From: an uncultured Lachnospiraceae bacterium | Lineage (GTDB): Bacteria > Bacillota > Clostridia > Lachnospirales > Lachnospiraceae | Assembly (NCBI GenBank): GCA_947305245.1 | Contig: CAMZDG010000015.1 | Span: 1-64,000 of the forward strand | Reading direction: 5' to 3' | Length of the DNA: 64,000 bases | Shown here: positions 1 to 64,000 of the stretch, piece after piece | Numbering within the stretch: the first letter of the stretch is position 1 | Layout: each line of letters opens with the position of its first letter | The notes under the pieces: generated by a model | What the model saw: the letters and a program-made list of their open reading frames with translations, nothing else | The model's database searches: none | Told to the model about the DNA's origin: nothing | Made by a program: the position numbers and the translations under genes

Positions 1-161
1 GCTTGGTTCGGCCCTGGGGGGCGTCGTTTTTCCGGGTGGGGGCCGCCTGGGGCCCCCAATTATTTACTACGTGCGGTTTTTTTGTTCAGGGATGGGACCC
101 GCGGACCCACCCTGCTGCAGAAATCGCAATCCATGGTCTTTTTAATGTTAGTAAAATTTTA
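1..161. other. GC-rich leader stretch with hairpins, no gene seen
   Basis: The first 130 bases are unusually G/C-rich compared with what follows. Positions 40-57 can fold as a GGGGGCC/GGCCCCC hairpin, and a second run of mixed GGGACCC-type inverted sequence lies near 93-113. A 72-codon open frame runs through it, but it has no ribosome site and a composition unlike a protein. It may be the end of a structured element or an upstream terminator cut by the window edge. Function unknown. Confidence 0.35.
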
Positions 162-190
162 TTTCGTTTTGCGAAAAAAAGTGTTATAAT
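162..190 (+). promoter_or_regulatory. Sigma-A type promoter of the phosphatase gene
   Basis: A perfect TATAAT (185-190) lies 17 bases after a weak -35 (TTTCGT, 162-167) in an A/T-rich stretch. It is followed at 207-213 by the GGAGAGG ribosome site of the gene starting at 225. Confidence 0.5.
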
Positions 191-224
191 ATTATATCTG
201 CGAATTGGAGAGGAAAGTTAGGCA

Positions 225-773
225 ATGTTATACCTGATGAGACACGGCAGGACGGACTGGAATGAGCAGTATCGTCTGCAGGGCGGAACGGACATTCCCC
301 TGAATGAGGAAGGGCGGGAGATGGCCAGGGAAGCCGCGAAAAAATATAAAGACATTCCATTGGACGTGTGCTTTGTCTCTCCGCTGCAAAGGGCGAGGGA
401 GACGGCAGAAATCTTTTTAGAGGGCAGGGACGTGCCCATGATCGTGGACGACCGTCTGCGCGAGATGGGCTTTGGGCCTTCTGAGGGCGTGGATCACATC
501 TTCGAGAAACCGGATTGCCCGGCCTATAAGATGTTCAAGGATCCGGCGAATTACGTCGCGGAGGGCGGCGCGGAGAGCTTTGAGGAGCTCTTTGAACGAA
601 CGGGACAGTTCCTGCGCGAGGTGGCAGAGCCCTTGGTGGCTGAGGGTAAGAACGTACTGATCGTTGGGCACGGTGCCATGAACACGGCGATCATCAACCG
701 TTATCGGAACATACCGCTGGAGCGCTTTTGGGAGACGCTCTGCAAGAACTGCGAGTTGGTGCAGGTTATTTGA
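225..773 (+). CDS. Histidine phosphatase family protein (phosphoglycerate mutase-like)
   Basis: A cytosolic phosphatase of the histidine phosphatase (PGM/CobC-like) superfamily, 182 aa, the usual length. The catalytic RHG triad is at residues 6-8 (LMRHGRTDWN), followed by the typical LQGGTDIPLNEEG loop. The second catalytic histidine sits in VGHGAMNTAI near residue 149. These two histidines and the arginine form the phosphohistidine pocket in this family. Substrate cannot be told from sequence; members act on sugar phosphates, cobalamin intermediates or phosphoglycerate. The start is set by GGAGAGG 11 bases upstream. It heads the ECF region but is separated from it by a hairpin and a gene of unknown function, so a vitamin (CobC-like) role is only a guess. 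Confidence 0.88.
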   Translation: MLYLMRHGRTDWNEQYRLQGGTDIPLNEEGREMAREAAKKYKDIPLDVCFVSPLQRARETAEIFLEGRDVPMIVDDRLREMGFGPSEGVDHIFEKPDCPAYKMFKDPANYVAEGGAESFEELFERTGQFLREVAEPLVAEGKNVLIVGHGAMNTAIINRYRNIPLERFWETLCKNCELVQVI

Positions 774-798
774 TGGCACTTAGGGCATTGTTTTGGAC

Positions 799-818
799 GC
801 TTTTTCACGCGAAAAAGC
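799..818. other. Perfect 8-bp hairpin between genes
   Basis: GCTTTTTC and GAAAAAGC flank a four-base loop. No U-run follows on the plus strand, so it is not a convincing terminator. It may act as an mRNA stability or processing element. Confidence 0.35.
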
Positions 819-836
819 ACATAAAGGCAGGATGAC

Positions 837-1634
837 ATGAGTGAGAAGAAGGAGTATGAATTTCATATTCGGGAAGACGTACAAAAGACATTGGATGAGG
901 GGGAACGCATTTTGCGTGAGCGAGCTGCTGAGCGGGCGGTTCGTGAAAACAAAAAGTATGCCCTGATGCTGTCAGGACAAACCATGCTCATTGTAGCTTT
1001 GGTGGGCGGGCTCGCCGTTTTTCTCATGATCGGCAATGGTATTCATGACATGAAGCTCATGAACGACAGGGCAGCCTTTGTTGACTGGATCCTGGCGGCG
1101 TTGCTAGGCATTGTGGCAATCACTTGGATTGCCAGGTCCATTGTCCTCCAAAAACAGTTTCAAAAGGAACTGGAGGAATGTGCTTCTTCCGATAAGGTGA
1201 AGATTGACGTAGACCGCGGTCCTGAGATCAAAGTAAAGAAGGCGGAGGAGGTTTATGTTCATTACAAGATCGAAACCTTCGAGAGGCTTTCTGATGAGGA
1301 AATGGATCAGGCAGACGAGGAATGGGACGAGTATCTCCTGCAATGCACGGATCGCTTTTACAGGATGAACAAGATGATAGAGCCGCTGGGGCAGGAGCTT
1401 TATCAAGTGTACGTGGAACTACGTTATCAGCAACTTGGGGACATGAACATGTCCCTGCTAAGCGAGTTGGATGACGAAGTATATGATCGGATGAAGGAAC
1501 TTGATCCACAATTCACTATGCCTTCGGCTGCCTTTAAGGATGGTGTAAAAGAGCTTGTTCGTAAGGTCCTTGCGGAGAGATTTCCATATTTTTGCGTGGA
1601 CGAGATATGTGTAGCGGTGCGTAAAATATCTTAG
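837..1634 (+). CDS. Membrane protein of unknown function, two transmembrane helices
   Basis: I do not recognise this 265-aa protein. An acidic/basic N-terminal helix (residues 1-42, many E/R/K) is followed by two hydrophobic segments at about 46-66 and 84-104. A soluble, highly charged C-terminal domain of about 160 residues contains an acidic stretch near 145-165 (EEMDQADEEWDEY). The short loop between the helices suggests a hairpin with both termini on the same side, probably cytosolic. It starts 63 bases after the phosphatase gene on the same strand and ends 87 bases before ecfA1, so co-transcription with either is possible. No enzymatic motif is visible. Confidence 0.7.
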   Translation: MSEKKEYEFHIREDVQKTLDEGERILRERAAERAVRENKKYALMLSGQTMLIVALVGGLAVFLMIGNGIHDMKLMNDRAAFVDWILAALLGIVAITWIARSIVLQKQFQKELEECASSDKVKIDVDRGPEIKVKKAEEVYVHYKIETFERLSDEEMDQADEEWDEYLLQCTDRFYRMNKMIEPLGQELYQVYVELRYQQLGDMNMSLLSELDDEVYDRMKELDPQFTMPSAAFKDGVKELVRKVLAERFPYFCVDEICVAVRKIS

Positions 1635-1721
1635 AGTGCAAGTTTGGAAGGGCCGGGATTCGTAAACAAAACTCGTAATGGATCAAAGCAACCTTGGAAA
1701 AGGTAACATAGGGATGACGGA

Positions 1722-2582
1722 ATGAATATCGTTAAGGCGGATAATGTTGTATATAAATATGAGCGGCACGACGAGGAAGGGAACGTGGAGGGCTATACCA
1801 CCGCGGTGGACCATGTCTCACTGGACGTCAAGGAGGGGACCTTCATTGCCATCCTAGGGCATAACGGCTCGGGAAAGTCGACGCTTGCAAAGCATATCAA
1901 TGCCATTCTCTCGCCCAAGGAGGGGACGGTCTGGGTGGACGGCCTGGACACGGCGCAGGAAGAGAATCTCTGGGAGGTCCGCCAGCGCGCCGGCATGGTC
2001 TTCCAAAACCCCGACAATCAGATCATCGGGCAGGTGGTCGAGGAGGACGTGGGCTTTGGACCTGAGAACATGGGCGTACCCACCAAGGAGATCTGGGAGC
2101 GCGTGGAGGAGAGTCTGAGGGCCGTGGGCATGTATGAATATCGCAAGCATTCGCCCAATAGGCTTTCCGGCGGACAAAAGCAACGCGTCTCCATCGCGGG
2201 CGTCCTGGCCATGCACCCGAAGGTGATCGTGTTGGATGAGCCCACGGCCATGCTCGATCCCAACGGCCGCAGGGAGGTTATTCGCGCGGCGCGGGGACTC
2301 AATCAGGTCGAGGGCGTGACGGTCATTCTGATCACGCATTACATGGAGGAGATCGTTCATGCCGATCAGGTCTTCGTCATGGATCACGGGAAAATAGCCA
2401 TGGAGGGCACGCCCCGCGAGATCTTTTCCCAGGTAGAGAAGTTAAAGGAGCTTCGTCTTGCGGTTCCGCAGGTCACGCTCCTTGCGCATGAACTAAAGCA
2501 AAGCGGCGTTCCGCTGCCGGACGGGATCCTGACCCGTAAAGAGCTCGTGGAGGAATTATCAAAGGTATGTCGATCGAGATAG
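1722..2582 (+). CDS. ecfA1: Energy-coupling factor transporter ATPase EcfA1
   Basis: First of two ATPases that power an ECF transporter for vitamins or transition metals. 286 aa. It shows Walker [10 protein letters not shown] (near residues 47-55), a Q-loop VFQNPDNQI, signature LSGGQKQR, Walker [14 protein letters not shown] and the switch histidine in LITHYMEE. The N-terminal region has the extra residues ([17 protein letters not shown]) often seen in the A1 copy. The C-terminal extension ([18 protein letters not shown]) is typical of EcfA proteins. It overlaps ecfA2 by 16 bases, and ecfT follows: the standard A1-A2-T order. No S component is encoded in the window, so this is a shared (group II) module. 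Confidence 0.95.
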
Positions 2583-3418
2583 AACACTTAAACTACATAT
2601 ACGGCGATGAGACCGCCATGGCCGTCAAGGCATTGGACGACGTTACCCTGACGATCCCCGACGGGCAATTCCTTGGCATTATCGGGCATACCGGTTCCGG
2701 GAAATCCACCCTCATGCAGCATTTGAACGGCCTTCTGAAGGGCAGTAGCGGCAGGATCCTGTTCGACGGTCAGGACATTTATGAAAAGGGCTATCAGCTG
2801 AAGGACCTGCGCCGTCAGGTCGGCCTGGTGTTCCAGTATCCGGAGCATCAGCTCTTCGAGATCGACGTCTTCTCGGACGTCTGCTTTGGGCCAAAGAATC
2901 TGGGGCTTCCCAAGGAGGAGATCGAGGAGCGGGCAAAGCGCGCCTTAGAGAGCGTCGGCTTGTCCGAGGACTATTATCATCAGTCGCCCTTTGACCTCTC
3001 CGGCGGGCAGAAGCGCCGCGTGGCCATCGCAGGCGTTCTGGCCATGGAGCCGAAGGTACTCATTCTGGATGAGCCCACGGCGGGCCTGGATCCGCAGGGA
3101 CGCGAAGAGATCCTGACCCTGATCAAGAAGCTTCAGACGGAAAGTCACATGACCATTCTTCTGGTGAGCCACAGTATGGAGGACGTGGCAGAGTACGTGG
3201 ACCGCATCCTCGTCATGAACCGTGGCAGGATCTTCTTGGACGGCACGCCCAAGGAAGTCTTTGCACATTATAAAGAGCTGGAGGAGGTGGGCCTTGCCTG
3301 TCCCCAGGTGACCTATGTCATGCACGACTTAAAGGAAGCCGGCTTTACCGTGGACGTGGACGCCACCACCGTCGAGGAAGCCAAGCGCTCCATCCTTCAG
3401 GCGTTATCACTTGCTTAA
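2567..3418 (+). CDS. ecfA2: Energy-coupling factor transporter ATPase EcfA2
   Basis: Second ATPase of the ECF module, 283 aa. It forms a heterodimer with EcfA1 and couples ATP hydrolysis to EcfT in the membrane. Visible motifs are Walker [10 protein letters not shown] (near residues 40-48), [11 protein letters not shown] at the Q-loop (characteristic of EcfA2), signature LSGGQKRR, Walker [14 protein letters not shown] and the switch region LVSHSMED. The start lies inside the last codons of ecfA1, with the ribosome site GGAGG at 2549-2553, implying translational coupling. Ends 18 bases before ecfT. Confidence 0.95.
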
Positions 3419-3436
3419 TGAATTAAGGATTTTAAC

Positions 3437-4258
3437 ATGATCAGAGACATTACGTTAGGACAATATTATCAGACCGAATCGCTCATTCATCGGCTGGACC
3501 CGCGAGTAAAGCTTGCGGGTACGCTGATCTATGTGATCACGCTGTTTTTTTATAAAAATTTCGTCGGATACGCGCTGGCCATTTTCTTTCTGGCGACCGT
3601 GATCCGGCTTTCCAAGGTGCCGTTCAAATTCATGGTGCGGGGCATGAAATCCATTCTCTTCCTGCTCATGATCACGGTGCTCTTTAATCTCTTTTTAACG
3701 CCGGGAACGCCCGTGTTCACCCTGTGGAAGCTTTCGATCACGAAGGAGGGCACGTCGCTTGCCGTCTCCATGGCGCTTAGGCTTTCGCTCCTGGTGATCG
3801 GATCTTCCCTCATGACCCTTACGACGACGCCCAATAACCTCACGGACGGTATGGAAAAAGGGCTTGGCTTCCTTAAGATCTTCAAGGTTCCGGTCCATGA
3901 GGTTGCCATGATGATGTCCATCGCCCTTCGGTTTATCCCGATCCTTCTCGAGGAGACGGATAAGATCATGAAAGCGCAGATGGCCCGCGGCGCAGACTTT
4001 GAGAGCGGAAAGCTTATCGCCAGGGCAAAGGCGATGGTTCCCCTTCTGGTACCGCTTTTCATCTCCGCGTTCCGACGCGCCAACGACCTGGCCATGGCCA
4101 TGGAGGCGAGGTGCTATCGGGGCGGCGAGGGCAGGACCAAGATGAAGCCTCTGAAGTACCGCGGGAGAGATTATATAGCGTATCTGATCTTATTTCTGTT
4201 TATGTTCGGCAGTATCTGGCTGGGAAGGCTTACGCTTCCCATGCTGATGGTGGGATAA
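3437..4258 (+). CDS. ecfT: Energy-coupling factor transporter transmembrane protein EcfT
   Basis: Membrane scaffold that links the EcfA1/A2 ATPases to interchangeable substrate-binding S subunits. 273 aa, with the family N-terminus (LGQYYQTESLIHRLDPRVKL) and about five hydrophobic segments. Both coupling-helix Ala-Arg-Gly-type motifs are present: MARGADFE near residues 181-188 and EARCYRGGEGR near 224-234. They insert into grooves of the ATPases in solved ECF structures. Last gene of the ecfA1-ecfA2-ecfT unit; the following lipoprotein gene starts 30 bases downstream and may be read through. Confidence 0.94.
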   Translation: MIRDITLGQYYQTESLIHRLDPRVKLAGTLIYVITLFFYKNFVGYALAIFFLATVIRLSKVPFKFMVRGMKSILFLLMITVLFNLFLTPGTPVFTLWKLSITKEGTSLAVSMALRLSLLVIGSSLMTLTTTPNNLTDGMEKGLGFLKIFKVPVHEVAMMMSIALRFIPILLEETDKIMKAQMARGADFESGKLIARAKAMVPLLVPLFISAFRRANDLAMAMEARCYRGGEGRTKMKPLKYRGRDYIAYLILFLFMFGSIWLGRLTLPMLMVG

Positions 4259-4288
4259 AGATTGCTTGAAAAAGAAAGGACAAAAGAA

Positions 4289-6112
4289 ATGAAAAAGAAA
4301 CTGGGAAGAAAATGGATCAGTCTTGCGTGCGCGTTGCTTTTGCTTATATGCATGACGGGGTGCTCCGTCAATCCGACTTCGGGCAAGGCGGAAGAGGAGT
4401 CTTCTTCGGTGGAGACGAGCTCCGCACAGGAATCGTCCACGGCTTTGGAAGAAAGCAAGACGGGAGACACGGAAAGCGCTTCGCAGGAGGCTTCCACGGA
4501 GCCATCCGAGGAGAAGGTGGAAGAACAGGTCCAGAAGAATGGCGCAGTGGTTATTTTGTTTACCAGCGACATTCACTGCGGCATTGATGAGGGCTTCGGA
4601 CTGGCAGGCCTGGCACAGATCCGTGCAAACTATGAGGCCCAGGGTTATGAGACCATCCTCGTGGACAACGGCGACGCCATCCAGGGCGAGACCATCGGCA
4701 CTTTGACGAAGGGTGAAGCGATCATTGACTTGATGAATGAACTGAAATATGACGTGGCAACCCCTGGAAATCATGAGTTCGATTATGGAATGGATCGGTT
4801 CCTTGAGCTGGCGCAAAGAGCGAATTTCCCTTATGTTTCCTGTAATTTCAACAAGGAGGGGGAGCTGGTCTTTGCTCCCTATGTGATCCTTGAGGCGGCA
4901 GAAAAGAAGATTGCCTTCGTCGGCATCACGACGCCGAAGACGATCACGACCTCCACGCCCGCCTATTTCCAAAATGAGCAGGGAGAATTCATCTATGGAT
5001 TCTTCCAGGATGAGACTGGCGAGAAGCTTTATCAGGCCGTACAGAAGGCAGTGGACGATGCCAGGGCGGAAGGCGCGGAGTATGTCTATGCGATGGCACA
5101 TCTGGGAAATGAGTCGGAGAGCATTCCCTGGACCTATGCGGACGTCATCAGTCATACCAGCGGGATCGACGTCTTCCTGGACGGACACAGCCATGACACC
5201 GACATTGTCACCATGAAGAATAAGGATGGAAGAGATGTCACCCGCGCGGCCGTGGGAACAAAGCTTGGCAACATCGGTTACAGCTTCATCACGGCGGACG
5301 GACGGATCAGCGGCACGGGCTCCTGGAGCTGGCTGAACAAGGATACGTCGGCCGTGGTGTTCGGATTCCATAATGAGATCGGCGACAAGGTACAGGAGAC
5401 GCTGAAGGAGTATGACGCGCTCCTGGATAAGATCGTGGCCTTCACGCAGGTGACGATGACAATCTATGATCCGGAGGCCGTGGATGAGAATGACAATCCC
5501 ATCCGTATTGTCCGCCGCATGGAGACGAACCTCGGCGACCTTTGTACGGATGCGATCCTGAGCGCAACCCAGGCGGACGTTGCGATCATCAACAGCGGCG
5601 GCATTCGTAAGAACCTCGCGCAGGGCGGCATTACCTATGGGGCGATCCTTGGGGTGTTCCCGTATGGCAATATGATCAGCATGATCGAGGTGACGGGGCA
5701 GCAGCTTCTGGACGCACTGGAGTGGGGCGCGCGCAACACGCCGGGCGAAAACGGCGGCTTCCTGCAGGTGGCCGGTATGAGCTACGAGATTAACACCGCC
5801 GTAACGAGCGGATGCAAGATGGATGAAAACGGCATGTTCGCCGGCATCGAGGGCAAGCGCAGGGTGCAGAACGTCAAGGTTGGCGGGGAAGCCCTCGATC
5901 CCAAGAAGAAATATCGTCTGGCGAGCATCAACTATCTCCTAAAGGAGCACGGCGACGGCTTCACCATGTTTGACGGATCGGAACTGTTACAGGATCGCTT
6001 TAAGATTGACAATCAGCTGCTGATCGAATATATCACGGACGTGCTCGGCGGCGTGATCGGCGAGGAGTACGCGGATCCTTATGGACAGGGAAGGATCACG
6101 ATCCTGGAGTAG
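4289..6112 (+). CDS. Lipoprotein bifunctional 5'-nucleotidase / 2',3'-cyclic phosphodiesterase family (UshA-like)
   Basis: An extracytoplasmic, membrane-anchored metallophosphoesterase that probably salvages nucleotides. The start is ATG 4289, preceded by GAAAGGA. An upstream in-frame TTG (4262) would bury the signal peptide. From 4289 it is 607 aa with signal MKKKLGRKWISLACALLLL and lipobox MTGC. A Ser/Glu-rich linker follows (about residues 35-80). The N-terminal catalytic domain shows SDIHCG, NGDAIQGE, GNHEFDYG, MAHLGNE and GHSHD, the two-metal ligand set. The C-terminal substrate domain (5_nucleotid_C type) shows RRMETNLGDLCTDA and INSGGIR. No LPXTG, consistent with lipid anchoring. Confidence 0.9.
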   Translation: MKKKLGRKWISLACALLLLICMTGCSVNPTSGKAEEESSSVETSSAQESSTALEESKTGDTESASQEASTEPSEEKVEEQVQKNGAVVILFTSDIHCGIDEGFGLAGLAQIRANYEAQGYETILVDNGDAIQGETIGTLTKGEAIIDLMNELKYDVATPGNHEFDYGMDRFLELAQRANFPYVSCNFNKEGELVFAPYVILEAAEKKIAFVGITTPKTITTSTPAYFQNEQGEFIYGFFQDETGEKLYQAVQKAVDDARAEGAEYVYAMAHLGNESESIPWTYADVISHTSGIDVFLDGHSHDTDIVTMKNKDGRDVTRAAVGTKLGNIGYSFITADGRISGTGSWSWLNKDTSAVVFGFHNEIGDKVQETLKEYDALLDKIVAFTQVTMTIYDPEAVDENDNPIRIVRRMETNLGDLCTDAILSATQADVAIINSGGIRKNLAQGGITYGAILGVFPYGNMISMIEVTGQQLLDALEWGARNTPGENGGFLQVAGMSYEINTAVTSGCKMDENGMFAGIEGKRRVQNVKVGGEALDPKKKYRLASINYLLKEHGDGFTMFDGSELLQDRFKIDNQLLIEYITDVLGGVIGEEYADPYGQGRITILE

Positions 6113-6168
6113 GCGCTTTGGGGGCGAAGACGAGCAGGCGATCGCAGTAATTGAGGGGATGATACCAC

Positions 6169-7296
6169 ATGATAATCTTACACGTGGCAGACGTGCATTT
6201 GGATTCTAAACTGAATAGGCACTTAGATGACAGACGGGCGAAGGAACGTCGGGATGAACTCCTTGTCACCTTCCGGGAGATGGTGGAATACGCAGGGAGG
6301 CAGGGGGCGGAGGCCATCCTGATCGCAGGGGACCTGTTCGACGTTGCCAAGATCTCGGCGATGGCCAGAAATACCGTTTTGGGCGCCATTTTAGAGCATC
6401 CCGGGATCATGTTCTATTACCTTCGAGGAAACCATGACGCGGACGCGTTCCTGCAGGAAGTAAAGGAACGCCGCGGGGAGATCCCGGAGAACCTTCGGCT
6501 CTTTTCCGAGGAGTGGACCTCCTATGAGCAGACGGGCGCGGACGGCAGCTCCGTCGTGATCACGGGGGCGGAGATGAATTCGGAAAATCGGGGGAAGCTT
6601 GCGGCCTCCCTTGCGCTGGATCAAAAGTGCGTAAATCTCGTGATGCTCCACGGACAGGAGGTGGAGACCGCGGGAAAGATGGACGCAGAGGTCATTCCCC
6701 TGCGGGAATATAAGAATCGCGGGATCGATTATCTCGCGCTGGGGCACGTGCATGCGCCGAAGCTGGAAAGACTCGACGCAAGGGGCGTCTACGCCTATGC
6801 GGGATGCCTGGAAGGACGCGGGTTTGACGAATGCGGGCCGCGGGGCTTCTATCTTTTGACAATTTCCGAAGGAAAGGTCGACGCAAAGTTTGTTCCCTTC
6901 GCGAAGCGCCTGATGCGAGAGCTCCCAGTGGACGCGTCGGACCTTACGGATTCCAACGACGCACTCCTTCGGATCCGGAAGGAGGCAAGGGCGCAGGGAA
7001 TTTCCGAAAAGGACCTTGTGAAGGTGCTCCTGACCGGAGAGATCAGCATGGATGCGACCTTTGACGAGGGGTATCTTACCAAGGCTTTGGAAGCGGACTT
7101 TTATTTCGTGAAGGTGGCTAACCGGACCGTGCCTAAGGTGGATTATGAACGGTTTGCCGTGGACGCCTCCCTGAAGGGAGAGTACGTAAGGCGGGTCAAG
7201 GCGGCCGTGCAGGCCGGGGAGCTCTCCGGGGACGAGGCTGCGGAAATGATCCGCCTTGGCATCAGACTGCTTGCGGGGGAGGAGAAGCTTTCATGA
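6169..7296 (+). CDS. Metallophosphoesterase DNA exonuclease, SbcD/YhaO-like
   Basis: The nuclease partner of an SbcC/Rad50-type ATPase, probably in DNA end processing or repair. 375 aa. Calcineurin-like metal motifs run in order: DVHLDS (near residue 9), GDLFDV (near 48), RGNHD (near 86), MLHGQE and GHVHAPK. It is shaped like YhaO/SbcD, with a roughly 100-residue C-terminal cap. Its stop overlaps the start of the next gene by four bases (ATGA), so the two are translationally coupled. Confidence 0.88.
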   Translation: MIILHVADVHLDSKLNRHLDDRRAKERRDELLVTFREMVEYAGRQGAEAILIAGDLFDVAKISAMARNTVLGAILEHPGIMFYYLRGNHDADAFLQEVKERRGEIPENLRLFSEEWTSYEQTGADGSSVVITGAEMNSENRGKLAASLALDQKCVNLVMLHGQEVETAGKMDAEVIPLREYKNRGIDYLALGHVHAPKLERLDARGVYAYAGCLEGRGFDECGPRGFYLLTISEGKVDAKFVPFAKRLMRELPVDASDLTDSNDALLRIRKEARAQGISEKDLVKVLLTGEISMDATFDEGYLTKALEADFYFVKVANRTVPKVDYERFAVDASLKGEYVRRVKAAVQAGELSGDEAAEMIRLGIRLLAGEEKLS

Positions 7297-9767
7297 GATT
7301 ACTTCGATTGCACGTAGAAAACTTCGGCATTATCTCGCAGCTCGATCTGGATTTTCAGGAAGGCGTCAATGAGGTGCTGAAAGAGAACGGCTGGGGGAAA
7401 TCGACGCTGGCAGCCTTCCTTCGGACGATGTTTTATGGACTTGAGGGTGAGAGAAAAAAGGGACTTTCCGAGAATGACAGGATGAAGTATAAGCCCTGGA
7501 ATCAAGGGAGCTTTGGAGGGACCATCGAGTTCGAGGCGGAGGGAAAAAGGTACCTTGTCACGAGGGATTTCGGCCGTAAGGACAAGGAAGGGACCTTCCG
7601 ACTCCAAGATGCGGTGACGCTTCTTGACAGCAAGGATTATTCAGAGCGCCTCGGCGAGGAGCTCTTTGGGATCGACCGGGAGTCCTTTGAACGGACGAGC
7701 TTTATCGACGGCGGATCCCTGCATTATCACGGGATCAACAGTGCCATTGGTTCCAAGGTGGGTTCCGTTTCTCAGTCGGATGACCTGAGTAATTATGATA
7801 CCGCCATGGAGCAGATGAAAAATTATCTGAACGCGAACTCGCCGAAGAAAAAGCTAGGCGCATTATATAAGCTTGAGGATGAGATCCGGCTTTTGGAGCA
7901 TGAACTCGCGGCAAAGGCTCCCCTGATGGCGAGAGTGGAGACGATCAAGAAGCAGCGCGAGACGGAAAATGAAAAGCTGGTGAAAGACAAGGCGGAGCGG
8001 GGCGCGCTGCAGGAGGAACTGAACGGACTTTCTGAAAAGCAGGCCAGGGCCATGAACCAAAAGCGCCTTGGGGAATTTAAGGAGGCCGCGGCGCAAAGAC
8101 TTTCGGCCGTGAAGGCCAGGGAGGAGAGCTTTGGCGGACGGATCCCTTCCAGGGAGGAAGTGACGTTCCTTGGGGAGAAGACGGAGGCGGCAAAGAGGGC
8201 CAGGATCCAACTGGAGAGCCGGAGCGTTCGGACGGAGAATGAGAGGCTGGAGCGCCTTAAGAGATATTTTCGCCTTGGCGTGCCCGCTGAGCGTGAGATC
8301 ACGGAGCAGATCGAGAACTGTAACGCCCTGCAGGACGGGATCCAGAAACGAAATCACTTAGAGGAGCAGGCAGAAAAGGAAAAACGGCAGCTGGAGGAGT
8401 ATCGGCTGGAGCTGCAAAGGCTGGAAGCCCAGGCGGGACTGGCTGCGGCGCAGCGGCGCGCGCGGCGGGGTAAGATGATCGCCATCGGATGCGGCCTTCT
8501 TGGAGCCGGCGCCGTATTAGGGATTTTGACCATTTTGCTTCACTGGAGCGCACTGCTATGGATCCCTGCCGCGCTACTGATGGCCGCAGGATGCATTCTG
8601 GCACTGACACCTTGGATCCGATCCGGAGCACGTGAGGACGTTCCCGCCGGAGAGACGGAGCTGATCCGGCGTCAGTCCGAGGCGGAGAAGGGAAAGATCG
8701 AGGAGCTGAAGCAGGAGCTGCAGGCACTGGAGCAGGACCTGAAGGGAAAGGAAGAAGCTGTTCGAAGCTTCCTCGAGGCGCGGGAGATCCCCTATTCCAG
8801 GACGGACGCCGAGAGCATCTTATATGAACTGAAGGGCAGGCGCGCGGAGTATCAGGCGCTTCTTTCGGAGGAAGAAGAGAAGGCCCTCTCCATAAAGAAG
8901 CTGGCGGAGGAAGGACAAAGGACGCTGGAGGACGTAAGAGAGGTCCTTGAGAAGATGGAGCTTCCCTTTTCCCCGTCCGATCATGAAACGATCGAGAACT
9001 GGATCCGCGAGACCATGCAGAACCTGAGCGTTTATGAAAAGGAAAAGCGGGAGGAGAGGGATGCAAGGGAAGCCTTGGAGACATTCCTTTCGGCGCATCC
9101 TGAGGTGACAAAAGAGGCGAATGAGGAGTTTTCCGAGGAAGAGGTCGAATCGCGCCGAAAGGTGCTCACGGAGCGGATCGGAGAGCTGTCCAACGAGGAA
9201 TCGCATTCGCATGAGATCTTAAGTGCTTATCAAAGGGATCTGGAGACCGCCTACGACAATCTGGAGGAGCTTGACGAGAAGGAAGAAAAGCTTCTTTCGC
9301 TGAAGGAGCAAAGGGATGCAGATCTTGGGAAGTATCAGCTGGTGGAGAAGACGCAGGAATGGCTTCGGACGGCGAAGGAGCAATTCATCGCAAGGTTCAT
9401 GCAGCCCATCAAGACGGCCTTCGACGGATATTATGAGATCATGACACAGGGCCGGGGAAGCGGAAGTGAATTCCAGATCGACGCCAACATGAACATTTCC
9501 CGCAAGGAAGAGGGCGTGTTCCACGACGTGGAGACCCAGAGCGACGGGTACGGCGACGTGATCGGGCTATGCATCCGCATGGCGCTGCTCGACGTGATGT
9601 ATGAGAAGGAAAAGCCCTTGGTGATCATGGATGATCCCTTTACGAATCTGGACGAGGAGCACCTGAAGGGCGCGAAGGAATTCTTGAAGATCGTCTCGCA
9701 GCGCTATCAGATCCTATACATGACCTGCCATCAAGATCGAATGTACGAAAAAACGACCGCGCATTAG
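7293..9767 (+). CDS. AAA ATPase with coiled coils, SbcC/YhaN-like
   Basis: Probable ATPase partner of the preceding SbcD-like nuclease. 824 aa, shorter than classical SbcC. The N-terminal nucleotide domain carries FGIISQLDLDF and an unusual P-loop, KENGWGKST, with Trp before GKST. Long charged coiled coils cover about 170-390 and 455-690. Between them is a hydrophobic hairpin (about 392-440, two membrane-length segments), as in YhaN-type proteins and unlike the zinc-hook apex of SbcC. The C-terminal half-site has Walker B VIMDDPFTNLDEEH and switch MTCHQD. The gene ends inside a bidirectional terminator stem. Confidence 0.87.
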   Translation: MRLLRLHVENFGIISQLDLDFQEGVNEVLKENGWGKSTLAAFLRTMFYGLEGERKKGLSENDRMKYKPWNQGSFGGTIEFEAEGKRYLVTRDFGRKDKEGTFRLQDAVTLLDSKDYSERLGEELFGIDRESFERTSFIDGGSLHYHGINSAIGSKVGSVSQSDDLSNYDTAMEQMKNYLNANSPKKKLGALYKLEDEIRLLEHELAAKAPLMARVETIKKQRETENEKLVKDKAERGALQEELNGLSEKQARAMNQKRLGEFKEAAAQRLSAVKAREESFGGRIPSREEVTFLGEKTEAAKRARIQLESRSVRTENERLERLKRYFRLGVPAEREITEQIENCNALQDGIQKRNHLEEQAEKEKRQLEEYRLELQRLEAQAGLAAAQRRARRGKMIAIGCGLLGAGAVLGILTILLHWSALLWIPAALLMAAGCILALTPWIRSGAREDVPAGETELIRRQSEAEKGKIEELKQELQALEQDLKGKEEAVRSFLEAREIPYSRTDAESILYELKGRRAEYQALLSEEEEKALSIKKLAEEGQRTLEDVREVLEKMELPFSPSDHETIENWIRETMQNLSVYEKEKREERDAREALETFLSAHPEVTKEANEEFSEEEVESRRKVLTERIGELSNEESHSHEILSAYQRDLETAYDNLEELDEKEEKLLSLKEQRDADLGKYQLVEKTQEWLRTAKEQFIARFMQPIKTAFDGYYEIMTQGRGSGSEFQIDANMNISRKEEGVFHDVETQSDGYGDVIGLCIRMALLDVMYEKEKPLVIMDDPFTNLDEEHLKGAKEFLKIVSQRYQILYMTCHQDRMYEKTTAH

Positions 9768-9785
9768 GCGCGGCCGTTTTGCTTT
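9749..9785. terminator. Bidirectional intrinsic terminator
   Basis: A GC-rich stem (CCGCGC/GCGCGG, extended by AAAACG/CGTTTT) with a short loop has a U-run on both sides. It serves the ATPase gene from the left and the convergent small membrane protein gene from the right, and overlaps the last codons of the ATPase gene. Confidence 0.75.
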
Positions 9786-9807
9786 CTGAAAATTTCGGTT
9801 TTGAAGA

Positions 9808-10230
9808 TCACAGGATCTTCTTGAATTCATGGATGTGATATTCCTTGTCATACTTCATTTGGCAGGGAACCATGTCATAGAGCTGAAAACCCTTTCCGAT
9901 CAATTCGGAAGTGCGGATCTTCGTCGTCTGATCATAGAAGGCATCGCGCGCCTCGTTATAAAAGATCAGGCGAACGGTCGATTTCTCGCCCTTGGTGTCA
10001 ATGGCTGCGAGCAGCCCTCTGGTCGCGCACTTAATGCCTGCGCCGTCGAGGGGCTGATACACCTCTGCCTTTAACTGCTCCTGCTTCTCCTCAGGGATCG
10101 TTGCCAACAGCTCTTCGAGCTTCGTTCCGCTCTTTTTCGCGATCACAAAGATCACGGCTGCAAAGATGCCGACGATCACAAGCGCAACGCCCATATAAAG
10201 CAGAAATTCCCCAATTGTCATGCTCCACAT
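9808..10230 (-). CDS. Small membrane protein of unknown function
   Basis: A 140-aa protein with one N-terminal hydrophobic segment (about residues 4-28, IGEFLLYMGVALVIVGIF) and a soluble C-terminal domain (KKSGTKLEELL to the end). The start at 10230 is chosen because AGGAGG (10242-10247) lies 11 bases upstream. The ATG at 10239 is only 2 bases from it, and the longer reading from 10314 has no ribosome site. The C-terminal part has alternating beta-like patterns (STVRLIFYNEARDAFY) but no motif I recognise. Convergent with the SbcC-like gene, divergent from the hydrogenase operon. Confidence 0.7.
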   Translation of the reverse strand: MWSMTIGEFLLYMGVALVIVGIFAAVIFVIAKKSGTKLEELLATIPEEKQEQLKAEVYQPLDGAGIKCATRGLLAAIDTKGEKSTVRLIFYNEARDAFYDQTTKIRTSELIGKGFQLYDMVPCQMKYDKEYHIHEFKKIL

Positions 10231-10332
10231 TTCTGTCATACCCTCCTTACCTACGTAATCACCCTTCCCCATAGATGGCAATTTCATCTTAGCACGTGTT
10301 TTTTTTTGTTGCAACTCTCTTGAGAAAAAATA

Positions 10333-10361
10333 TTGTTATGTTTCCCTAATTATGATAAAAT
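10333..10361 (+). promoter_or_regulatory. Promoter of the hydrogenase operon
   Basis: TTGTTA (10333-10338), 17-base spacer, TAAAAT (10356-10361), in an A/T-rich gap between divergent genes. The first start codon is 70 bases downstream, leaving room for a short leader. Confidence 0.55.
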
Positions 10362-10430
10362 ATGAGAAGACGCGCAGGCGGCGGAAGGCCGTCTGATGCT
10401 TATGATACAATGTATTGAGGAGGAAAGATC

Positions 10431-12266
10431 TTGAGTAGGTTAACATTGATCAAAGAGAACCAATCCCAGGTGACCGTGGAATCCCTTTCCAAGGATCTGG
10501 AGCGCAGGATCGTAGCAAATCCCTCGGGTGCCTGCCCCGTGGACATGACCTCATCTTTTATCAAGATGTGTCTTGCCCAGTCATGCGGTAAGTGTGTGCC
10601 CTGTCGCGTGGGCTTAAATCAGTTGGCGAGACTGTTCGACGACGTGCTTGACAACAAGGCGGATGAGAAGAAGCTCGAGCTGATCCGTGCCACCGCGGAG
10701 TCCATCTATCTCTCTGCGGACTGTGCCGTCGGCTATGGTGCGGCGGAGATCGCGCTGAAGTGCCTGGACGGTTGCCGCGACGATTTCCTGACCCATATTC
10801 GCGAGGGCCATTGTTCCTGTAATTCCAATGAGCCGGTATCCTGCGTGAACATGTGCCCGGCGCACGTGGACATTCCCGGTTACATTGCTTTGGTGCACGA
10901 GGAGCGCTATGCGGATGCCATCCGCCTGATCCGGAAGGACAATCCCCTTCCGTCCGTCTGCGCATATGTCTGCGAGCATCCCTGCGAGAACCACTGTAAG
11001 AGAAATCTCGTGGATGCGGCGATCAACATCCGCGGCATCAAGAAGATGGCGGCAGACCATGCCGGCGACGTGCCCGTGCCGAAGTGTGCGGCTTCCACCG
11101 GAAAGAAGGTTGCAGTCATCGGCGGCGGTCCTGGCGGACTTTCCGCAGCATATTTCTTATCCCTCATGGGACATAAGGTGACGATCTACGAGCAGAGGGC
11201 AAAGCTGGGCGGCATGCTCCGCTACGGCATCCCCAACTACAGACTTCCCAGGACCATGCTGGATCGCGAGATCGCGCAGATCCTGTCCACCGGAATTGAA
11301 GTACATACGAACGTCTCCATAGGAGCGGACCTTTCCATGGATGAGATCGTGAAGGATTATGACGCATGCTTCGTTGCCATCGGCGCGCACATCGACAAGA
11401 AGCTCGGCATCGAGGGCGAGAACGCAAAGAGCGGCGTGATCTCCGCAGTGTCCATGCTCCGCGGCATCGGCGATGACGTATATCCTGATTTCAAGGGCAA
11501 GGAGATTGTTGTGGTCGGCGGCGGAAACGTGGCAATGGACGTGGCGAGAACCTCCGTCAGACTGGGCGCTTCCAAGGTATCCATCGTCTACAGAAGACGT
11601 AAGGCCGACATGACGGCGCTGCGCGAGGAGATCGAGAGCGCGGAGGCAGAGGGCTGTGACATTCTCGAGCTGATGGCTCCCGTCAAGGTGGAAGTGGACG
11701 GAGGCGGCAATGCAGTGGGCCTTTGGATGCAGCCTCAGATGATCAGTAACGTGGTGAACGGAAGACCTGCGCCGAAGAAGGCGAACAAGGAGATGATCCT
11801 GCTCCACAGCGACGTGATCATTGTTGCCATCGGTCAGGGCATCACGACCGAATACTTTGAAGAGACCGGCATTCCCGTAAAGCGCGGCACCTTTGCGGCG
11901 CAGGATACCGGTAAGATCACGACCTCCGAAGGCATCTTCGCCGGCGGAGACTGCGTGACCGGTCCCGCAACCGTGATCCGTGCCATCGCGGCAGGTAAGG
12001 TTGCAGCGGCTAATATTGACGAATACTTAGGGTTCCATCACGTGATCACCGCGGACATCGACATTCCGCGCGCGACCCATGATGACAAGCTTCCCTGTGG
12101 CCGTGCAGAGGTGCCCATGCGGGATGCCTTTGACCGCAAGGATGATTTTGATCCCGTTGAGAAGGGGTATTCCTGTGAGGAGGCCTGCCATGAGTCCGGC
12201 AGATGCCTAAGATGCGATAACTTCGGCTTCGGATCATTTAGGGGAGGTAGACAGAGCAGATGGTAA
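10431..12266 (+). CDS. NuoF-type Fe-S tail fused to GltD/NfnB-like FAD-NAD(P)H oxidoreductase
   Basis: Predicted electron-transfer partner of the adjacent hydrogenase, 611 aa. TTG start with AGGAGG seven bases upstream; no in-frame ATG fits. Residues about 40-125 match the 4Fe-4S end of NuoF/HydB (SCGKCVPCRVG plus a downstream Cys). A glutamate-synthase-small-subunit-like Fe-S region follows (CVNMCPAHVDIPGY, CEHPCENHCKR). An FAD site is near residue 225 (VIGGGPGGLSAA), an NAD(P) site near 361 (VVVGGGNVAMDVAR, then YRRRKADM, the NADPH-preferring style of this family), and FAD-binding GIFAGGDCVTGP lies near the end. The FMN/NADH-binding body of NuoF is absent. Overlaps hydA by seven bases. Confidence 0.85.
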   Translation: MSRLTLIKENQSQVTVESLSKDLERRIVANPSGACPVDMTSSFIKMCLAQSCGKCVPCRVGLNQLARLFDDVLDNKADEKKLELIRATAESIYLSADCAVGYGAAEIALKCLDGCRDDFLTHIREGHCSCNSNEPVSCVNMCPAHVDIPGYIALVHEERYADAIRLIRKDNPLPSVCAYVCEHPCENHCKRNLVDAAINIRGIKKMAADHAGDVPVPKCAASTGKKVAVIGGGPGGLSAAYFLSLMGHKVTIYEQRAKLGGMLRYGIPNYRLPRTMLDREIAQILSTGIEVHTNVSIGADLSMDEIVKDYDACFVAIGAHIDKKLGIEGENAKSGVISAVSMLRGIGDDVYPDFKGKEIVVVGGGNVAMDVARTSVRLGASKVSIVYRRRKADMTALREEIESAEAEGCDILELMAPVKVEVDGGGNAVGLWMQPQMISNVVNGRPAPKKANKEMILLHSDVIIVAIGQGITTEYFEETGIPVKRGTFAAQDTGKITTSEGIFAGGDCVTGPATVIRAIAAGKVAAANIDEYLGFHHVITADIDIPRATHDDKLPCGRAEVPMRDAFDRKDDFDPVEKGYSCEEACHESGRCLRCDNFGFGSFRGGRQSRW

Positions 12267-13960
12267 ATTTGACAATAGACAATAAGCCCGTGTCCGTGGA
12301 AGACGGCACGACAATCTTAGATGCCGCGAAGAAGGTCGGCATCAACATTCCCACCCTCTGCTTCCTCAAGGAGATCAATGAGATCGGTGCCTGCCGTATC
12401 TGCGTTGTCGAAGTGGAAGGCGTGGAGAGATGTGTTACCGCATGTAACACCGTGGTGACGGAGGGCATGGTGGTCCACACGAACAGCGCCAAGGCAAGAG
12501 TCACGAGAAAGACCAACGTAAAGCTGATCCTTTCCCAGCATAAGACGAATTGTACGACCTGCGTGCGAAGCGGAAATTGTACGCTTCAAAAGGTTGCCAA
12601 TGACATGAACGTGACGAAGCTGGGATATGAAAATATTCCCGAGGAGAAGGCGTGGGACAAAAACAGCCCGCTGATCCGCGACAGCTCAAAGTGTGTGAAG
12701 TGCATGCGCTGCGTGCAGACCTGTGACAAGGTACAGGGGATGCATGTGTGGGACGTGGTCAACACTGGTTCCTACACCACAGTCGGCGTGCGCGATAATA
12801 AGCAGTTCTGCGATGCGAACTGCACCATCTGCGGACAGTGTATCGTGAACTGCCCCGTTGGCGCGCTGCGTGAGCATGACGACGTAACCAAGGTGCTCAT
12901 GGCCGTGGAAAATCCTGAGCTCATCACCGTGGTGCAGATCGCGCCCGCAGTCCGCGCGACCTGGGGTGAGGACTTTGGCCTGACCAAGGCATTTGCCACT
13001 GAGAAGCGCATGGTCGGCGCCCTTCGAAATGCCGGCTTCGATTATATCTTTGACACCACCTTCTCTGCAGACCTGACCATTATGGAGGAGGGAAGTGAGC
13101 TGCTCCAGAGACTCCCTGAGATCAAGGAGTCCGGGATGCCGATGTTCACCTCCTGCTGCCCCGGCTGGGTACACTTTATGAGGAGCGAATATCCCGACAT
13201 GCTGCCGAGACTTTCCACGGCGAAATCGCCGCAGGGCATGTTCGGTGCCATCGCAAAGACCTATTTCGCAGAAAAGCTCGGCGTTGAGCCTGACAAGATC
13301 TTCTGCGTGTCCATTATGCCTTGTACGGCAAAGAAGAAGGAGATCACCTGGAAGAATAGCGGAGATTACGTGGATGCCGTTCTGACGACGAGAGAGATGA
13401 ATCGTCTGATCAAGACCTTCTTCGTAAATCCTGAGGAGATCCCCGAGGATGACTTTGATTCACCGCTTGGCACCGGCACCGGCGCAGGCGTGATCTTTGG
13501 TGCGACCGGCGGCGTGATGGAGGCAGCCCTCCGCAGCGCTTACTATCTGGTGACGAAGGAGAATCCGGAGCCCGATGCGTTCAAGGACGTGAGAGGCCTG
13601 CAGGGATGGAAGGAAGCAAGCTTTGACATTGCGGGTACGCCCGTGAAGGTAGCCGTGGCCAGCGGCCTCGTGAATACGAGAAAGCTTGTGGAAGCGATCC
13701 GCAACAAGGAAGTGACCTATGATTTCGTGGAGATCATGGCATGTCCCGGCGGATGCGTGAATGGCGGCGGCCAGCCCATCCATCATGACGGACCCGACGT
13801 GGCAGAGCGCGCAGGCGTGCTGTACGGCCTGGATCAGAAGAACAACCTGCGGTATTCGCATGAGAATCCGGAAGTCATCAAGCTCTATCAGGATTTCCTT
13901 GGCGCGCCCTTATCGCATAAGTCCCATGAGCTCTTACACATCGAACATATTCTTGAGTAA
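12260..13960 (+). CDS. hydA: [FeFe] hydrogenase, group A, catalytic subunit
   Basis: Reversible H2 production/oxidation at the H-cluster, cytosolic. 566 aa, close to the CpI-type architecture. An N-terminal plant-type 2Fe-2S domain (CFLKEINEIGACRIC) is followed by a NuoG-type His/Cys cluster (HKTNCTTCVRSGNC), two 4Fe-4S motifs (CVKCMRCVQTC and CTICGQCIVNC), and the H-domain. H-cluster signatures are FTSCCPGW (Cys at 299/300), MPCTAKKKE (Cys 355) and MACPGGCVNGGGQP (Cys 495 and 499). The four H-cluster ligands correspond to Cys 300, 355, 495 and 499. The maturases HydEFG are not in the window. Translationally coupled to the preceding reductase gene, suggesting one complex. Confidence 0.95.
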   Translation: MVNLTIDNKPVSVEDGTTILDAAKKVGINIPTLCFLKEINEIGACRICVVEVEGVERCVTACNTVVTEGMVVHTNSAKARVTRKTNVKLILSQHKTNCTTCVRSGNCTLQKVANDMNVTKLGYENIPEEKAWDKNSPLIRDSSKCVKCMRCVQTCDKVQGMHVWDVVNTGSYTTVGVRDNKQFCDANCTICGQCIVNCPVGALREHDDVTKVLMAVENPELITVVQIAPAVRATWGEDFGLTKAFATEKRMVGALRNAGFDYIFDTTFSADLTIMEEGSELLQRLPEIKESGMPMFTSCCPGWVHFMRSEYPDMLPRLSTAKSPQGMFGAIAKTYFAEKLGVEPDKIFCVSIMPCTAKKKEITWKNSGDYVDAVLTTREMNRLIKTFFVNPEEIPEDDFDSPLGTGTGAGVIFGATGGVMEAALRSAYYLVTKENPEPDAFKDVRGLQGWKEASFDIAGTPVKVAVASGLVNTRKLVEAIRNKEVTYDFVEIMACPGGCVNGGGQPIHHDGPDVAERAGVLYGLDQKNNLRYSHENPEVIKLYQDFLGAPLSHKSHELLHIEHILE

Positions 13961-13973
13961 GGAACCGATCAAA

Positions 13974-14006
13974 GGTCGGCGGGAGCAATCCTGCCGGCCT
14001 TTTTTA
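13974..14006 (+). terminator. Intrinsic terminator after hydA
   Basis: An 11-bp stem (GGTCGGCGGGA with TCCTGCCGGCC, including G-U pairs) and a 4-base loop, followed by six T residues. Confidence 0.8.
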
Positions 14007-14064
14007 TGTGAAAATGCGCTCCCCTTTATGAAAAAGCTTATCCTTATTTGGACATGTTCGCGAC

Positions 14065-14093
14065 TTGACAAAATAAGACGCTGATGCTAGAAT
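14065..14093 (+). promoter_or_regulatory. Promoter of the Fur-family/zinc uptake genes
   Basis: Consensus TTGACA (14065-14070), 17-base spacer, TAGAAT (14088-14093). Transcription would start near 14100, directly in front of the inverted repeat at 14103-14131. Confidence 0.75.
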
Positions 14094-14102
14094 GAATAGC
14101 GG

Positions 14103-14131
14103 TTGAATTTGGGAATGATTATCAAATTCAA
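14103..14131. promoter_or_regulatory. Fur-family operator-like inverted repeat
   Basis: A perfect 9-bp dyad, TTGAATTTG and CAAATTCAA, around an 11-base centre that contains GAATGATTATC, resembling a Fur/Zur box core. It lies just downstream of a consensus -10 and 15 bases upstream of the Fur-family gene, where bound repressor would block initiation. Autoregulation and control of the zinc genes are inferred. Confidence 0.6.
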
Positions 14132-14145
14132 GCGAGGGGACAAAG

Positions 14146-14589
14146 GTGGGAATCCGTTCAAAGTACAATACAAAACAGAGAGACGTGCTGATCGAGTATT
14201 TTAAGACCATTCCGGAGACACACGTGACTGCGGGAGAGGTGACGCGCGTTCTGATCGAGAAGGGCGAGTCGATCGGACAGGCGACGGTCTATCGGCAGCT
14301 AGAGCGATTGGTGGGAGAGGGCGTCCTGAAAAAGTATCTGATCGACGGGAACAGCCCTGCCTGCTTTGAGTACGTCGGCGATGCCAAGCACGTGACGGAT
14401 GGCATCTGCTTCCACTGTAAATGTGAGGTCTGCGGTTCCCTCCTCCACGTGAACTGTGAAACGCTGACGGGGCTAAAAGAGCATCTTTTGGACCATCACG
14501 GATTTCAAATGGATCCCCTGCGCACGGTCTTCTACGGCATCTGTGAAGAATGTGCGAGAAAACAAGTAGGACAGGAAGAAAATTGTTGA
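14146..14589 (+). CDS. Fur-family transcriptional repressor (probable zinc regulator)
   Basis: A 147-aa metal-dependent repressor. GTG start, with GAGGGG six bases upstream. The winged helix covers residues about 5-75 (SIGQATVYRQLERLVGEGVLKKY is the recognition part). The C-terminal dimer/metal domain has HCKCEVCG and a second CEEC pair, a structural zinc site, plus an HH pair near residue 112. Sitting directly upstream of znuA-znuC-znuB and behind an operator-like palindrome, it is most likely a Zur-type regulator. Fur and PerR functions cannot be excluded from sequence alone. Confidence 0.87.
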   Translation: MGIRSKYNTKQRDVLIEYFKTIPETHVTAGEVTRVLIEKGESIGQATVYRQLERLVGEGVLKKYLIDGNSPACFEYVGDAKHVTDGICFHCKCEVCGSLLHVNCETLTGLKEHLLDHHGFQMDPLRTVFYGICEECARKQVGQEENC

Positions 14590-14915
14590 GTACGGTGAAA
14601 CAGTTTCAAGGAAAGAAGGTTGGTTTGGGACGCATGCTGGCAGCAGCCTTGGCAGGCTTACTTTTGTTCGCTTTTCTTTTGCTTTCTTCCTATTTCCTTG
14701 CCGTGGAGTCCGGGCATGACTGCCATGACGAAGACTGTCCCATCTGCTTTTGCATCACGCATTGTGAGAACGTATTACGCCAGATGACGGGAGACCTGAT
14801 CCCTGCCGGCGTTGTTTCCATTTTATTCTTTTTGAGTATTCAAAGACTCTTTTTCCATTTCTGCTGTCTGCAAGAAGATACCCCTGTTGCATTAAGGGTT
14901 CGGCTGAATCCTTGA
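14586..14915 (+). CDS. Small membrane protein with a Cys/His cluster in a zinc locus
   Basis: A 109-aa protein. TTG start at 14586 overlapping the regulator's stop, with AGGAAG seven bases upstream; the ATG at 14550 lies deep inside the upstream gene. One hydrophobic segment at about residues 17-40 is followed by the motif HDCHDEDCPICFC and a further HC pair. A second hydrophobic segment runs at about 74-90, then FCC. The Cys/His cluster between the two segments looks like a metal-binding loop, and the position between a Fur-type regulator and znuA suggests a zinc-related role. I cannot assign a family. Confidence 0.65.
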   Translation: MSTVKQFQGKKVGLGRMLAAALAGLLLFAFLLLSSYFLAVESGHDCHDEDCPICFCITHCENVLRQMTGDLIPAGVVSILFFLSIQRLFFHFCCLQEDTPVALRVRLNP

Positions 14916-14930
14916 ATCACTTCTGAGTGT

Positions 14931-14950
14931 CCCTGCCATGGCAGGGCTTG
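14931..14950. other. Perfect 16-bp palindrome upstream of znuA
   Basis: CCCTGCCATGGCAGGG is self-complementary and followed by a loosely T-rich stretch. It could be a weak attenuator or terminator between the small membrane gene and znuA, or a protein site. The stem is short, so I rate it low. Confidence 0.35.
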
Positions 14951-14985
14951 TTTTGCTTGCTAATTTTAAACACTTGGAGGTAATT

Positions 14986-16065
14986 ATGAAGAAATATTGG
15001 ATTCTTTTATGTGCCGTCCTGATGATGGCATTTGGCCTTACGGCTTGTAATACGGCTTCCGCCGCAGGGAAAGGCGACAACGGGAAAGTCAAAATCGTTG
15101 CGACGATCTTTCCGGAATATGATTGGGTCAGGAACGTGCTTGGCGAAAATGCACAGAATGCGGAGCTGACCTTGCTTCTTGACAATGGCGTGGACCTGCA
15201 CAGCTATCAGCCCACTGCCGCTGACATCTTAAAGATTTCAAACTGTGATCTATTCATCTACGTGGGAGGCGAGTCCGACGAGTGGGTGGAGGACGTGCTG
15301 AAGCAGTCGACCAATAAGAATCAGATCGTGATCAATCTTCTCGAGGTCCTGGGCGATCAAGTGAAGGAAGAGGAGATCGTAGAGGGCATGGAGCATGAAC
15401 ATGACCATGAAGACGGTGATCATGACCATGAAGACGCAGACCACGATCATGACGACGGTGATCATGATCATGAGGACGCGGATGACGATCATGAGCACGA
15501 GCATCATCATGAGGATGGCGAAATGGAGTATGACGAGCACGTATGGCTGTCTTTAAAGAAGGCGCAGGTGCTTTGCGGCGCCATCAAGGATGCTTTGGTA
15601 AAGCTAGATCCCGCTCATGCGGAGAGCTACCGCAAGAACTGCGAGGAATATCAGGCAAAGCTTGCAAGTCTGGATGCGGATTATGAGAGCGCCGTGAAGG
15701 CGGCAAAGGTGAATACGCTCCTCTTCGGCGACCGCTTCCCCTTCCGTTATCTTGTGGATGATTATGACCTGAAATACTACGCGGCTTTCGTTGGTTGCAG
15801 CGCGGAGACGGAGGCTAGCTTTGAGACGATCCTGTTCCTGGCCGGCAAGGTCGATGAGCTGAAATTGCCTGCGATCCTGACCATCGAGGGAGCAAACCAC
15901 AGGATCGCGGAGACGGTGAAGGACAACACGAAGGCCAAGGACCAGAAGATCCTTACCATGAATTCCCTGCAGTCCGTTACGGGCAAGGACGTGGAGGCGG
16001 GCGTGACCTATTTCTCCGTCATGGAAGAGAACCTGAAAGTTTTGAAGGAAGCACTTGGGCAATAA
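14986..16065 (+). CDS. znuA: Zinc ABC transporter substrate-binding lipoprotein ZnuA/AdcA-like
   Basis: Captures zinc outside the membrane and delivers it to ZnuB. The start is ATG 14986 with TTGGAGG five bases upstream. From there it is 359 aa with signal MKKYWILLCAVLMMAFG and lipobox LTAC. The fold is cluster A-I: IFPEYDWVRNVLG, DLHSYQPTAAD with the first His ligand, and EHVWLSLKKAQ with the second. Residues about 136-180 form a His/Asp/Glu-rich loop, the usual mobile zinc-collecting loop but encoded here by DNA repeats. Oddity: where many ZnuA proteins have a third His, this one has GDRFPFRYL. First gene of A-C-B. Confidence 0.93.
   Translation: MKKYWILLCAVLMMAFGLTACNTASAAGKGDNGKVKIVATIFPEYDWVRNVLGENAQNAELTLLLDNGVDLHSYQPTAADILKISNCDLFIYVGGESDEWVEDVLKQSTNKNQIVINLLEVLGDQVKEEEIVEGMEHEHDHEDGDHDHEDADHDHDDGDHDHEDADDDHEHEHHHEDGEMEYDEHVWLSLKKAQVLCGAIKDALVKLDPAHAESYRKNCEEYQAKLASLDADYESAVKAAKVNTLLFGDRFPFRYLVDDYDLKYYAAFVGCSAETEASFETILFLAGKVDELKLPAILTIEGANHRIAETVKDNTKAKDQKILTMNSLQSVTGKDVEAGVTYFSVMEENLKVLKEALGQ
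15393..15516 (+). repeat. His/Asp-rich codon repeats inside znuA
   Basis: Repeated units of the pattern catgaccatgaagacggtgat encode HDHEDGD/HDHEDAD runs. Such internal repeats can expand or contract, so loop length may vary between strains. Confidence 0.7.
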
Positions 16066-16140
16066 AGCCCGCGAGTAAGAGCAACGCATTTTGAAGGATA
16101 CTTGAGAGAGGCGTTTGCAAGTTGGGAAAGGATGAGTGAC

Positions 16141-16851
16141 ATGTCCTGTTTAACCGTGAAAGACCTAAAAGTGGGATATGACGGCCATGCGGTGGCGGAA
16201 GGCATCAGCTTTCAAGTGAATGCCGGAGATTATCTTTGCATCGTGGGAGAGAATGGGTCGGGAAAATCGACTTTGATCAGGACCCTGCTCCATCTGCAGG
16301 AACCCATAAGCGGCGAGATCCTCTATGGAGAGGACTTAAAGCGCGGCGAGATCGGCTATCTGCCACAGCAGACCGTGGTGCAAAGGGACTTCCCTGCGTC
16401 CGTCAGGGAGATCGTGCTTTCGGGGTGTCTTCCGCACATTGGCATTCGGCCCTTTTATGGCAAGGCGGAAAAAGAACTTGCGGCGGAAAACATGGAGCGC
16501 ATGGGCATCACTCCTCTGGCGAACCGTTGCTACCGAGACCTGTCCGGAGGACAGCAGCAGAGAGTCCTGCTCGCCAGGGCCCTCTGCGCGACGAAAAAGT
16601 GCCTCCTCCTGGACGAGCCGGTGGCCGGTCTGGATCCCAAGGTGACCGCGGAACTCTATGAGCTGATCGAGCGCCTGAACAAAGAGGGCGTGACCATTCT
16701 CATGATCTCGCATGACGTTGGCGGCATCCTTTCCTATTGCAGCCACGTGCTTCATATCGGGAAAAAGGTGTATTTTGGAACAAAGGAAGAGTACCTAAAC
16801 AGCAGCGCGGGGAAGGCTTTCCTTGCAGTGCAGGAAGGAGGAAGGGATTGA
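16141..16851 (+). CDS. znuC: Zinc ABC transporter ATP-binding protein
   Basis: The ATPase that powers zinc import, 236 aa. The start at 16141 is supported by GGGAAAGG nine bases upstream; ATG 16132 directly abuts that site, and the open frame extends to a TTG at 16102. Walker A GENGSGKST (near residue 37), Q-loop GYLPQQ, signature LSGGQQQR, Walker B CLLLDEPVAGLDP and switch MISHDVGG are all intact. The stop lies 1 base before the permease start. Confidence 0.93.
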   Translation: MSCLTVKDLKVGYDGHAVAEGISFQVNAGDYLCIVGENGSGKSTLIRTLLHLQEPISGEILYGEDLKRGEIGYLPQQTVVQRDFPASVREIVLSGCLPHIGIRPFYGKAEKELAAENMERMGITPLANRCYRDLSGGQQQRVLLARALCATKKCLLLDEPVAGLDPKVTAELYELIERLNKEGVTILMISHDVGGILSYCSHVLHIGKKVYFGTKEEYLNSSAGKAFLAVQEGGRD

Positions 16852-16852
16852 C

Positions 16853-17698
16853 ATGTGGGATACGTTGCTTTTCTATCTGGCGCACGCGTTCGTATGGAAG
16901 GCGCTGATCGTCGGTGTCTTGATCGCGCTTTGTTCCTCCCTGCTTGGCGTGACCTTGGTGTTAAAGAGATTTTCCTTTATCGGTGACGGCCTGTCTCATG
17001 TGGCCTTCGGCGCCATGGCCATTGCCAGCGTCATGAAGCTGACCAATCAGATGGTGCTGATCCTTCCCGTGACCGTGCTTTGCGCCGTCCTGCTCCTTAG
17101 GACGGGGCAGAATGCCAAGATCAAGGGCGACGCGGCCATTGCCATGATCTCCGTCGGTGCGCTTGCCTTCGGCTATCTGATCATGAACGTGTTCTCGGCA
17201 TCCGCGAACATCTCTGGGGACGTCTGCAGTACCCTCTTTGGGTCGTTTTCAATCCTCACGTTGACAGACGCGGAGGTTTGGCTCTGCGTGGCGCTGTCCG
17301 CCTCCGTGATCCTGATCTTTATCGTGTTTTATCATAAGATTTTTGCCGTGACCTTTGATGAGACCTTCGCAAAGGCCACGGGCATTCAGACGGGAGCCTA
17401 TCAACTACTGATCGCCGTGGTGATCGCGCTGATCATCGTGCTGGCCATGAACCTGGTGGGATCGCTTCTCATTTCTGCGCTGGTGATCTTTCCGGCGCTC
17501 TCCGCCATGAGACTGTTTTACCAGTTTAAGTCGGTTACCATCGCGTCAGCCATTCTGTCCGTCACTTGTGCGGTCGCAGGCATGCTGATCTCGATCTTAA
17601 AGGGGACGCCCGTGGGATCGACCATTGTGGCCGTGGACGTTGCGGTGTTTGCGGCGTGCTGTCTGCTTGGATGGTGCCAAAGAAGGTTGGGGAGGTGA
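16853..17698 (+). CDS. znuB: Zinc ABC transporter permease
   Basis: The membrane channel subunit of the zinc importer, ABC-3 family, 281 aa with about eight hydrophobic helices. Family motifs seen are SFIGDGLSHVAFGA near residues 41-54 and the NLVGSLLISALVIFPALSA stretch near 200. ATG 16853 has GGAGG about ten bases upstream; the open frame extends upstream only to a TTG (16823). It follows znuC with a 1-base gap and precedes a small exported protein gene after 5 bases, so all are one transcript. Confidence 0.93.
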   Translation: MWDTLLFYLAHAFVWKALIVGVLIALCSSLLGVTLVLKRFSFIGDGLSHVAFGAMAIASVMKLTNQMVLILPVTVLCAVLLLRTGQNAKIKGDAAIAMISVGALAFGYLIMNVFSASANISGDVCSTLFGSFSILTLTDAEVWLCVALSASVILIFIVFYHKIFAVTFDETFAKATGIQTGAYQLLIAVVIALIIVLAMNLVGSLLISALVIFPALSAMRLFYQFKSVTIASAILSVTCAVAGMLISILKGTPVGSTIVAVDVAVFAACCLLGWCQRRLGR

Positions 17699-17703
17699 CA
17701 TAA

Positions 17704-18258
17704 ATGAGAAAGAATGGATGGAGGAAGCTCGGGATCATAATGGTGTGCATGATGTTCCTTGTAGGGCTATGTGATTGCGGCTCAGGCGGAAACGCAGGCA
17801 CGGAAGCCAGAACGGCGCAGAATGCAGGCGATGGCGGAAGCGCGTCCGACGGCTCAAAGGAAGGGAAAGGGTCTGGCGCGGACAAAGCAGGAAGTCTGGG
17901 CAAGGATGCGCCGCAGCCTGACGTGGACCTCACCGTGATGTCTGCCACCATGGTGTATTCGGAAGTGTATCAAATGATGTATTATCCCGAAACCTATGTG
18001 GGAAAGGTGATCAAGATCAAGGGACAGTATGCGATCTCCGAAATGGGGGACATGCGCTATGACCTTTGCATTATCAAGGATGCGACCGCATGCTGCGCCC
18101 AGGGAATGGAATTTCTGCTGACGGATGCCTATGTCTATCCAAAGGATTATCCGGAGGTGGGCGATGAGATTGAACTGGTCGGAACCTTCGATACCTATTA
18201 TGAAGGGGAATATCTCTACTGTACGCTCAGGAATTCCACCTTACTTGCCATGCAATAA
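17704..18258 (+). CDS. Small exported protein (probable lipoprotein) of the zinc operon
   Basis: 184 aa. A basic N-terminus and hydrophobic segment (residues 8-22) are followed by Cys residues in LCDC. The lipobox is not canonical, so lipid anchoring is probable rather than certain. Residues 27-75 are a Gly/Ala/Asp-rich linker. The folded part (about 80-184) has alternating beta strands and an OB-fold-like pattern (YVGKVIKIKGQY, then ACCAQGMEF, then VGDEIELVGTF). The Cys-Cys pair resembles the one I recall in YcgQ/DUF1980-type proteins of zinc-regulated loci; I could not verify this. Last gene of the zinc operon; a terminator follows. Confidence 0.7.
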   Translation: MRKNGWRKLGIIMVCMMFLVGLCDCGSGGNAGTEARTAQNAGDGGSASDGSKEGKGSGADKAGSLGKDAPQPDVDLTVMSATMVYSEVYQMMYYPETYVGKVIKIKGQYAISEMGDMRYDLCIIKDATACCAQGMEFLLTDAYVYPKDYPEVGDEIELVGTFDTYYEGEYLYCTLRNSTLLAMQ

Positions 18259-18277
18259 AAGCCAGATTTCCTTACGT

Positions 18278-18325
18278 AAAAAGGCCTGCTTCCCCTGGAT
18301 GCATCAGGGAAGGCAGGCCTTTTCA
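18278..18325. terminator. Bidirectional intrinsic terminator
   Basis: A long stem (AAAAGGCCTGC with GCAGGCCTTTT, further paired inward as TTCCC/GGGAA and CTG/CAG) flanked by A-run and T-run. It separates the plus-strand zinc operon from the minus-strand gene ending at 18336. Confidence 0.85.
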
Positions 18326-18335
18326 TTGCACTGTT

Positions 18336-19307
18336 TTAAGCTTTTAACAGATCCTCTAAGTAAAGTCTGGTCTCAAACACGACATTGGAGACGCCGCCGA
18401 TCACGCCGTAAAAGTTAGGGAGCACGAACTGACTGCCGTCTGACAGTTCATAGGTAAGAGTTTCTTCCATAACGTGGGAGGAATAAGTATGATACTGCCT
18501 TACTCCCTCCAAACCGAACAGACAAAACTTATTTACGTCATCTACAATGCGGTCGAAGGCCTGCGCGGGAACCTGCGCATCGCTCCGGTAGACCATGTCG
18601 GAGGTGGCGTATTTACTTTCGGAATGGAGCGTTGCAATCACGCCCTCTCGCTCGAAGGTGATCACGCGATGATGATCCTCGCCGTCCTCCCGCCAAGTCA
18701 CCTTCCTGATCAGGGAAGGATCCGGCAGGTCGGCTCTGGGGTAGGCATCGAAAGCCCGCGCAAAGAACTCGCTGATGGCGTCATCTGCCTTGCGAGTGAT
18801 GATGGGGGACTGGTTGTCACTCTTGGAAATAAACTCGCCGGAGGCGTAGCGTACGTCGATGGAGCCGCCGAAATCTGCGGGAAGCCCGGCGGTACGAGAA
18901 TGCTGGCCATTTCCGAGGATCAGATCTTGCTCCCGAACGAGTTCATCCAGGCGGGAGAGGAAATCACAGTCGGAGCGAAGCAGCGCAAAGCGGGGCTGAT
19001 CCTCTGCATCGACAATATAAATGCCCCTTTCCGCCTTGGCGGCATAGACCTTCGAATGCATGCCCATGCTGCCGCCGTCGGTGCCTGCCTTGAAGAAGAT
19101 AAGATCTCTGGATTGGATCTTGGTCGGCGCATTTTCATCCTCGCTGTGCCTGGTTCCGCCGCAGATGGGAGGCTCGAGCCCGCCCTTCATGCCGCCGGGT
19201 GCTACAACGGGTTCCTTGTTTCCGCCAGGTGCTTCCACGGGTTCCTTGTTTCCACCGGGCACTTCTGGTTCGGGGGAGTTTTTATGAAACAGGTTTAAAA
19301 TTGCCAT
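18336..19307 (-). CDS. Protein of unknown function with Pro/Gly repeats, downstream of ptsI
   Basis: 323 aa from the ATG at 19307, which has AAGGAG upstream; the longer reading to 19376 lacks one. No signal peptide or membrane segment is seen, so it is probably cytosolic. Residues about 12-40 hold three near-identical PGGNKEPV-type repeats of 11 residues, likely a flexible linker. The remainder is a mixed alpha/beta domain with no motif I know; it ends in a conserved-looking stretch (LPNFYGVIGGVSNVVFETRLYLEDLL). It starts 65 bases after ptsI on the same strand and is probably co-transcribed with it. Confidence 0.68.
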   Translation of the reverse strand: MAILNLFHKNSPEPEVPGGNKEPVEAPGGNKEPVVAPGGMKGGLEPPICGGTRHSEDENAPTKIQSRDLIFFKAGTDGGSMGMHSKVYAAKAERGIYIVDAEDQPRFALLRSDCDFLSRLDELVREQDLILGNGQHSRTAGLPADFGGSIDVRYASGEFISKSDNQSPIITRKADDAISEFFARAFDAYPRADLPDPSLIRKVTWREDGEDHHRVITFEREGVIATLHSESKYATSDMVYRSDAQVPAQAFDRIVDDVNKFCLFGLEGVRQYHTYSSHVMEETLTYELSDGSQFVLPNFYGVIGGVSNVVFETRLYLEDLLKA

Positions 19308-19372
19308 CACGCTTCTCCTTTCATAAAAATGCGGTCTGGACATGCCCATGCGCCAGGGAGCAAGGATGCTTG

Positions 19373-21058
19373 TCACCCCCTTAGGTCCACGCCTTGCACG
19401 GCCTCCCTGAGCTGCAGGATGCGGGGCGATGCGACGGAAAGCTCGCGTATGCCCATTTGAAGAAAAGTTTTTGTGAAGGAAGGATCCGCCGCAAGCTCGC
19501 CGCAGACGCCGACGGGAATGCCTTGCTTTCGCGCATTGTCCGCAGCGATGCGGATCAGCCGAAGGATCGCTTCCTGCGAAGGATCGCGGAAGGGCTCTAG
19601 GTTTGCACTCTGCCTGTCCATCGCAAGCGTATATTGGGTCAGGTCATTGGTTCCAACGCTAAAGAAATCCACCAGGGGAGCCAGCTCGTCGCTAAGAAGG
19701 GCGGCAGCAGGCGTCTCGATCATGATCCCGAGGGGCACCTGTGCATTATGAGGCACGCATTCGGCCTGAAGCTCGGCCCGAACTTCGCTGCAGAGCGAGA
19801 GGATCTGCCTTACCTCCCTCGCACTGGTGATCATCGGGAAGAGGATGCTAAGATTTCCATAGTGGGATGCGCGGTACAAAGCGCGAAGCTGCGCCCGAAA
19901 GAGCGCGGGCCTTGTCAGGCATAAGCGGATCGCGCGAAGCCCCAGTGCGGGATTATTTTCTTTTTCTAACTCCAGATAAGGGAGCTTCTTATCCGCACCG
20001 ACGTCGAGCGTTCGGATGATGACCTGCCTGCCGTTCATGCATTCCAAGGCGGCGCGGTAAGCTTGGAACTGTTCTTCCTCCGTGGGAAGGGCCTTTCGTT
20101 GGAAGAAGAGGAATTCGCTGCGGAACAGTCCGATGCCGTCAGCGCCGGCCGACGCGGCCGCCTTTACTTCCTCTATGGTTCCGGCGTTGGCAAAGATCAG
20201 AACCTTCGTGCCGTCCGCCGTGATGCTTTCTTTCGATTTTAGTGCCTGCAGGGAACGAAGCTTTTCTTCCTGCGCCTTTTGCTTTTCCTGATAGGCCGAG
20301 AGCATTTCCTCGGAAGGGTCTAGGAAGACTTCCGCCGCTTTCCCGTCGACGATCAGCAGGGGAGCATTTCCCTCTTCATTCTCGGCATGCTTTCGCAGCA
20401 ACGTAAGGAACTCGGGGCCTAGCCCGAGGATGGCGGGAATGCCCTTGCTCTTTGCAAGGATGGCCGCATGCGAGGTGGAAGAACCGTGAGCGAGCAGGAT
20501 GGCTGCCACTTGACCGGGCTCTATGGAAAGTGCTTCGCTGGGCGAAAGATCATCCGCACAGAGAATGCATTTTCCAGAAGACGGATCCTTATGCGACAAA
20601 ATGGAAGGGATGGCGCAGGATGCATTTTCGCTTCTAAGACAGGCGATCAGACGGTCCGATACGTCTGCCACGTCGGCGCCGCGCTCCGCGAGGAAGGGGT
20701 CTCCCATGGAATCAAAGAATGCGGCATACTCGTTCGAGGCCTGCATGACGGCAAATTCCGCGTTCACGGATTCGGTCCGCACAAGGTCAGCAATGGAACG
20801 AAAATACTCGGCGTCATTCAGGATCATGGCGTGGCTTTCGAAAACCTGCGCCTGCTCTTTTCCGAGCTCCAGCAAGGCCTTTTCGCGCAGGGACATAAGC
20901 TGCCGCTCCGCCATGGCCTTCGCCTTGTTTAGGCGCTCTAACTCTGCCGGAAGGTCGGTGACCTGCGTGCGCTTTGGGACGCCAGTTTCCCGAAAATATA
21001 GGAAGGCCTTGCCTATGGCAATGCCGTCGCAGATGGGTTGTCCTTGATATTTTTCCAT
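19373..21058 (-). CDS. ptsI: Phosphoenolpyruvate-protein phosphotransferase, PTS enzyme I
   Basis: The first step of the sugar phosphotransferase system: it takes phosphate from PEP and passes it to HPr, in the cytosol. 561 aa, near the usual 570. N-terminal HPr-binding/phospho-His domain with the active-site GSSTSHAAILAKSKGIPA (the usual first position GGTTSHAA varies here). C-terminal PEP-binding barrel with GIGLFRSEFLFF, RTLDVGADKKLPYL, PMITSAREV and GTNDLTQYTLAMDR, and the catalytic Cys region VGVCGELAADP. AGGAGGT six bases upstream fixes the start. ptsH is not next to it. Confidence 0.95.
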   Translation of the reverse strand: MEKYQGQPICDGIAIGKAFLYFRETGVPKRTQVTDLPAELERLNKAKAMAERQLMSLREKALLELGKEQAQVFESHAMILNDAEYFRSIADLVRTESVNAEFAVMQASNEYAAFFDSMGDPFLAERGADVADVSDRLIACLRSENASCAIPSILSHKDPSSGKCILCADDLSPSEALSIEPGQVAAILLAHGSSTSHAAILAKSKGIPAILGLGPEFLTLLRKHAENEEGNAPLLIVDGKAAEVFLDPSEEMLSAYQEKQKAQEEKLRSLQALKSKESITADGTKVLIFANAGTIEEVKAAASAGADGIGLFRSEFLFFQRKALPTEEEQFQAYRAALECMNGRQVIIRTLDVGADKKLPYLELEKENNPALGLRAIRLCLTRPALFRAQLRALYRASHYGNLSILFPMITSAREVRQILSLCSEVRAELQAECVPHNAQVPLGIMIETPAAALLSDELAPLVDFFSVGTNDLTQYTLAMDRQSANLEPFRDPSQEAILRLIRIAADNARKQGIPVGVCGELAADPSFTKTFLQMGIRELSVASPRILQLREAVQGVDLRG

Positions 21059-21078
21059 GCTGCACCTCCTTTGTTACT

Positions 21079-21107
21079 ATTATTACATTTTGCGACTTTC
21101 AGTGCAA
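21079..21107 (-). promoter_or_regulatory. Promoter of ptsI
   Basis: On the minus strand: TTGCAC (21107-21102), 17-base spacer, AATAAT (21084-21079), 21 bases before the start codon. Confidence 0.5.
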
Positions 21108-21144
21108 GAAAGATTTTACAAAAGACGATTTAATGGAAAATCAT

Positions 21145-21174
21145 TGAAAAGAAATGGGTGGTGGTGGTATAATA
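21145..21174 (+). promoter_or_regulatory. Promoter of the DegV gene
   Basis: TTGAAA (21145-21150), 18-base spacer, perfect TATAAT (21169-21174), followed by TTAGGAGG and the start at 21210. Confidence 0.6.
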
Positions 21175-21209
21175 ATAGGCAGAACGGATCTTAGGAGGTT
21201 GAGCTATTC

Positions 21210-22082
21210 ATGAGCAGAATTGGCGTGGCAGCAGACAGTACTTGTGATCTTTCTCAGGAGCTATTGGAGCAATATGGAGTTTCCATTCTTCCATTACATA
21301 TCATCTTGGACGAAAAGGAATATTTGGACGGCGTGGACATTCAGCCGAAGGATATTTATGAATGGTCGGAGCAGGTGAAAAAGACGCCGAAGACTTCGGC
21401 AGTATCTCCCGCAGAGGCGGAGGATTTTCTCAAGGCGCAGATGGAAAAGTATGACGAACTGATCTTCTTTTGCATCTCCGATACCATGTCGACCACGCGC
21501 AACGTGATGCAGATGACGGCGGATGGCCTTGGCTTTGGGGACCGCGTTTCTATCATTGATTCCATGAATCTCTCCACGGGCATCGGGCTCCTTGTGGTCG
21601 AGGCGGCCACCCTGGCAAGACAGGCGGAGAGCGCCAAGGAAGTGGTGGACGAGGTCCTTCGACTTCGCTCGAAAGTCAATGCAAGCTTCGTGGTGGATAC
21701 CTTGGTATATTTATACCGCGGCGGCAGATGCAGCGGTACGGCGGCCCTGATCGGCAGCGCCATTCAGCTTCACCCCAGCATTGTCGTGGTGGACGGTAAG
21801 ATGCAGGTGGGCAAGAAATATCGCGGAAAAATGGACCGCGTCGTGAGAAATTACGTGGAGGATCGCATTGAGTTCATGCGCGGCGCGAAAAAGGACCGCA
21901 TCTTCATCACGCATTCCGGGAGCGATGAGGCCATCGTGAATGCAGTGAGGGCGCAGCTTAGCGAGCTGGGATATTTCAAGGAGATCCTTGAGACCCGTGC
22001 GGGCGGCGTGATCTCGAGCCACTGCGGACCGGGAACCCTCGGCGTTCTGTTTATCGGGAATGAGGATGCGAAACTGTCATAG
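21210..22082 (+). CDS. DegV family fatty-acid-binding protein
   Basis: A cytosolic fatty-acid-binding protein that, in characterised members (FakB), presents fatty acids to a kinase for phospholipid synthesis. 290 aa, typical size. Visible family features are the N-terminal ADSTCDLS, the TSAVSPAEAEDFLK pocket region, SDTMSTTRNVMQ, DSMNLSTGIGLLV, YRGGRCSGTAALIG (arginine pocket) and the C-terminal SHCGPGTLGVLFIG. A FakA kinase is not in the window. It is followed by a promoter and a hairpin that may also terminate it. Confidence 0.92.
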   Translation: MSRIGVAADSTCDLSQELLEQYGVSILPLHIILDEKEYLDGVDIQPKDIYEWSEQVKKTPKTSAVSPAEAEDFLKAQMEKYDELIFFCISDTMSTTRNVMQMTADGLGFGDRVSIIDSMNLSTGIGLLVVEAATLARQAESAKEVVDEVLRLRSKVNASFVVDTLVYLYRGGRCSGTAALIGSAIQLHPSIVVVDGKMQVGKKYRGKMDRVVRNYVEDRIEFMRGAKKDRIFITHSGSDEAIVNAVRAQLSELGYFKEILETRAGGVISSHCGPGTLGVLFIGNEDAKLS

Positions 22083-22100
22083 AATGGCAGCAAAAAGGTC

Positions 22101-22128
22101 TTGACAAAAAAAGAGAATGTGATATAGT
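22101..22128 (+). promoter_or_regulatory. Promoter of the permease/Fur-family unit
   Basis: Consensus TTGACA (22101-22106), 16-base spacer, TATAGT (22123-22128). The -10 overlaps the left arm of the following inverted repeat. Confidence 0.65.
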
Positions 22129-22172
22129 TCTAAATGCGAATGAGTTGCATTTGCATTTAGAACTATTTTTTT
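22126..22172 (+). promoter_or_regulatory. Fur-box-like inverted repeat with a terminator-like U-run
   Basis: AGTTCTAAATGC (22126-22137) and GCATTTAGAACT (22153-22164) are perfectly complementary. The inner part, GCGAATGAGTTGCATTTGC, is close to a classical Fur box. Seven T residues follow at 22166-22172. Overlapping the -10, it should act as a repressor site for the local promoter. For transcripts arriving from the upstream DegV gene it would fold as an intrinsic terminator. Confidence 0.65.
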
Positions 22173-22187
22173 GAGGATGACGTCATT

Positions 22188-23039
22188 ATGCTTAGTATTG
22201 TATGGGATGCATTATTGGATGCCCTTTTGGACGGGGCGAAGTTAATTCCCTTCCTGTTTTTGACCTATTTCGCGATGGAATGGCTCGAGCACAAGGCGGG
22301 AAATAAAGTGAATGCCTTTGTCAGAAAGTCTGGGAAATTTGGCCCCCTCGCCGGCGGTGTCCTCGGCGTGGTGCCGCAGTGCGGCTTTTCGGCGGCGGCG
22401 TCTAATTTCTATGCGGGCCGCGTGATCACGCTGGGCACGCTCCTTGCGATCTACCTGTCCACCTCGGATGAGATGCTGCCGATCCTGATCTCGGAGAAGG
22501 CACCGATCGGCCTGATCATAAAAATACTGCTTCTCAAGATGGCGATCGGCGTTGCGGTCGGCTTTCTTGTGGATCTTGTCTGGCGGAAAAAGCTTCCGGA
22601 GCAGGGGCATATTCATGAGCTCTGTGAACATGAGCACTGCGAGTGCGAGAAGGGCATTTTGAAATCAGCTCTGATCCATACGATAAAGATTGTCGTGTTT
22701 TTGATCCTGATCGCGCTGGCCCTGAACCTTGTTCTGGAATTCGGCGGCGAGGAGCTTTTGGAATCCTTCCTTTCCGGCAGGGCGATCCTCGGACCGATCC
22801 TGGCGGGACTGGTGGGACTGATCCCGAACTGCGGTTCCTCCGTGGTCATCACAAAGCTTTACCTGGAAGGCGCGCTGGGCTTTGGCGCCATGCTGGCGGG
22901 ACTTCTCGTGAACGCCGGCGTTGGCCTTCTGGTGCTGTTCAAGGTGAACCATGACCGCAAGGAGAACCTGACCATTTTAGGAATGCTTTACGTGACAGGC
23001 GTCATCACGGGAATCATTGCGAGTCTGATCGCGGGCTAA
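22188..23039 (+). CDS. Putative heavy-metal exporter permease (ArsP_2-like)
   Basis: A 283-aa polytopic membrane protein with two related halves. Each has a Cys-containing motif in a helix: VPQCGFSAAASNFYAG near residues 62-77 and IPNCGSSVVITKLYLEG near 211-227. Between the halves is a cytosolic or external loop rich in His/Cys (HIHELCEHEHCECEKG, about 137-152), a probable metal-binding site. The pattern fits the putative manganese/arsenic exporter permeases, but the substrate is unknown. It is preceded by a Fur-box-like operator and followed, 122 bases on, by a Fur-family gene, which argues for a transition metal. Confidence 0.78.
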   Translation: MLSIVWDALLDALLDGAKLIPFLFLTYFAMEWLEHKAGNKVNAFVRKSGKFGPLAGGVLGVVPQCGFSAAASNFYAGRVITLGTLLAIYLSTSDEMLPILISEKAPIGLIIKILLLKMAIGVAVGFLVDLVWRKKLPEQGHIHELCEHEHCECEKGILKSALIHTIKIVVFLILIALALNLVLEFGGEELLESFLSGRAILGPILAGLVGLIPNCGSSVVITKLYLEGALGFGAMLAGLLVNAGVGLLVLFKVNHDRKENLTILGMLYVTGVITGIIASLIAG

Positions 23040-23122
23040 GCGTAGAATCGGACGCAGGCAGGACACTGAAAAGAGTCGCGGGCTAAGCGTTGAATCGAAC
23101 GCAGACAGGATGCCGAAAAAGC
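23029..23122 (+). repeat. Two imperfect 47-bp tandem repeats
   Basis: Units 23029-23075 and 23076-23122 both begin TCGCGGGCTAAGCGT and differ at a handful of positions. The first unit contains the stop codon of the permease gene, so the repeat looks like a local duplication of the gene's 3' end. No gene lies in the second unit. Confidence 0.75.
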
Positions 23123-23161
23123 GTCATGTACTGCGGCGGGGAATGAAAGAGGAATTCGGGC

Positions 23162-23632
23162 ATGAAGAACGAGTGTGATCCGAAAAATAAAAAGATGGCG
23201 GAAGAATTTCCGGGCGGCCTTAAGTGGACCAAGCAGAGAAAGCGCGTTTATCAGATCCTAAAGGACGTTACGGAGCCCTTGAGCGCCGCGCAGATCTATG
23301 CGAGAATGGATGCCTGGGAGCAGGAGCAGTACGCCGTTTCAACCATCTACCGCATCCTCGCGGCCTTTGAGGAGAACAGCCTTGTCGACAAGACTACCTG
23401 GATGGGAGAGGGGACCGTCGTGTATGAACTGAAGCACCCCGGCCACGTACATTATGCCGTCTGCCTGGAATGCCATAAGCGGATCCCGCTGGAACATTGC
23501 CCCCTGCATATGTCCGCAAGCCACCTTCATCCGGCGGATGGAAAGCAGGAATATGAAGCGGACGGATTCACCGTAGTTTCTCATAAGATCGAGCTCTACG
23601 GCTATTGTAAGGAATGTCAGGAAAAGCGCTAG
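23162..23632 (+). CDS. Fur-family transcriptional regulator, second copy
   Basis: A 156-aa metalloregulator. Winged helix at about residues 18-85 (RKRVYQILKDVTEPLSAAQIY, AVSTIYRILAAFEENSLV). The C-terminal domain has HYAVCLECHKR, a HCPLH segment and terminal CKEC, giving the usual structural zinc site plus extra His. It is only distantly similar to the regulator at 14146. AAAGAGG upstream sets the start. It probably forms a unit with the preceding permease, and the inverted repeat at 22126 is its best candidate target. Confidence 0.86.
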   Translation: MKNECDPKNKKMAEEFPGGLKWTKQRKRVYQILKDVTEPLSAAQIYARMDAWEQEQYAVSTIYRILAAFEENSLVDKTTWMGEGTVVYELKHPGHVHYAVCLECHKRIPLEHCPLHMSASHLHPADGKQEYEADGFTVVSHKIELYGYCKECQEKR

Positions 23633-23697
23633 TTTCTTGTACTTTGACCATCTTTGCACTAATAATTTAAAAAATAGAAAAAATTTCAAAAAAAAGC

Positions 23698-23726
23698 TTG
23701 CATTTTGAGAGTTCATGCTATATAAT
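23698..23726 (+). promoter_or_regulatory. Promoter of tRNA-Lys
   Basis: TTGCAT (23698-23703), 17-base spacer, perfect TATAAT (23721-23726), 48 bases before the mature tRNA. Confidence 0.7.
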
Positions 23727-23773
23727 CAATCTTGCGCTGTGGGAGATAAGTGATCACGGCCAAGAAACAAAAC

Positions 23774-23846
23774 GCGCGATTAGCTCAGTTGGTAGAGCAC
23801 CTGACTCTTAATCAGGGTGTCCAGGGTTCGAGCCCCTGATCGCGCA
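23774..23846 (+). tRNA. tRNA-Lys (anticodon CTT)
   Basis: 73 nt. Acceptor stem GCGCGAT/ATCGCGC, D-arm TAGCTCAGTTGGTAGAGCA, anticodon stem CCTGA/TCAGG with loop CTCTTAA (anticodon at 23807-23809), and T-arm with GGTTCGAGCCC. It reads AAG codons. The CCA end is not encoded, so it must be added by nucleotidyltransferase. Confidence 0.97.
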
Positions 23847-23848
23847 TG

Positions 23849-23896
23849 AAGCACTGTTTTGACGACATAGGAGCGTTGGGGCGGTGCTTTTTTTCT
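23849..23896 (+). terminator. Intrinsic terminator after tRNA-Lys
   Basis: AAGCAC and GTGCTT stem with a long loop, followed by a run of seven T residues. Confidence 0.6.
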
Positions 23897-23914
23897 GTTT
23901 TATAATAAATCGAA

Positions 23915-23943
23915 TTGACCAATGATTTTCTTTTTGATATACT
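23915..23943 (+). promoter_or_regulatory. Promoter of the acidic repeat protein gene
   Basis: TTGACC (23915-23920), 17-base spacer, TATACT (23938-23943), then AAAGGAGG and the start at 23999. Confidence 0.6.
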
Positions 23944-23998
23944 ATATACTAGGTTTTTGTTGTAAAGCTGTCGCATTTACGTTAAAGGAGGAAAAACG

Positions 23999-25309
23999 AT
24001 GGATATCCTTTTTACGAATGCTCCTTCGGGAGAGGAACCCGAAGACGAGACTTGGGTTGGTGATAATGCCTTAGCCGTCAGCAGGGGTGCGAGCTTTTTA
24101 ATAGATGATGATCCGAAGAAGGATCCTGAAAAACCGATATCAAAGGCTTCAATCGGCGATGCGCCGATGGGCATGAAACCGACCGAGAATCCTTTGGAAG
24201 TTGGTCATATCAACCTTTCCTCGCGGGGGAAAGGCAGCTCCGCTGGCGTTGATACTTTGATCGCAAAGGCTAGCGGCTTGGGTGCGAACCCGCTTGGCGA
24301 TAATCCTCTCGGCCTAAGTCCGGAGCAGCTGGAACTGCTGGGTCTTGGCTTTCCGAAAGAACCCACTCCGAAACCTGTTCCCGCGAAGACGCCTGAGGCA
24401 AAGGCTGAGGTGAAAACGGATGCGAAAGCTGACGTGAAACCTGAGACGAAGCCCGAGATGAAGGCTGCGGCGAAGCCTGAGACGAAGCCCGTGCCGGAAC
24501 CTAAGAAGGTGGAGGAACCGAAAGAAGTATCCTTGTCTTGCATTATTTCTGCAAGCGATGATTTCACCGGCGGCAGGATCATCTCCGGAGACCTTTCCTT
24601 TGGAAGCGCGATTATTTCAGCGGATGATCCGCTGATGAAGGATGAAGATTTTAAGCTCATGGGCGAAAGCAAAACCGATGATGCCCCTGAATTGGATCAG
24701 AAGGGAATTGCTCCTAAGGAGGACGATTCCATTGGCCTTGCCATTCAGGAACCTGATTCCGATGATGAGCAGAAGGGCCTGACGGCCGATACCTCTGTTT
24801 CAGAGGAAGATCCGATGGGTCTGATGTTTCATTTGCATGAGGAAGAAGAGGATTCGAAGGGCCTTACGTCCGAGGAAACTGTTTTAGAAGAAGAGCCGAA
24901 GAGCCTTGCAACCGAGGAGAATGGTATAGAAGAAGAACCGGCGGGACTTATGGTTGAGGAGGTTGTTGCAGACGACAATCCGCCCAAGGACAATCCTTCT
25001 GAGAATAAACCCAAGGCAGGCGGCACTGAGGAGATGGATCCTTTGAGGGCACTCCTTTTGGCAGGCGGAAATCCGTTCGGAGATAACTTAAAGAATATCG
25101 CACCGGATCTGTCGTTCGGCAAGGATGCGCTGAAACCGAAGCACTTTGAGCCGATGAAGGCATCCGGACCAAAGGTAAATGCGGAAAACGCGCAGGAGAA
25201 TAATCCATTGGGCGTCAACCCCTTTGGCAAGGAAGTTGTGCCAGACTTCTCCTTTGGAAAAGAAGCACTGAAGCCAAAGAAATACGAGCCGAAAAAACCC
25301 TTCGAATGA
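23999..25309 (+). CDS. Acidic, proline-rich repeat protein of unknown function
   Basis: 436 aa with no signal peptide, no membrane segment and no domain I recognise. The composition is low-complexity: Asp/Glu/Lys/Pro/Gly. Short motifs recur: NPLG(D/V)NP, a Lys/Pro/Ala/Glu tract (about residues 124-178, KPETKPEMKAA-like), several GL-E-D-repeats such as KGLTxEExxLEEEPK, and a C-terminal pair PDLSFGKDALKPKHFEP / PDFSFGKEALKPKKYEP. It is probably largely disordered and cytosolic. It stands alone between a tRNA and a cyclic-di-GMP gene with its own promoter and terminator. Could be a scaffold or hub protein, but that is a guess. Confidence 0.72.
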   Translation: MDILFTNAPSGEEPEDETWVGDNALAVSRGASFLIDDDPKKDPEKPISKASIGDAPMGMKPTENPLEVGHINLSSRGKGSSAGVDTLIAKASGLGANPLGDNPLGLSPEQLELLGLGFPKEPTPKPVPAKTPEAKAEVKTDAKADVKPETKPEMKAAAKPETKPVPEPKKVEEPKEVSLSCIISASDDFTGGRIISGDLSFGSAIISADDPLMKDEDFKLMGESKTDDAPELDQKGIAPKEDDSIGLAIQEPDSDDEQKGLTADTSVSEEDPMGLMFHLHEEEEDSKGLTSEETVLEEEPKSLATEENGIEEEPAGLMVEEVVADDNPPKDNPSENKPKAGGTEEMDPLRALLLAGGNPFGDNLKNIAPDLSFGKDALKPKHFEPMKASGPKVNAENAQENNPLGVNPFGKEVVPDFSFGKEALKPKKYEPKKPFE

Positions 25310-25345
25310 TGAAAAAAGGCAATGAAGTAGTCCATATGTCACAAA

Positions 25346-25375
25346 GAAACCCCGGAGCGCCATCTCCGGGGTTTC
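25346..25375 (+). terminator. Strong hairpin after the repeat protein gene
   Basis: A perfect 12-bp stem GAAACCCCGGAG/CTCCGGGGTTTC with a six-base loop. The U-run is only three bases, so termination may be partial. Confidence 0.6.
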
Positions 25376-25434
25376 CCATTGCTATTTGGGCTGGCTGTTG
25401 TTTATTCTCTGGCCAGCCATTTGTAATTTAAATA

Positions 25435-25464
25435 TTTAAAACTCTGACCATATTGTGCTATAAT
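25435..25464 (+). promoter_or_regulatory. Promoter of the cyclic-di-GMP protein
   Basis: TTTAAA (25435-25440), 18-base spacer, TATAAT (25459-25464) preceded by TGC, an extended -10. Confidence 0.55.
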
Positions 25465-25500
25465 AATAGAAATGATGTTTCAAGGTGCAAAGGAGAAGAT

Positions 25501-28500
25501 ATGATCGACTTATTTACGACACAAGTATCTTTTCTTATATTTGAGGCAGTGTTCTGCTTCCTTTCGGCGCTGGTGTATTCCGTCAGCAGGGATTCTCTGC
25601 GCATTCGAAAGTCTGTCGTTTTGTCCCTCAGTATCTCCTGTGGCACCATGTTGATCTGTGAATATTTATTCTATGTGTACCGCGGAAGCACGAGGCCCGT
25701 TGACGTGGTGATCATGCACGTGGTAAATGCCGCAGTCTATTATCTCATCGTTCTGTTAATGCTTTTCTATGCCATGCTGGTGGCTGTCAGGCTCTTTGGG
25801 AAATTCAATCTGAGGAAGGACATGCCGTGCAGGGGACGGTTTATCGCCGTTTGCACCATTGTTATGATCGGGCTCCTTCTCGTTACGATCTCTCAGTTTA
25901 ATGGCATCTATTATTATTTCGACGAACACAATGTCTATCAGAGAGGACCGCTTTTCCTGCTTGCGTCCGTGATCCCCACGATCGGTGCATTCCTCGTTAC
26001 GACGATCATCGTGCAGTACCGTGCAAGGATCAGCTTAAGTCAAAGGCTGGTCATGATCTCGTACCTTGTCCTGCCGCTGGTGGGCGGCGTGTTCCGGCTT
26101 CTTTTCTTTGGAAATTCCCTGTTGAATATTTGCATCGGTCTATCCGTCCTCCTCATGTTCTTTGAGAACGTGATCCATAAGGAAAAAGAGGTGATCAAGG
26201 CCTCCAGAACGGAGATCCGAACGGGTCTTGCGAACGAGCACGGCTACGTGGAATGGCTGAATTCCATGAAGGGGAAGCCGGAGCTCAAGGAATATGCGGT
26301 CGTGTTCTTCGACCTTCGCAAGTTCTCCGCCGTCAATCGGAAATACGGGATCGAGAACGGCAACCGGATCCTTGCCTCCTTTGGAAACATCATGCTGAGT
26401 AAGGTCGGAAAGGATGAGATCCTCGGAAGGCAGTTCGGTGACCAGTTTGTCGCGATCATAAAAAGGCAGAATCTGGATCATCTGTTAAAGGTGCTGAAGG
26501 AGGTTGAGATTCCGTTCGAAGACGTGGTCACGGAGCAGAAAATGGCGATCACCTTGTCGGCGCGCGCCGGCGTATATATGATCGATCGAACGGACCTTGC
26601 CGGAGAGGATATCCTGATCTTTGCCGGGCAGGCGTTGATCGACGCGAAGTCCAAGGGCAACGCGGATGTGATCTGGCTGACGCAGGAGCTCATTGATGCG
26701 ATGGCGGATCGAAAGAAGCTGGAAAATGACGTAAAGACGGGACTTGAGACCGGTGAATTCATTCCGCATTATCAGCCCAAGATCAACATCAAGACCGGAA
26801 GGCTGTGCGGCGCGGAGGCGCTGTCGCGCTGGAACCATGAGGGGGAGATCCTGTACCCGAGGAGCTTTGTCCCTTGCATGGAATCGAATGATACGATCGG
26901 TCAGCTGGATTTTTGCATCCTGAAGGCCGTCTGCGATGACATCGCGAAGTGGATCGAGGAAGGTCTCGAAGTGCCTATGATCTCGGTGAATTTCTCAAGG
27001 CGAAACCTGGATGATCCGGATCTCGCAAAGCATATCGATGCCATTGTGACGAAGGCCGGAATCCCGAAAAATCTGATCGAGATCGAGATCACGGAGAGCA
27101 GTGATGAGTTTTCGATCGGCGTGCTCAGCAGTTTTGTGGATGCATTGCATGAGCTCGGATATAAGGTATCCATTGATGATTTCGGCAGTGCGAGTTCTTC
27201 GCTCGCCCTGCTTCGGGAGGTATCCTTTGACACGCTCAAGATCGACAAGGGCTTTGTGGATCACGCAAAGTCGAAGGATCTTGCGATATTGACACACATC
27301 GTGAATATGTCCGAGGCGATCCGCGTTGACATTGTCGCGGAGGGCGTGGAGCAGGAGGGACAGGTCAAGATCCTAGATGAGCTTGGCGTCGACGTGATCC
27401 AGGGATTCTACTTTGACAAGCCGCTTTCGAAGGGAGACATGGAGGCGAGACTCAAATCCCCGGAGTATCACCTGGAACTCAGTACAGACAGGAGAAAAGC
27501 CATGGATTATACGGGATTCTTATCTCAGTTCAGCCGCGTTGCCTGTGTGATGTCCGTCAATATGGACAAGGAGGGTGACGAAAAGTATTTGGTCGTGGAC
27601 GCAAATGATGCCTATAAGCACACGGTCGTAAAAAATATCCAGGATTTTGTGACCAACGTGCCTTATACGAGGTACATTCCCAAGGCCCCCAATTTCGAGG
27701 CCCTTTGCGACAGCTGCGTTCTCACGGACAGGCCGATCCATACCTATTTCGACATCGAATTATATAATGCGTGGATGGAAGTGTTCCTGACCCCGCTTGC
27801 GTCGGAGGATCCGAACAGGAAGATGCTGTTATTCTCTTATGAGATGAATCCCAAGGCGGAGATCGATAAGCTGGCCGACATCTCGTCCGAGACGGCGACG
27901 AACGTGATCAAGACTTGCCTCAAGCTGCGTGAGACGAATGATTTCCAGGAGGCGATGAATTCCGTGATCGCCGACATCCGCATGCAGTGCGGCGCCAAAC
28001 GGTGCAGCATTCTTCTCACGGATTTTGAGAGAAGGAACTACTCCCTGCTCTGTGAGGATTACGGGAATGATCCGAATCAATTGCCGCTTTCCGCATTCCT
28101 CACGGAAGAGTTCTACCGCGTGATCGAGACCTGGCCCAAGCTGATGAATAAGAGCAATTGCTTTATCATGACGAACGAAGGGGACATGGACGCCGCGCAT
28201 GAGATCGCGCCGGAATGGATCGATTCCCTGCGAAGGGAAGGGGTTCACAGCATTGTGATTTTCCCGCTGCGGTCCGACAATAAGACGATCGGCTATATCT
28301 GGGCGGGGAATTTTGATCCGGCGAAGGTGCTGATGATCAAGGAGACCTTAAGCCTCACCGCATTCATCTTATCAGCGGAGATCGCGAATGAGCAGAACGT
28401 GCGAAAGATGAAGCGCATGAGTTTGACCGACCTGCTCACGGGAGTGTTCAACCGTAATGCCATGAACAACAGGATCACTGAGGACGTGGACGGCACGAAG

Positions 28501-28902
28501 GTGATCGTGAAGCCGTTCGGCGTGTTCTTTATCGACGTGAATGGTCTAAAGACCATCAACGACACCCAGGGTCACCTGGTCGGAGACAATCTGCTCAAGG
28601 ACGTCGCATCAACGCTGCAGGAGCTGCGGGTGAAGGACATGGAGATCTACCGCGTGGGCGGAGACGAGTTTATGATCATTTCTCCCAATTTGTCCCATGC
28701 TGAGTTTGAGACTTTGGAGGCATCCTTCCTTGAAAACGCGGAGCGTCCGGGCAGAGCGCATTTCGCACTCGGAGGATGCCACAGCGACGAGGTGGATGAC
28801 ATCCGAAAGGCCATGCAGAAGGCGGATGCGAGAATGTATGAGGTTAAGGCGGAGTATTATCAGAGGCACCCGGAATATGAGTGGCACAGTAAGCCCCTCT
28901 AG
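25501..28902 (+). CDS. Membrane-bound GGDEF-like/EAL/GAF-like/GGDEF cyclic-di-GMP protein
   Basis: 1133 aa, starting at ATG 25501 after AAAGGAG; the open frame extends 16 codons further upstream. About seven hydrophobic helices (residues 10-235) form a sensor. A degenerate GGDEF domain follows with FGDQF at about 312-316 in place of GGDEF, so it is probably inactive or regulatory. Then comes an EAL phosphodiesterase domain with EAL at 439-441, SVNFSRRN, IEIEITES, SIDDFG, KIDKGF and VAEGVE, all expected catalytic residues. A GAF-like region (about 840-960) precedes a C-terminal GGDEF with SLTDLLTGVFNR, DVNGLKTIND and intact RVGGDEF (near 1053). It may both make and break c-di-GMP. Confidence 0.9.
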   Translation: MIDLFTTQVSFLIFEAVFCFLSALVYSVSRDSLRIRKSVVLSLSISCGTMLICEYLFYVYRGSTRPVDVVIMHVVNAAVYYLIVLLMLFYAMLVAVRLFGKFNLRKDMPCRGRFIAVCTIVMIGLLLVTISQFNGIYYYFDEHNVYQRGPLFLLASVIPTIGAFLVTTIIVQYRARISLSQRLVMISYLVLPLVGGVFRLLFFGNSLLNICIGLSVLLMFFENVIHKEKEVIKASRTEIRTGLANEHGYVEWLNSMKGKPELKEYAVVFFDLRKFSAVNRKYGIENGNRILASFGNIMLSKVGKDEILGRQFGDQFVAIIKRQNLDHLLKVLKEVEIPFEDVVTEQKMAITLSARAGVYMIDRTDLAGEDILIFAGQALIDAKSKGNADVIWLTQELIDAMADRKKLENDVKTGLETGEFIPHYQPKINIKTGRLCGAEALSRWNHEGEILYPRSFVPCMESNDTIGQLDFCILKAVCDDIAKWIEEGLEVPMISVNFSRRNLDDPDLAKHIDAIVTKAGIPKNLIEIEITESSDEFSIGVLSSFVDALHELGYKVSIDDFGSASSSLALLREVSFDTLKIDKGFVDHAKSKDLAILTHIVNMSEAIRVDIVAEGVEQEGQVKILDELGVDVIQGFYFDKPLSKGDMEARLKSPEYHLELSTDRRKAMDYTGFLSQFSRVACVMSVNMDKEGDEKYLVVDANDAYKHTVVKNIQDFVTNVPYTRYIPKAPNFEALCDSCVLTDRPIHTYFDIELYNAWMEVFLTPLASEDPNRKMLLFSYEMNPKAEIDKLADISSETATNVIKTCLKLRETNDFQEAMNSVIADIRMQCGAKRCSILLTDFERRNYSLLCEDYGNDPNQLPLSAFLTEEFYRVIETWPKLMNKSNCFIMTNEGDMDAAHEIAPEWIDSLRREGVHSIVIFPLRSDNKTIGYIWAGNFDPAKVLMIKETLSLTAFILSAEIANEQNVRKMKRMSLTDLLTGVFNRNAMNNRITEDVDGTKVIVKPFGVFFIDVNGLKTINDTQGHLVGDNLLKDVASTLQELRVKDMEIYRVGGDEFMIISPNLSHAEFETLEASFLENAERPGRAHFALGGCHSDEVDDIRKAMQKADARMYEVKAEYYQRHPEYEWHSKPL

Positions 28903-28957
28903 GAAGGAGCAGCCCGGCCGCGATCCGGACAAATGAGCATTTTGAGAGGTAAGGAGT

Positions 28958-29006
28958 AAGCACTGCTCAGACAACGAGGAATAGTTGGAGCAGTGCTTTC
29001 ATTTTG
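28958..29006 (+). terminator. Intrinsic terminator after the GGDEF/EAL gene
   Basis: A perfect 11-bp stem AAGCACTGCTC/GAGCAGTGCTT followed by a T-rich tail (TTTCATTTT). Confidence 0.8.
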
Positions 29007-29089
29007 TGCTTTTCTGTTTTGGGAAATTGTGGTATGCTAAAGATTAGGATTGTGAGCGGGAAAGCTCAAGGTAGAAAAGGAGATTTGAT

Positions 29090-30049
29090 ATGAGAATGAG
29101 AAAAATTGGTTTTAGTAGAATGCTTGCCGTGCTGATGGCAATGGCGCTTTGTCTTTCGATGCTGGCTGGCTGCAACGGTTCCAAGGGCGGAGAGTCTTCC
29201 TCCGGGGAGGAACAGTCCGGCAGTGTGACCGAGACCTCGGATACCCTGGAGTTTTCGGAGGAAATTGAGGTGGCCACTCCGGAGCCTAAGACCTATGACG
29301 TTCCGAGCGGAACGAAGGTTTCCAGCGTTGAGCAGCTGATCGAAGCCATCGCACCCGGCGCAACGATCGTGCTGGAGAGCGGAGAATATAACATGTCGGA
29401 TTATCTGCAGCAGTATTCCGCAAAAAGTGCTTATGAAGCCTGGAACAAGAATCATACCTACGTAGAGCTTTATGAGGAATTTGACGGGCTGGAGCTTCGC
29501 GTGAAGGACGTGGACGGCCTTTGCATCTCCGGCGGCGACACGGACGCTTCCAAGACGCTGATCATGACGGAGCCCCGCTATGTAGCCATCTTCAGTTTTC
29601 AGCGCTGCAAGAATATTGAGATCAGAAACATTACCATGGGACATACGATGGCCGGAGACTGCTCCGGAAACGTGCTGGATTTCACGAGGACGCAGCGCGT
29701 GAAGATGTATAACGTGGATCTTTACGGCTGCGGCGTGTATGGAATCGGCGCATTTGAAGGGAGTGGCTCCTTCGAAGTGGCGGATTCCACCATTCGTGAC
29801 TGCTCTAGCGGCATGCTTGACATCGAGGGCGGCAGCGGTGATTTCAATTTTACGGACTGCACCTTCACCGGTTCCAATTGGGGCGGCTATTATGAAGTCA
29901 ATGAGACCTCCACGCTGACCTTCCTTCGCTGCAGATTTGGCCAGGGAGAATCCAACACGTGGCTATACTACGGCGGGATCACCCTGAAGGATTGCACCTT
30001 AAAGTCTCCGAACTATTATTATGACGTCTATGAAGGCCCCGTGGGCTGA
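29090..30049 (+). CDS. Lipoprotein with a right-handed beta-helix domain
   Basis: 319 aa. Signal MRMRKIGFSRMLAVLMAMALCLS and lipobox LAGC give an extracytoplasmic lipoprotein. A Ser/Glu linker covers about 28-60. The rest shows repeated short beta-strand units with Asn/Asp/Cys ladders (IEIRNITMGHT, VKMYNVDLYGCGVYGIGAF, FEVADSTIRDCSSGMLDIEGG, FNFTDCTFTGSN), as in pectate-lyase-like parallel beta-helices. No catalytic residues could be assigned, so it may be a lyase, a glycosidase or a carbohydrate-binding protein. The GH67 gene starts 41 bases downstream, so a role in plant polysaccharide use is plausible. GAAAAGGAG upstream supports the start. Confidence 0.75.
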   Translation: MRMRKIGFSRMLAVLMAMALCLSMLAGCNGSKGGESSSGEEQSGSVTETSDTLEFSEEIEVATPEPKTYDVPSGTKVSSVEQLIEAIAPGATIVLESGEYNMSDYLQQYSAKSAYEAWNKNHTYVELYEEFDGLELRVKDVDGLCISGGDTDASKTLIMTEPRYVAIFSFQRCKNIEIRNITMGHTMAGDCSGNVLDFTRTQRVKMYNVDLYGCGVYGIGAFEGSGSFEVADSTIRDCSSGMLDIEGGSGDFNFTDCTFTGSNWGGYYEVNETSTLTFLRCRFGQGESNTWLYYGGITLKDCTLKSPNYYYDVYEGPVG

Positions 30050-30090
30050 TAGGCGTAAGGCAAGTGATATTCTATTGATTGGAGACGGAA

Positions 30091-32082
30091 ATGGACGGAA
30101 AGAAAGACTGGAAGCAGCTTTGGCTGAAGTATGACCGTAAGGCAGATGCCGGAAACGGGAAGTTCTTTGAGAAGGTGGCATTAGAGGGGTTTGACGCGGC
30201 GGACCGCGTGGTAAAGAGTGCGCTTTGTGAACTGACGCGGGGCGCGGAAGGAATGCTCGGGGTTACGCCCAAAGTGCAGGAGGGGACGCCTTGTACGCTC
30301 CTTTTGAAGAAGGCGACGGGGGACCCGGAAGGCTATGCACTGAAGGAGGAAAACGGTCAGATCACGCTGGAGGGCGCAGATGAGAAGGGGCTTTTGTATG
30401 GCACGTTCCACCTGCTGCGCCTTGTTTCCATGGAGAAAAGCCTTGCGGGGCTTCAGGTGAGCCTTCGTCCCGACAATCCCCTGCGCATGTATAACCACTG
30501 GGACAACATGGACGGAAGCATTGAAAGAGGCTACTCCGGAGAGTCCTTCTTTTTCGAAAATGACGATATTGTCATAAATGAGCGGACCAAAGATTATGCG
30601 CGCCTGATGGCCAGCATCGGCATCAACGGCGTGGTCATCAACAACGTGAACGTAAAGCAGGCTGCGACTTGGCTCATCACGGACCGGTTCTTCGACAAGG
30701 TGGCACGGCTTTCGGAAATCTTTGCGGATTACGGGATCAAGTTTTTCTTAAGCCTCAACTATGCCGCGACCATTGAGCTGGGCGGCCTAGGCAGCGCGGA
30801 TCCCTTCGACGCGGGCGTGATCGCCTGGTGGAAGGCAAAGATGCAGGAATGCTTTGCAAAGATCCCGAATCTCGGCGGGTTCCTCGTGAAGGCGGATTCC
30901 GAGGGGAGACCCGGACCGTTCACTTACGGCAGGACCCAGGCGGACGGCGCGAATATGCTGGCGGACGCGGTGGCGCCCTACGGCGGCATCATCATTTGGA
31001 GATGCTTTGTTTATAATTGCATGCAGGACTGGCGCGACTATAAGACGGACCGTGCGCGCGCAGGCTATGATAATTTCATCGGGATGGACGGGGACTATCG
31101 CGAGAACGTGATCCTGCAGATCAAGAACGGGCCCATGGATTTCCAGATCCGCGAGCCGGTGTCGCCGCTTCTGGGAGGCTTAAAGAAGACCAATCAGATG
31201 CTGGAAGTGCAGGTGGCGCAGGAATACACGGGGCATCAGATCGACGTATGCTATCTCATTCCGATGTTCAAGGAAGTACTGGACTTCCACACCTTCTGCA
31301 AGGAGGGCGCGGACACCGTGGCGGACGTGATCAGCGGCCGCACGATGGGCAATAAGAACGCGGGCATCGCGGCAGTGATCAATACCGGAAATGATGCCAA
31401 CTGGACGGGGAATTATCTGGCGGCCGCGAACCTTTACGGCTTTGGGCGCCTGGCATTCCAGACCTCGCTTTCGGCGGAGGAGATCCTGGATGAGTGGATC
31501 CCGATGAGCCTCTCCTCGGATCCGCAGGTGGTGGAGACCGTGAAGGGGATTTTGCTTCCCTCCAGGGAGACCTATGAGAAGTACACCAGCCCCTTAGGCA
31601 TTGGCTGGATGGTGACGCCGCATGACCATTACGGCTGCAGCGTGGACGGATATGAATATGATCGCTGGGGCACCTATCATCGCGCAGATCACCTTGGCAT
31701 CGGCGTGGACCGGAGCGATCGTGGAACGGGCTATGCGCAGCAATATTATGAGCCCAATGCGTCCGCATATAACAATGTTGAGACATGTCCGGAGGAATTG
31801 CTTCTGTTCTTCCATCACGTGCCATATAAATACCTATTAAAGAGCGGAAAGACGCTGATCCAGCATATTTATGACAGTCATTTCGAGGGCTATGATGAGG
31901 CGGAGGGCTTCGCAAGGGCCTGGGAGGGACTGGAAGGTAAGGTGGATGGAGAGATCTTTGCGAACGTGAAGGAGAGATTTGGGATGCAGCTGTATAATGC
32001 GAGGGAGTGGAGGGATCAGGTGAACTCTTATTTCCATCGCCTGAGTTGGATCCCTGATGAGAGAGGGAGAAGGATATATTAG
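30091..32082 (+). CDS. aguA: Alpha-glucuronidase, glycoside hydrolase family 67
   Basis: Removes (4-O-methyl-)glucuronic acid from the end of aldouronic acids during xylan use. Intracellular, since no signal peptide is seen. 663 aa. The start is ATG 30091 with GGAG six bases upstream; a TTG four codons earlier is less likely. The central barrel shows GFLVKADSEGRPGP with Glu271 (general acid), GPMDFQIREPVSPL with Asp350, and AQEYTGHQ with Glu378. The 28-residue spacing between the last two matches that of characterised GH67 enzymes. The C-terminal helical region contains the usual GTYHRADHLGIGVDR-like segment. Xylosidase or transporter genes are not adjacent. Confidence 0.94.
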   Translation: MDGKKDWKQLWLKYDRKADAGNGKFFEKVALEGFDAADRVVKSALCELTRGAEGMLGVTPKVQEGTPCTLLLKKATGDPEGYALKEENGQITLEGADEKGLLYGTFHLLRLVSMEKSLAGLQVSLRPDNPLRMYNHWDNMDGSIERGYSGESFFFENDDIVINERTKDYARLMASIGINGVVINNVNVKQAATWLITDRFFDKVARLSEIFADYGIKFFLSLNYAATIELGGLGSADPFDAGVIAWWKAKMQECFAKIPNLGGFLVKADSEGRPGPFTYGRTQADGANMLADAVAPYGGIIIWRCFVYNCMQDWRDYKTDRARAGYDNFIGMDGDYRENVILQIKNGPMDFQIREPVSPLLGGLKKTNQMLEVQVAQEYTGHQIDVCYLIPMFKEVLDFHTFCKEGADTVADVISGRTMGNKNAGIAAVINTGNDANWTGNYLAAANLYGFGRLAFQTSLSAEEILDEWIPMSLSSDPQVVETVKGILLPSRETYEKYTSPLGIGWMVTPHDHYGCSVDGYEYDRWGTYHRADHLGIGVDRSDRGTGYAQQYYEPNASAYNNVETCPEELLLFFHHVPYKYLLKSGKTLIQHIYDSHFEGYDEAEGFARAWEGLEGKVDGEIFANVKERFGMQLYNAREWRDQVNSYFHRLSWIPDERGRRIY

Positions 32083-32086
32083 AGAA

Positions 32087-32261
32087 CTCGGGGCCTGGGG
32101 ATGGTATGTCTCTCCAGGCACGTTCGCACTCCGAGTGCAGCGTAGCGGTACTAAGGTGCTGCTCACAGAAGTGCATAAATGCCCTTCTGTTTTGCATCGC
32201 CTAAGTACCGACGCTTGGCACACGGGCCTGGAGTAGACATACCATCCCCAGACCCCTCGAG
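32087..32261. repeat. 175-bp nested inverted repeat between GH67 and GH2 genes
   Basis: Outer arms: GGGGATGGTATGTCT (32097-32111) pairs perfectly with AGACATACCATCCCC (32235-32249), continued by CTCCAGGC (32112-32119) with GCCTGGAG (32226-32233) and, at the ends, CTCG with CGAG. Inner arms: CGGTACT (32146-32152) with AGTACCG (32204-32210). Apex: ACAGAAG (32165-32171) with CTTCTGT (32184-32190). A side hairpin GCACT-CCG-AGTGC lies in the left arm. The whole can fold as one long branched hairpin. No open frame and no obvious target duplication. May be a MITE-like element or a structured RNA. Confidence 0.75.
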
Positions 32262-32357
32262 GTTATGGAATGTAGTAGATTCTCCCGGGAAAGAGGAATG
32301 GAGCCTAAACGATGAAAGTTAGAGTTCGCCTGGGAGAGAGGAAGGATTTAGTGAAGG

Positions 32358-35300
32358 ATGCGGTGTTGTAAAAGTAGTATGGAGTTGTGGACGGATGGAT
32401 GGGAATTCTTGAAGACTCCCTTGGGGACTTCGTGGGAAGAGATGAAGGGGAGGAAGAAGGAGTTTCGGGCGGTGGAGGTGCCGCATGACTGGCTGATCTA
32501 TGATGCGAAGAATCTGTATGAGGATGGGTTCGGATGGTATCGGAAGAGCTTTGAGAATCCTCTGGCGGAGGGCGAGCGGCTGGTGGTGCGGTTTGACGGC
32601 ATCTATATGGATTCCACGGTCTATGTCAACGCGAAGAAGGTCATGGACTGGAAGTATGGTTATACGACCTTTGACGCGGATCTGACGGACTTCCTGAAAA
32701 AGGGAAAGAATGAGATAATCCTCTTGGTGCGGCATCAGTCGCCGAACAGCCGCTGGTATTCCGGCGCGGGTCTTTATCGGAATGTTTGGAGGAAGATCTG
32801 TAAGAAGGCGTATCTTCCGCTGGACGGCACCTATGCGGTCATTCGGCCGCAGGGCGTGGCAACGCAGGAAAATCACAGCTTTGAGATGAATTTGGTGACG
32901 GAGCTTGCCGGGGACTTGGCAGGGCTTCAGCTGCAATATGAGCTCGCATTGGACGCACCCTATGACTTCGGCGGGAAGAAGACGCTCTCCGAGGAGGAAT
33001 TCGCGCGGCGTTTCGCAGGAAAATGGCAGGGCGGAACTTGGAAGGCAAAGGTTTCCGCAAAGAAGCAGCAGGGGACGCTGACGACCATCGTGGAGGATCC
33101 TGCGCTTTGGGACGTCAAGGCACCAAATTGTTATTCTCTGACGGTGAGGCTGTATGACGGGAAGGAGCTTCTTGACAAGCAGGTTTATACCGTTGGTTTT
33201 CGAAGCATTGGCTTTACGCCGAAGGAAGGCATGTTCCTGAACGGGCGCGTGATCAAGGTGAACGGCGTCTGCGAGCATCATGACCTTGGATGCCTCGGCT
33301 CGGCCTTCAATGAAAAGGCATTGGAGCGGCAGTTTAAGATCCTTCGGGAGATGGGCGTGAACGGCATTCGCACGAGCCACAATCCGCCCGCGCCGGAGTT
33401 CATGGAGCTGGCGGACCGCATGGGCTTTTTGGTAGATTCGGAGATGTTCGACATGTGGGAGCGCCCGAAGACACCCTATGACTATGCGAGGTTCTTTGTC
33501 GACTGGGCGCAGAGGGACGTAAGGAGCTGGGTGCGCAGGGATCGAAATCACCCGAGCGTGTTCCTTTGGTCCATCGGAAATGAAATCTATGACACGCACG
33601 CGGATGACCATGGGCAGGAGATCACGAGAAGACTTACGGGCTATGTGCGTGAGAATGACCCGGAGGGCAATGCGGCAGTCACCATCGGCTCGAATTACAT
33701 GCCCTGGGAGGGCGCGCAAAAGTGCGCCGACATCTTAAAGATGGCGGGCTATAACTACGGCGAGAAGTGGTATGAGGCCCATCATAAGGCGCATCCGGAT
33801 TGGATCATCTATGGGAGCGAGACGGCGTCCGTGGTGCAGAGCCGCGGTATTTATCACTTCCCTCTGTCACATTCCATTTTGTCCGATGAGGACCTGCAGT
33901 GCTCGGCACTCGGGAATTCTTCCACGAGCTGGGGCGCGGAGAGCACGGAGAAGGTCATCACGGATCATCGTGACACGAGCTTTTGCTTCGGCCAGTTTAT
34001 CTGGACCGGGTTCGATTATATCGGGGAGCCCACCCCGTATCATACCAAGAATTCCTACTTTGGGCAGATCGACACGGCGGGATTCCCGAAGGATCCTTAC
34101 TATGTCTTCCAGGCAGAGTGGACAGAGCTTCAGGAAAAGCCCATGGTGCACCTCTTCCCGTACTGGGATTTCAATCCCGGGCAGATGGTGGACGTCAGGG
34201 CCTGCACGAACGCACCTCAGGTGGAGCTGTTCGTGAACGGCAGAAGGCAGGGCCGTCAGGTCATCGACCATAAGAAGGGAGCGCAGCTTCTTGGAAACTG
34301 GCGCGTGCCTTATGAGCCGGGTGTGATCACGGCGATCGCGTATGATGAAAACGGCAAGGAGGTGGTCAGGGAGGAGCGCCGATCCTTTACGGACAGCCGT
34401 CAGATCTGTCTTTCCGCGGATAAGACGGAGATGAATGCGGACGGAAAGGATCTGATCTTTGTCACCATCGAGACCTTGGATGAAAAGGGTCATCCCGTGG
34501 AGAATGCGGTGGATTACGTCACCGTGCGGATCGAGGGTCCCGCAAGGCTCCTTGGCATGGATAACGGGGACAGCGCCGACGAGGATGATTATAAGACGCA
34601 GACCAGAAAGCTATTCTCGGGCAAGCTTCTTGCAGTGATCGGTGCGACCTGCGAGAGCGGTGACATTCGCATCGTGGCCTCGGGCGAGGGCCTGCAGGAA
34701 GGACAGATCCTGCTGGAATCCTTACCCGTGAAGGGCTTGGCGCAGACGGCATCGGAAGCAGAAGCCGGAAAAATAGCGGAGCAGACTCCTTCGGATACAA
34801 AAGCCGCAAAGGCTATGATGCCGACCTGTCTCGAGAATTGCATCAGCGGGAAGGCCGAAACGGCTCCCTTTGTACCCACGAGAAAGCTCGAGATCACGGC
34901 AGAGGGCGAAAGAAAGCTTGGAAAACGCAGGAAGAGCATGGAGTTACGCGTTTCCATCCATCCCGCGAACGCGACGCCGGAGCTCCTTTGGAGAGTGGTG
35001 GATGCGTCAGGCATCGAGCTGCCGACTGCAAAGGTTGAGGAAATCAAAGAAGCGCCTCAGCCTGAAAATTGTGAGAATACCAGCGTAAATACAGAAGGCG
35101 CGATCGCAACAGAAAATATACGCCGCGCCAAGGTGACTGCTCTCGGCGACGGTGAGTTCCTCGTGCGCTGCATGGCGAAGGAGCCAAACGGCAGGATCAC
35201 GGTCATCTCGGAGCTTGACTTCGAGGCGAAGGGCCTTGGAACGGCCTTCCTGAATCCGTATGGATTCATTGCCGGCGGACTGTATTCCAAGCATCAGGGT

Positions 35301-36032
35301 GACATTGGGAACGGAAATGAGAAGGGCTTCTCCTTTGCGAGAGAAGGAGCGAGCGCCGTCCTCTTTGAGCATATCGACTTCGGGGAGTATGGCTCGGATG
35401 AGATCACGATCCCGATCTTTGCGCTGAACGGAGAAGAATATGAGCTGGAGCTCTGGGAGGGCATGCCCGGAGCGGAGGGGAGCGAGCAGATCGCAACCTT
35501 GATGTATCAAAAGCCCTCCATCTGGAACGTGTACCAGGAGGAGACCTGGAAGCTTCCGAGGCGCATCAAGGGCGTGACGAGCATCGGATTTCGTATGAAG
35601 GATCAGAAGATCCACGTCAAAGGCTTCTCGTTCCGGAAGCTGGAGAAGGCCTTCGGGCTGATCTATGCCAATGAGGCGACCAGAGTCTACGGAGATGAAT
35701 TTAAGGAAAGCGGAAAGCGCGTGGAAGCGATCGGCAACAACGTGACCATGGAATTCGAGCACATGGATTTCGGCGAGGAGGGTACGAATGCGATCACCAT
35801 CTGCGGATGGACGCCGCTGGCAGTCAATACCATTCACCTGAGGTTCAAGCCCGAGGGAAAGGGCGAAGTGGCCGCACGCATGGTGGAGTTTGCGAAGGCG
35901 GACGTGAATGACTACAATGAGCAGACCTTTACTTTTGAGAAGATCAGCGGAATGGGCAGAATGGATCTCGTGTTCCTGCCCGGCTGTCAGTTCAATTTGG
36001 AGTCCATTCGATTCCGGAAAGTTGAGGAATAA
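32358..36032 (+). CDS. Beta-galactosidase-like glycoside hydrolase family 2
   Basis: 1224 aa, no signal peptide, so intracellular. The start is ambiguous: ATG 32358 (GGAAGGA 11 bases upstream) or ATG 32379, where homology-like sequence begins. GH2 sugar-binding and sandwich domains cover about 1-290. The TIM barrel has RTSHNPPAPEFMELAD, acid/base SIGNEIYD (Glu409), nucleophile YGSETAS (Glu488) and FIWTGFDYIGEP. A DUF4982-like and a bacterial Ig-like domain (about 680-800) follow. The C-terminus holds two related units, each with (E)HxDFGExG(S/T)(D/N)(E/A)ITI and a closing GFSFRK/SIRFRK, likely carbohydrate-binding. Substrate may be a beta-galactoside or another beta-linked sugar. First gene of a long tightly spaced set. 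Confidence 0.88.
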   Translation: MRCCKSSMELWTDGWEFLKTPLGTSWEEMKGRKKEFRAVEVPHDWLIYDAKNLYEDGFGWYRKSFENPLAEGERLVVRFDGIYMDSTVYVNAKKVMDWKYGYTTFDADLTDFLKKGKNEIILLVRHQSPNSRWYSGAGLYRNVWRKICKKAYLPLDGTYAVIRPQGVATQENHSFEMNLVTELAGDLAGLQLQYELALDAPYDFGGKKTLSEEEFARRFAGKWQGGTWKAKVSAKKQQGTLTTIVEDPALWDVKAPNCYSLTVRLYDGKELLDKQVYTVGFRSIGFTPKEGMFLNGRVIKVNGVCEHHDLGCLGSAFNEKALERQFKILREMGVNGIRTSHNPPAPEFMELADRMGFLVDSEMFDMWERPKTPYDYARFFVDWAQRDVRSWVRRDRNHPSVFLWSIGNEIYDTHADDHGQEITRRLTGYVRENDPEGNAAVTIGSNYMPWEGAQKCADILKMAGYNYGEKWYEAHHKAHPDWIIYGSETASVVQSRGIYHFPLSHSILSDEDLQCSALGNSSTSWGAESTEKVITDHRDTSFCFGQFIWTGFDYIGEPTPYHTKNSYFGQIDTAGFPKDPYYVFQAEWTELQEKPMVHLFPYWDFNPGQMVDVRACTNAPQVELFVNGRRQGRQVIDHKKGAQLLGNWRVPYEPGVITAIAYDENGKEVVREERRSFTDSRQICLSADKTEMNADGKDLIFVTIETLDEKGHPVENAVDYVTVRIEGPARLLGMDNGDSADEDDYKTQTRKLFSGKLLAVIGATCESGDIRIVASGEGLQEGQILLESLPVKGLAQTASEAEAGKIAEQTPSDTKAAKAMMPTCLENCISGKAETAPFVPTRKLEITAEGERKLGKRRKSMELRVSIHPANATPELLWRVVDASGIELPTAKVEEIKEAPQPENCENTSVNTEGAIATENIRRAKVTALGDGEFLVRCMAKEPNGRITVISELDFEAKGLGTAFLNPYGFIAGGLYSKHQGDIGNGNEKGFSFAREGASAVLFEHIDFGEYGSDEITIPIFALNGEEYELELWEGMPGAEGSEQIATLMYQKPSIWNVYQEETWKLPRRIKGVTSIGFRMKDQKIHVKGFSFRKLEKAFGLIYANEATRVYGDEFKESGKRVEAIGNNVTMEFEHMDFGEEGTNAITICGWTPLAVNTIHLRFKPEGKGEVAARMVEFAKADVNDYNEQTFTFEKISGMGRMDLVFLPGCQFNLESIRFRKVEE

Positions 36033-36038
36033 AGTTTT

Positions 36039-37004
36039 ATGTTACGGTTACTATTACCAGACCTTTCAGATTCCGTCTTTGCCCTCTTTGGCATCCTGTT
36101 TGCCTTCGCAATGACGGTGGTCTTTACGGCGAAGCTGGCGCCCTTCCTTCCCAAGGACGGAGGCAGGGAATTCGCGCATGACGGAAAGCTTTCCGCAGGG
36201 AAACCCAGGGGAGCCGGCATCATCTTCGTGATCGTCTTTGCGGCGACGACGCTCCTTTTTCTGCCGCTGGAAGCAGAGAGGATCATCTACCTGATCCTGA
36301 TTGTGATCAGCATGCTGACGGGGTATCTGGACGACAGCGCGGATAAGCCCTGGGGCGAGTATAAGAAGGGATTTTTGGATCTTTGCGTGGCCGGCATGGT
36401 GGCGTTCACCTACATCAAGTACAACGGCTGCGGCGTGGATCTCGCCCTGTTTGGCGTGAGCTTTACGCTTCCCGCGTGGGCATTCGCGATCCTGACCATC
36501 GTACTGGTTTGGACCTCCGTCAACGTGACGAACTGCGCGGACGGCGTGGACGGACTTTCGGGAACGCTCGCGATCTTTTCCATCCTGACCATATACGGGC
36601 TGGACCTTCTTCGGGAGCGGGACGGCTATTATGCGCTCCTCAATCTGGTATTTTGCGTGACGGTGCTTGCCTATCTTTGGTTCAATGCGACGCCGAGCAA
36701 GCTGATGATGGGAGATGCGGGTTCCCGTGCCATGGGACTTTTCATCAGCATCGCCATCCTGAAGACTGGCGCGCCGTTCCTGTATCTTTTGGTGGCGCTG
36801 GTGCTGATCCTGGACGGCGGACTGGGGCTGATCAAGGTTTCACTGATCCGGTTTTTGAAGATCCATATCATGAAGAATATTCGCACGCCGCTGCATGATC
36901 ACGTGCGAAAGCTCTGGAACTGGTCGAACACGCAGACCGTATACCGCTTTGCGATCATCCAGATCATGGTGAGCCTGACGGTGCTATATCTGGTGGCAAT
37001 GTAG
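36039..37004 (+). CDS. MraY-like phospho-sugar transferase (glycosyltransferase 4 family)
   Basis: 321 aa with about ten transmembrane helices. Transfers a phospho-amino-sugar to undecaprenyl phosphate, as MraY does in peptidoglycan synthesis. Motifs in order: GKPRGAGI, the Asp-Asp pair in LTGYLDDS, NVTNCADGVDGLSG, MMGDAGSRAMG and HDHVRKLWNWSNTQTVYRF, which is the MraY-style C-terminal loop. The first loop diverges from standard MraY, and the gene sits outside a cell-division cluster, so it may be a second copy or a paralogue for another polymer. Starts seven bases after the GH2 stop, with GAGGAA inside that gene's end. Confidence 0.83.
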   Translation: MLRLLLPDLSDSVFALFGILFAFAMTVVFTAKLAPFLPKDGGREFAHDGKLSAGKPRGAGIIFVIVFAATTLLFLPLEAERIIYLILIVISMLTGYLDDSADKPWGEYKKGFLDLCVAGMVAFTYIKYNGCGVDLALFGVSFTLPAWAFAILTIVLVWTSVNVTNCADGVDGLSGTLAIFSILTIYGLDLLRERDGYYALLNLVFCVTVLAYLWFNATPSKLMMGDAGSRAMGLFISIAILKTGAPFLYLLVALVLILDGGLGLIKVSLIRFLKIHIMKNIRTPLHDHVRKLWNWSNTQTVYRFAIIQIMVSLTVLYLVAM

Positions 37005-37020
37005 ATAGGAGTGTGGGATT

Positions 37021-37524
37021 ATGTATGATGAGTTGACGCCGAGTGACATTAAGAAGATGGAGGAGGAGATCGAGCATCGCAAGCTCGTGGTGCGGCAGCA
37101 GGCGCTGGCGGACGTAAAGGAAGCGCGCGCCCACGGGGATCTCTCGGAGAATTTTGAATATCATGCGGCGAAGAAGGTCAAGAATCAGAACGAGAGCCGC
37201 ATTCGGTATCTCGAGAAGATGATCAAGACGGCGAAGGTGATCTCGGAGGAGTCCGCGGAGGATGAGGTCGGGATCAATAATACGGTGACGGTGGAGTTCG
37301 TGGAGGACGGAAGCGTCGAGACCTATAAGATCGTGACGACGGTCCGCGGAAATTCGCTGGCAGGGCTGATCAGCAATGAGTCGCCGCTCGGGAAGGCCCT
37401 TCTTGGAAAGAAGGAAGGGGACGTGGTCACGGTGCACGTGAACGATTCCATCGAATATGACGTGAAGATCGTGAAGATCGAAAATACCGTGGACGACGGA
37501 TCCGACAAACTGAGGAGCTTCTAG
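37021..37524 (+). CDS. greA: GreA-like transcript cleavage factor
   Basis: Rescues backtracked RNA polymerase by stimulating transcript cleavage. 167 aa, usual length. The N-terminal coiled coil carries the conserved EARAHGDLSENFEYHAAK (about residues 41-58), with the acidic tip motif intact and a Phe where most have Ala. The C-terminal FKBP-like domain includes SPLGKALLGKKEGDVV. It may be an additional GreA since its neighbours are not housekeeping genes. ATAGGAG upstream; 2 bases separate its stop from the next start. Confidence 0.87.
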   Translation: MYDELTPSDIKKMEEEIEHRKLVVRQQALADVKEARAHGDLSENFEYHAAKKVKNQNESRIRYLEKMIKTAKVISEESAEDEVGINNTVTVEFVEDGSVETYKIVTTVRGNSLAGLISNESPLGKALLGKKEGDVVTVHVNDSIEYDVKIVKIENTVDDGSDKLRSF

Positions 37525-37526
37525 TC

Positions 37527-39077
37527 ATGGCAGAAAATAAGATGCGATATATCGCGATGCGCCAGGCCGGAGAGCCTACGGAGGCGGCGCAGGGACCCAA
37601 AAAAGAGAAGGATGAGATCTGGGTGAAGAAGGAGTATCTTCTTTTTGACCTGGACGGAACGCTGACGGATCCAAAGCTCGGGATCACTTCCTGCGTGCAA
37701 TATGCGCTGAAGTCCTTTGGCATCGACGAGCCGGATCTGGACAAGCTCGAACCCTTTATCGGACCGCCCCTGAAGGAAAGCTTTATGCAGTTCTACGGCT
37801 TTGATGACGAGAAGGCGAACGCGGCGGTAGAGAAATACCGCGAACGCTTTCAGGATCAGGGCATTTTCGAAAATGAGGTTTACCCTGGCATCCCGGAGAT
37901 GCTAAAAAAATTAAAGCACAGGGGCCTTCATCTGGCCGTGGCTTCCAGCAAGCCGACGGTATTCGTGGAGCGGATCCTGGAGCATTTTAAGATCAAGCAA
38001 TATTTCGAAGTGATCGTTGGGAGTGAACTCGACGGAACCCGCACCGATAAGGCGGAGGTGGTTCTGGAGGCCCTGCGGCAGCTCTTCCCGGACGGAAGGG
38101 TGCAAAAGCATAAGGTGTTCATGATCGGGGACCGAAAGTTCGACGTGGAGGGTGCAAGAAGCATGGGCGTTGAGTCCGTTGGCGTCAGCTTTGGCTATGG
38201 CAGCATGGAGGAGCTCATGGGGGCCCACGCGGATTATATCGTTCGCTCCGTGGAGGAGCTGAAACGGTTCCTGCTCCGCGGCTTTGAGGACATGGCAAGG
38301 GACCTGAATAACTTCCAGAAAATGTGGATCCTGATTTCTCAGTTCGTCATCTTCGTGGCAGTGCGTGGGCTCACGAGAAATGCCATCCTGTGGGCGCTGG
38401 ACGGCTGGGGCGTCAAGGAGATCTCAGACGATATGAACACCCTGATCACTGGAATTTCGTTTCTCCTTGCGGGCGCGGCCATCTTCAAGGTGGCCAGGGG
38501 CGTCATCAAACGGACCATCCAGGACATGTACCTGACTCACTTAAAGCAGGAGTCGGAAAAGTCCTATGCGCTGCTTACGATCGGCACTGCGGCGCTCTCC
38601 GTGGGATTTGCAATGCTTCTCAATCTGAGCGGCATCGCGGGGAGCTCAGAGGAGTTTCAGAAGGTTGCGGAGCTTCAGACCAGTGCCTCCCTCTGGGCGG
38701 CGCTGCTTGCCTATGGAATCTGCAGCCCGATCGCAGAGGAGCTGTTATTCCGCGGCGTAATGTACGGATATGTCAGGAAATTCTTTGACGTGAGGACAGC
38801 CATTGTCGGCTCTGCCGTCCTTTTCGGCGTCTATCACGGCAACGTGGCGCAGGCCCTCAATGCAGTGGTTCTCGGCTATTTTATGGCATATGCCTATGAA
38901 TACTTCGGAACCTTCTGGGTGCCTGTCTGCATGCACGTTGGCATCAATGTGCTCATGCTCCTGATCGAGTATACGGGCCTTGGCGGCACGGCCTTTGTCA
39001 GCTGGTTCGTCTGCATCCCGCTGCTCATCGTGGGGTGCGCCTGCGTGGTGCTTCTGGCCAGAAAGAAAAGAGTATAA
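37527..39077 (+). CDS. HAD phosphatase fused to a CPBP-family membrane protease
   Basis: 516 aa. Residues about 30-245 are a HAD hydrolase of the phosphoglycolate-phosphatase type: FDLDGTLTDP (nucleophile Asp), ASSKPT, and MIGDRKFDVEGA. Residues about 255-516 form six to eight membrane helices with CPBP (Abi) motifs: AEELLFRG (paired Glu), GVYHGN and HVGIN, the zinc-type or glutamate catalytic set of Rce1-like proteases. The join is in frame with no stop, and a spare start between the domains was not found. A linked phosphatase and intramembrane protease is unusual; the biological role is not known. Confidence 0.83.
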   Translation: MAENKMRYIAMRQAGEPTEAAQGPKKEKDEIWVKKEYLLFDLDGTLTDPKLGITSCVQYALKSFGIDEPDLDKLEPFIGPPLKESFMQFYGFDDEKANAAVEKYRERFQDQGIFENEVYPGIPEMLKKLKHRGLHLAVASSKPTVFVERILEHFKIKQYFEVIVGSELDGTRTDKAEVVLEALRQLFPDGRVQKHKVFMIGDRKFDVEGARSMGVESVGVSFGYGSMEELMGAHADYIVRSVEELKRFLLRGFEDMARDLNNFQKMWILISQFVIFVAVRGLTRNAILWALDGWGVKEISDDMNTLITGISFLLAGAAIFKVARGVIKRTIQDMYLTHLKQESEKSYALLTIGTAALSVGFAMLLNLSGIAGSSEEFQKVAELQTSASLWAALLAYGICSPIAEELLFRGVMYGYVRKFFDVRTAIVGSAVLFGVYHGNVAQALNAVVLGYFMAYAYEYFGTFWVPVCMHVGINVLMLLIEYTGLGGTAFVSWFVCIPLLIVGCACVVLLARKKRV

Positions 39078-39106
39078 TCATTTGAAGCGGAAGGGAGGTG
39101 GCGGCG

Positions 39107-40921
39107 ATGCTAAAGCTCACGGCGCAGCAAAAAAAGATGTTCGCAGGCGTTGCGATCACCGGTTTTTTTGCAGTGCTTTTTACCGTAAGCAAGCTTCATC
39201 TGCTGCTTTCCCTATATGACATTCATACATTTTTATATGCGGGATTGGTGATCGCGTGGGGATTTCTTGTGCATCAGAGGATCGTGAATCGGCAGGTACG
39301 GATCCATCTGGTGACGGCCTCCGTGTTTATGCTGATCCTTTTTCTTTCGCGACTTGTGCGGTGGAGATGCTTTCGTGACAATGCCTTCGCGCAGGAATAT
39401 GCATGGTATGCCTATTACGTGAGCTTTGTCGCCGTGCCGCTCTGCGCTTTTCTGGCCGCGCTCTGCGTTGGGAAAAAGGAGGAGGAGAAGCCGCTTCACT
39501 ACGCAAGGTGGCTTTGGTACGTATGGCTTATCATCACGATCGTGGTGCTCACCAATGCGTGGCACGGATGGTTTTTCCACTTTGAAGACGGAACGCATAA
39601 AAATTATTCCTATGGGCCTGCCTATTATATTTGCGTGGCCCTCGGATTCCTGTTTGCGATCGCCACGATGATCATTATCATCAGGCGCTGCCAGATCGCG
39701 ACGGCAAGGGAATATTGGTTTATTCCTGCGGCCGAGATGGCGTTCTTTACGGGACTGATCGCATGGTACTACGCCGTCGGCGGAAGTCCAAAAATTTTTG
39801 GAAGGAATATTTTTAATCTTCAGGAGGTCTTCTGCCTCCTTTATGTCGTGCCCTTCGAAAGCATGATCCAGCTGGGGATTCTGCCCAGCAATTCCAGATA
39901 TTCCCTGTTTTTTGAAAACAGCCCCGTCCTTGCGAGCATTCAGGATGATGCGGGAGAAGTGATCTATGCTTCGAAGCAGGTGAAGTCGCAGGCGGGTGCG
40001 CCTGCGGGGGACGGTGCGAGGGAAGGTAAGCTGGCAGGAACCGGAGAGAGGGAGGAGATGCCAGGGGCCCAGGCCCTGCGCCGGAGCGAGAAGGCTATCC
40101 ACGGCGGCAAGATCGTATGGTATGAGGACCTGGCGGCGATCCACAGATTGGATGAAGAGATCCAGAAGGTCACGGAGGAACTCGAAGAGGAAAACGACCT
40201 GATCCGACAGGAAAACGAAGTGCGAAGCGAGCGCATCAGCTATGAGACGAAAAACCGTCTATATGATAAGATCGCGACGGCGGTCAAGGATAAGGCCCTT
40301 GCCATTGATGCGATCCTCGCGGAGCTGGTAAGATCGAATGCAGGCGCATTCGGCGGCGGAAATGCTGCGGGAAAGCTCTCCGAGACGGACCGGGAGAGGC
40401 TGATCCGTGCAATGGTGCTTGGAGCTTACGTAAAGCGCATGGGAAACATGATGCTGATCACGGAGGAAGCAGAGCGGATCTCCACCAGGGAGCTTGCCAG
40501 TGCCATCCGGGAATCTCTGGAATATTTTGGACTGACCGGACTGCCATGTGACTTTCAGGAAAAAGGGGAGGAGCTTCTGCCGGCAAGGCTTGTTTTGCTT
40601 TCCTATGAGCTCTTGGAGGAGCTTTTGGAGAATTCGGAGAAGACTTATTCCCTGATGATCCTTCTGGATGCGAGAGAGCGCTATGTTCTCAGGATCATGC
40701 TGGATGCACGGAGCCTTCCCGCAGATGCCTCGTGGCGCAAGGAGGAGCTTGCCGCGGTGGGCGCAAGCCTTGCAGTGGAATATTTGGACGACACCTGGCG
40801 CGTGACGCTGCGGGAAGAAGCAGACCTTGACCGGACCGAGATAATAAACATGGAAGCAGACCTTGACCGGACCGAGGCACCAGCAGCTGAAGCAAGCAAC
40901 GGAAAGGAGGGTGATCCATGA
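39107..40921 (+). CDS. Seven-helix membrane sensor with an eroded histidine-kinase domain
   Basis: 604 aa. ATG 39107 follows AAGGGAGG by eight bases. Seven hydrophobic helices (about 12-245) resemble the histidine-kinase 7TM sensor. A PAS-like stretch follows (YSLFFENSPVLASIQDDAGEVIYAS), then a Gly/Ala-rich linker and a coiled coil (about 348-385). The C-terminus matches an ATPase-like fold in outline, with an N-box-like ELLENSEKTYS, but the glycine boxes are missing (LDARSLPADASW where DxGxG is expected). No phospho-acceptor His motif is evident. It is probably a pseudokinase that signals through the next gene, with which it overlaps by four bases. Confidence 0.75.
   Translation: MLKLTAQQKKMFAGVAITGFFAVLFTVSKLHLLLSLYDIHTFLYAGLVIAWGFLVHQRIVNRQVRIHLVTASVFMLILFLSRLVRWRCFRDNAFAQEYAWYAYYVSFVAVPLCAFLAALCVGKKEEEKPLHYARWLWYVWLIITIVVLTNAWHGWFFHFEDGTHKNYSYGPAYYICVALGFLFAIATMIIIIRRCQIATAREYWFIPAAEMAFFTGLIAWYYAVGGSPKIFGRNIFNLQEVFCLLYVVPFESMIQLGILPSNSRYSLFFENSPVLASIQDDAGEVIYASKQVKSQAGAPAGDGAREGKLAGTGEREEMPGAQALRRSEKAIHGGKIVWYEDLAAIHRLDEEIQKVTEELEEENDLIRQENEVRSERISYETKNRLYDKIATAVKDKALAIDAILAELVRSNAGAFGGGNAAGKLSETDRERLIRAMVLGAYVKRMGNMMLITEEAERISTRELASAIRESLEYFGLTGLPCDFQEKGEELLPARLVLLSYELLEELLENSEKTYSLMILLDARERYVLRIMLDARSLPADASWRKEELAAVGASLAVEYLDDTWRVTLREEADLDRTEIINMEADLDRTEAPAAEASNGKEGDP
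40817..40876 (+). repeat. 24-bp direct repeat at the sensor gene's 3' end
   Basis: The same 24 bases, encoding EADLDRTE, occur at 40817-40840 and 40853-40876, 36 bases apart and in frame. The copies are identical, a sign of recent slippage or duplication. Confidence 0.8.
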
Positions 40922-42162
40922 CCTTCCTGACGATATCCAAGGAAGCGCAGGGGCTGATCTCCCTGTGGGTTTTCCTTGTGGAAATGCTTCTGTTTTTTAA
41001 TTTCTTCTGCTACGTGCAGATCGGAAGGAGAAGATCGAACCTTCGGTGCATCGCGCTTTGCGTGGGGAATTTTGTCCTGGGTCAGATCCTTTTCCAGCAG
41101 ATGGACAATGTCTTCATTTGCCCCATCGTCCTGCCACTTTGGCTGTTACTTGGCATGATCGCCCTGCTCACGGTCTTTGCCGCGGCGGAGCAATATCGAA
41201 TTGCGAGATGGAATGCTTCCCATATCTCCGAAACCTCCGTAAAAGAAGCGCTGGACGCACTTCCCACGGGCCTTTGCTATGCGCTTCCCATGGGACTGCC
41301 GCTGCTTGTCAACGAAAAGATGGACGAGCTTGGAACGCTGCTTCTCGGCAAGCCCATACAGGATGCACAAAGGACATGGGAACAATTGGAGGGCGAAAGT
41401 GCACGCGGACTCTTGAAAAGCGGCGTGGAGCCAATCTATACGGTGCCAGACGGCAGGGTATATAGCTTTCGCAGGGAAGAGATCACCCTTGAGGTTGGCA
41501 CGGTGTATGCCATTCTGGCCACCGACGTGACCGAAGAATACTCCCTGACCAGGGAGCTGGAGGAGAAGCAGAGAAAGGCCGGCATCATCAATGCCAGACT
41601 GAAATCACTGCTTGAGACGATCGAGTATGTGACGATGAGCAGGGAGCTGCTTCAGCTGAAGATGGCCCTGCATGATAACCTGGGCCGGAGCCTTCTCTCG
41701 GCGAAGCGCTTTATCCTAAACCCGGAATCCGTAGACCCTAAGGACCTTCTGGTCATTTGGAAGCAGAATCTAAGTCACCTGATCGGCGAGGCGCCGGAGG
41801 AGTGGCAGGTGCCATATTACGTGGCGAAGAAGGAAGCAGCAACGCTCGGGATCGATCTGCAGATTGTCGGGACGCTGCCGGAAGAGGAAAGGCTTCTTCC
41901 CGTTATCGAGCAGGCCATTTCCACGCACGTGATCAACGTGCTGCGCCATGCGGACGGACACGTGGCCATGGTGCACATCTGGGAGGATGAAAAGGCATAT
42001 CAGATCACCTTTACCAATGACGGAACTCCTCCTTCCGGAGAGATCCGGGAGACCGGAGGACTCGGGAACCTAAAGCGCCAGGTGGAGACGCTCGGCGGGA
42101 GCATGGAGCTTGTGGCGAGCCCGCGCTTTGAGATGAAGCTTACCTTGCCGAAGAAGGCGTAG
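40918..42162 (+). CDS. Sensor histidine kinase, NarX/LytS-like
   Basis: 414 aa. GGAAAGGAGGGTGATCC upstream and a four-base ATGA overlap show coupling to the preceding sensor. Three hydrophobic N-terminal helices (about 12-85) are followed by a PAS-like region (about 100-205) and a dimerisation helix with phospho-acceptor motif MALHDNLGRSL (His near residue 253). The HATPase domain has an N-box-like STHVINVLRHADGH and G-box NDGTPPSGEIRETGGLGNLKRQVE. It phosphorylates a response regulator, most probably the LuxR-type one encoded next. The input signal is unknown. Confidence 0.83.
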   Translation: MTFLTISKEAQGLISLWVFLVEMLLFFNFFCYVQIGRRRSNLRCIALCVGNFVLGQILFQQMDNVFICPIVLPLWLLLGMIALLTVFAAAEQYRIARWNASHISETSVKEALDALPTGLCYALPMGLPLLVNEKMDELGTLLLGKPIQDAQRTWEQLEGESARGLLKSGVEPIYTVPDGRVYSFRREEITLEVGTVYAILATDVTEEYSLTRELEEKQRKAGIINARLKSLLETIEYVTMSRELLQLKMALHDNLGRSLLSAKRFILNPESVDPKDLLVIWKQNLSHLIGEAPEEWQVPYYVAKKEAATLGIDLQIVGTLPEEERLLPVIEQAISTHVINVLRHADGHVAMVHIWEDEKAYQITFTNDGTPPSGEIRETGGLGNLKRQVETLGGSMELVASPRFEMKLTLPKKA

Positions 42163-42222
42163 GGAAGCTTGCCCTGCAGAAGAAGGTGTGGTGAAACTTG
42201 CCTCGCCGAAGAAGACGTAGAT
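42136..42222 (+). repeat. Three imperfect 29-bp tandem repeats spanning the kinase stop
   Basis: Units begin at 42136, 42165 and 42194 with AAGCTT, AAGCTT and AAACTT, and contain variants of CCGAAGAAGGCGTAG. The first unit includes the last codons and stop of the kinase gene; the other two lie between genes and shift frame, since 29 is not a multiple of three. Confidence 0.75.
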
Positions 42223-42299
42223 GCGGGAACGAATATGGACAGAGGTTGCCGCCCAGGCAGAGAAAAACCTTAACTTGTCTTGGGATCAGGAGGATGAAC

Positions 42300-42929
42300 A
42301 TGGCTTGGAAAACAGTGATCGCAGAGGATTTTAAGATGATACGGCAGGTCTTTGAAAATGCCGTGACGGAATCGGATAATTATGAGCTCGTTGCCTCCTT
42401 TCCGACGGCGCAGCAGGCGATGGAATGGTGCGAGAAGCATCATGCCGACCTGGTACTGATGGACGTGCTGATCCCCGGAAGCATCAACGGGTTGGACGCG
42501 GCAAAGCGCATCAAGGAAGTCAGCCCCGGGACCAAGATTATTATCGTGACCTCCATGCCAGAGCTCTCTTATGAGCGGAAGGCGCGGGAGATCGGCGTGG
42601 AAAGCTTCTGGCAGAAGGAAGTGCAGGAGCAGCCCCTCATCGAGATCATGGACCGGACGATGGCAGGAGAGTCCGTATATCCCGGCTACCAGCCAAAGAT
42701 CATGGTCGGCGAGGCGTACAGCACGGAATTCACGGACCGTGAGATCGACATCCTAAAGGAACTCGTCACCGGCGCCTCCAACGCCGAGATCGCGGAAAAG
42801 CTTGGCCTGAAAGAGCCCACGGTGAAAATGCACATTAAGAACATGCTCCAGAAGACCGGCTATCGCAGCCGCTTAGAGCTCGCCGTAAAGGTCCGGCACG
42901 TCGGCCTCATTATCGGAGACATGGAATAA
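42300..42929 (+). CDS. Response regulator, receiver plus LuxR-type DNA-binding domain
   Basis: 209 aa. The start is ATG 42300, six bases after CAGGAGG. The ATG at 42294 abuts that site, and the frame upstream is the tandem-repeat region. Receiver: AED acidic pair near residue 8, phosphorylatable Asp in LVLMDVLIP, Ser/Thr in IIVTSMPEL and Lys in WQKEVQEQ. HTH: TDREIDILKELVTGASNAE followed by GLKEPTVKMHIKNMLQKTGYRSR. It should be activated by the NarX-like kinase. The adjacent giant secreted-protein genes are candidate targets, by position only. Confidence 0.93.
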   Translation: MAWKTVIAEDFKMIRQVFENAVTESDNYELVASFPTAQQAMEWCEKHHADLVLMDVLIPGSINGLDAAKRIKEVSPGTKIIIVTSMPELSYERKAREIGVESFWQKEVQEQPLIEIMDRTMAGESVYPGYQPKIMVGEAYSTEFTDREIDILKELVTGASNAEIAEKLGLKEPTVKMHIKNMLQKTGYRSRLELAVKVRHVGLIIGDME

Positions 42930-42962
42930 AATTCTTTTCTCAACCTATCCTTTCGGATGTAG

Positions 42963-42987
42963 TAAAACGTTTTAAAATCAGTATAAT
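42963..42987 (+). promoter_or_regulatory. Palindrome and promoter-like -10 ahead of the degenerate receiver gene
   Basis: A perfect 12-bp palindrome, TAAAACGTTTTA (42963-42974), is followed by TATAAT (42982-42987). No good -35 is seen, so the promoter may need an activator bound at the palindrome. Confidence 0.4.
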
Positions 42988-43063
42988 GAAACACAAAGTG
43001 GGAGAGATCCGTGTTTCGTTATGCTGATTTTTTGCTGCACGGAAGTCGAAAGGAAGGTTTGGC

Positions 43064-43501
43064 ATGATCAGGCTGGCAATCAGCGTCCCGGGACAATTTT
43101 ATAGAGAAGCCATCACGAAGGCGCTGGAAAAAACGGGAAACTTTCGGGTGCGGCAACTGGAGGATTATTCGAAGGAATCTCCCCCGGATAACCCTTCGGA
43201 AGGGGAGCCGACACGGGACGGACCTGAAATGCGAAATGATCCGCCCACGAGGGAGGGGCCGGAGGTGGCACTGCTCGGTGTTTCAGTGCATCAGGGTTAT
43301 ACCTTAAAGGAGCGGCAAGGCGTGATCTCCAGAATCCGCGAAAGGGCTCCGAGTTGCAGAATTGTGCTGTTTCTGGACGAGCTTGTCTCGCCGGAGCAGA
43401 CGGAGGGCGTCAAGAACTTAAAGCAGGCGCGCCTCATTGACGGTTTTTTATATGCATCGGGAACGATGGAGTACCTCGTTGCGATGCTGGAAAGCATATA
43501 G
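43064..43501 (+). CDS. Degenerate receiver-like protein
   Basis: 145 aa with a receiver-like outline: beta1 MIRLAISVPGQFYREAITKALE, beta3 EVALLGVSV, beta4 CRIVLFLDE, and C-terminal DGFLYASGTMEYLVAMLES. The acidic pair, the phosphorylatable Asp and the Lys of true receivers are all missing. The beta2-beta3 region is replaced by a Pro/Glu/Asp/Arg-rich stretch (about residues 37-68). No output domain. It could bind the neighbouring kinase or regulator as a phosphorylation-independent modulator; the link is inferred from position and fold pattern. AAAGGAAGG upstream; the giant protein gene starts 34 bases downstream. Confidence 0.65.
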   Translation: MIRLAISVPGQFYREAITKALEKTGNFRVRQLEDYSKESPPDNPSEGEPTRDGPEMRNDPPTREGPEVALLGVSVHQGYTLKERQGVISRIRERAPSCRIVLFLDELVSPEQTEGVKNLKQARLIDGFLYASGTMEYLVAMLESI

Positions 43502-43534
43502 ACAAAGAAAGAATCCATTAGGAGGTTGTGAGAA

Positions 43535-46500
43535 ATGAAGCAACACAAAAAAGGAATGAAATTCAGGGCAGCGGTGGCATGGCGGCGCGCACTCTCATGG
43601 GTGCTGACGCTTGTGATGATCGTGGGACTTATGCCCCAGACCGGCATCACCGTAAGGGCGGAAAGCGGCGACGTAGAGCTGAGCAGTCAGATTTTTACCG
43701 ACCCTGTTTTTTTAGAATTTGTAACGCAGTTTGATACAGATAAAGATGGGAAGCTGAGTGCAGCGGAGCGAAGCGCGGATAAAGCGATTCACATGGTTTG
43801 CCAAATCACCGGAAAGTCAATGCGTTCCTTGGCGGGCTTGGAGTATTTTACTGAGCTGGAGTCCTTGGACTGCGGAGCCAACTACATTACTGAGCTGGAT
43901 GTAAGTAGCTTTCAAAAACTTACCATTTTGGACTGCGGTCACAATTACTATTTGGAAGATCTTAAACTGAATTCGGGGCTGCTAAAGCTGAGTTGCGGTG
44001 CGAATTTGATCGAGACATTAGACGTAAGAGATTGTAAAAACCTGACAGAATTGGAATGTTATGGAGATAACCTTCTGGAACTAAACGTAATAGGATGTAA
44101 AAACCTGACAGAATTGCGCTGTTCTAATGCTGCCGCCATTAAGGAACTAGACTTAAGAGGATGTAAAAACCTGACAGAATTGAACTGTGTTCGTAATGCT
44201 GCCCTTGAGAAACTAGATTTAAGTGAATGTGAAAACCTGAAAAGAGTAGATTGTCGTGCCAACAGTCAACTCGAGGATCTTGATCTGAGCAATACGAAGG
44301 TATATTACTTGAGTTGTTCGGACAACAATTTGGACTCGTTGACTTTAAGCGGGAAGGAAACTTATCTGGATGTCACAGGTAATCCGCTTTCCGAGATCGA
44401 TCTCACGGAAAATACTACCGGACTTAAGGACGCGATCGCTCTGGGCGCGGAAGAAGTTACTGGCTCTGATGGAGAAATAATAAAAAGATACCGAAATGGA
44501 AATTGTTATTTGTATGCTGATTTAGATGACTTTGTATACGGTTATTTATATACCGTTAATCTGAGCGTTGCTTCTGATTCGGTAGGCACGGGAACCCTAA
44601 AAGGAAACGGGACCTATCCGCAAACCAAAACCGTAACCATATCCGCCACGCCGGCGCAGGGGTATGGATTTGATTGTTGGACGGACAGCGACACGGGAGC
44701 TGTTGTAAGCAAGCAGAAAGATTATGCCTTTCAAATTATGAAAGATTGTAATTATACGGCTTCCTTTTTTGACACTGCGACCGTGAATATTGCTGAGACT
44801 AATCGTGGCACTACAACCGGGGCGGGAGACTATGCATATGGGAGCGAAGTGACCCTGACGGCGACTCCGAAAGGAACTTACGGGTTCGCAGGATGGTATA
44901 AGGTGGATGCGGAAGGCAATAATCCTGTATTGGTTTCGGATGAGCCCACATATACCTTTATACCAACTGAGAAAGAAAGTTTTTACATGGCAACATTTTC
45001 CAGAGTAATGATTACCGTTGTAGCCAGTCCCGAGGAAGGCGGTACAGTGTCTGGGGGGGGCCGTAATCCATATGGCGCGCAGGTGACACTAACAGCAACG
45101 CCGAATGAAGGTTGGGGATTTTATGGGTGGACAGGAGTTGGAATAGATGGAACGTCAGAGAATCCTCTTATAATTAATGCAACTGCATCTAGGACATATA
45201 AAGCATTGTTTCGCCAGGTAACCATCGACGTTGCAACGGAAGACTCTGCATTAGGCAGCGTGACTGGCAGCGGCGTGTATGCCTATGGAAGCACCGTTAC
45301 CGTTGCGGCGCAGGTAGAAGGAGCATACGGCTTTAAGGGTTGGTATGATGGGGAAACGATGGTTTCTTCCGATAATCCTTATAGTTTTACGGCATATGAT
45401 GACGTGGCGCTGGAAGCAAGGTTTCACAGGGCGGAAATTACGCTGGTTACAGATCCCACTAATGGAGGCACAGTGAATGGCGCAGGCATCTATCATGATG
45501 GAAACACTGTTACTGTGACTGCTTCTCCGGCAGAAGGATATGGTTTTGCTGGCTGGTATGAAGGCGAAACGAAGGTTTCCTCCAACAATCCATACAGCTT
45601 TACTGCGGATGGGAATAGAACTTTAGAGGCGAGATTTAGAAAGTTCAAGGTCACCGCCACGTCCTCCAAGGGAGGAAGTGTGTCCGGAGGCAAAGAGTAT
45701 CCGTACGGTAGCACTGCGACCGTGACGGCAACGCCTGCGGAAGGGTATGGCTTTATGGGATGGTATCAGGGTGAGAACTTGGTTTCCACAGAGAATCCTT
45801 ACAGCTTTACCGTGGAGGAAGAGACCACTCTTTCCGCGCAATTTGCAAAACAGAAGCTGACCATTTCTCTGGACAGCACACAGGGAAGCGTAAAGGTGAA
45901 CGGAACGGACGTAACTTCCGGGCAGAAATTGGAGTTTCCTTATGGAAGCAGCATCACCCTGACGGCAACTCCTGCCAGCACGTACGGATTCGTTGGATGG
46001 TATGAAAAAGACGTGGAAGAGCCTGTTTTCACGTCTCCTAATTTCAAAGTTCTCTTGGATCGGGATTTGAATCTGACGGCAGAATTCGCTACTTATACAG
46101 TCAATGTTGGGACGAATCCTGAATTGGGCGGAACTGTCACTGGTGCCGGAAATTATGCGCCCGGAAGTCTTGTAACCTTAACTGCGACGCCTTCCTATGG
46201 ATATCTCTTTATGGGATGGCACAAGGAGGGGGATGAGGCCGTTCTTTCTCCGGATGGCACATATCAGTTTACTGCAGAGGCTTCCGTGAACCTTGTGGCA
46301 GAGTTTAAGAAGCCCGAACTCACTCTTATAGTAACGCCTAACAATAATCATGGTACAGTAATCGGAGGAGGCGTCTATAACGTGGGTGAAACCGTGACTA
46401 TAGAAACAGCGCCTGTTGATGACAAACATGTCTTTGTTGGGTGGTATGAGAATGGTGAGCTTGTTACAGCTGACAACAAATATAGCTTTGTCCTTGATAG

Positions 46501-49500
46501 GGATCGGAGCTTAAATGCTGACTATAAGCAGCGCGTCACGCTTAGATTCTCTTCGGGAAACGAGGGACTTGGAACGATGGATCCCGTTGAGATTTTGGAT
46601 CGCTCAGTTTATACCTTACCCGAGTGCGAGTTTACGCCGTTCCTGGGATATGAATTTGATCATTGGGAATATGGACATTTTAACTGGACCTTCTGTGAAG
46701 GAAAGCCTGGGGATCAATGGGAAGTTGAGGAGTTTTACGGGTTGGATGAAATAGAATTCAAGGCGATATGGAAAGAATTATCCTATTCCGTAGAGCTGAG
46801 CGAAGAGAATTTCCCGGATAAGATCTTCCGTGAAAAGCTTGCAAATTATGATGCTGATCATAATGGAGCGCTATCTTCAGGGGAATTGGCACGGATTACC
46901 AATATTTCCATTCTTGACGAAAAGGTTACCAGCCTTCAGGGAATTGAAAAGTTAATTTATTTAAAGAGAATTAGTATTTCGGGAACTCTGTTGACCTCGT
47001 TGGACGTAAGTCAATGTGCGACCCTGGAAAGCCTGTCCTGTTGGGATAATGAGCTGACGGAGATTAAGTTTGGCCCCGCCAATACGGCTTTGGAGTGGGT
47101 TTCATGTAATGATAATAAGATCAAGAAACTGAACCTTTCAGAGCTGCCTTCGTTAAATAGTATCAGCTGCTCACGAAACGAGCTGACGGAAATCAAGGTT
47201 GGCTTGGTGAATACGGCTTTGGAAGAGCTTTACTGTTCTAATAATCAGTTAAAGAGATTAGACCTGACGGGATGTACTGCGCTAAAGAAGCTGTCATGTA
47301 ACAGCAACCAGCTGACAACGCTTAAATTCGCTTCCAGCGCGCCTTTGGAGGAAATCGAATGCGCGAAAAATTCGCTAAGGAAGTTAGACGTTTCGGGGTT
47401 TTCTGCATTAAAGACGCTGTCTTGCTCGGTTAATGAGCTGACAGAGCTCAAGCTTAGTGCCGCGAATACGGCATTGGAAGCGATTGCCTGTGCGGAGAAT
47501 CAGTTGACGGAGTTAGACCTTTCTGGTTTGACATCGCTAAAGAATTTGGTTTGTCGCAAAAACCAGCTGACGAAGCTTACGTTTGGCTCAAACGATGTTT
47601 TGGAAACAGTGTACTGCAGTGAAAACCAGCTGACGACACTGGATCTGTCCTCTGTGAAGGCGCTAGCCAATTTATTCTGTTCACAGAATAAGCTGACTAA
47701 GATCACTCTTGGGAATGGAAAGACTTTGAAGTATTTCGAATGCGATGAAAACCAGTTGGAGGAATTGAAGGTTTCCGATCAAAAAGGGTTGCTTAGCCTG
47801 AGCTGCAATCAAAATCCGTTGAAAGCGTTGGACGTGAGCAAGAATACGGCCCTGCAGTGCCTCTATTGCAATAATTGTGCTTTAACTGAACTGGATACTA
47901 GCAATAATAAGGCGTTGCTCGCATTGGAATTCGAGAACAATCAGATCTCAAGTTATAGTCCAAGCAAGAACAAAGCGCTTCAAACTCTCGTTGTAAAAGA
48001 TAATTTATTGAACAGGCTTCAAATTGGAAACTGTGAGGAACTGAATTATCTCGACATTCGCGGAAACAAGGATCTACGTTTTATCGACATTAGCAAGAAT
48101 GATCCGCTCAAGGAAGACGGAGACGGTACGCTGTTGAAGGATGATTACCAAACGACGTACGAAGAAGAACCGGATACCGTCACGATTATTGCGGAAATAT
48201 CTCCTGAGGGCGCAGGCAGCGTCAGCGGCACTGGGAAATGGATTGTGAACCAAATGGTAACGCTGGAGGCAATCCCTGCGACGGGTTATTGCTTTGTGGG
48301 TTGGACGGAAGATGACAATCCCGAACCCTTCTCTGAGAATCCGGAGCTTTCTTTTAAGGCGGTAAAGAATAGAATACTTACGGCATGTTTCGAGAAGGGC
48401 TGCGCCATTACCTTTAATCCCGGCGAAGGAAGCGGGGAGATGAAGCCGGTTACCGTGGGGGTTAACGCGACCTATCAGTTGCCGGTATGCTCTTTCGAAA
48501 GACCGGAAGGAAAAGTGTTCGCCTATTGGAACTATGGAAAACCCGGCGATGAAATCACGGTGAAAACAGACACGACTCTTTATGCGGAGTGGGAGAAGGG
48601 CTATCACGTTTCCGTTGCTGCTAACATGAGCGGTGATTTCTATCAGTTGGAAGGCGCCGGGGATTACCTGGATGGCGAGGATGTAACAATCCATGTTACG
48701 ATTGACAGTCATAAAGCCTATGTAGTGGCAGCCATGATGATCGACAACACCGTTGTCAGCACGTCTGATACCTATACATTCAAGCCGGAAAAGGATACGG
48801 TGGTGCAGATTATGCTGGTTGAGTCATATTTTGCAAGCTTTATCCCCGGGCTAGGAACGGGAGAAGACTACATGCAAATCGTTGGTGTGAGTCAATACCT
48901 TACTATGCCGGAATTCACCTTCACGCCGCCTGCGGGAAAGGTGTTCAAGTGTTGGAAGGATAATTATGGAAAAGAGCATTGCCCCGGTGAGTATTACGTG
49001 CAAGACATCGCAGAAAATGTTGTATTTGCTGCAACCTATAAGAAAGAGACGGACCCCTGCACCGTCAGATTTGATCTGAATGGTCACGGCACGCAGAATC
49101 CTGATGCGCAGCCGGAGACGCAGACGGTAGAATATGGCGGAAAAGCGACAAAGCCTGCTACGGATCCCTCTGAACCGGGCTGGTTCTTTAGAGGCTGGGA
49201 AGCCTATGTCACCGTGGACGGTACGAAGCAGTGGGTACTGTTCGATTTCGAGAATGACGTGGTCCAGAATGACTTGTGCCTCAGGGCCCGCTGGGAAGTA
49301 AACATAAATGAGCAAGTGGTGATCATTTCCTTCGACGCAGGTGAAGGAACCGGCAACATGAACAGTATGCTGTTGGTGAGCGGCACGCCTTATACTCTGC
49401 CGGAGTGCGGATTTACGGCGCCGGAAGGATGTGTGTTTGACTGCTGGAAGTTGGACGAGTACGCCAGTGATAAGTATTATCCCGGCGATCCCTATAAGAA

Positions 49501-50539
49501 TCCTGACGGGGTAGGCACCGTATGCTTCCTGGCAATCTGGAGGGAGAAGCCTGGCGAGCTGACGGCGACCTTTGGACACACCTGCGAGTTCCAAAATAGG
49601 ATCACAATGAATTATAAGATTACCGTAGATCTTTCGGAATATGATGACTTCTGGCTTGCCATCGAGAGACAGACCTATAAGGGAGCCGGAGAGGAATTCT
49701 ATTGGGAGACGGCGGAAGTTAGGGACTGGTATCAGGATCCGAAAGACAAAAGATATGTATTCGCCTTTGACGACATTGCAGCAGCTGAGATGGGCGAGGT
49801 GATTCGAGCTAAGCTGGTTGCGGAGAAAGACGGCGAAACATATGAAAGCAACGTCGATGTTTATAGCCTGAAGACCTATGCGTACAACAGAATTGCAAAA
49901 TCATCTGATGTAAAGTTCAAAAAGCTGATGGTTGACATGCTCAACTACGGCGCGGCGGCGCAGATCTACTTTGGGAAGAACACGGGTAATCTTGTCAACG
50001 CCGACCTGACGGAGGCCGAAAGGAAGCTGGGAACGCAGAAAGAGGTTACGCCCTTGGTCATTGAAAGCGTGACGGACAACGTGGATGAGACGGCAAGGAT
50101 CGTGTCAAAATCCGTGGCGTTCAAGAGCGGCGTTGAGCTTAACGCGCACGTCAACTATGACGCAGAGCCCGCGGAAGACGAAAAAGTCTGGGTGGAGCTG
50201 ACCTACGTGGCGACCTCCGGCGATTCAAAGAGACAGGTCGTGACCAGGGACAAGTTTGTCCGCTCGGTGAAGGACGGGGTGGTAAGGTACAGCGCGGCCT
50301 TTGACATCATCGCGACGCCTGACTTCGGGAAGGAAGTCACGCTGAAGGTATTTAGGACGGTCGAGGAGGACGGCGTGTCCACGGACGTGCAGATCAGCGA
50401 GACCTACACCTACAGCCTTGAGACCTACGCGGCGAACAGACTTGCCAACAGTGAGAATAAGAATTTCAAGGCGCTGCTGAGGGAAATGCTGAAGTACGAA
50501 AGAAGCGCGAAAGAGTTTTTTGAATCACAGCAGCATTGA
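43535..50539 (+). CDS. Giant secreted protein: EF-hand loops, leucine-rich repeats, InlB-B-like repeats, shared C-terminal module
   Basis: 2334 aa. Signal peptide ends at about residue 46 (ITVRAES). Near 66 an EF-hand-like loop (DTDKDGKLSAAE) precedes a first block of about 21-residue leucine-rich repeats (about 95-290, LxxLxC-type, as in internalins). About eight InlB-B-like repeats of roughly 75 residues follow (345-1085; GGTVxGAGxYxxGxxVTLTATPxxGYxFxGWY). A second EF-hand-like loop (DADHNGALSSGE) and a second leucine-rich block cover about 1088-1545, then more InlB-like repeats to about 2005. The final 326 residues are the shared module. No LPXTG. Likely a cell-surface adhesin or carbohydrate-binding protein. 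Confidence 0.85.
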   Translation: MKQHKKGMKFRAAVAWRRALSWVLTLVMIVGLMPQTGITVRAESGDVELSSQIFTDPVFLEFVTQFDTDKDGKLSAAERSADKAIHMVCQITGKSMRSLAGLEYFTELESLDCGANYITELDVSSFQKLTILDCGHNYYLEDLKLNSGLLKLSCGANLIETLDVRDCKNLTELECYGDNLLELNVIGCKNLTELRCSNAAAIKELDLRGCKNLTELNCVRNAALEKLDLSECENLKRVDCRANSQLEDLDLSNTKVYYLSCSDNNLDSLTLSGKETYLDVTGNPLSEIDLTENTTGLKDAIALGAEEVTGSDGEIIKRYRNGNCYLYADLDDFVYGYLYTVNLSVASDSVGTGTLKGNGTYPQTKTVTISATPAQGYGFDCWTDSDTGAVVSKQKDYAFQIMKDCNYTASFFDTATVNIAETNRGTTTGAGDYAYGSEVTLTATPKGTYGFAGWYKVDAEGNNPVLVSDEPTYTFIPTEKESFYMATFSRVMITVVASPEEGGTVSGGGRNPYGAQVTLTATPNEGWGFYGWTGVGIDGTSENPLIINATASRTYKALFRQVTIDVATEDSALGSVTGSGVYAYGSTVTVAAQVEGAYGFKGWYDGETMVSSDNPYSFTAYDDVALEARFHRAEITLVTDPTNGGTVNGAGIYHDGNTVTVTASPAEGYGFAGWYEGETKVSSNNPYSFTADGNRTLEARFRKFKVTATSSKGGSVSGGKEYPYGSTATVTATPAEGYGFMGWYQGENLVSTENPYSFTVEEETTLSAQFAKQKLTISLDSTQGSVKVNGTDVTSGQKLEFPYGSSITLTATPASTYGFVGWYEKDVEEPVFTSPNFKVLLDRDLNLTAEFATYTVNVGTNPELGGTVTGAGNYAPGSLVTLTATPSYGYLFMGWHKEGDEAVLSPDGTYQFTAEASVNLVAEFKKPELTLIVTPNNNHGTVIGGGVYNVGETVTIETAPVDDKHVFVGWYENGELVTADNKYSFVLDRDRSLNADYKQRVTLRFSSGNEGLGTMDPVEILDRSVYTLPECEFTPFLGYEFDHWEYGHFNWTFCEGKPGDQWEVEEFYGLDEIEFKAIWKELSYSVELSEENFPDKIFREKLANYDADHNGALSSGELARITNISILDEKVTSLQGIEKLIYLKRISISGTLLTSLDVSQCATLESLSCWDNELTEIKFGPANTALEWVSCNDNKIKKLNLSELPSLNSISCSRNELTEIKVGLVNTALEELYCSNNQLKRLDLTGCTALKKLSCNSNQLTTLKFASSAPLEEIECAKNSLRKLDVSGFSALKTLSCSVNELTELKLSAANTALEAIACAENQLTELDLSGLTSLKNLVCRKNQLTKLTFGSNDVLETVYCSENQLTTLDLSSVKALANLFCSQNKLTKITLGNGKTLKYFECDENQLEELKVSDQKGLLSLSCNQNPLKALDVSKNTALQCLYCNNCALTELDTSNNKALLALEFENNQISSYSPSKNKALQTLVVKDNLLNRLQIGNCEELNYLDIRGNKDLRFIDISKNDPLKEDGDGTLLKDDYQTTYEEEPDTVTIIAEISPEGAGSVSGTGKWIVNQMVTLEAIPATGYCFVGWTEDDNPEPFSENPELSFKAVKNRILTACFEKGCAITFNPGEGSGEMKPVTVGVNATYQLPVCSFERPEGKVFAYWNYGKPGDEITVKTDTTLYAEWEKGYHVSVAANMSGDFYQLEGAGDYLDGEDVTIHVTIDSHKAYVVAAMMIDNTVVSTSDTYTFKPEKDTVVQIMLVESYFASFIPGLGTGEDYMQIVGVSQYLTMPEFTFTPPAGKVFKCWKDNYGKEHCPGEYYVQDIAENVVFAATYKKETDPCTVRFDLNGHGTQNPDAQPETQTVEYGGKATKPATDPSEPGWFFRGWEAYVTVDGTKQWVLFDFENDVVQNDLCLRARWEVNINEQVVIISFDAGEGTGNMNSMLLVSGTPYTLPECGFTAPEGCVFDCWKLDEYASDKYYPGDPYKNPDGVGTVCFLAIWREKPGELTATFGHTCEFQNRITMNYKITVDLSEYDDFWLAIERQTYKGAGEEFYWETAEVRDWYQDPKDKRYVFAFDDIAAAEMGEVIRAKLVAEKDGETYESNVDVYSLKTYAYNRIAKSSDVKFKKLMVDMLNYGAAAQIYFGKNTGNLVNADLTEAERKLGTQKEVTPLVIESVTDNVDETARIVSKSVAFKSGVELNAHVNYDAEPAEDEKVWVELTYVATSGDSKRQVVTRDKFVRSVKDGVVRYSAAFDIIATPDFGKEVTLKVFRTVEEDGVSTDVQISETYTYSLETYAANRLANSENKNFKALLREMLKYERSAKEFFESQQH
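44034..44177 (+). repeat. DNA repeats in the first leucine-rich block
   Basis: A nearly identical run of about 20 bases (TGTAAAAACCTGACAGAATT) recurs three times about 60-63 bases apart, each encoding CKNLTEL. The repeats are recent at the DNA level, unlike the more diverged flanking units. Confidence 0.7.
50141..50427 (+). repeat. 287-bp block identical to 56902-57188
   Basis: Base-by-base comparison at an offset of 6761 shows no mismatch across 287 bases. Flanking parts of the module differ at scattered sites. This is inside the second half of the shared C-terminal module. Confidence 0.85.
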
Positions 50540-50583
50540 CGGATGAACTAAAAAGATAAAACAGAAAAATTGCTACAAAACTG

Positions 50584-50617
50584 CGGAGACGCGCGAAAAC
50601 GCGTCTCCGTATTATTA
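50584..50617 (+). terminator. Intrinsic terminator after the first giant gene
   Basis: A perfect 10-bp stem CGGAGACGCG/CGCGTCTCCG with loop CGAAAA, followed by an A/T-rich tail (TATTATTATT). Confidence 0.75.
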
Positions 50618-50733
50618 TTAAAATACTACTTTTGGGTGATGACAAAATGGAAACTTAATGCTATGGTGTTACTATAAGATGCCATAAATCGTTTTATGCA
50701 AAAGAAAACCAATATTTTTGGGAGGGACATAAA

Positions 50734-53700
50734 ATGAAAGTTAAGAAGCGAAATCGCAGACTGTTGGCTAAGGCGCTGATCCTGTCACTGTGCATTACCA
50801 TGCTGCCGATTGATGCGCTTTCTATGACTGTAAGCGCCGAGACGGAAGAAATGGGTACTGCCGTAGTGCCTGGTGTGGGAACGGAAGAAACAGGTACTGC
50901 CGTAGTGTCTGGTGCGGGAACGGAAGGAACGGGTAAAGTCGCATTGCCGGAAGAATCGGGAAATATCGTAGTGCCTGGCGCCGTTGCGGAAGGAGCGGGT
51001 ACTGTCGTAGTGACTGGCGCCGATGCGGAAGGATCGGGCGGCTCCGGTGTAACTGGCAAAACAGATGTAGTTGTGACCAGTAATACGCCAGATGGCGGCG
51101 CAACTGTGACTGTAACGGATGGTACGGGAACCGAAAAGCCGGAAGACGGGGAAACCAAAGATTCGGAAGGTGAGGAAACCAAAAATCCGAATGATGGCAA
51201 GGGAGGCGAAGGTGGTTCTTCGGATCCTTCCGGCAATTCGGGGAATGTCGGGAGCACCGTAGAGCCTGATTTCGAGTGGGAAGGTCAGGGCACGGAACAG
51301 AGCCCGTACCTGATCCAGAGCGAGGCGGAGCTGCTTGGACTGGCAAAGAGCGTGAACGCCGGAAATTCTTATAAGGACCAATATTTTCTGCTGACGGAGG
51401 ACCTGGATCTTTCGTCTGTTTGCGGTGCAGATTTAGACGGAAAGATTGTGAACTGGGAACCTATCGGGTATGCGGCGGACATTACTTTTTACGGGAATTT
51501 TGACGGTAACGATAATAGCATTTCCAATTTGTACATTGAGGCGGGAACAAGTGATTATCAGGGTTTATTTGGAACCATTTCCGGAACCGTGAAAAATCTG
51601 AACGTCAGCGGAACCGTTAATGGAGGAAGTCGCGTCGGCGGCATCGCAGGCTATGTCATCGGAACGATTACGGACTGTGAGTTTAGCGGAGAGGTCCAGG
51701 GAACGGATTACGTCGGCGGCATTGCGGGCGTGCTTGCGCCTGAAGGCACATTAACCTATTTAACGTCTGATGCCGCCGTTTTTGGTAAGGGCACCTGTGT
51801 CGGCGGTATTGTCGGATGGGCGAATGGCATTCCTGGCGCAAAAAGTATCTGGGATACGCTGGATGGCGGTTTCGTGGACTACGGCAAAGGGTGGAGCTAC
51901 AGCGAGGATATTACCGATTGTACTTTCGAAGGCATGGTGTCTTATTTGGGAGATTCTCACGCAGATACGATTTTTAACGTCGGCAAGGGAACCCTTTCAC
52001 TGGAACACAGGAATGATTCCTGTGGCGGCATTGCTGGCGCATGTACTGGCAGAGCGATTAGTTACTGTTACAATGAGGGTACCATTATTCAGGGAGCCCA
52101 GATGGCAGGTGGCGTGATCGGCATCAGTTATCGGAATGACGTTCAGGATTGCGCGAACTATGGGACGGTGATTTGCCCTCAAAATTCAACGAATTTTAAG
52201 CTCAAAGCGAAGGAACAACAGCAGGAGGAGCAGCAACAGCAACAGGAAGGGATTCGCCGCTATATCAAGCCGGTTGTAATAAGGTATGGCGGAGAGACAT
52301 TTATCACCAATGACACGAGAGAAAGAATATCGAGCATGAAGGGAAATGGCGGTATTGCAGGAATCTCGTGGCTGGGAACCATTGAGACGTGTGAGAACTA
52401 TGGCGAAGTTGATTCTCATGTCACCGCAGGCGGAATTGTAGGATTCGCACATGAAACCAAGGTGTCTGAATGCGTGAATCGTACAGGCGGAAGCGTTACT
52501 TCAAACGTGAACGCAGGCGGTATCATGGGAGAGGGATGGAGCATCAAGCAGTTTGAGGAATGCGTTAACTACGGAACGATCACTGCAAAGAGTGATCTGG
52601 GCGGCATTTGCGGATTCTGTCAGGGGCATATCAAGAAGTGTAATAATCATGGAACCCTGATCGGAGACGCGAACCAAGACAGTATGGGCGGCATTGTTGG
52701 TTACGTTGAAGATGGCTCCGTCACGGAATGTTACAATAATGGAGACATTGGAGTATTCTGCAATTACGAGGGCTATGACAGCGGAGGTATTGCCGGGCTT
52801 TGCATGACCAGTACGATCTCCTATTGCCTGAATGCAGGAGGCGTGCAAGGCGGAACGAACGTTGGCGGCATCGTGGGAAGCCTTCAGTTGGAAAGCCTTG
52901 TAACGGAGTGTAAGAATCTTGGCGACGTAACCTCTTTGCGTGATGACATAGCCTGCGTAGGGGGTATTGTCGGACTTTGCATCAGCAATAATAAAAATGG
53001 TCATATGGACGGTGGCAGCACCATCTCGAAATGTGTGAATGGAGCAGGAACCACAGTTTCGGCAAGACGTTTCAACGTAGGTGGCATTGTTGGACAGCTG
53101 CATACCGGAAAAGTATTAGACTGCTATAACTTGGGAATCGTTCACGGAGAGGCTTCTGTCGGTGGCATCGCCGGAATTATTTCAGGAAGGCAAATAGAAT
53201 TATGCAGAAATTATTGCATGGCACCGAGTGAATATCCGGGCGGTGGGTACGGCATAGATAAAACTGACGTCAATGGTTTGGCGGGAGGAGTGATTGGTTA
53301 CACTAAGACGGCCGACGTGCAAATTCATGATAACTATTGGTGGACTTCCTGTAGCGCACGGGCATATGGATGGCGCTCTGCTCCGACCATAGAAGGAGAG
53401 GTTAAGGGTTACGATAACTTAAATCAATTTACGGTCGCAACGAATTTTAATAATTGGGACTTTAATACTGTTTGGACGATGGTTGGTCAGCCGGTTCTTC
53501 GTTATGAGACAGAGATGTCAGGGTTCTTCGCAGAGGCAGCTCAGGAGCAGGATGAAAGCATCTTGGACGATCCCTATGGGCTTGGCGGAGGCGGCAGCGT
53601 GGTGATCCAAGGACCCACGGGCGGCTACGGAAGCTCATTTGCAAGGACGCTATGCATCTGGAGCGTTGATGACCTTAAGAATTTCCGTAATGCGGTAAAT

Positions 53701-56700
53701 CAGGGAGATGATTATGAGAATGCCATGGTTGTCCTTTGTACGGACCTTAATCTGACTGGCGAGGATTGGATTCCCGTCGGAACCTATAATAATGATGATT
53801 ATTGGGACGACGAAGCATGGCGTCCTTTCCTAGGAAGCTTTGACGGCCGAGGACATTCCATTAACGGGCTTTACGCAGATTGCGGTGAATTGCCGGCCGG
53901 ATTCTTTGGCTATATTGGCAAAGGTGGAAAGGTAAGCAATTTATATGTTTCCGGTTCCGTAAAGAGCGCCGGCAGGGCGATCGGCGGCATCGTCGGCCAC
54001 CTGGATGATGGGGGCAGAATAGAGAACTGTGTTTTTGAAGGGACCGTTACCGGCTGTGGAGGGGCAGATTGCGTCAATGACGAAGAAGTAAATAATGCTC
54101 CCGTCGTCGGAGGCATTGTCGGACGATCCCTCGGATATCTGTATTACTGTTACCATGTTGGCGACGTTACTACCGAATATGGCTTTGCCGGAGGCGTTGC
54201 AGGACGGCTCCAAGGGAGTGGAAACCGCATGAACTATTGTTTCCAATACGGCGGTAACATTTCAGGCGGGCGCATTGGCAAAACGCTTTACAATTTGAAT
54301 ACGACTACGGGCGGTTTGATTGGAATGGCAAGCAGTACGTACGTCAATGACAGCTATTGCGCTTGTACGGGAACCAATAGAGTCTTTGGATATCAAGTTA
54401 GCTCGGCGAACAATTCCTGGAATGTTGCTTTTGTAGACGCGGCATGGCTTAAGAATGTTCAAAACCTTACGACCAATGGCAAAAATTGGGACATTAGCGA
54501 CGAAGCCGGCCACATCTGGGGTATGGGAGAAAACTACCCGGTGCTTCAGGTCTTCAGCAAGAAGGTGACCTTGGATCCGGATGATGCATCGGGAGAAGCA
54601 AAGACGGTTTGGATATCAAGATGGGAGGACCTTAAGCCAAATGCACAGCCAGAGAGCGATATGGTTGTCATTCGGTTCCGGGGAAATGGCGGAAGCAACT
54701 TCATGGATTCCATTTCCGTAGTGAAGGGAGAGACAATTAGCCTGCCTGCAAATGAATTTACCAGGATCGGTTATGACTTCGGCGGTTGGAAGACGGGATT
54801 TGATGAGTCCGATGTCCAGTATGGCGATCAGCAGTCAATTACCGTAGATCAGGATCTTTGCCTCTATGCAACTTGGTTACCCGTTTCCTATACGATTGGA
54901 TTTGCTACAAACGGCACCAATCATGAAATTCTGTACAGTGAAGTGATGCAGTCGGGGAAAACGCCCGTATACGGCGGAGCGGCACCTACGTATGTTGGGG
55001 CATCCACCGGAACAGAGGATCAGTGGATCTTTGACGGATGGTCACCCATGATTGACGTGGTTGCGGGTGAGTTCACGTATCAAGCCAAGTTTGTCAATAA
55101 GCTTCAGGAATATAGCATTAGCGTTCAATTCGGAACGGCTGATCTTGCCACGGCCATGGCCGGAGAGCAGGTACAGATCACGGCGGGCGCGCCGGGCACG
55201 GGCAAGGTCTTCGACCATTGGGAGAGCTCGGACGTAACCGTAATGAATCCGATGGACGTAACGACCAGCTTTACAATGCCGAGAAAGAACGTATTCATCA
55301 CGGCAGTTTATAAGAACGCATCCTATCCCGTTACCCTTGACACGCAGGGAGGCACGATCAATGATGGCAACGTTACGACGTATACCTATGGAGAAGGAGC
55401 GTCGCTTCCGACGGACGTGACGAAGGATCATTATATGTTTGAAGGCTGGTATACCGGACGAAACGGTACCGGCAGCAAGGCGGAAGTGATCGGAATGGAT
55501 GAGACCGGAGAGAGAACCTTCTATGCCTATTGGAAGCCGGTTCCTTATGACGTGACGATCCAAGCCGGGAATGGAATGAGCCTAAAGGCTGGTTCCGGGG
55601 CAGAGACGCAAATGAACGTTACGGAAGAGATCATCTCCGTGGTTTATGTTGCGGCAGAGGGATATTGTTTCCCTGACTACTATTACACAGCCTCAAAGGA
55701 TGGCCTGACCGTGACGAGAGACAGCGTTTCCCAGATCACGGTTTCCGGAAGACCTACGGCGGACGTACAGCTGACGCTGAGAGATGCAATAGCAAAGGAA
55801 CAGGAGGATACTCCCGAGGCAGAGTTTAACGCTACGGGAACGGACAGTGGTACCCTTAGCCATTTGGTAGTAGGAGCAAAGTATGTTGTTACCTTCTCGG
55901 TTTACGATGAAGTAAGCGGTACGTGGGTGGCCGGAACGGTTTCCCCCATGGAGTTTACTGCAACAGGTATCAATCAGTCGATCACGGGCCTGTCCGAGGG
56001 CTTGCTTGGCATAGTAAGAAAGGGCGGAGACACGACGCTCGACAGTAAGAAAGAACAATTCACCATTTACGGCGGCATCATTCCCGACTATGTGGAAACG
56101 GAAGACTGTACGGGAAATGATAGTAATGACGGAGCGATCCGTGGCGTTAACAATACAATGGATTACAGAAAGTCTGGTGACACTGACTGGACAATCGTCA
56201 CGGGACAGGTGATTACGGGACTGGCGCCCGGTACCTATGAGCTTCGCGTGAGACCTGACGGAACCCAGCTTGCCTCTGAGATCAAGACCGTGATGGTCTG
56301 GAGTGAGAAGCCGGATGCGCTGGATGCAGTCTTTGGCCACACCTGCTCTTTCCAAAATAGGATCACGATAAATTACAAGATCACCGCGGATCTTTCGACA
56401 TATGACGATTTCTGGCTTGCCATCGAGAGACAGACCTATACGGGAGCCGGAGAGGAATTCTGTTGGGAGACGGCGGAAGTTAGGGACTGGTATCTAGATC
56501 CTGATGACGGAAGGTATGTGTTCCCCTTTGACGACATTGCGGCAGCCGAGATGGGCGAAGTGATCCGCGCGAAGGTCGTTGCGGTAAAGGACGGTATGAT
56601 TTACGAGAGCGCCGTTGACGAATACAGCTTAAAGACCTATGCGGAAAACAGGATCCGGAAATCGGATGACCCGATATTCAGGAAGCTCATGGTGGACATG

Positions 56701-57300
56701 CTGAACTACGGCGCAGCGGCCCAAGTTTACTTTAAAAAGAACACGAATCACCTTGCCAATGCCGACCTGACGGAAGACGAAAGGAAGCAGGGAACGCAGG
56801 AAGAGGTTACGCCCGTGGTCATTGAAAGCGTGACGGACAACGTGGCTGAGACGGCAAGGATCGTGTCAAAATCCGTGGCGTTCAAGAGCGGCGTTGAGCT
56901 GAACGCGCACGTCAACTATGACGCAGAGCCCGCGGAAGACGAAAAAGTCTGGGTGGAGCTGACCTACGTGGCGACCTCCGGCGATTCAAAGAGACAGGTC
57001 GTGACCAGGGACAAGTTTGTCCGCTCGGTGAAGGACGGGGTGGTAAGGTACAGCGCGGCCTTTGACATCATCGCGACGCCTGACTTCGGGAAGGAAGTCA
57101 CGCTGAAGGTATTTAGGACGGTCGAGGAGGACGGCGTGTCCACGGACGTGCAGATCAGCGAGACCTACACCTACAGCCTTGAGACCTATGCGGCGAACAG
57201 ACTTGCCAACAGTGAGAATGAGAATTTTAAGGCGCTGCTGAGGGCAATGTTGAAATATGAGAGAAGCGCACTCGCATATTTCACTAGAACGACCTCATAA
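50734..57300 (+). CDS. Giant secreted protein: GLUG repeats, Listeria-type repeats, shared C-terminal module
   Basis: 2188 aa. Signal peptide ends near residue 37 (MTVSAET). A Gly/Thr/Val/Glu-rich region of 16-residue repeats covers about 40-110. Long arrays of GLUG-type repeats (GGIVG…C.N.G.V) occupy about 180-930 and again 965-1270, each opened by a YLIQSEAELLGLAKSV or LCIWSVDDLKNFRNAV segment. A Gln-rich patch (EQQQEEQQQQQE) lies near 493-504. InlB/Listeria-type repeats (GYDFGGWKTGFDE, MFEGWYTGRNGTG) follow, with a fibronectin-like part near 1690-1850. Residues 1862-2188 are the shared module. No sortase motif. Start supported by GGGAGGGA. Confidence 0.85.
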   Translation: MKVKKRNRRLLAKALILSLCITMLPIDALSMTVSAETEEMGTAVVPGVGTEETGTAVVSGAGTEGTGKVALPEESGNIVVPGAVAEGAGTVVVTGADAEGSGGSGVTGKTDVVVTSNTPDGGATVTVTDGTGTEKPEDGETKDSEGEETKNPNDGKGGEGGSSDPSGNSGNVGSTVEPDFEWEGQGTEQSPYLIQSEAELLGLAKSVNAGNSYKDQYFLLTEDLDLSSVCGADLDGKIVNWEPIGYAADITFYGNFDGNDNSISNLYIEAGTSDYQGLFGTISGTVKNLNVSGTVNGGSRVGGIAGYVIGTITDCEFSGEVQGTDYVGGIAGVLAPEGTLTYLTSDAAVFGKGTCVGGIVGWANGIPGAKSIWDTLDGGFVDYGKGWSYSEDITDCTFEGMVSYLGDSHADTIFNVGKGTLSLEHRNDSCGGIAGACTGRAISYCYNEGTIIQGAQMAGGVIGISYRNDVQDCANYGTVICPQNSTNFKLKAKEQQQEEQQQQQEGIRRYIKPVVIRYGGETFITNDTRERISSMKGNGGIAGISWLGTIETCENYGEVDSHVTAGGIVGFAHETKVSECVNRTGGSVTSNVNAGGIMGEGWSIKQFEECVNYGTITAKSDLGGICGFCQGHIKKCNNHGTLIGDANQDSMGGIVGYVEDGSVTECYNNGDIGVFCNYEGYDSGGIAGLCMTSTISYCLNAGGVQGGTNVGGIVGSLQLESLVTECKNLGDVTSLRDDIACVGGIVGLCISNNKNGHMDGGSTISKCVNGAGTTVSARRFNVGGIVGQLHTGKVLDCYNLGIVHGEASVGGIAGIISGRQIELCRNYCMAPSEYPGGGYGIDKTDVNGLAGGVIGYTKTADVQIHDNYWWTSCSARAYGWRSAPTIEGEVKGYDNLNQFTVATNFNNWDFNTVWTMVGQPVLRYETEMSGFFAEAAQEQDESILDDPYGLGGGGSVVIQGPTGGYGSSFARTLCIWSVDDLKNFRNAVNQGDDYENAMVVLCTDLNLTGEDWIPVGTYNNDDYWDDEAWRPFLGSFDGRGHSINGLYADCGELPAGFFGYIGKGGKVSNLYVSGSVKSAGRAIGGIVGHLDDGGRIENCVFEGTVTGCGGADCVNDEEVNNAPVVGGIVGRSLGYLYYCYHVGDVTTEYGFAGGVAGRLQGSGNRMNYCFQYGGNISGGRIGKTLYNLNTTTGGLIGMASSTYVNDSYCACTGTNRVFGYQVSSANNSWNVAFVDAAWLKNVQNLTTNGKNWDISDEAGHIWGMGENYPVLQVFSKKVTLDPDDASGEAKTVWISRWEDLKPNAQPESDMVVIRFRGNGGSNFMDSISVVKGETISLPANEFTRIGYDFGGWKTGFDESDVQYGDQQSITVDQDLCLYATWLPVSYTIGFATNGTNHEILYSEVMQSGKTPVYGGAAPTYVGASTGTEDQWIFDGWSPMIDVVAGEFTYQAKFVNKLQEYSISVQFGTADLATAMAGEQVQITAGAPGTGKVFDHWESSDVTVMNPMDVTTSFTMPRKNVFITAVYKNASYPVTLDTQGGTINDGNVTTYTYGEGASLPTDVTKDHYMFEGWYTGRNGTGSKAEVIGMDETGERTFYAYWKPVPYDVTIQAGNGMSLKAGSGAETQMNVTEEIISVVYVAAEGYCFPDYYYTASKDGLTVTRDSVSQITVSGRPTADVQLTLRDAIAKEQEDTPEAEFNATGTDSGTLSHLVVGAKYVVTFSVYDEVSGTWVAGTVSPMEFTATGINQSITGLSEGLLGIVRKGGDTTLDSKKEQFTIYGGIIPDYVETEDCTGNDSNDGAIRGVNNTMDYRKSGDTDWTIVTGQVITGLAPGTYELRVRPDGTQLASEIKTVMVWSEKPDALDAVFGHTCSFQNRITINYKITADLSTYDDFWLAIERQTYTGAGEEFCWETAEVRDWYLDPDDGRYVFPFDDIAAAEMGEVIRAKVVAVKDGMIYESAVDEYSLKTYAENRIRKSDDPIFRKLMVDMLNYGAAAQVYFKKNTNHLANADLTEDERKQGTQEEVTPVVIESVTDNVAETARIVSKSVAFKSGVELNAHVNYDAEPAEDEKVWVELTYVATSGDSKRQVVTRDKFVRSVKDGVVRYSAAFDIIATPDFGKEVTLKVFRTVEEDGVSTDVQISETYTYSLETYAANRLANSENENFKALLRAMLKYERSALAYFTRTTS
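50854..51045 (+). repeat. 48-bp repeats near the start of the second giant gene
   Basis: Four imperfect in-frame units of 48 bases encode GTAVVPGVGTEETGTAVV-like 16-residue repeats. Likely a flexible spacer, prone to length change. Confidence 0.65.
56902..57188 (+). repeat. 287-bp block identical to 50141-50427
   Basis: Partner of the block in the first giant gene. The third copy (about 59943-60229) is clearly related but diverged at many positions. Confidence 0.85.
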
Positions 57301-57322
57301 ATGGATTATTTTTGAAGTGAGA

Positions 57323-57367
57323 GGACCGTCTTGGATGGGTATTCCCATCCGGGACGGTCCTTTTCTA
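57323..57367 (+). terminator. Intrinsic terminator after the second giant gene
   Basis: GGACCGTC/GACGGTCC outer stem with inner GGATGGG/CCCATCC, followed by TTTTCT. Confidence 0.8.
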
Positions 57368-57405
57368 TTTGCGGGCAATAATTGCGCAGAAATTTGTTCG
57401 ATAGA

Positions 57406-57414
57406 TGGTATAAT
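57406..57414 (+). promoter_or_regulatory. Extended -10 promoter of the third surface-protein gene
   Basis: TGGTATAAT is a TG-extended -10; no clear -35 at the right distance. The start codon is 35 bases downstream with CAAAGGAGG between. Confidence 0.45.
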
Positions 57415-57448
57415 AAAAAGTAAAGCATATGCAAAGGAGGAATGAAGA

Positions 57449-60343
57449 ATGGTAAACCGCACAATCTCAGGGCGTATATTCATGGCAACTGCGCTAGTGC
57501 TTTTTACGATGATCATGTTGGGCGGGAAAGCATTGGCAGGAAGTCAGGCAGGCAATAGCGCCTTGCTCGCCAATGATTCAGATATGGCGGCCAGCGTGCA
57601 GCATTTTTCAATCACGGGGCAAGGCGTGCCAAGCAGTACGAGAAATCCTGCAGGCTCATATTCGGCAACGACGCCGAATGTCATTAGCTTTCTTGATGCA
57701 TCGAATAGGCTCAACGTGTGCTATTTTCAGGATGGAAAGCTGATAATTCAGCGATTTCAGACGGCAACGATGGAAAAGCTTGGACAGATAGAAATTATCG
57801 CCAGATATGCAAAGTTTGGCAACGTCACCTGCGACGCATCAGGGAATTATTATGTCGTTTGGGCACAAAATGATTCGTCGGCAGAGAATATTGTCACGAT
57901 GTCCATTGCCAAGTATAACAGTGAAGGAACCTTTCAACAGGCGTTAGACATTCCGGGTTTTGAGTCGACTCCTGCCTTTGGAGAAGATGGCGGAACCAAG
58001 AATCCATTCAATTCCGGAAACTGTGACCTGGCTATTCAAAACGGGATTCTCGCGGTCAATTATGGCAGGCAAATGTATAATGGTCATCAGTCGAACATGA
58101 TCATTTATGTGAATCTGAGTACCATGACGAGGGTTTCGTATAATACCGTGTATACGAGTCATTCGTTTGATCAAAGGATTTATGCCGCGTCGGACGGAAT
58201 TTCATTCCTTGCCTTAAATCAAGGGGATGCATATAATCGGTGTTTTTCCGTTGCAAAGATTTCGACCTCGAGCCAGGCAGGCTATGGAAAGCTGGAGAAT
58301 TTCCATTTCCGCGAAGGTGCCACCAGATCGTATGGATACAATGAGACTTTTGCGCAGATGGGCGGTCTTGCAGAAACACAGTCCGCGTATGTCTTTGCGG
58401 GAAGCTCGGAGCGCATTTTGTCTCTCGCGGAGGCACCCAGCACGATTTACATGGGGCATAATGATGCGCGAGACCTATTCCTTCAGTTTTTGAAAAAGAA
58501 TTACACGCAGTATAGCGGGGCAAACTGCTACGCCGTTGCCGGAGAGACGAGGGCGGCGGAAGGACAGGTGCCGACGAATCCCAGCACAAACCTGTTCCTA
58601 GACGGCGATGAAGTGGATTATGGAGTCCTCTGGCTGACGAATTATGATGAAGATCATTATGTCGCGCACCCGAAGGTGGTGTCGATCGGCGACGACAAAG
58701 TGGCGGTTCTTTGGGAGAAGAGGGCATATTCCGGGACGGACGTCAGCGCTTATTTTGCCATATTGGATTCCAATGGAAACGTTGTTCGGGACACCGCGCT
58801 GATGATGGACACCATGCTGGCTGCCGACACGGATCCGGTATACTTCAACGGAAAGATCTATTGGGCGACAAACGATACTTACGGATTCCGATGGAATGTG
58901 CTTGATCCGAATGCTGCCCTGATCCCTTCGCATGAACATCATTTCGTTGAAAATTCGAGAACCGGAAATGTCGTTCAGCTCCGCTGTGACATTTGTGGAT
59001 TTACGAGAGAGATCGTGACGGCTTCCTCGATCTCTTATTACTTGAAACCGAACGGCGGAGGATACTTATGGAGCTCCGTTTATGAATCATCGGGTTTGGC
59101 GGTCGCGTCGGGAGAGAAAGTGTCGCTTTTGATCAAACCGGAAAGCGGCAGCACGGATGTCATTGAGACTAAAATATCAGACGGCAGGCTGGCATGCTTT
59201 GCCGACGGGAGCACGACGACCACGGAATTGAACCCCGTGATCATTGCAAAGAGAGGCGGAAAGGTGCAGGTGACTATTACGCCATTATATGTTTCTAATC
59301 CCGTGACGAGGAAGTTTTACTTAAATATTACGAAGGGGGAAGGGCCCGAATATGATGACGGGTATATAACGACAGAGTTTGGTCATACCTGTGATTTCCA
59401 GAACAAGATTGAGTTGATCTATAAGGTGACTGCACAGCTGGACGGTTATGATGAATATTGGCTTGCCATTGAGAGGCAAAGCTTCCAGGGAGCAGGGGAA
59501 GAGTTCGTCTGGGAGACGGCGGAGATCCATGAGAGTCATAAGGATGATGACGGAAGATATGTTTTCGCCTTTAACGACATTGCTGCCGCGGAAATGGGTG
59601 AGATCATTCATGCAAAAGTTGTTGCAAAGAAGGGCGACAAGATTTATGAGAGCGATGTCGATGAATACAGCTTAAAGACCTATGCGGAAAACAGGATTCG
59701 GAACTCGGACGATCCTAAATTTAGGAAACTTATGGTGGACATGCTGAACTACGGCGCGTCGGCTCAGGTTTACTTTAAGAAGAACACGAATCACCTTGTT
59801 AACGCCGGCCTGACGGAAGACGAAAGGAAGCAGGGAACGCAGGAAGAGATTACGCCCGTATCCGTTGAAAATGTGTCGGAGAATGTGGCGGAGACGGCAA
59901 GGATCGTGTCAAAGTCCGTGGCATTCAACAGCGGCGTGGAGCTGAACGCGTATGTTAACTATGACGCAGAGCCCGAGGAGGACGAAAAAGTCTGGGTGGA
60001 GCTGACCTACGTGGCGACCTCAGGCCTGTCAAAGAGACAGGTCGTGACTAGGGACAAGTTTGTCCGCTCGGTAAAGGACGGGGTAGTAAGGTACTGCGCA
60101 GCCTTTAACATCATCGCGACGCCAGACTTCGGGAAGGAAGTCACGCTGAAGGTATTTCGGACGGTTGAGACGGACGGCGTGTCCACGGACGCGCAGATCA
60201 GTGAGACTTACACCTATAGTCTCGAGACCTATGCGGCAAACAGACTAAAAAACAGTAAAGACGATAATTTCAAGGCGCTGTTGAGGGCGATGCTGAAGTA
60301 CGAAAGGAGCGCACTGGCCTTCTTTTCAAAACCTTCAGAATGA
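57449..60343 (+). CDS. Secreted protein with beta-propeller-like N-terminus and shared C-terminal module
   Basis: 964 aa. Signal peptide ends near residue 31 (GKALAGS). Residues about 40-490 have repeated beta-rich units with WAQN, VLWEK and YWATN-type strands, compatible with a propeller, but the fold is not certain. A HEHHF…CDICGF segment near 491-515 is a short His/Cys motif that may bind zinc. An Ig-like beta domain follows (about 525-630). Residues 640-964 are the shared module. GGAGG is seven bases before the start; a competing ATG at 57442 is out of frame. Function likely surface binding. Confidence 0.78.
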   Translation: MVNRTISGRIFMATALVLFTMIMLGGKALAGSQAGNSALLANDSDMAASVQHFSITGQGVPSSTRNPAGSYSATTPNVISFLDASNRLNVCYFQDGKLIIQRFQTATMEKLGQIEIIARYAKFGNVTCDASGNYYVVWAQNDSSAENIVTMSIAKYNSEGTFQQALDIPGFESTPAFGEDGGTKNPFNSGNCDLAIQNGILAVNYGRQMYNGHQSNMIIYVNLSTMTRVSYNTVYTSHSFDQRIYAASDGISFLALNQGDAYNRCFSVAKISTSSQAGYGKLENFHFREGATRSYGYNETFAQMGGLAETQSAYVFAGSSERILSLAEAPSTIYMGHNDARDLFLQFLKKNYTQYSGANCYAVAGETRAAEGQVPTNPSTNLFLDGDEVDYGVLWLTNYDEDHYVAHPKVVSIGDDKVAVLWEKRAYSGTDVSAYFAILDSNGNVVRDTALMMDTMLAADTDPVYFNGKIYWATNDTYGFRWNVLDPNAALIPSHEHHFVENSRTGNVVQLRCDICGFTREIVTASSISYYLKPNGGGYLWSSVYESSGLAVASGEKVSLLIKPESGSTDVIETKISDGRLACFADGSTTTTELNPVIIAKRGGKVQVTITPLYVSNPVTRKFYLNITKGEGPEYDDGYITTEFGHTCDFQNKIELIYKVTAQLDGYDEYWLAIERQSFQGAGEEFVWETAEIHESHKDDDGRYVFAFNDIAAAEMGEIIHAKVVAKKGDKIYESDVDEYSLKTYAENRIRNSDDPKFRKLMVDMLNYGASAQVYFKKNTNHLVNAGLTEDERKQGTQEEITPVSVENVSENVAETARIVSKSVAFNSGVELNAYVNYDAEPEEDEKVWVELTYVATSGLSKRQVVTRDKFVRSVKDGVVRYCAAFNIIATPDFGKEVTLKVFRTVETDGVSTDAQISETYTYSLETYAANRLKNSKDDNFKALLRAMLKYERSALAFFSKPSE

Positions 60344-60348
60344 GATGG

Positions 60349-60381
60349 AAACGGGGGTGCTTTTTACGCGTTCCCGTTTTT
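60349..60381 (+). terminator. Intrinsic terminator after the third surface-protein gene
   Basis: A 12-bp stem AAACGGGGGTGC/GCGTTCCCGTTT with three G-U pairs and a 7-base loop, followed by T residues. Confidence 0.7.
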
Positions 60382-60410
60382 GCTCATTTTGCGTATTTAC
60401 GGCTTTTTCC

Positions 60411-60439
60411 TTGCTTAAAAATGGACACTGTGTTAAAAT
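60411..60439 (+). promoter_or_regulatory. Promoter of the fourth surface-protein gene
   Basis: TTGCTT (60411-60416), 17-base spacer, TAAAAT (60434-60439). A second -10-like TATAAT lies at 60445-60450. The leader is about 90 bases. Confidence 0.5.
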
Positions 60440-60536
60440 CTAATTATAATGTGGGCATATGGTTTTTTGAAGGAAAAAAGAATGGGAAACATAGAAAAGT
60501 CAGACAAATTGGCAGAGATTTAGGGAGGGATCATTC

Positions 60537-63500
60537 ATGAAATTCAAGAAAATCCGGAAAATGTTGTTTATGATGATGCTGAGCGCCGGAATTGTTGTTA
60601 CGTCTACGCCAGTGCCTGTTTATGCAGCTTTAATTGAAGTGGGTGCGCCTGAACCGGATACTACGATTGACATAATCAATGTTGGTGCCTCGGGAGCCAC
60701 GATAAGCGAAGGGACCGGGACCACGACCACAGGAACTACAGGAACTGCAACTACGACGCCCGTGGGAGGAGGAGATGCAGGCATAGCACCCGTAGGAGGT
60801 GAAGAGGCTGGAACTACTGCGCCCGTGGGAGGCGAAGGGGCTGGAACTACTGCGCCTGCGGTAGGCGAAGGAAGCCAGGTGGACACAGAAAACAAAACCG
60901 ACGTAACAAATAGCGCGGCAGGAACCACGGTAGACTTGGAAGCTGGAGCGTCTGGTTCGACAGTAACCACGGAAGGCTCAACCGCGGTAGGCGGAGGAAC
61001 CACAACCCCGGGAGGCAATGGCTCCAATTTAAATTTGGGAAATCCTGGGACTGACGGAACTGTTACGGTTTCGGTTCCCCACATTTATTCTTCTCAGCCT
61101 GAAAGAACGGTAACATATAAGGCTACGGACACTCACATTGATATGACGTTGGAGATGGATAATCTTCAAGATTACTATGAATGCTTTGGCGGCTCTAGTC
61201 ATTTTTGGGCGATAAACTTTAGCGACGGTAACAATTACCGCATGGTCGTGAATAGCCCTTATGGCATGAACGGGACATTCTCCATCCCTGAAATGAACGG
61301 ATCTTTCATGCTGAAATTAGGCGAGTATAACTATCAGAACGTGGATGCTACAGTTACGGTCAGCGGAAATGTGATTCAATGGTCGGCTGACATCCCGACA
61401 TATTGGAACCAGACGTTTTCTTTGGATGATTTTTCGATCAATAGTTATGAGGCGTCTTCCTACGAAGATCCGCATATTACTTCCGCCGTGTATGACTGGG
61501 AGATGGATGTAGCCGGAAAGGTGACGATCCGTGATAAGGCAGCTGGCTCTGACGGGCGCCCCCTGCTTGATCTATACCGTAACATGGACTCTGTTACGTC
61601 AATTGATCTGGACGTGACTTCCTGGGAAGTATGGACGGGGTATTTCTCAAATTTCCCCAATTTGGAAACAGTTCGCATTCGCGCTGGTCAGATCGCGGAT
61701 AATAGCACCTTTATCAGATTGTTTTATAACTGCCCCAAGCTAAAGAGTGTTGATTTAAACGGCCTTGATGCCTCCGAAATCACTTCCATGCAAAGCATGT
61801 TCAGCAATTGCCAGGCCTTGGAGACGGTTGATCTGGGAGGCATGAACACTTCCAACCTGACGGATACCTGCGCGATGTTCTCTGGATGCGGCAGCTTAAA
61901 GGCTGTGGATCTGACTAGTTTTGATACCTCAAACGTGACAAATGCCTGTGACATGTTCAATTGTCGCAACGAGCTGTACGGCGCAGGGGGAAATTATATT
62001 GGTTTCACTTCCAGTCTGGAAAGCATCACCTTTGGAAGCCAGTGTACTTTCGCAAGCACTTATAACATGAGCGGCATGTTTGCTAATTGCTCCAATCTGA
62101 AGCAATTGGATTTAAGCAGCTTTAATACCTCCAACGTCACTTACATGTCCAATATGTTCAACGGGTGTAAGAAGCTGGAATCATTGAACCTGAGCAGCTT
62201 CGATACTTCGAATGTAGAAAACATGTACTATATGTTTGGCCAATGTTCTTCTTTGCAAACCCTGGATCTGAGCAACTTTGACACCTCAAAGGTGACGAAT
62301 GTTTCCGGAATGTTTGTCTGCTATAGCTCCGTGTACGATGAGCAGGGATCTTACGCTGGTACCGTGACCAACTTGAAGTCGATCATATTTGGCGATCAAT
62401 GTACCTTTGCCAATGTTACGAGCATGCAATCCATGTTCTACGGATGCAGTAAGTTGGAAGCTCTTGACCTGAGTAGCTTCAATACTTCTAACGTTACAAA
62501 TATGAACTTGATGTTCAGCGGCTGCTCAAGTCTCACGCAACTGAACATGAGTAGTTTCAATACCTCCAGCCTCACGTCCATGAGAGAGATGTTCCGTGAA
62601 TGCGTTAATCTTGAGGAGATAGACCTGACAAGCTTTGACACTTCCAATGTTACGGATGTTAATTTTGCGTTCAATTGCTCCAAAGTTTATACTGATGAGA
62701 ATCATAACTCTATCGAGCTGGATCCTAAACTGAGAGAGATCAAGTTTGGAGAAGATTGCACCTTCGAGAGTCTTGATTCCATGGCATATATGTTTATGGG
62801 TTGTAGGAGCCTTGAAGCACTGGATCTTAGCAGCTTCGACACCTCCAACGTGACGAGCTTTGCGGAAATGTTTAGCGGCTGTTCAAGTCTTACGCAGTTA
62901 GATCTGAGCGGCTTTAACACTTCCAACGTTACGGACATGGTAGGCATGTTTCAAGGTTGCGCAAGCCTGTCTGAGATCGACCTGAGTAGCTTTGACACAT
63001 CCAAGGTTACGAATGCATCCGGGATGTTTGCATGCAGCAGCTATTATTTTGACGAATATGGGGATTACCAGACAATTTACCCTCAGCTGACCAAAGCCAC
63101 CTTTGGCAGTAACTGTACCTTTGCAAGTGCCACCGATCTGAGTTCAATGTTTAGCGAAGATCTGAATCTGCAGTCTTTGGATCTTAGCATGTTTGACACT
63201 TCGAACTGTACGGACATGTCATCTATGTTTTTCCAATGCTCTGGTTTGGAGAGCGTGAACCTAAACAGCTTCGACACTTCGAAAGTGACTGACGTTTTTT
63301 GTATGTTCTACGGTTGCAGTGGCTTAAAACAGCTGAACTTAAGCCATTTTGACCTTAGCGCCGTGGAAGAATCAGACGGATTTATTGAAATCTGGGGTTC
63401 GCAGATGAAGAAGTTCCAGTCGCCCAAGAATGTCTCCTTCCTGGCATATCTTCCCGATGTGAATAATTCCTGGCTCGATTATGAGACGATGGAAGAAACC

Positions 63501-64000
63501 TCCGAGCTTCCCAAGAATCTTTCGGATTCGAAATATTTTGTCGTGGCACCGGAGGGCATGCCTTATCTGGACGAGGTGACCGTAGGAGAGGGCAGAATAC
63601 GGATTGATTGGGGGCACAGGACCGTAATAGAGCCCACCTGCCAATATTCCCTTTGGAGAAAGAAAGGTGACGGAGATTGGCAGGAGATCCAGACGCTAAC
63701 GCTAGGAGATCCGTCGAGCAATGAGTATTATCAAGATGAGGTTTGTTGGGATAATGGCATTGAGGTCGGAGCCACCTATTCTTATTACGTGCAGCTTAAA
63801 ATCCCGGAAAAAGAAAATCCCATCATATTGCATACACAGGAAGAAACGGTTGTAGCTGAAAAGGAAACTAACGCTCCTAAGCTGGAAAGAATTCGTTCCT
63901 TCTACTACAGCAACAGGGTTTTGCTGGAGTGGAAAGAGAATAAGGGAATCGAGTGCTATCAGATCCTGAGGAAGACGGGCAGCGGAGGCTGGGATGTCAT
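60537..64000 (+). CDS. Secreted BspA/DUF285-type repeat protein with fibronectin-like domains (partial)
   Basis: The open frame has no stop before the window ends, so at least 1154 residues are encoded and the C-terminus is missing. Signal MKFKKIRKMLFMMMLSAG ends near VYAAL. A Thr/Gly-rich region with repeats (GGEEAGTTAPVGGEGAGTTAPA) covers about 55-160, then a beta-rich domain to about 340. About 16-20 repeats of the DUF285/BspA type (MFxxCxxLxxLDLSSFDTSNVTxM, about 25 residues) fill roughly 345-945, interrupted by longer units with TFGxxCTFA. Two fibronectin-III-like domains follow (YSLWRKKGDGDW, YQILRKTGSGGW). GGGAGGG precedes the start. Whether it ends in the shared module cannot be seen. 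Confidence 0.85.
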   Translation, partial: MKFKKIRKMLFMMMLSAGIVVTSTPVPVYAALIEVGAPEPDTTIDIINVGASGATISEGTGTTTTGTTGTATTTPVGGGDAGIAPVGGEEAGTTAPVGGEGAGTTAPAVGEGSQVDTENKTDVTNSAAGTTVDLEAGASGSTVTTEGSTAVGGGTTTPGGNGSNLNLGNPGTDGTVTVSVPHIYSSQPERTVTYKATDTHIDMTLEMDNLQDYYECFGGSSHFWAINFSDGNNYRMVVNSPYGMNGTFSIPEMNGSFMLKLGEYNYQNVDATVTVSGNVIQWSADIPTYWNQTFSLDDFSINSYEASSYEDPHITSAVYDWEMDVAGKVTIRDKAAGSDGRPLLDLYRNMDSVTSIDLDVTSWEVWTGYFSNFPNLETVRIRAGQIADNSTFIRLFYNCPKLKSVDLNGLDASEITSMQSMFSNCQALETVDLGGMNTSNLTDTCAMFSGCGSLKAVDLTSFDTSNVTNACDMFNCRNELYGAGGNYIGFTSSLESITFGSQCTFASTYNMSGMFANCSNLKQLDLSSFNTSNVTYMSNMFNGCKKLESLNLSSFDTSNVENMYYMFGQCSSLQTLDLSNFDTSKVTNVSGMFVCYSSVYDEQGSYAGTVTNLKSIIFGDQCTFANVTSMQSMFYGCSKLEALDLSSFNTSNVTNMNLMFSGCSSLTQLNMSSFNTSSLTSMREMFRECVNLEEIDLTSFDTSNVTDVNFAFNCSKVYTDENHNSIELDPKLREIKFGEDCTFESLDSMAYMFMGCRSLEALDLSSFDTSNVTSFAEMFSGCSSLTQLDLSGFNTSNVTDMVGMFQGCASLSEIDLSSFDTSKVTNASGMFACSSYYFDEYGDYQTIYPQLTKATFGSNCTFASATDLSSMFSEDLNLQSLDLSMFDTSNCTDMSSMFFQCSGLESVNLNSFDTSKVTDVFCMFYGCSGLKQLNLSHFDLSAVEESDGFIEIWGSQMKKFQSPKNVSFLAYLPDVNNSWLDYETMEETSELPKNLSDSKYFVVAPEGMPYLDEVTVGEGRIRIDWGHRTVIEPTCQYSLWRKKGDGDWQEIQTLTLGDPSSNEYYQDEVCWDNGIEVGATYSYYVQLKIPEKENPIILHTQEETVVAEKETNAPKLERIRSFYYSNRVLLEWKENKGIECYQILRKTGSGGWDV
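60766..60870 (+). repeat. Repeats in the Thr/Gly-rich spacer of the fourth surface gene
   Basis: In-frame units of about 33 bases (GCGCCCGTGGGAGGCGAAG-like) encode APVGGE(E/G)AGTT. Likely a spacer that varies in length. Confidence 0.6.

Follow-up and report, generated by a model that had tools for sequence, protein, structure and literature searches.

A paired terminal module on exported proteins of an uncultured Lachnospiraceae bacterium, a putative non-covalent surface-attachment unit

The window is the whole stretch of DNA that was analysed, 64,000 nucleotides at positions 1 to 64,000 (forward strand) of contig CAMZDG010000015.1 (C15) in assembly GCA_947305245.1, from an uncultured Lachnospiraceae bacterium. 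The genes of interest, whose products share one terminal module, and the copies of that module are as follows; positions are those of the window unless marked C15.

43535..50539, + strand: module gene 1, 2334 aa; LRR and InlB-type repeats behind a signal-peptide-like start, module at the C terminus
49571..50539, + strand: module copy 1, 322 aa; halves at about 49571-49975 and 50036-50539, including the stop
50734..57300, + strand: module gene 2, 2188 aa; GLUG and InlB-type repeats behind a signal-peptide-like start, module at the C terminus
56332..57300, + strand: module copy 2, 322 aa; halves at about 56332-56736 and 56797-57300, including the stop; AlphaFold2 target
57449..60343, + strand: module gene 3, 964 aa; no Pfam match in the front, which has a signal-peptide-like start; module at the C terminus
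59378..60343, + strand: module copy 3, 321 aa; halves at about 59378-59779 and 59840-60343, including the stop
60537..64000, + strand: module gene 4 (start only), 1966 aa, DUF285/PARCEL repeats; leaves the window
C15:65460-66419, + strand: module copy 4, of module gene 4; outside the window
C15:68091-69053, - strand: module copy 5, on the opposite strand to the other copies
C15:73499-74452, + strand: module copy 6, of the sixth module gene

A reading of the sequence alone had described three consecutive giant proteins with unrelated fronts and a common C-terminal module of 325-330 residues running from FGHTC to YERSA. The common end and its FGHTC start stand, but the module is 321-322 aa long and a further 9 residues lie between YERSA and the stop. 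Genes 1 and 2 are giant, whereas the third protein has only 964 aa. The fronts are not all unrelated, genes 1 and 2 both carrying InlB-type repeats (Flg_new and Flg_new_2; Pfam). The three genes in the window are indeed consecutive, but the contig holds six in total, and a search of the whole genome found 6 module copies, all on C15. Pairwise identities of the window modules (BLASTP, copies 1-3) were 88, 77 and 82%. C15 ends at 74456, 1 base past the stop of the sixth module gene, so more copies may have been lost in assembly. Directly upstream of module gene 1, on the same strand, lie a histidine-kinase-like ORF and a LuxR-type response regulator (window 40918-42929), a possible candidate regulator of the module cluster. 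In a 516-aa ORF (window 37527-39077), HAD-type phosphatase models matched the first half and CPBP intramembrane protease models the second, with scores under the equivalog cut-offs among the matches listed.

The two halves of the module are mutually related, as had been noticed from the letters. First and second halves of different copies were 35-38% identical over 80-91 columns (BLASTP, E down to 8.8e-12), and an hhalign comparison of 11 first with 11 second halves gave a probability of 99.2%, E 2e-19 and 28% identity over 127 columns. Module copy 2 was modelled using AlphaFold2 (pLDDT 92.9), and each half as modelled consists of an FN3/Ig-like beta-sandwich and, after it, a two-helix hairpin, the order of elements being identical in both halves rather than two different folds. 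Fold searches returned only generic FN3/Ig-type and arrestin-type rows that barely covered the helix hairpins, which hold 10 of the 17 invariant columns of the module.

At the DNA level, copies 1, 2, 5 and 6 have exact runs of 226-423 bases in common, comprising the linker and the second half; identity over their first-half stretches is 74-87%. Copy 5, although on the other strand, also has the long exact runs; copies 3 and 4 have no exact run above 48 bases in common with any copy. The pattern in copies 1, 2, 5 and 6 looks like what gene conversion would leave. Exact runs that include an inverted copy could also support inversions.

No accepted model in Pfam or NCBIfam describes the module, in agreement with the first description of it as uncharacterised. 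NCBIfam returned no row for the three window modules at E up to 1, and Pfam gave them a single sub-threshold row, DUF4944 in gene 3 (18.5 bits against a cut-off of 23). When 24 module members were scanned against Pfam, 12 scattered weak families appeared at E up to 0.1 (best E 0.0056); SLH (PF00395), WxL and dockerin type I (PF00404) gave no row at that threshold, and DUF4214 (PF13946) did not match the module in the scan. The dockerin type I model consists of two calcium-loop repeats, and a WxL match would be expected in the C-terminal 120-190 residues. LPXTG/sortase substrates carry an LPXTG-type motif, a membrane helix and a charged tail at the C terminus; the three window proteins have neither the motif nor a helix there, the module reaching the stop with no LPXTG and no membrane tail after it, as first reported. 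Against PDB sequences, the half profile reached a best E of 0.24 and the tandem profile had no match at E up to 10. Plasmids gave no module match, none of 7 pattern matches on viral contigs was a module relative, and a text search of open-licence literature returned no paper with the module motifs or on Lachnospiraceae surface-protein C-terminal domains. A known family was thus rejected, the rows being weak and scattered in Pfam, absent in NCBIfam and negligible in the PDB. None of the libraries searched describes the module family; modules of this kind are already known, this one is not.

The module was sought in genome samples of widening rank, the bacterium's own genome included. It was present in 6 of 101 genomes of the genus (tandem profile, E up to 1e-3) and, using the half profile at E up to 1e-5, in 11/299 genomes of the family, 2/295 of the order and 18/393 of the class. 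In the phylum sample, the only one extending beyond the class, it was present in 2/318 (same profile and cutoff), namely its own genome and one genome of the same class. Named relatives, found at 18 or more loci using two short peptide patterns, belong to Clostridia, Clostridiales, Oscillospiraceae and Saccharofermentans MAGs, with isolate names mostly from the ruminant gut. One member of the genus had 23 module profile matches, some of which may be two pieces of one protein. Module genes are clustered in the bacterium's own genome and scattered over contigs in many others.

Position and export were surveyed in 91 proteins whose ORFs are complete at either end and differ from one another in the final 200 residues; ORFs cut by the end of a locus were dropped, and the profile was rebuilt from 205 halves of the same loci. 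The set is not random: regions were chosen by hand and some near-duplicates are left. At least two halves were found in 89/91 of these complete ORFs, the exceptions with one half being a 148-aa ORF and L160. The last half ended within 30 residues of the stop in 72/91 and 31 residues from it in 1/91. In 13/91 the pair is N-terminal, after the signal peptide, with 643-706 residues downstream of it, and in 5/91 it lies elsewhere inside the protein. By a crude, permissive rule, a signal-peptide-like start was called in 85/91 module ORFs versus 51/131 long non-module ORFs of the same loci. The half-module profile search proposed in the sequence-only reading placed the module on mostly export-like proteins (85/91) and mostly towards one end of the protein (C-terminal in 72/91, N-terminal in 13/91), and not mainly in cytosolic proteins or mid-protein positions. 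Among the N-terminal cases checked, Pfam identified three as DUF4838 proteins and gave no match for two others, which resemble beta-helix enzymes by eye. The stretches downstream of internal modules are metallo-beta-lactamase- or NlpC/CHAP-like by eye. Fronts were scanned against Pfam for 62 of 73 candidates, leaving out genes 1 and 2, fronts below 150 residues and the longest proteins. They matched LRR, InlB-type, LamG, CAP, Big_2, solute-binding, transglutaminase, CHAP, subtilase, GH43 and other families; among the 25 of 30 families listed, no single family occurred in more than 6 of the 62 fronts and no wall-anchor family was present.

What stands in the place of the module in relatives was then read from two kinds of front. 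The LRR region of module gene 1 has homologues in 34/393 genomes of the class. Tails were surveyed in 20 regions plus L216, L217 and L007, where 24 ORFs matched and 22 were complete at the 3' end. Of these 22, seven ended in SLH units (five called by Pfam, two from the SLH search listing). Three ended in DUF4214, two in dockerin and two in Fn3 units, each of these groups including one tail read by eye, with the rest called by Pfam. One had a ChW tail, two had membrane-type tails (by eye) and three had other tails. One more, L260 of the bacterium's own genome (C38:18500-22500), has a tail that is SLH-like by eye, without a Pfam call or a match in the SLH search. The module was the tail of one, from the own genome only, so the exchange is seen between genomes and not in close orthologue pairs. 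As wall anchors, the Fn3, dockerin and DUF4214 tails of these homologues are putative only and not proven.

The second front is the DUF4838 enzyme of L040, which had strong matches in 3/28 genomes, at 49-51% identity across some 640 residues, and weaker matches in another 6. One orthologue (G920) has the module in front and another (G011) a divergent module pair in front (domain E 9.1e-8 and 5.3e-10), while the third (L278 of G1002) has four DUF4214 units at its N terminus (Pfam). LRR proteins of G1002 end in DUF4214 as well (L249 by Pfam, L250 by eye). DUF4214 units are thus N-terminal on a DUF4838 enzyme (L278) and C-terminal on LRR proteins (L249 of G1002, L264 of G878), and their presence at the termini of both suggests that DUF4214 may itself be an attachment unit. 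Terminal units are swapped at one place among relatives, and the exchange of the module with SLH, DUF4214, dockerin and ChW units is the main, though indirect, support for reading it as an attachment unit.

Since the module stands at the site of known wall-attachment units in relatives, it is probably an attachment tail. It may be a putative non-covalent surface-attachment unit, similar in action to SLH, WxL and CBM37 and belonging to none of the families tested, a reading given about an even chance of being right. The first description had offered sorting, anchoring or assembly as its role; export-like starts, variable fronts, the terminal place and the swap with SLH, dockerin, ChW and DUF4214 units favour anchoring, whereas the 13 N-terminal and 5 internal cases of 91 argue against a cleaved C-terminal sorting signal. 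Under the attachment reading, the protein would be exported first and the pair would fold outside the cell, where it would bind an envelope component, which could be a wall glycopolymer, peptidoglycan or a surface protein. LRR, InlB-type, GLUG, protease, transglutaminase and glycosidase fronts would thereby be displayed on the cell. Two units may provide avidity, as with repeated LysM or SLH units, and gene conversion between copies could keep the tail alike while the fronts diverge. The module would not be the sole means of display, given that SLH was found in 4/25 module-bearing genomes (E up to 1e-5; at least 150 matches listed in G920) and sortase in 23/25, with one sortase in the own genome. 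A more far-reaching proposal, which is doubtful, is that of a new class of non-covalent envelope anchor: an FN3-plus-helix-hairpin pair with a specific wall receptor, in Clostridia-type bacteria mostly without SLH (absent from 21/25 module-bearing genomes at E up to 1e-5), in which gene conversion, involving inverted copies too, keeps the tail uniform as a homology platform for new fronts. If this were true, the cell could change its surface equipment by exchanging the fronts borne on a single tail.

Four other roles were weighed. That the module is a carbohydrate-binding module targeting plant or host glycans, and not the producer's own envelope, is judged unlikely: most Pfam-matched fronts are not carbohydrate-active (LRR, CAP, transglutaminase, CHAP, subtilase), and the module holds the place of SLH, ChW or dockerin units in relatives. 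Such a role would nonetheless suit its fusion to DUF4838 enzymes, the presence of GH43, NPCBM, LamG and ricin-type lectin among the fronts, and the mostly ruminant-gut isolate names of the named relatives. It has a parallel in CBM37, which the excerpted text of PMC4081043 describes as a binder of many polysaccharides that attaches to the cell as well.

A docking or assembly unit, binding a dedicated surface protein as a dockerin does or pairing module proteins with each other, is distinctly unlikely. Dockerins do occupy the same place on 2/22 LRR homologues (one called by Pfam, the other by eye), and the copies of the own genome are clustered, as WxL genes are in the portions of PMC5817068 and PMC10599100 consulted. 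In the model and alignment, small conserved residues of the second helix could pack against a partner; however, no partner family was identified in the gene neighbourhoods, and module genes are spread over contigs in many genomes.

FN3/Ig folds are also common as passive spacers, and the beta parts of the module resemble such domains. A spacer or folding aid without a ligand is still quite improbable here, spacers usually lying between domains whereas the module is nearly always exactly paired and terminal, with its conservation concentrated in the helix hairpins (10/17 invariant columns).

The remaining alternative concerns a radical SAM enzyme encoded among the module genes. The features involved are:

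L007:10482-11825, + strand: radical SAM/SPASM-like gene between module genes 4 and 5 (together with the next ORF, C15 about 66481-68070)
L007:11946-12071, - strand: 41-aa precursor-like ORF beside the radical SAM gene
L101:12420-12533 and 12617-13981: short ORF (37 aa) and radical SAM gene inside the module cluster of G018

The own radical SAM protein is nearest to SPASM peptide maturase models, below the curated cut-offs among the matches listed. The G018 enzyme is 39% identical to it and has the similar 37-aa ORF alongside, the short ORFs of both clusters having a common stretch around VEVIEL...DII.TS; a short Cys-rich ORF with a similar stretch adjoins the homologue in G011. A radical SAM homologue was found in 4/6 module-bearing genomes of the genus versus 7/101 of all genus genomes (Fisher p 1.2e-4, which ignores kinship), and the two module-bearing genomes without it are 74 and 80% complete. 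The enzyme was rejected as maturase of the module; with its own short precursor-like ORF it looks like a peptide cassette separate from the module. In two genomes of the genus this cassette is embedded in the module cluster. A role for the module as a C-terminal signal for sorting or processing, which the neighbouring radical SAM enzyme might modify, is hardly credible: the module's C-terminal position in 72/91, the radical SAM/SPASM gene between module genes in the own genome and G018, a homologue some 7 kb from a module gene in G208 and the enrichment in the genus (4/6 versus 7/101) are set against the N-terminal (13) and internal (5) cases of 91, the short peptide ORF with the shared stretch beside the enzyme in both clusters, the Cys-rich ORF in G011, homologues in G011 and G046 lying away from module genes in the stretches examined, and the absence of a homologue from 9/15 other module-bearing genomes (E up to 1e-10).

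In uncultured gut Clostridia, the ends of many large exported proteins match nothing named in the domain libraries, so their location is not predictable. One recognisable tail would unite a set of such proteins and predict which of them remain cell-bound. Its small size, confident model and ease of expression make the attachment reading directly testable.

Among known systems, CBM37 of Ruminococcus albus is described in the excerpted text of PMC4081043 as occurring in multiple copies per genome, at times in tandem, on secreted proteins that differ from one another; it is said to attach the enzymes of R. albus to its cell wall, and orthologues in R. flavefaciens carry dockerins in its stead. 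The module is like it by that description in its multiple copies on dissimilar secreted proteins and in its tandem arrangement, and is set apart from it, again by description only, because CBM37 is described there as R. albus-specific and linked to carbohydrate-active proteins (PMC4081043). WxL domains, in the parts of PMC5817068 consulted, are C-terminal, bind peptidoglycan non-covalently and are encoded in clustered genes; together with SLH they are precedents for wall binders (PMC5817068 and PMC10599100, in part). In the own genome the module has the same C-terminal place and clustered genes, whereas it has no WxL match in Pfam and is a pair of predicted FN3-plus-hairpin units. FN3/Ig-like domains resemble only the predicted beta parts of its halves. 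DUF4214 (PF13946), with units of about 70 residues that occur in fours and do not match the module, is like it in being N-terminal on a DUF4838 enzyme and C-terminal on LRR proteins. SLH (PF00395), although its units are about 44 residues long and have no sequence match to the module, is terminal and repeated, non-covalent as the module putatively is, and stands in the same place on 7/22 LRR homologues.
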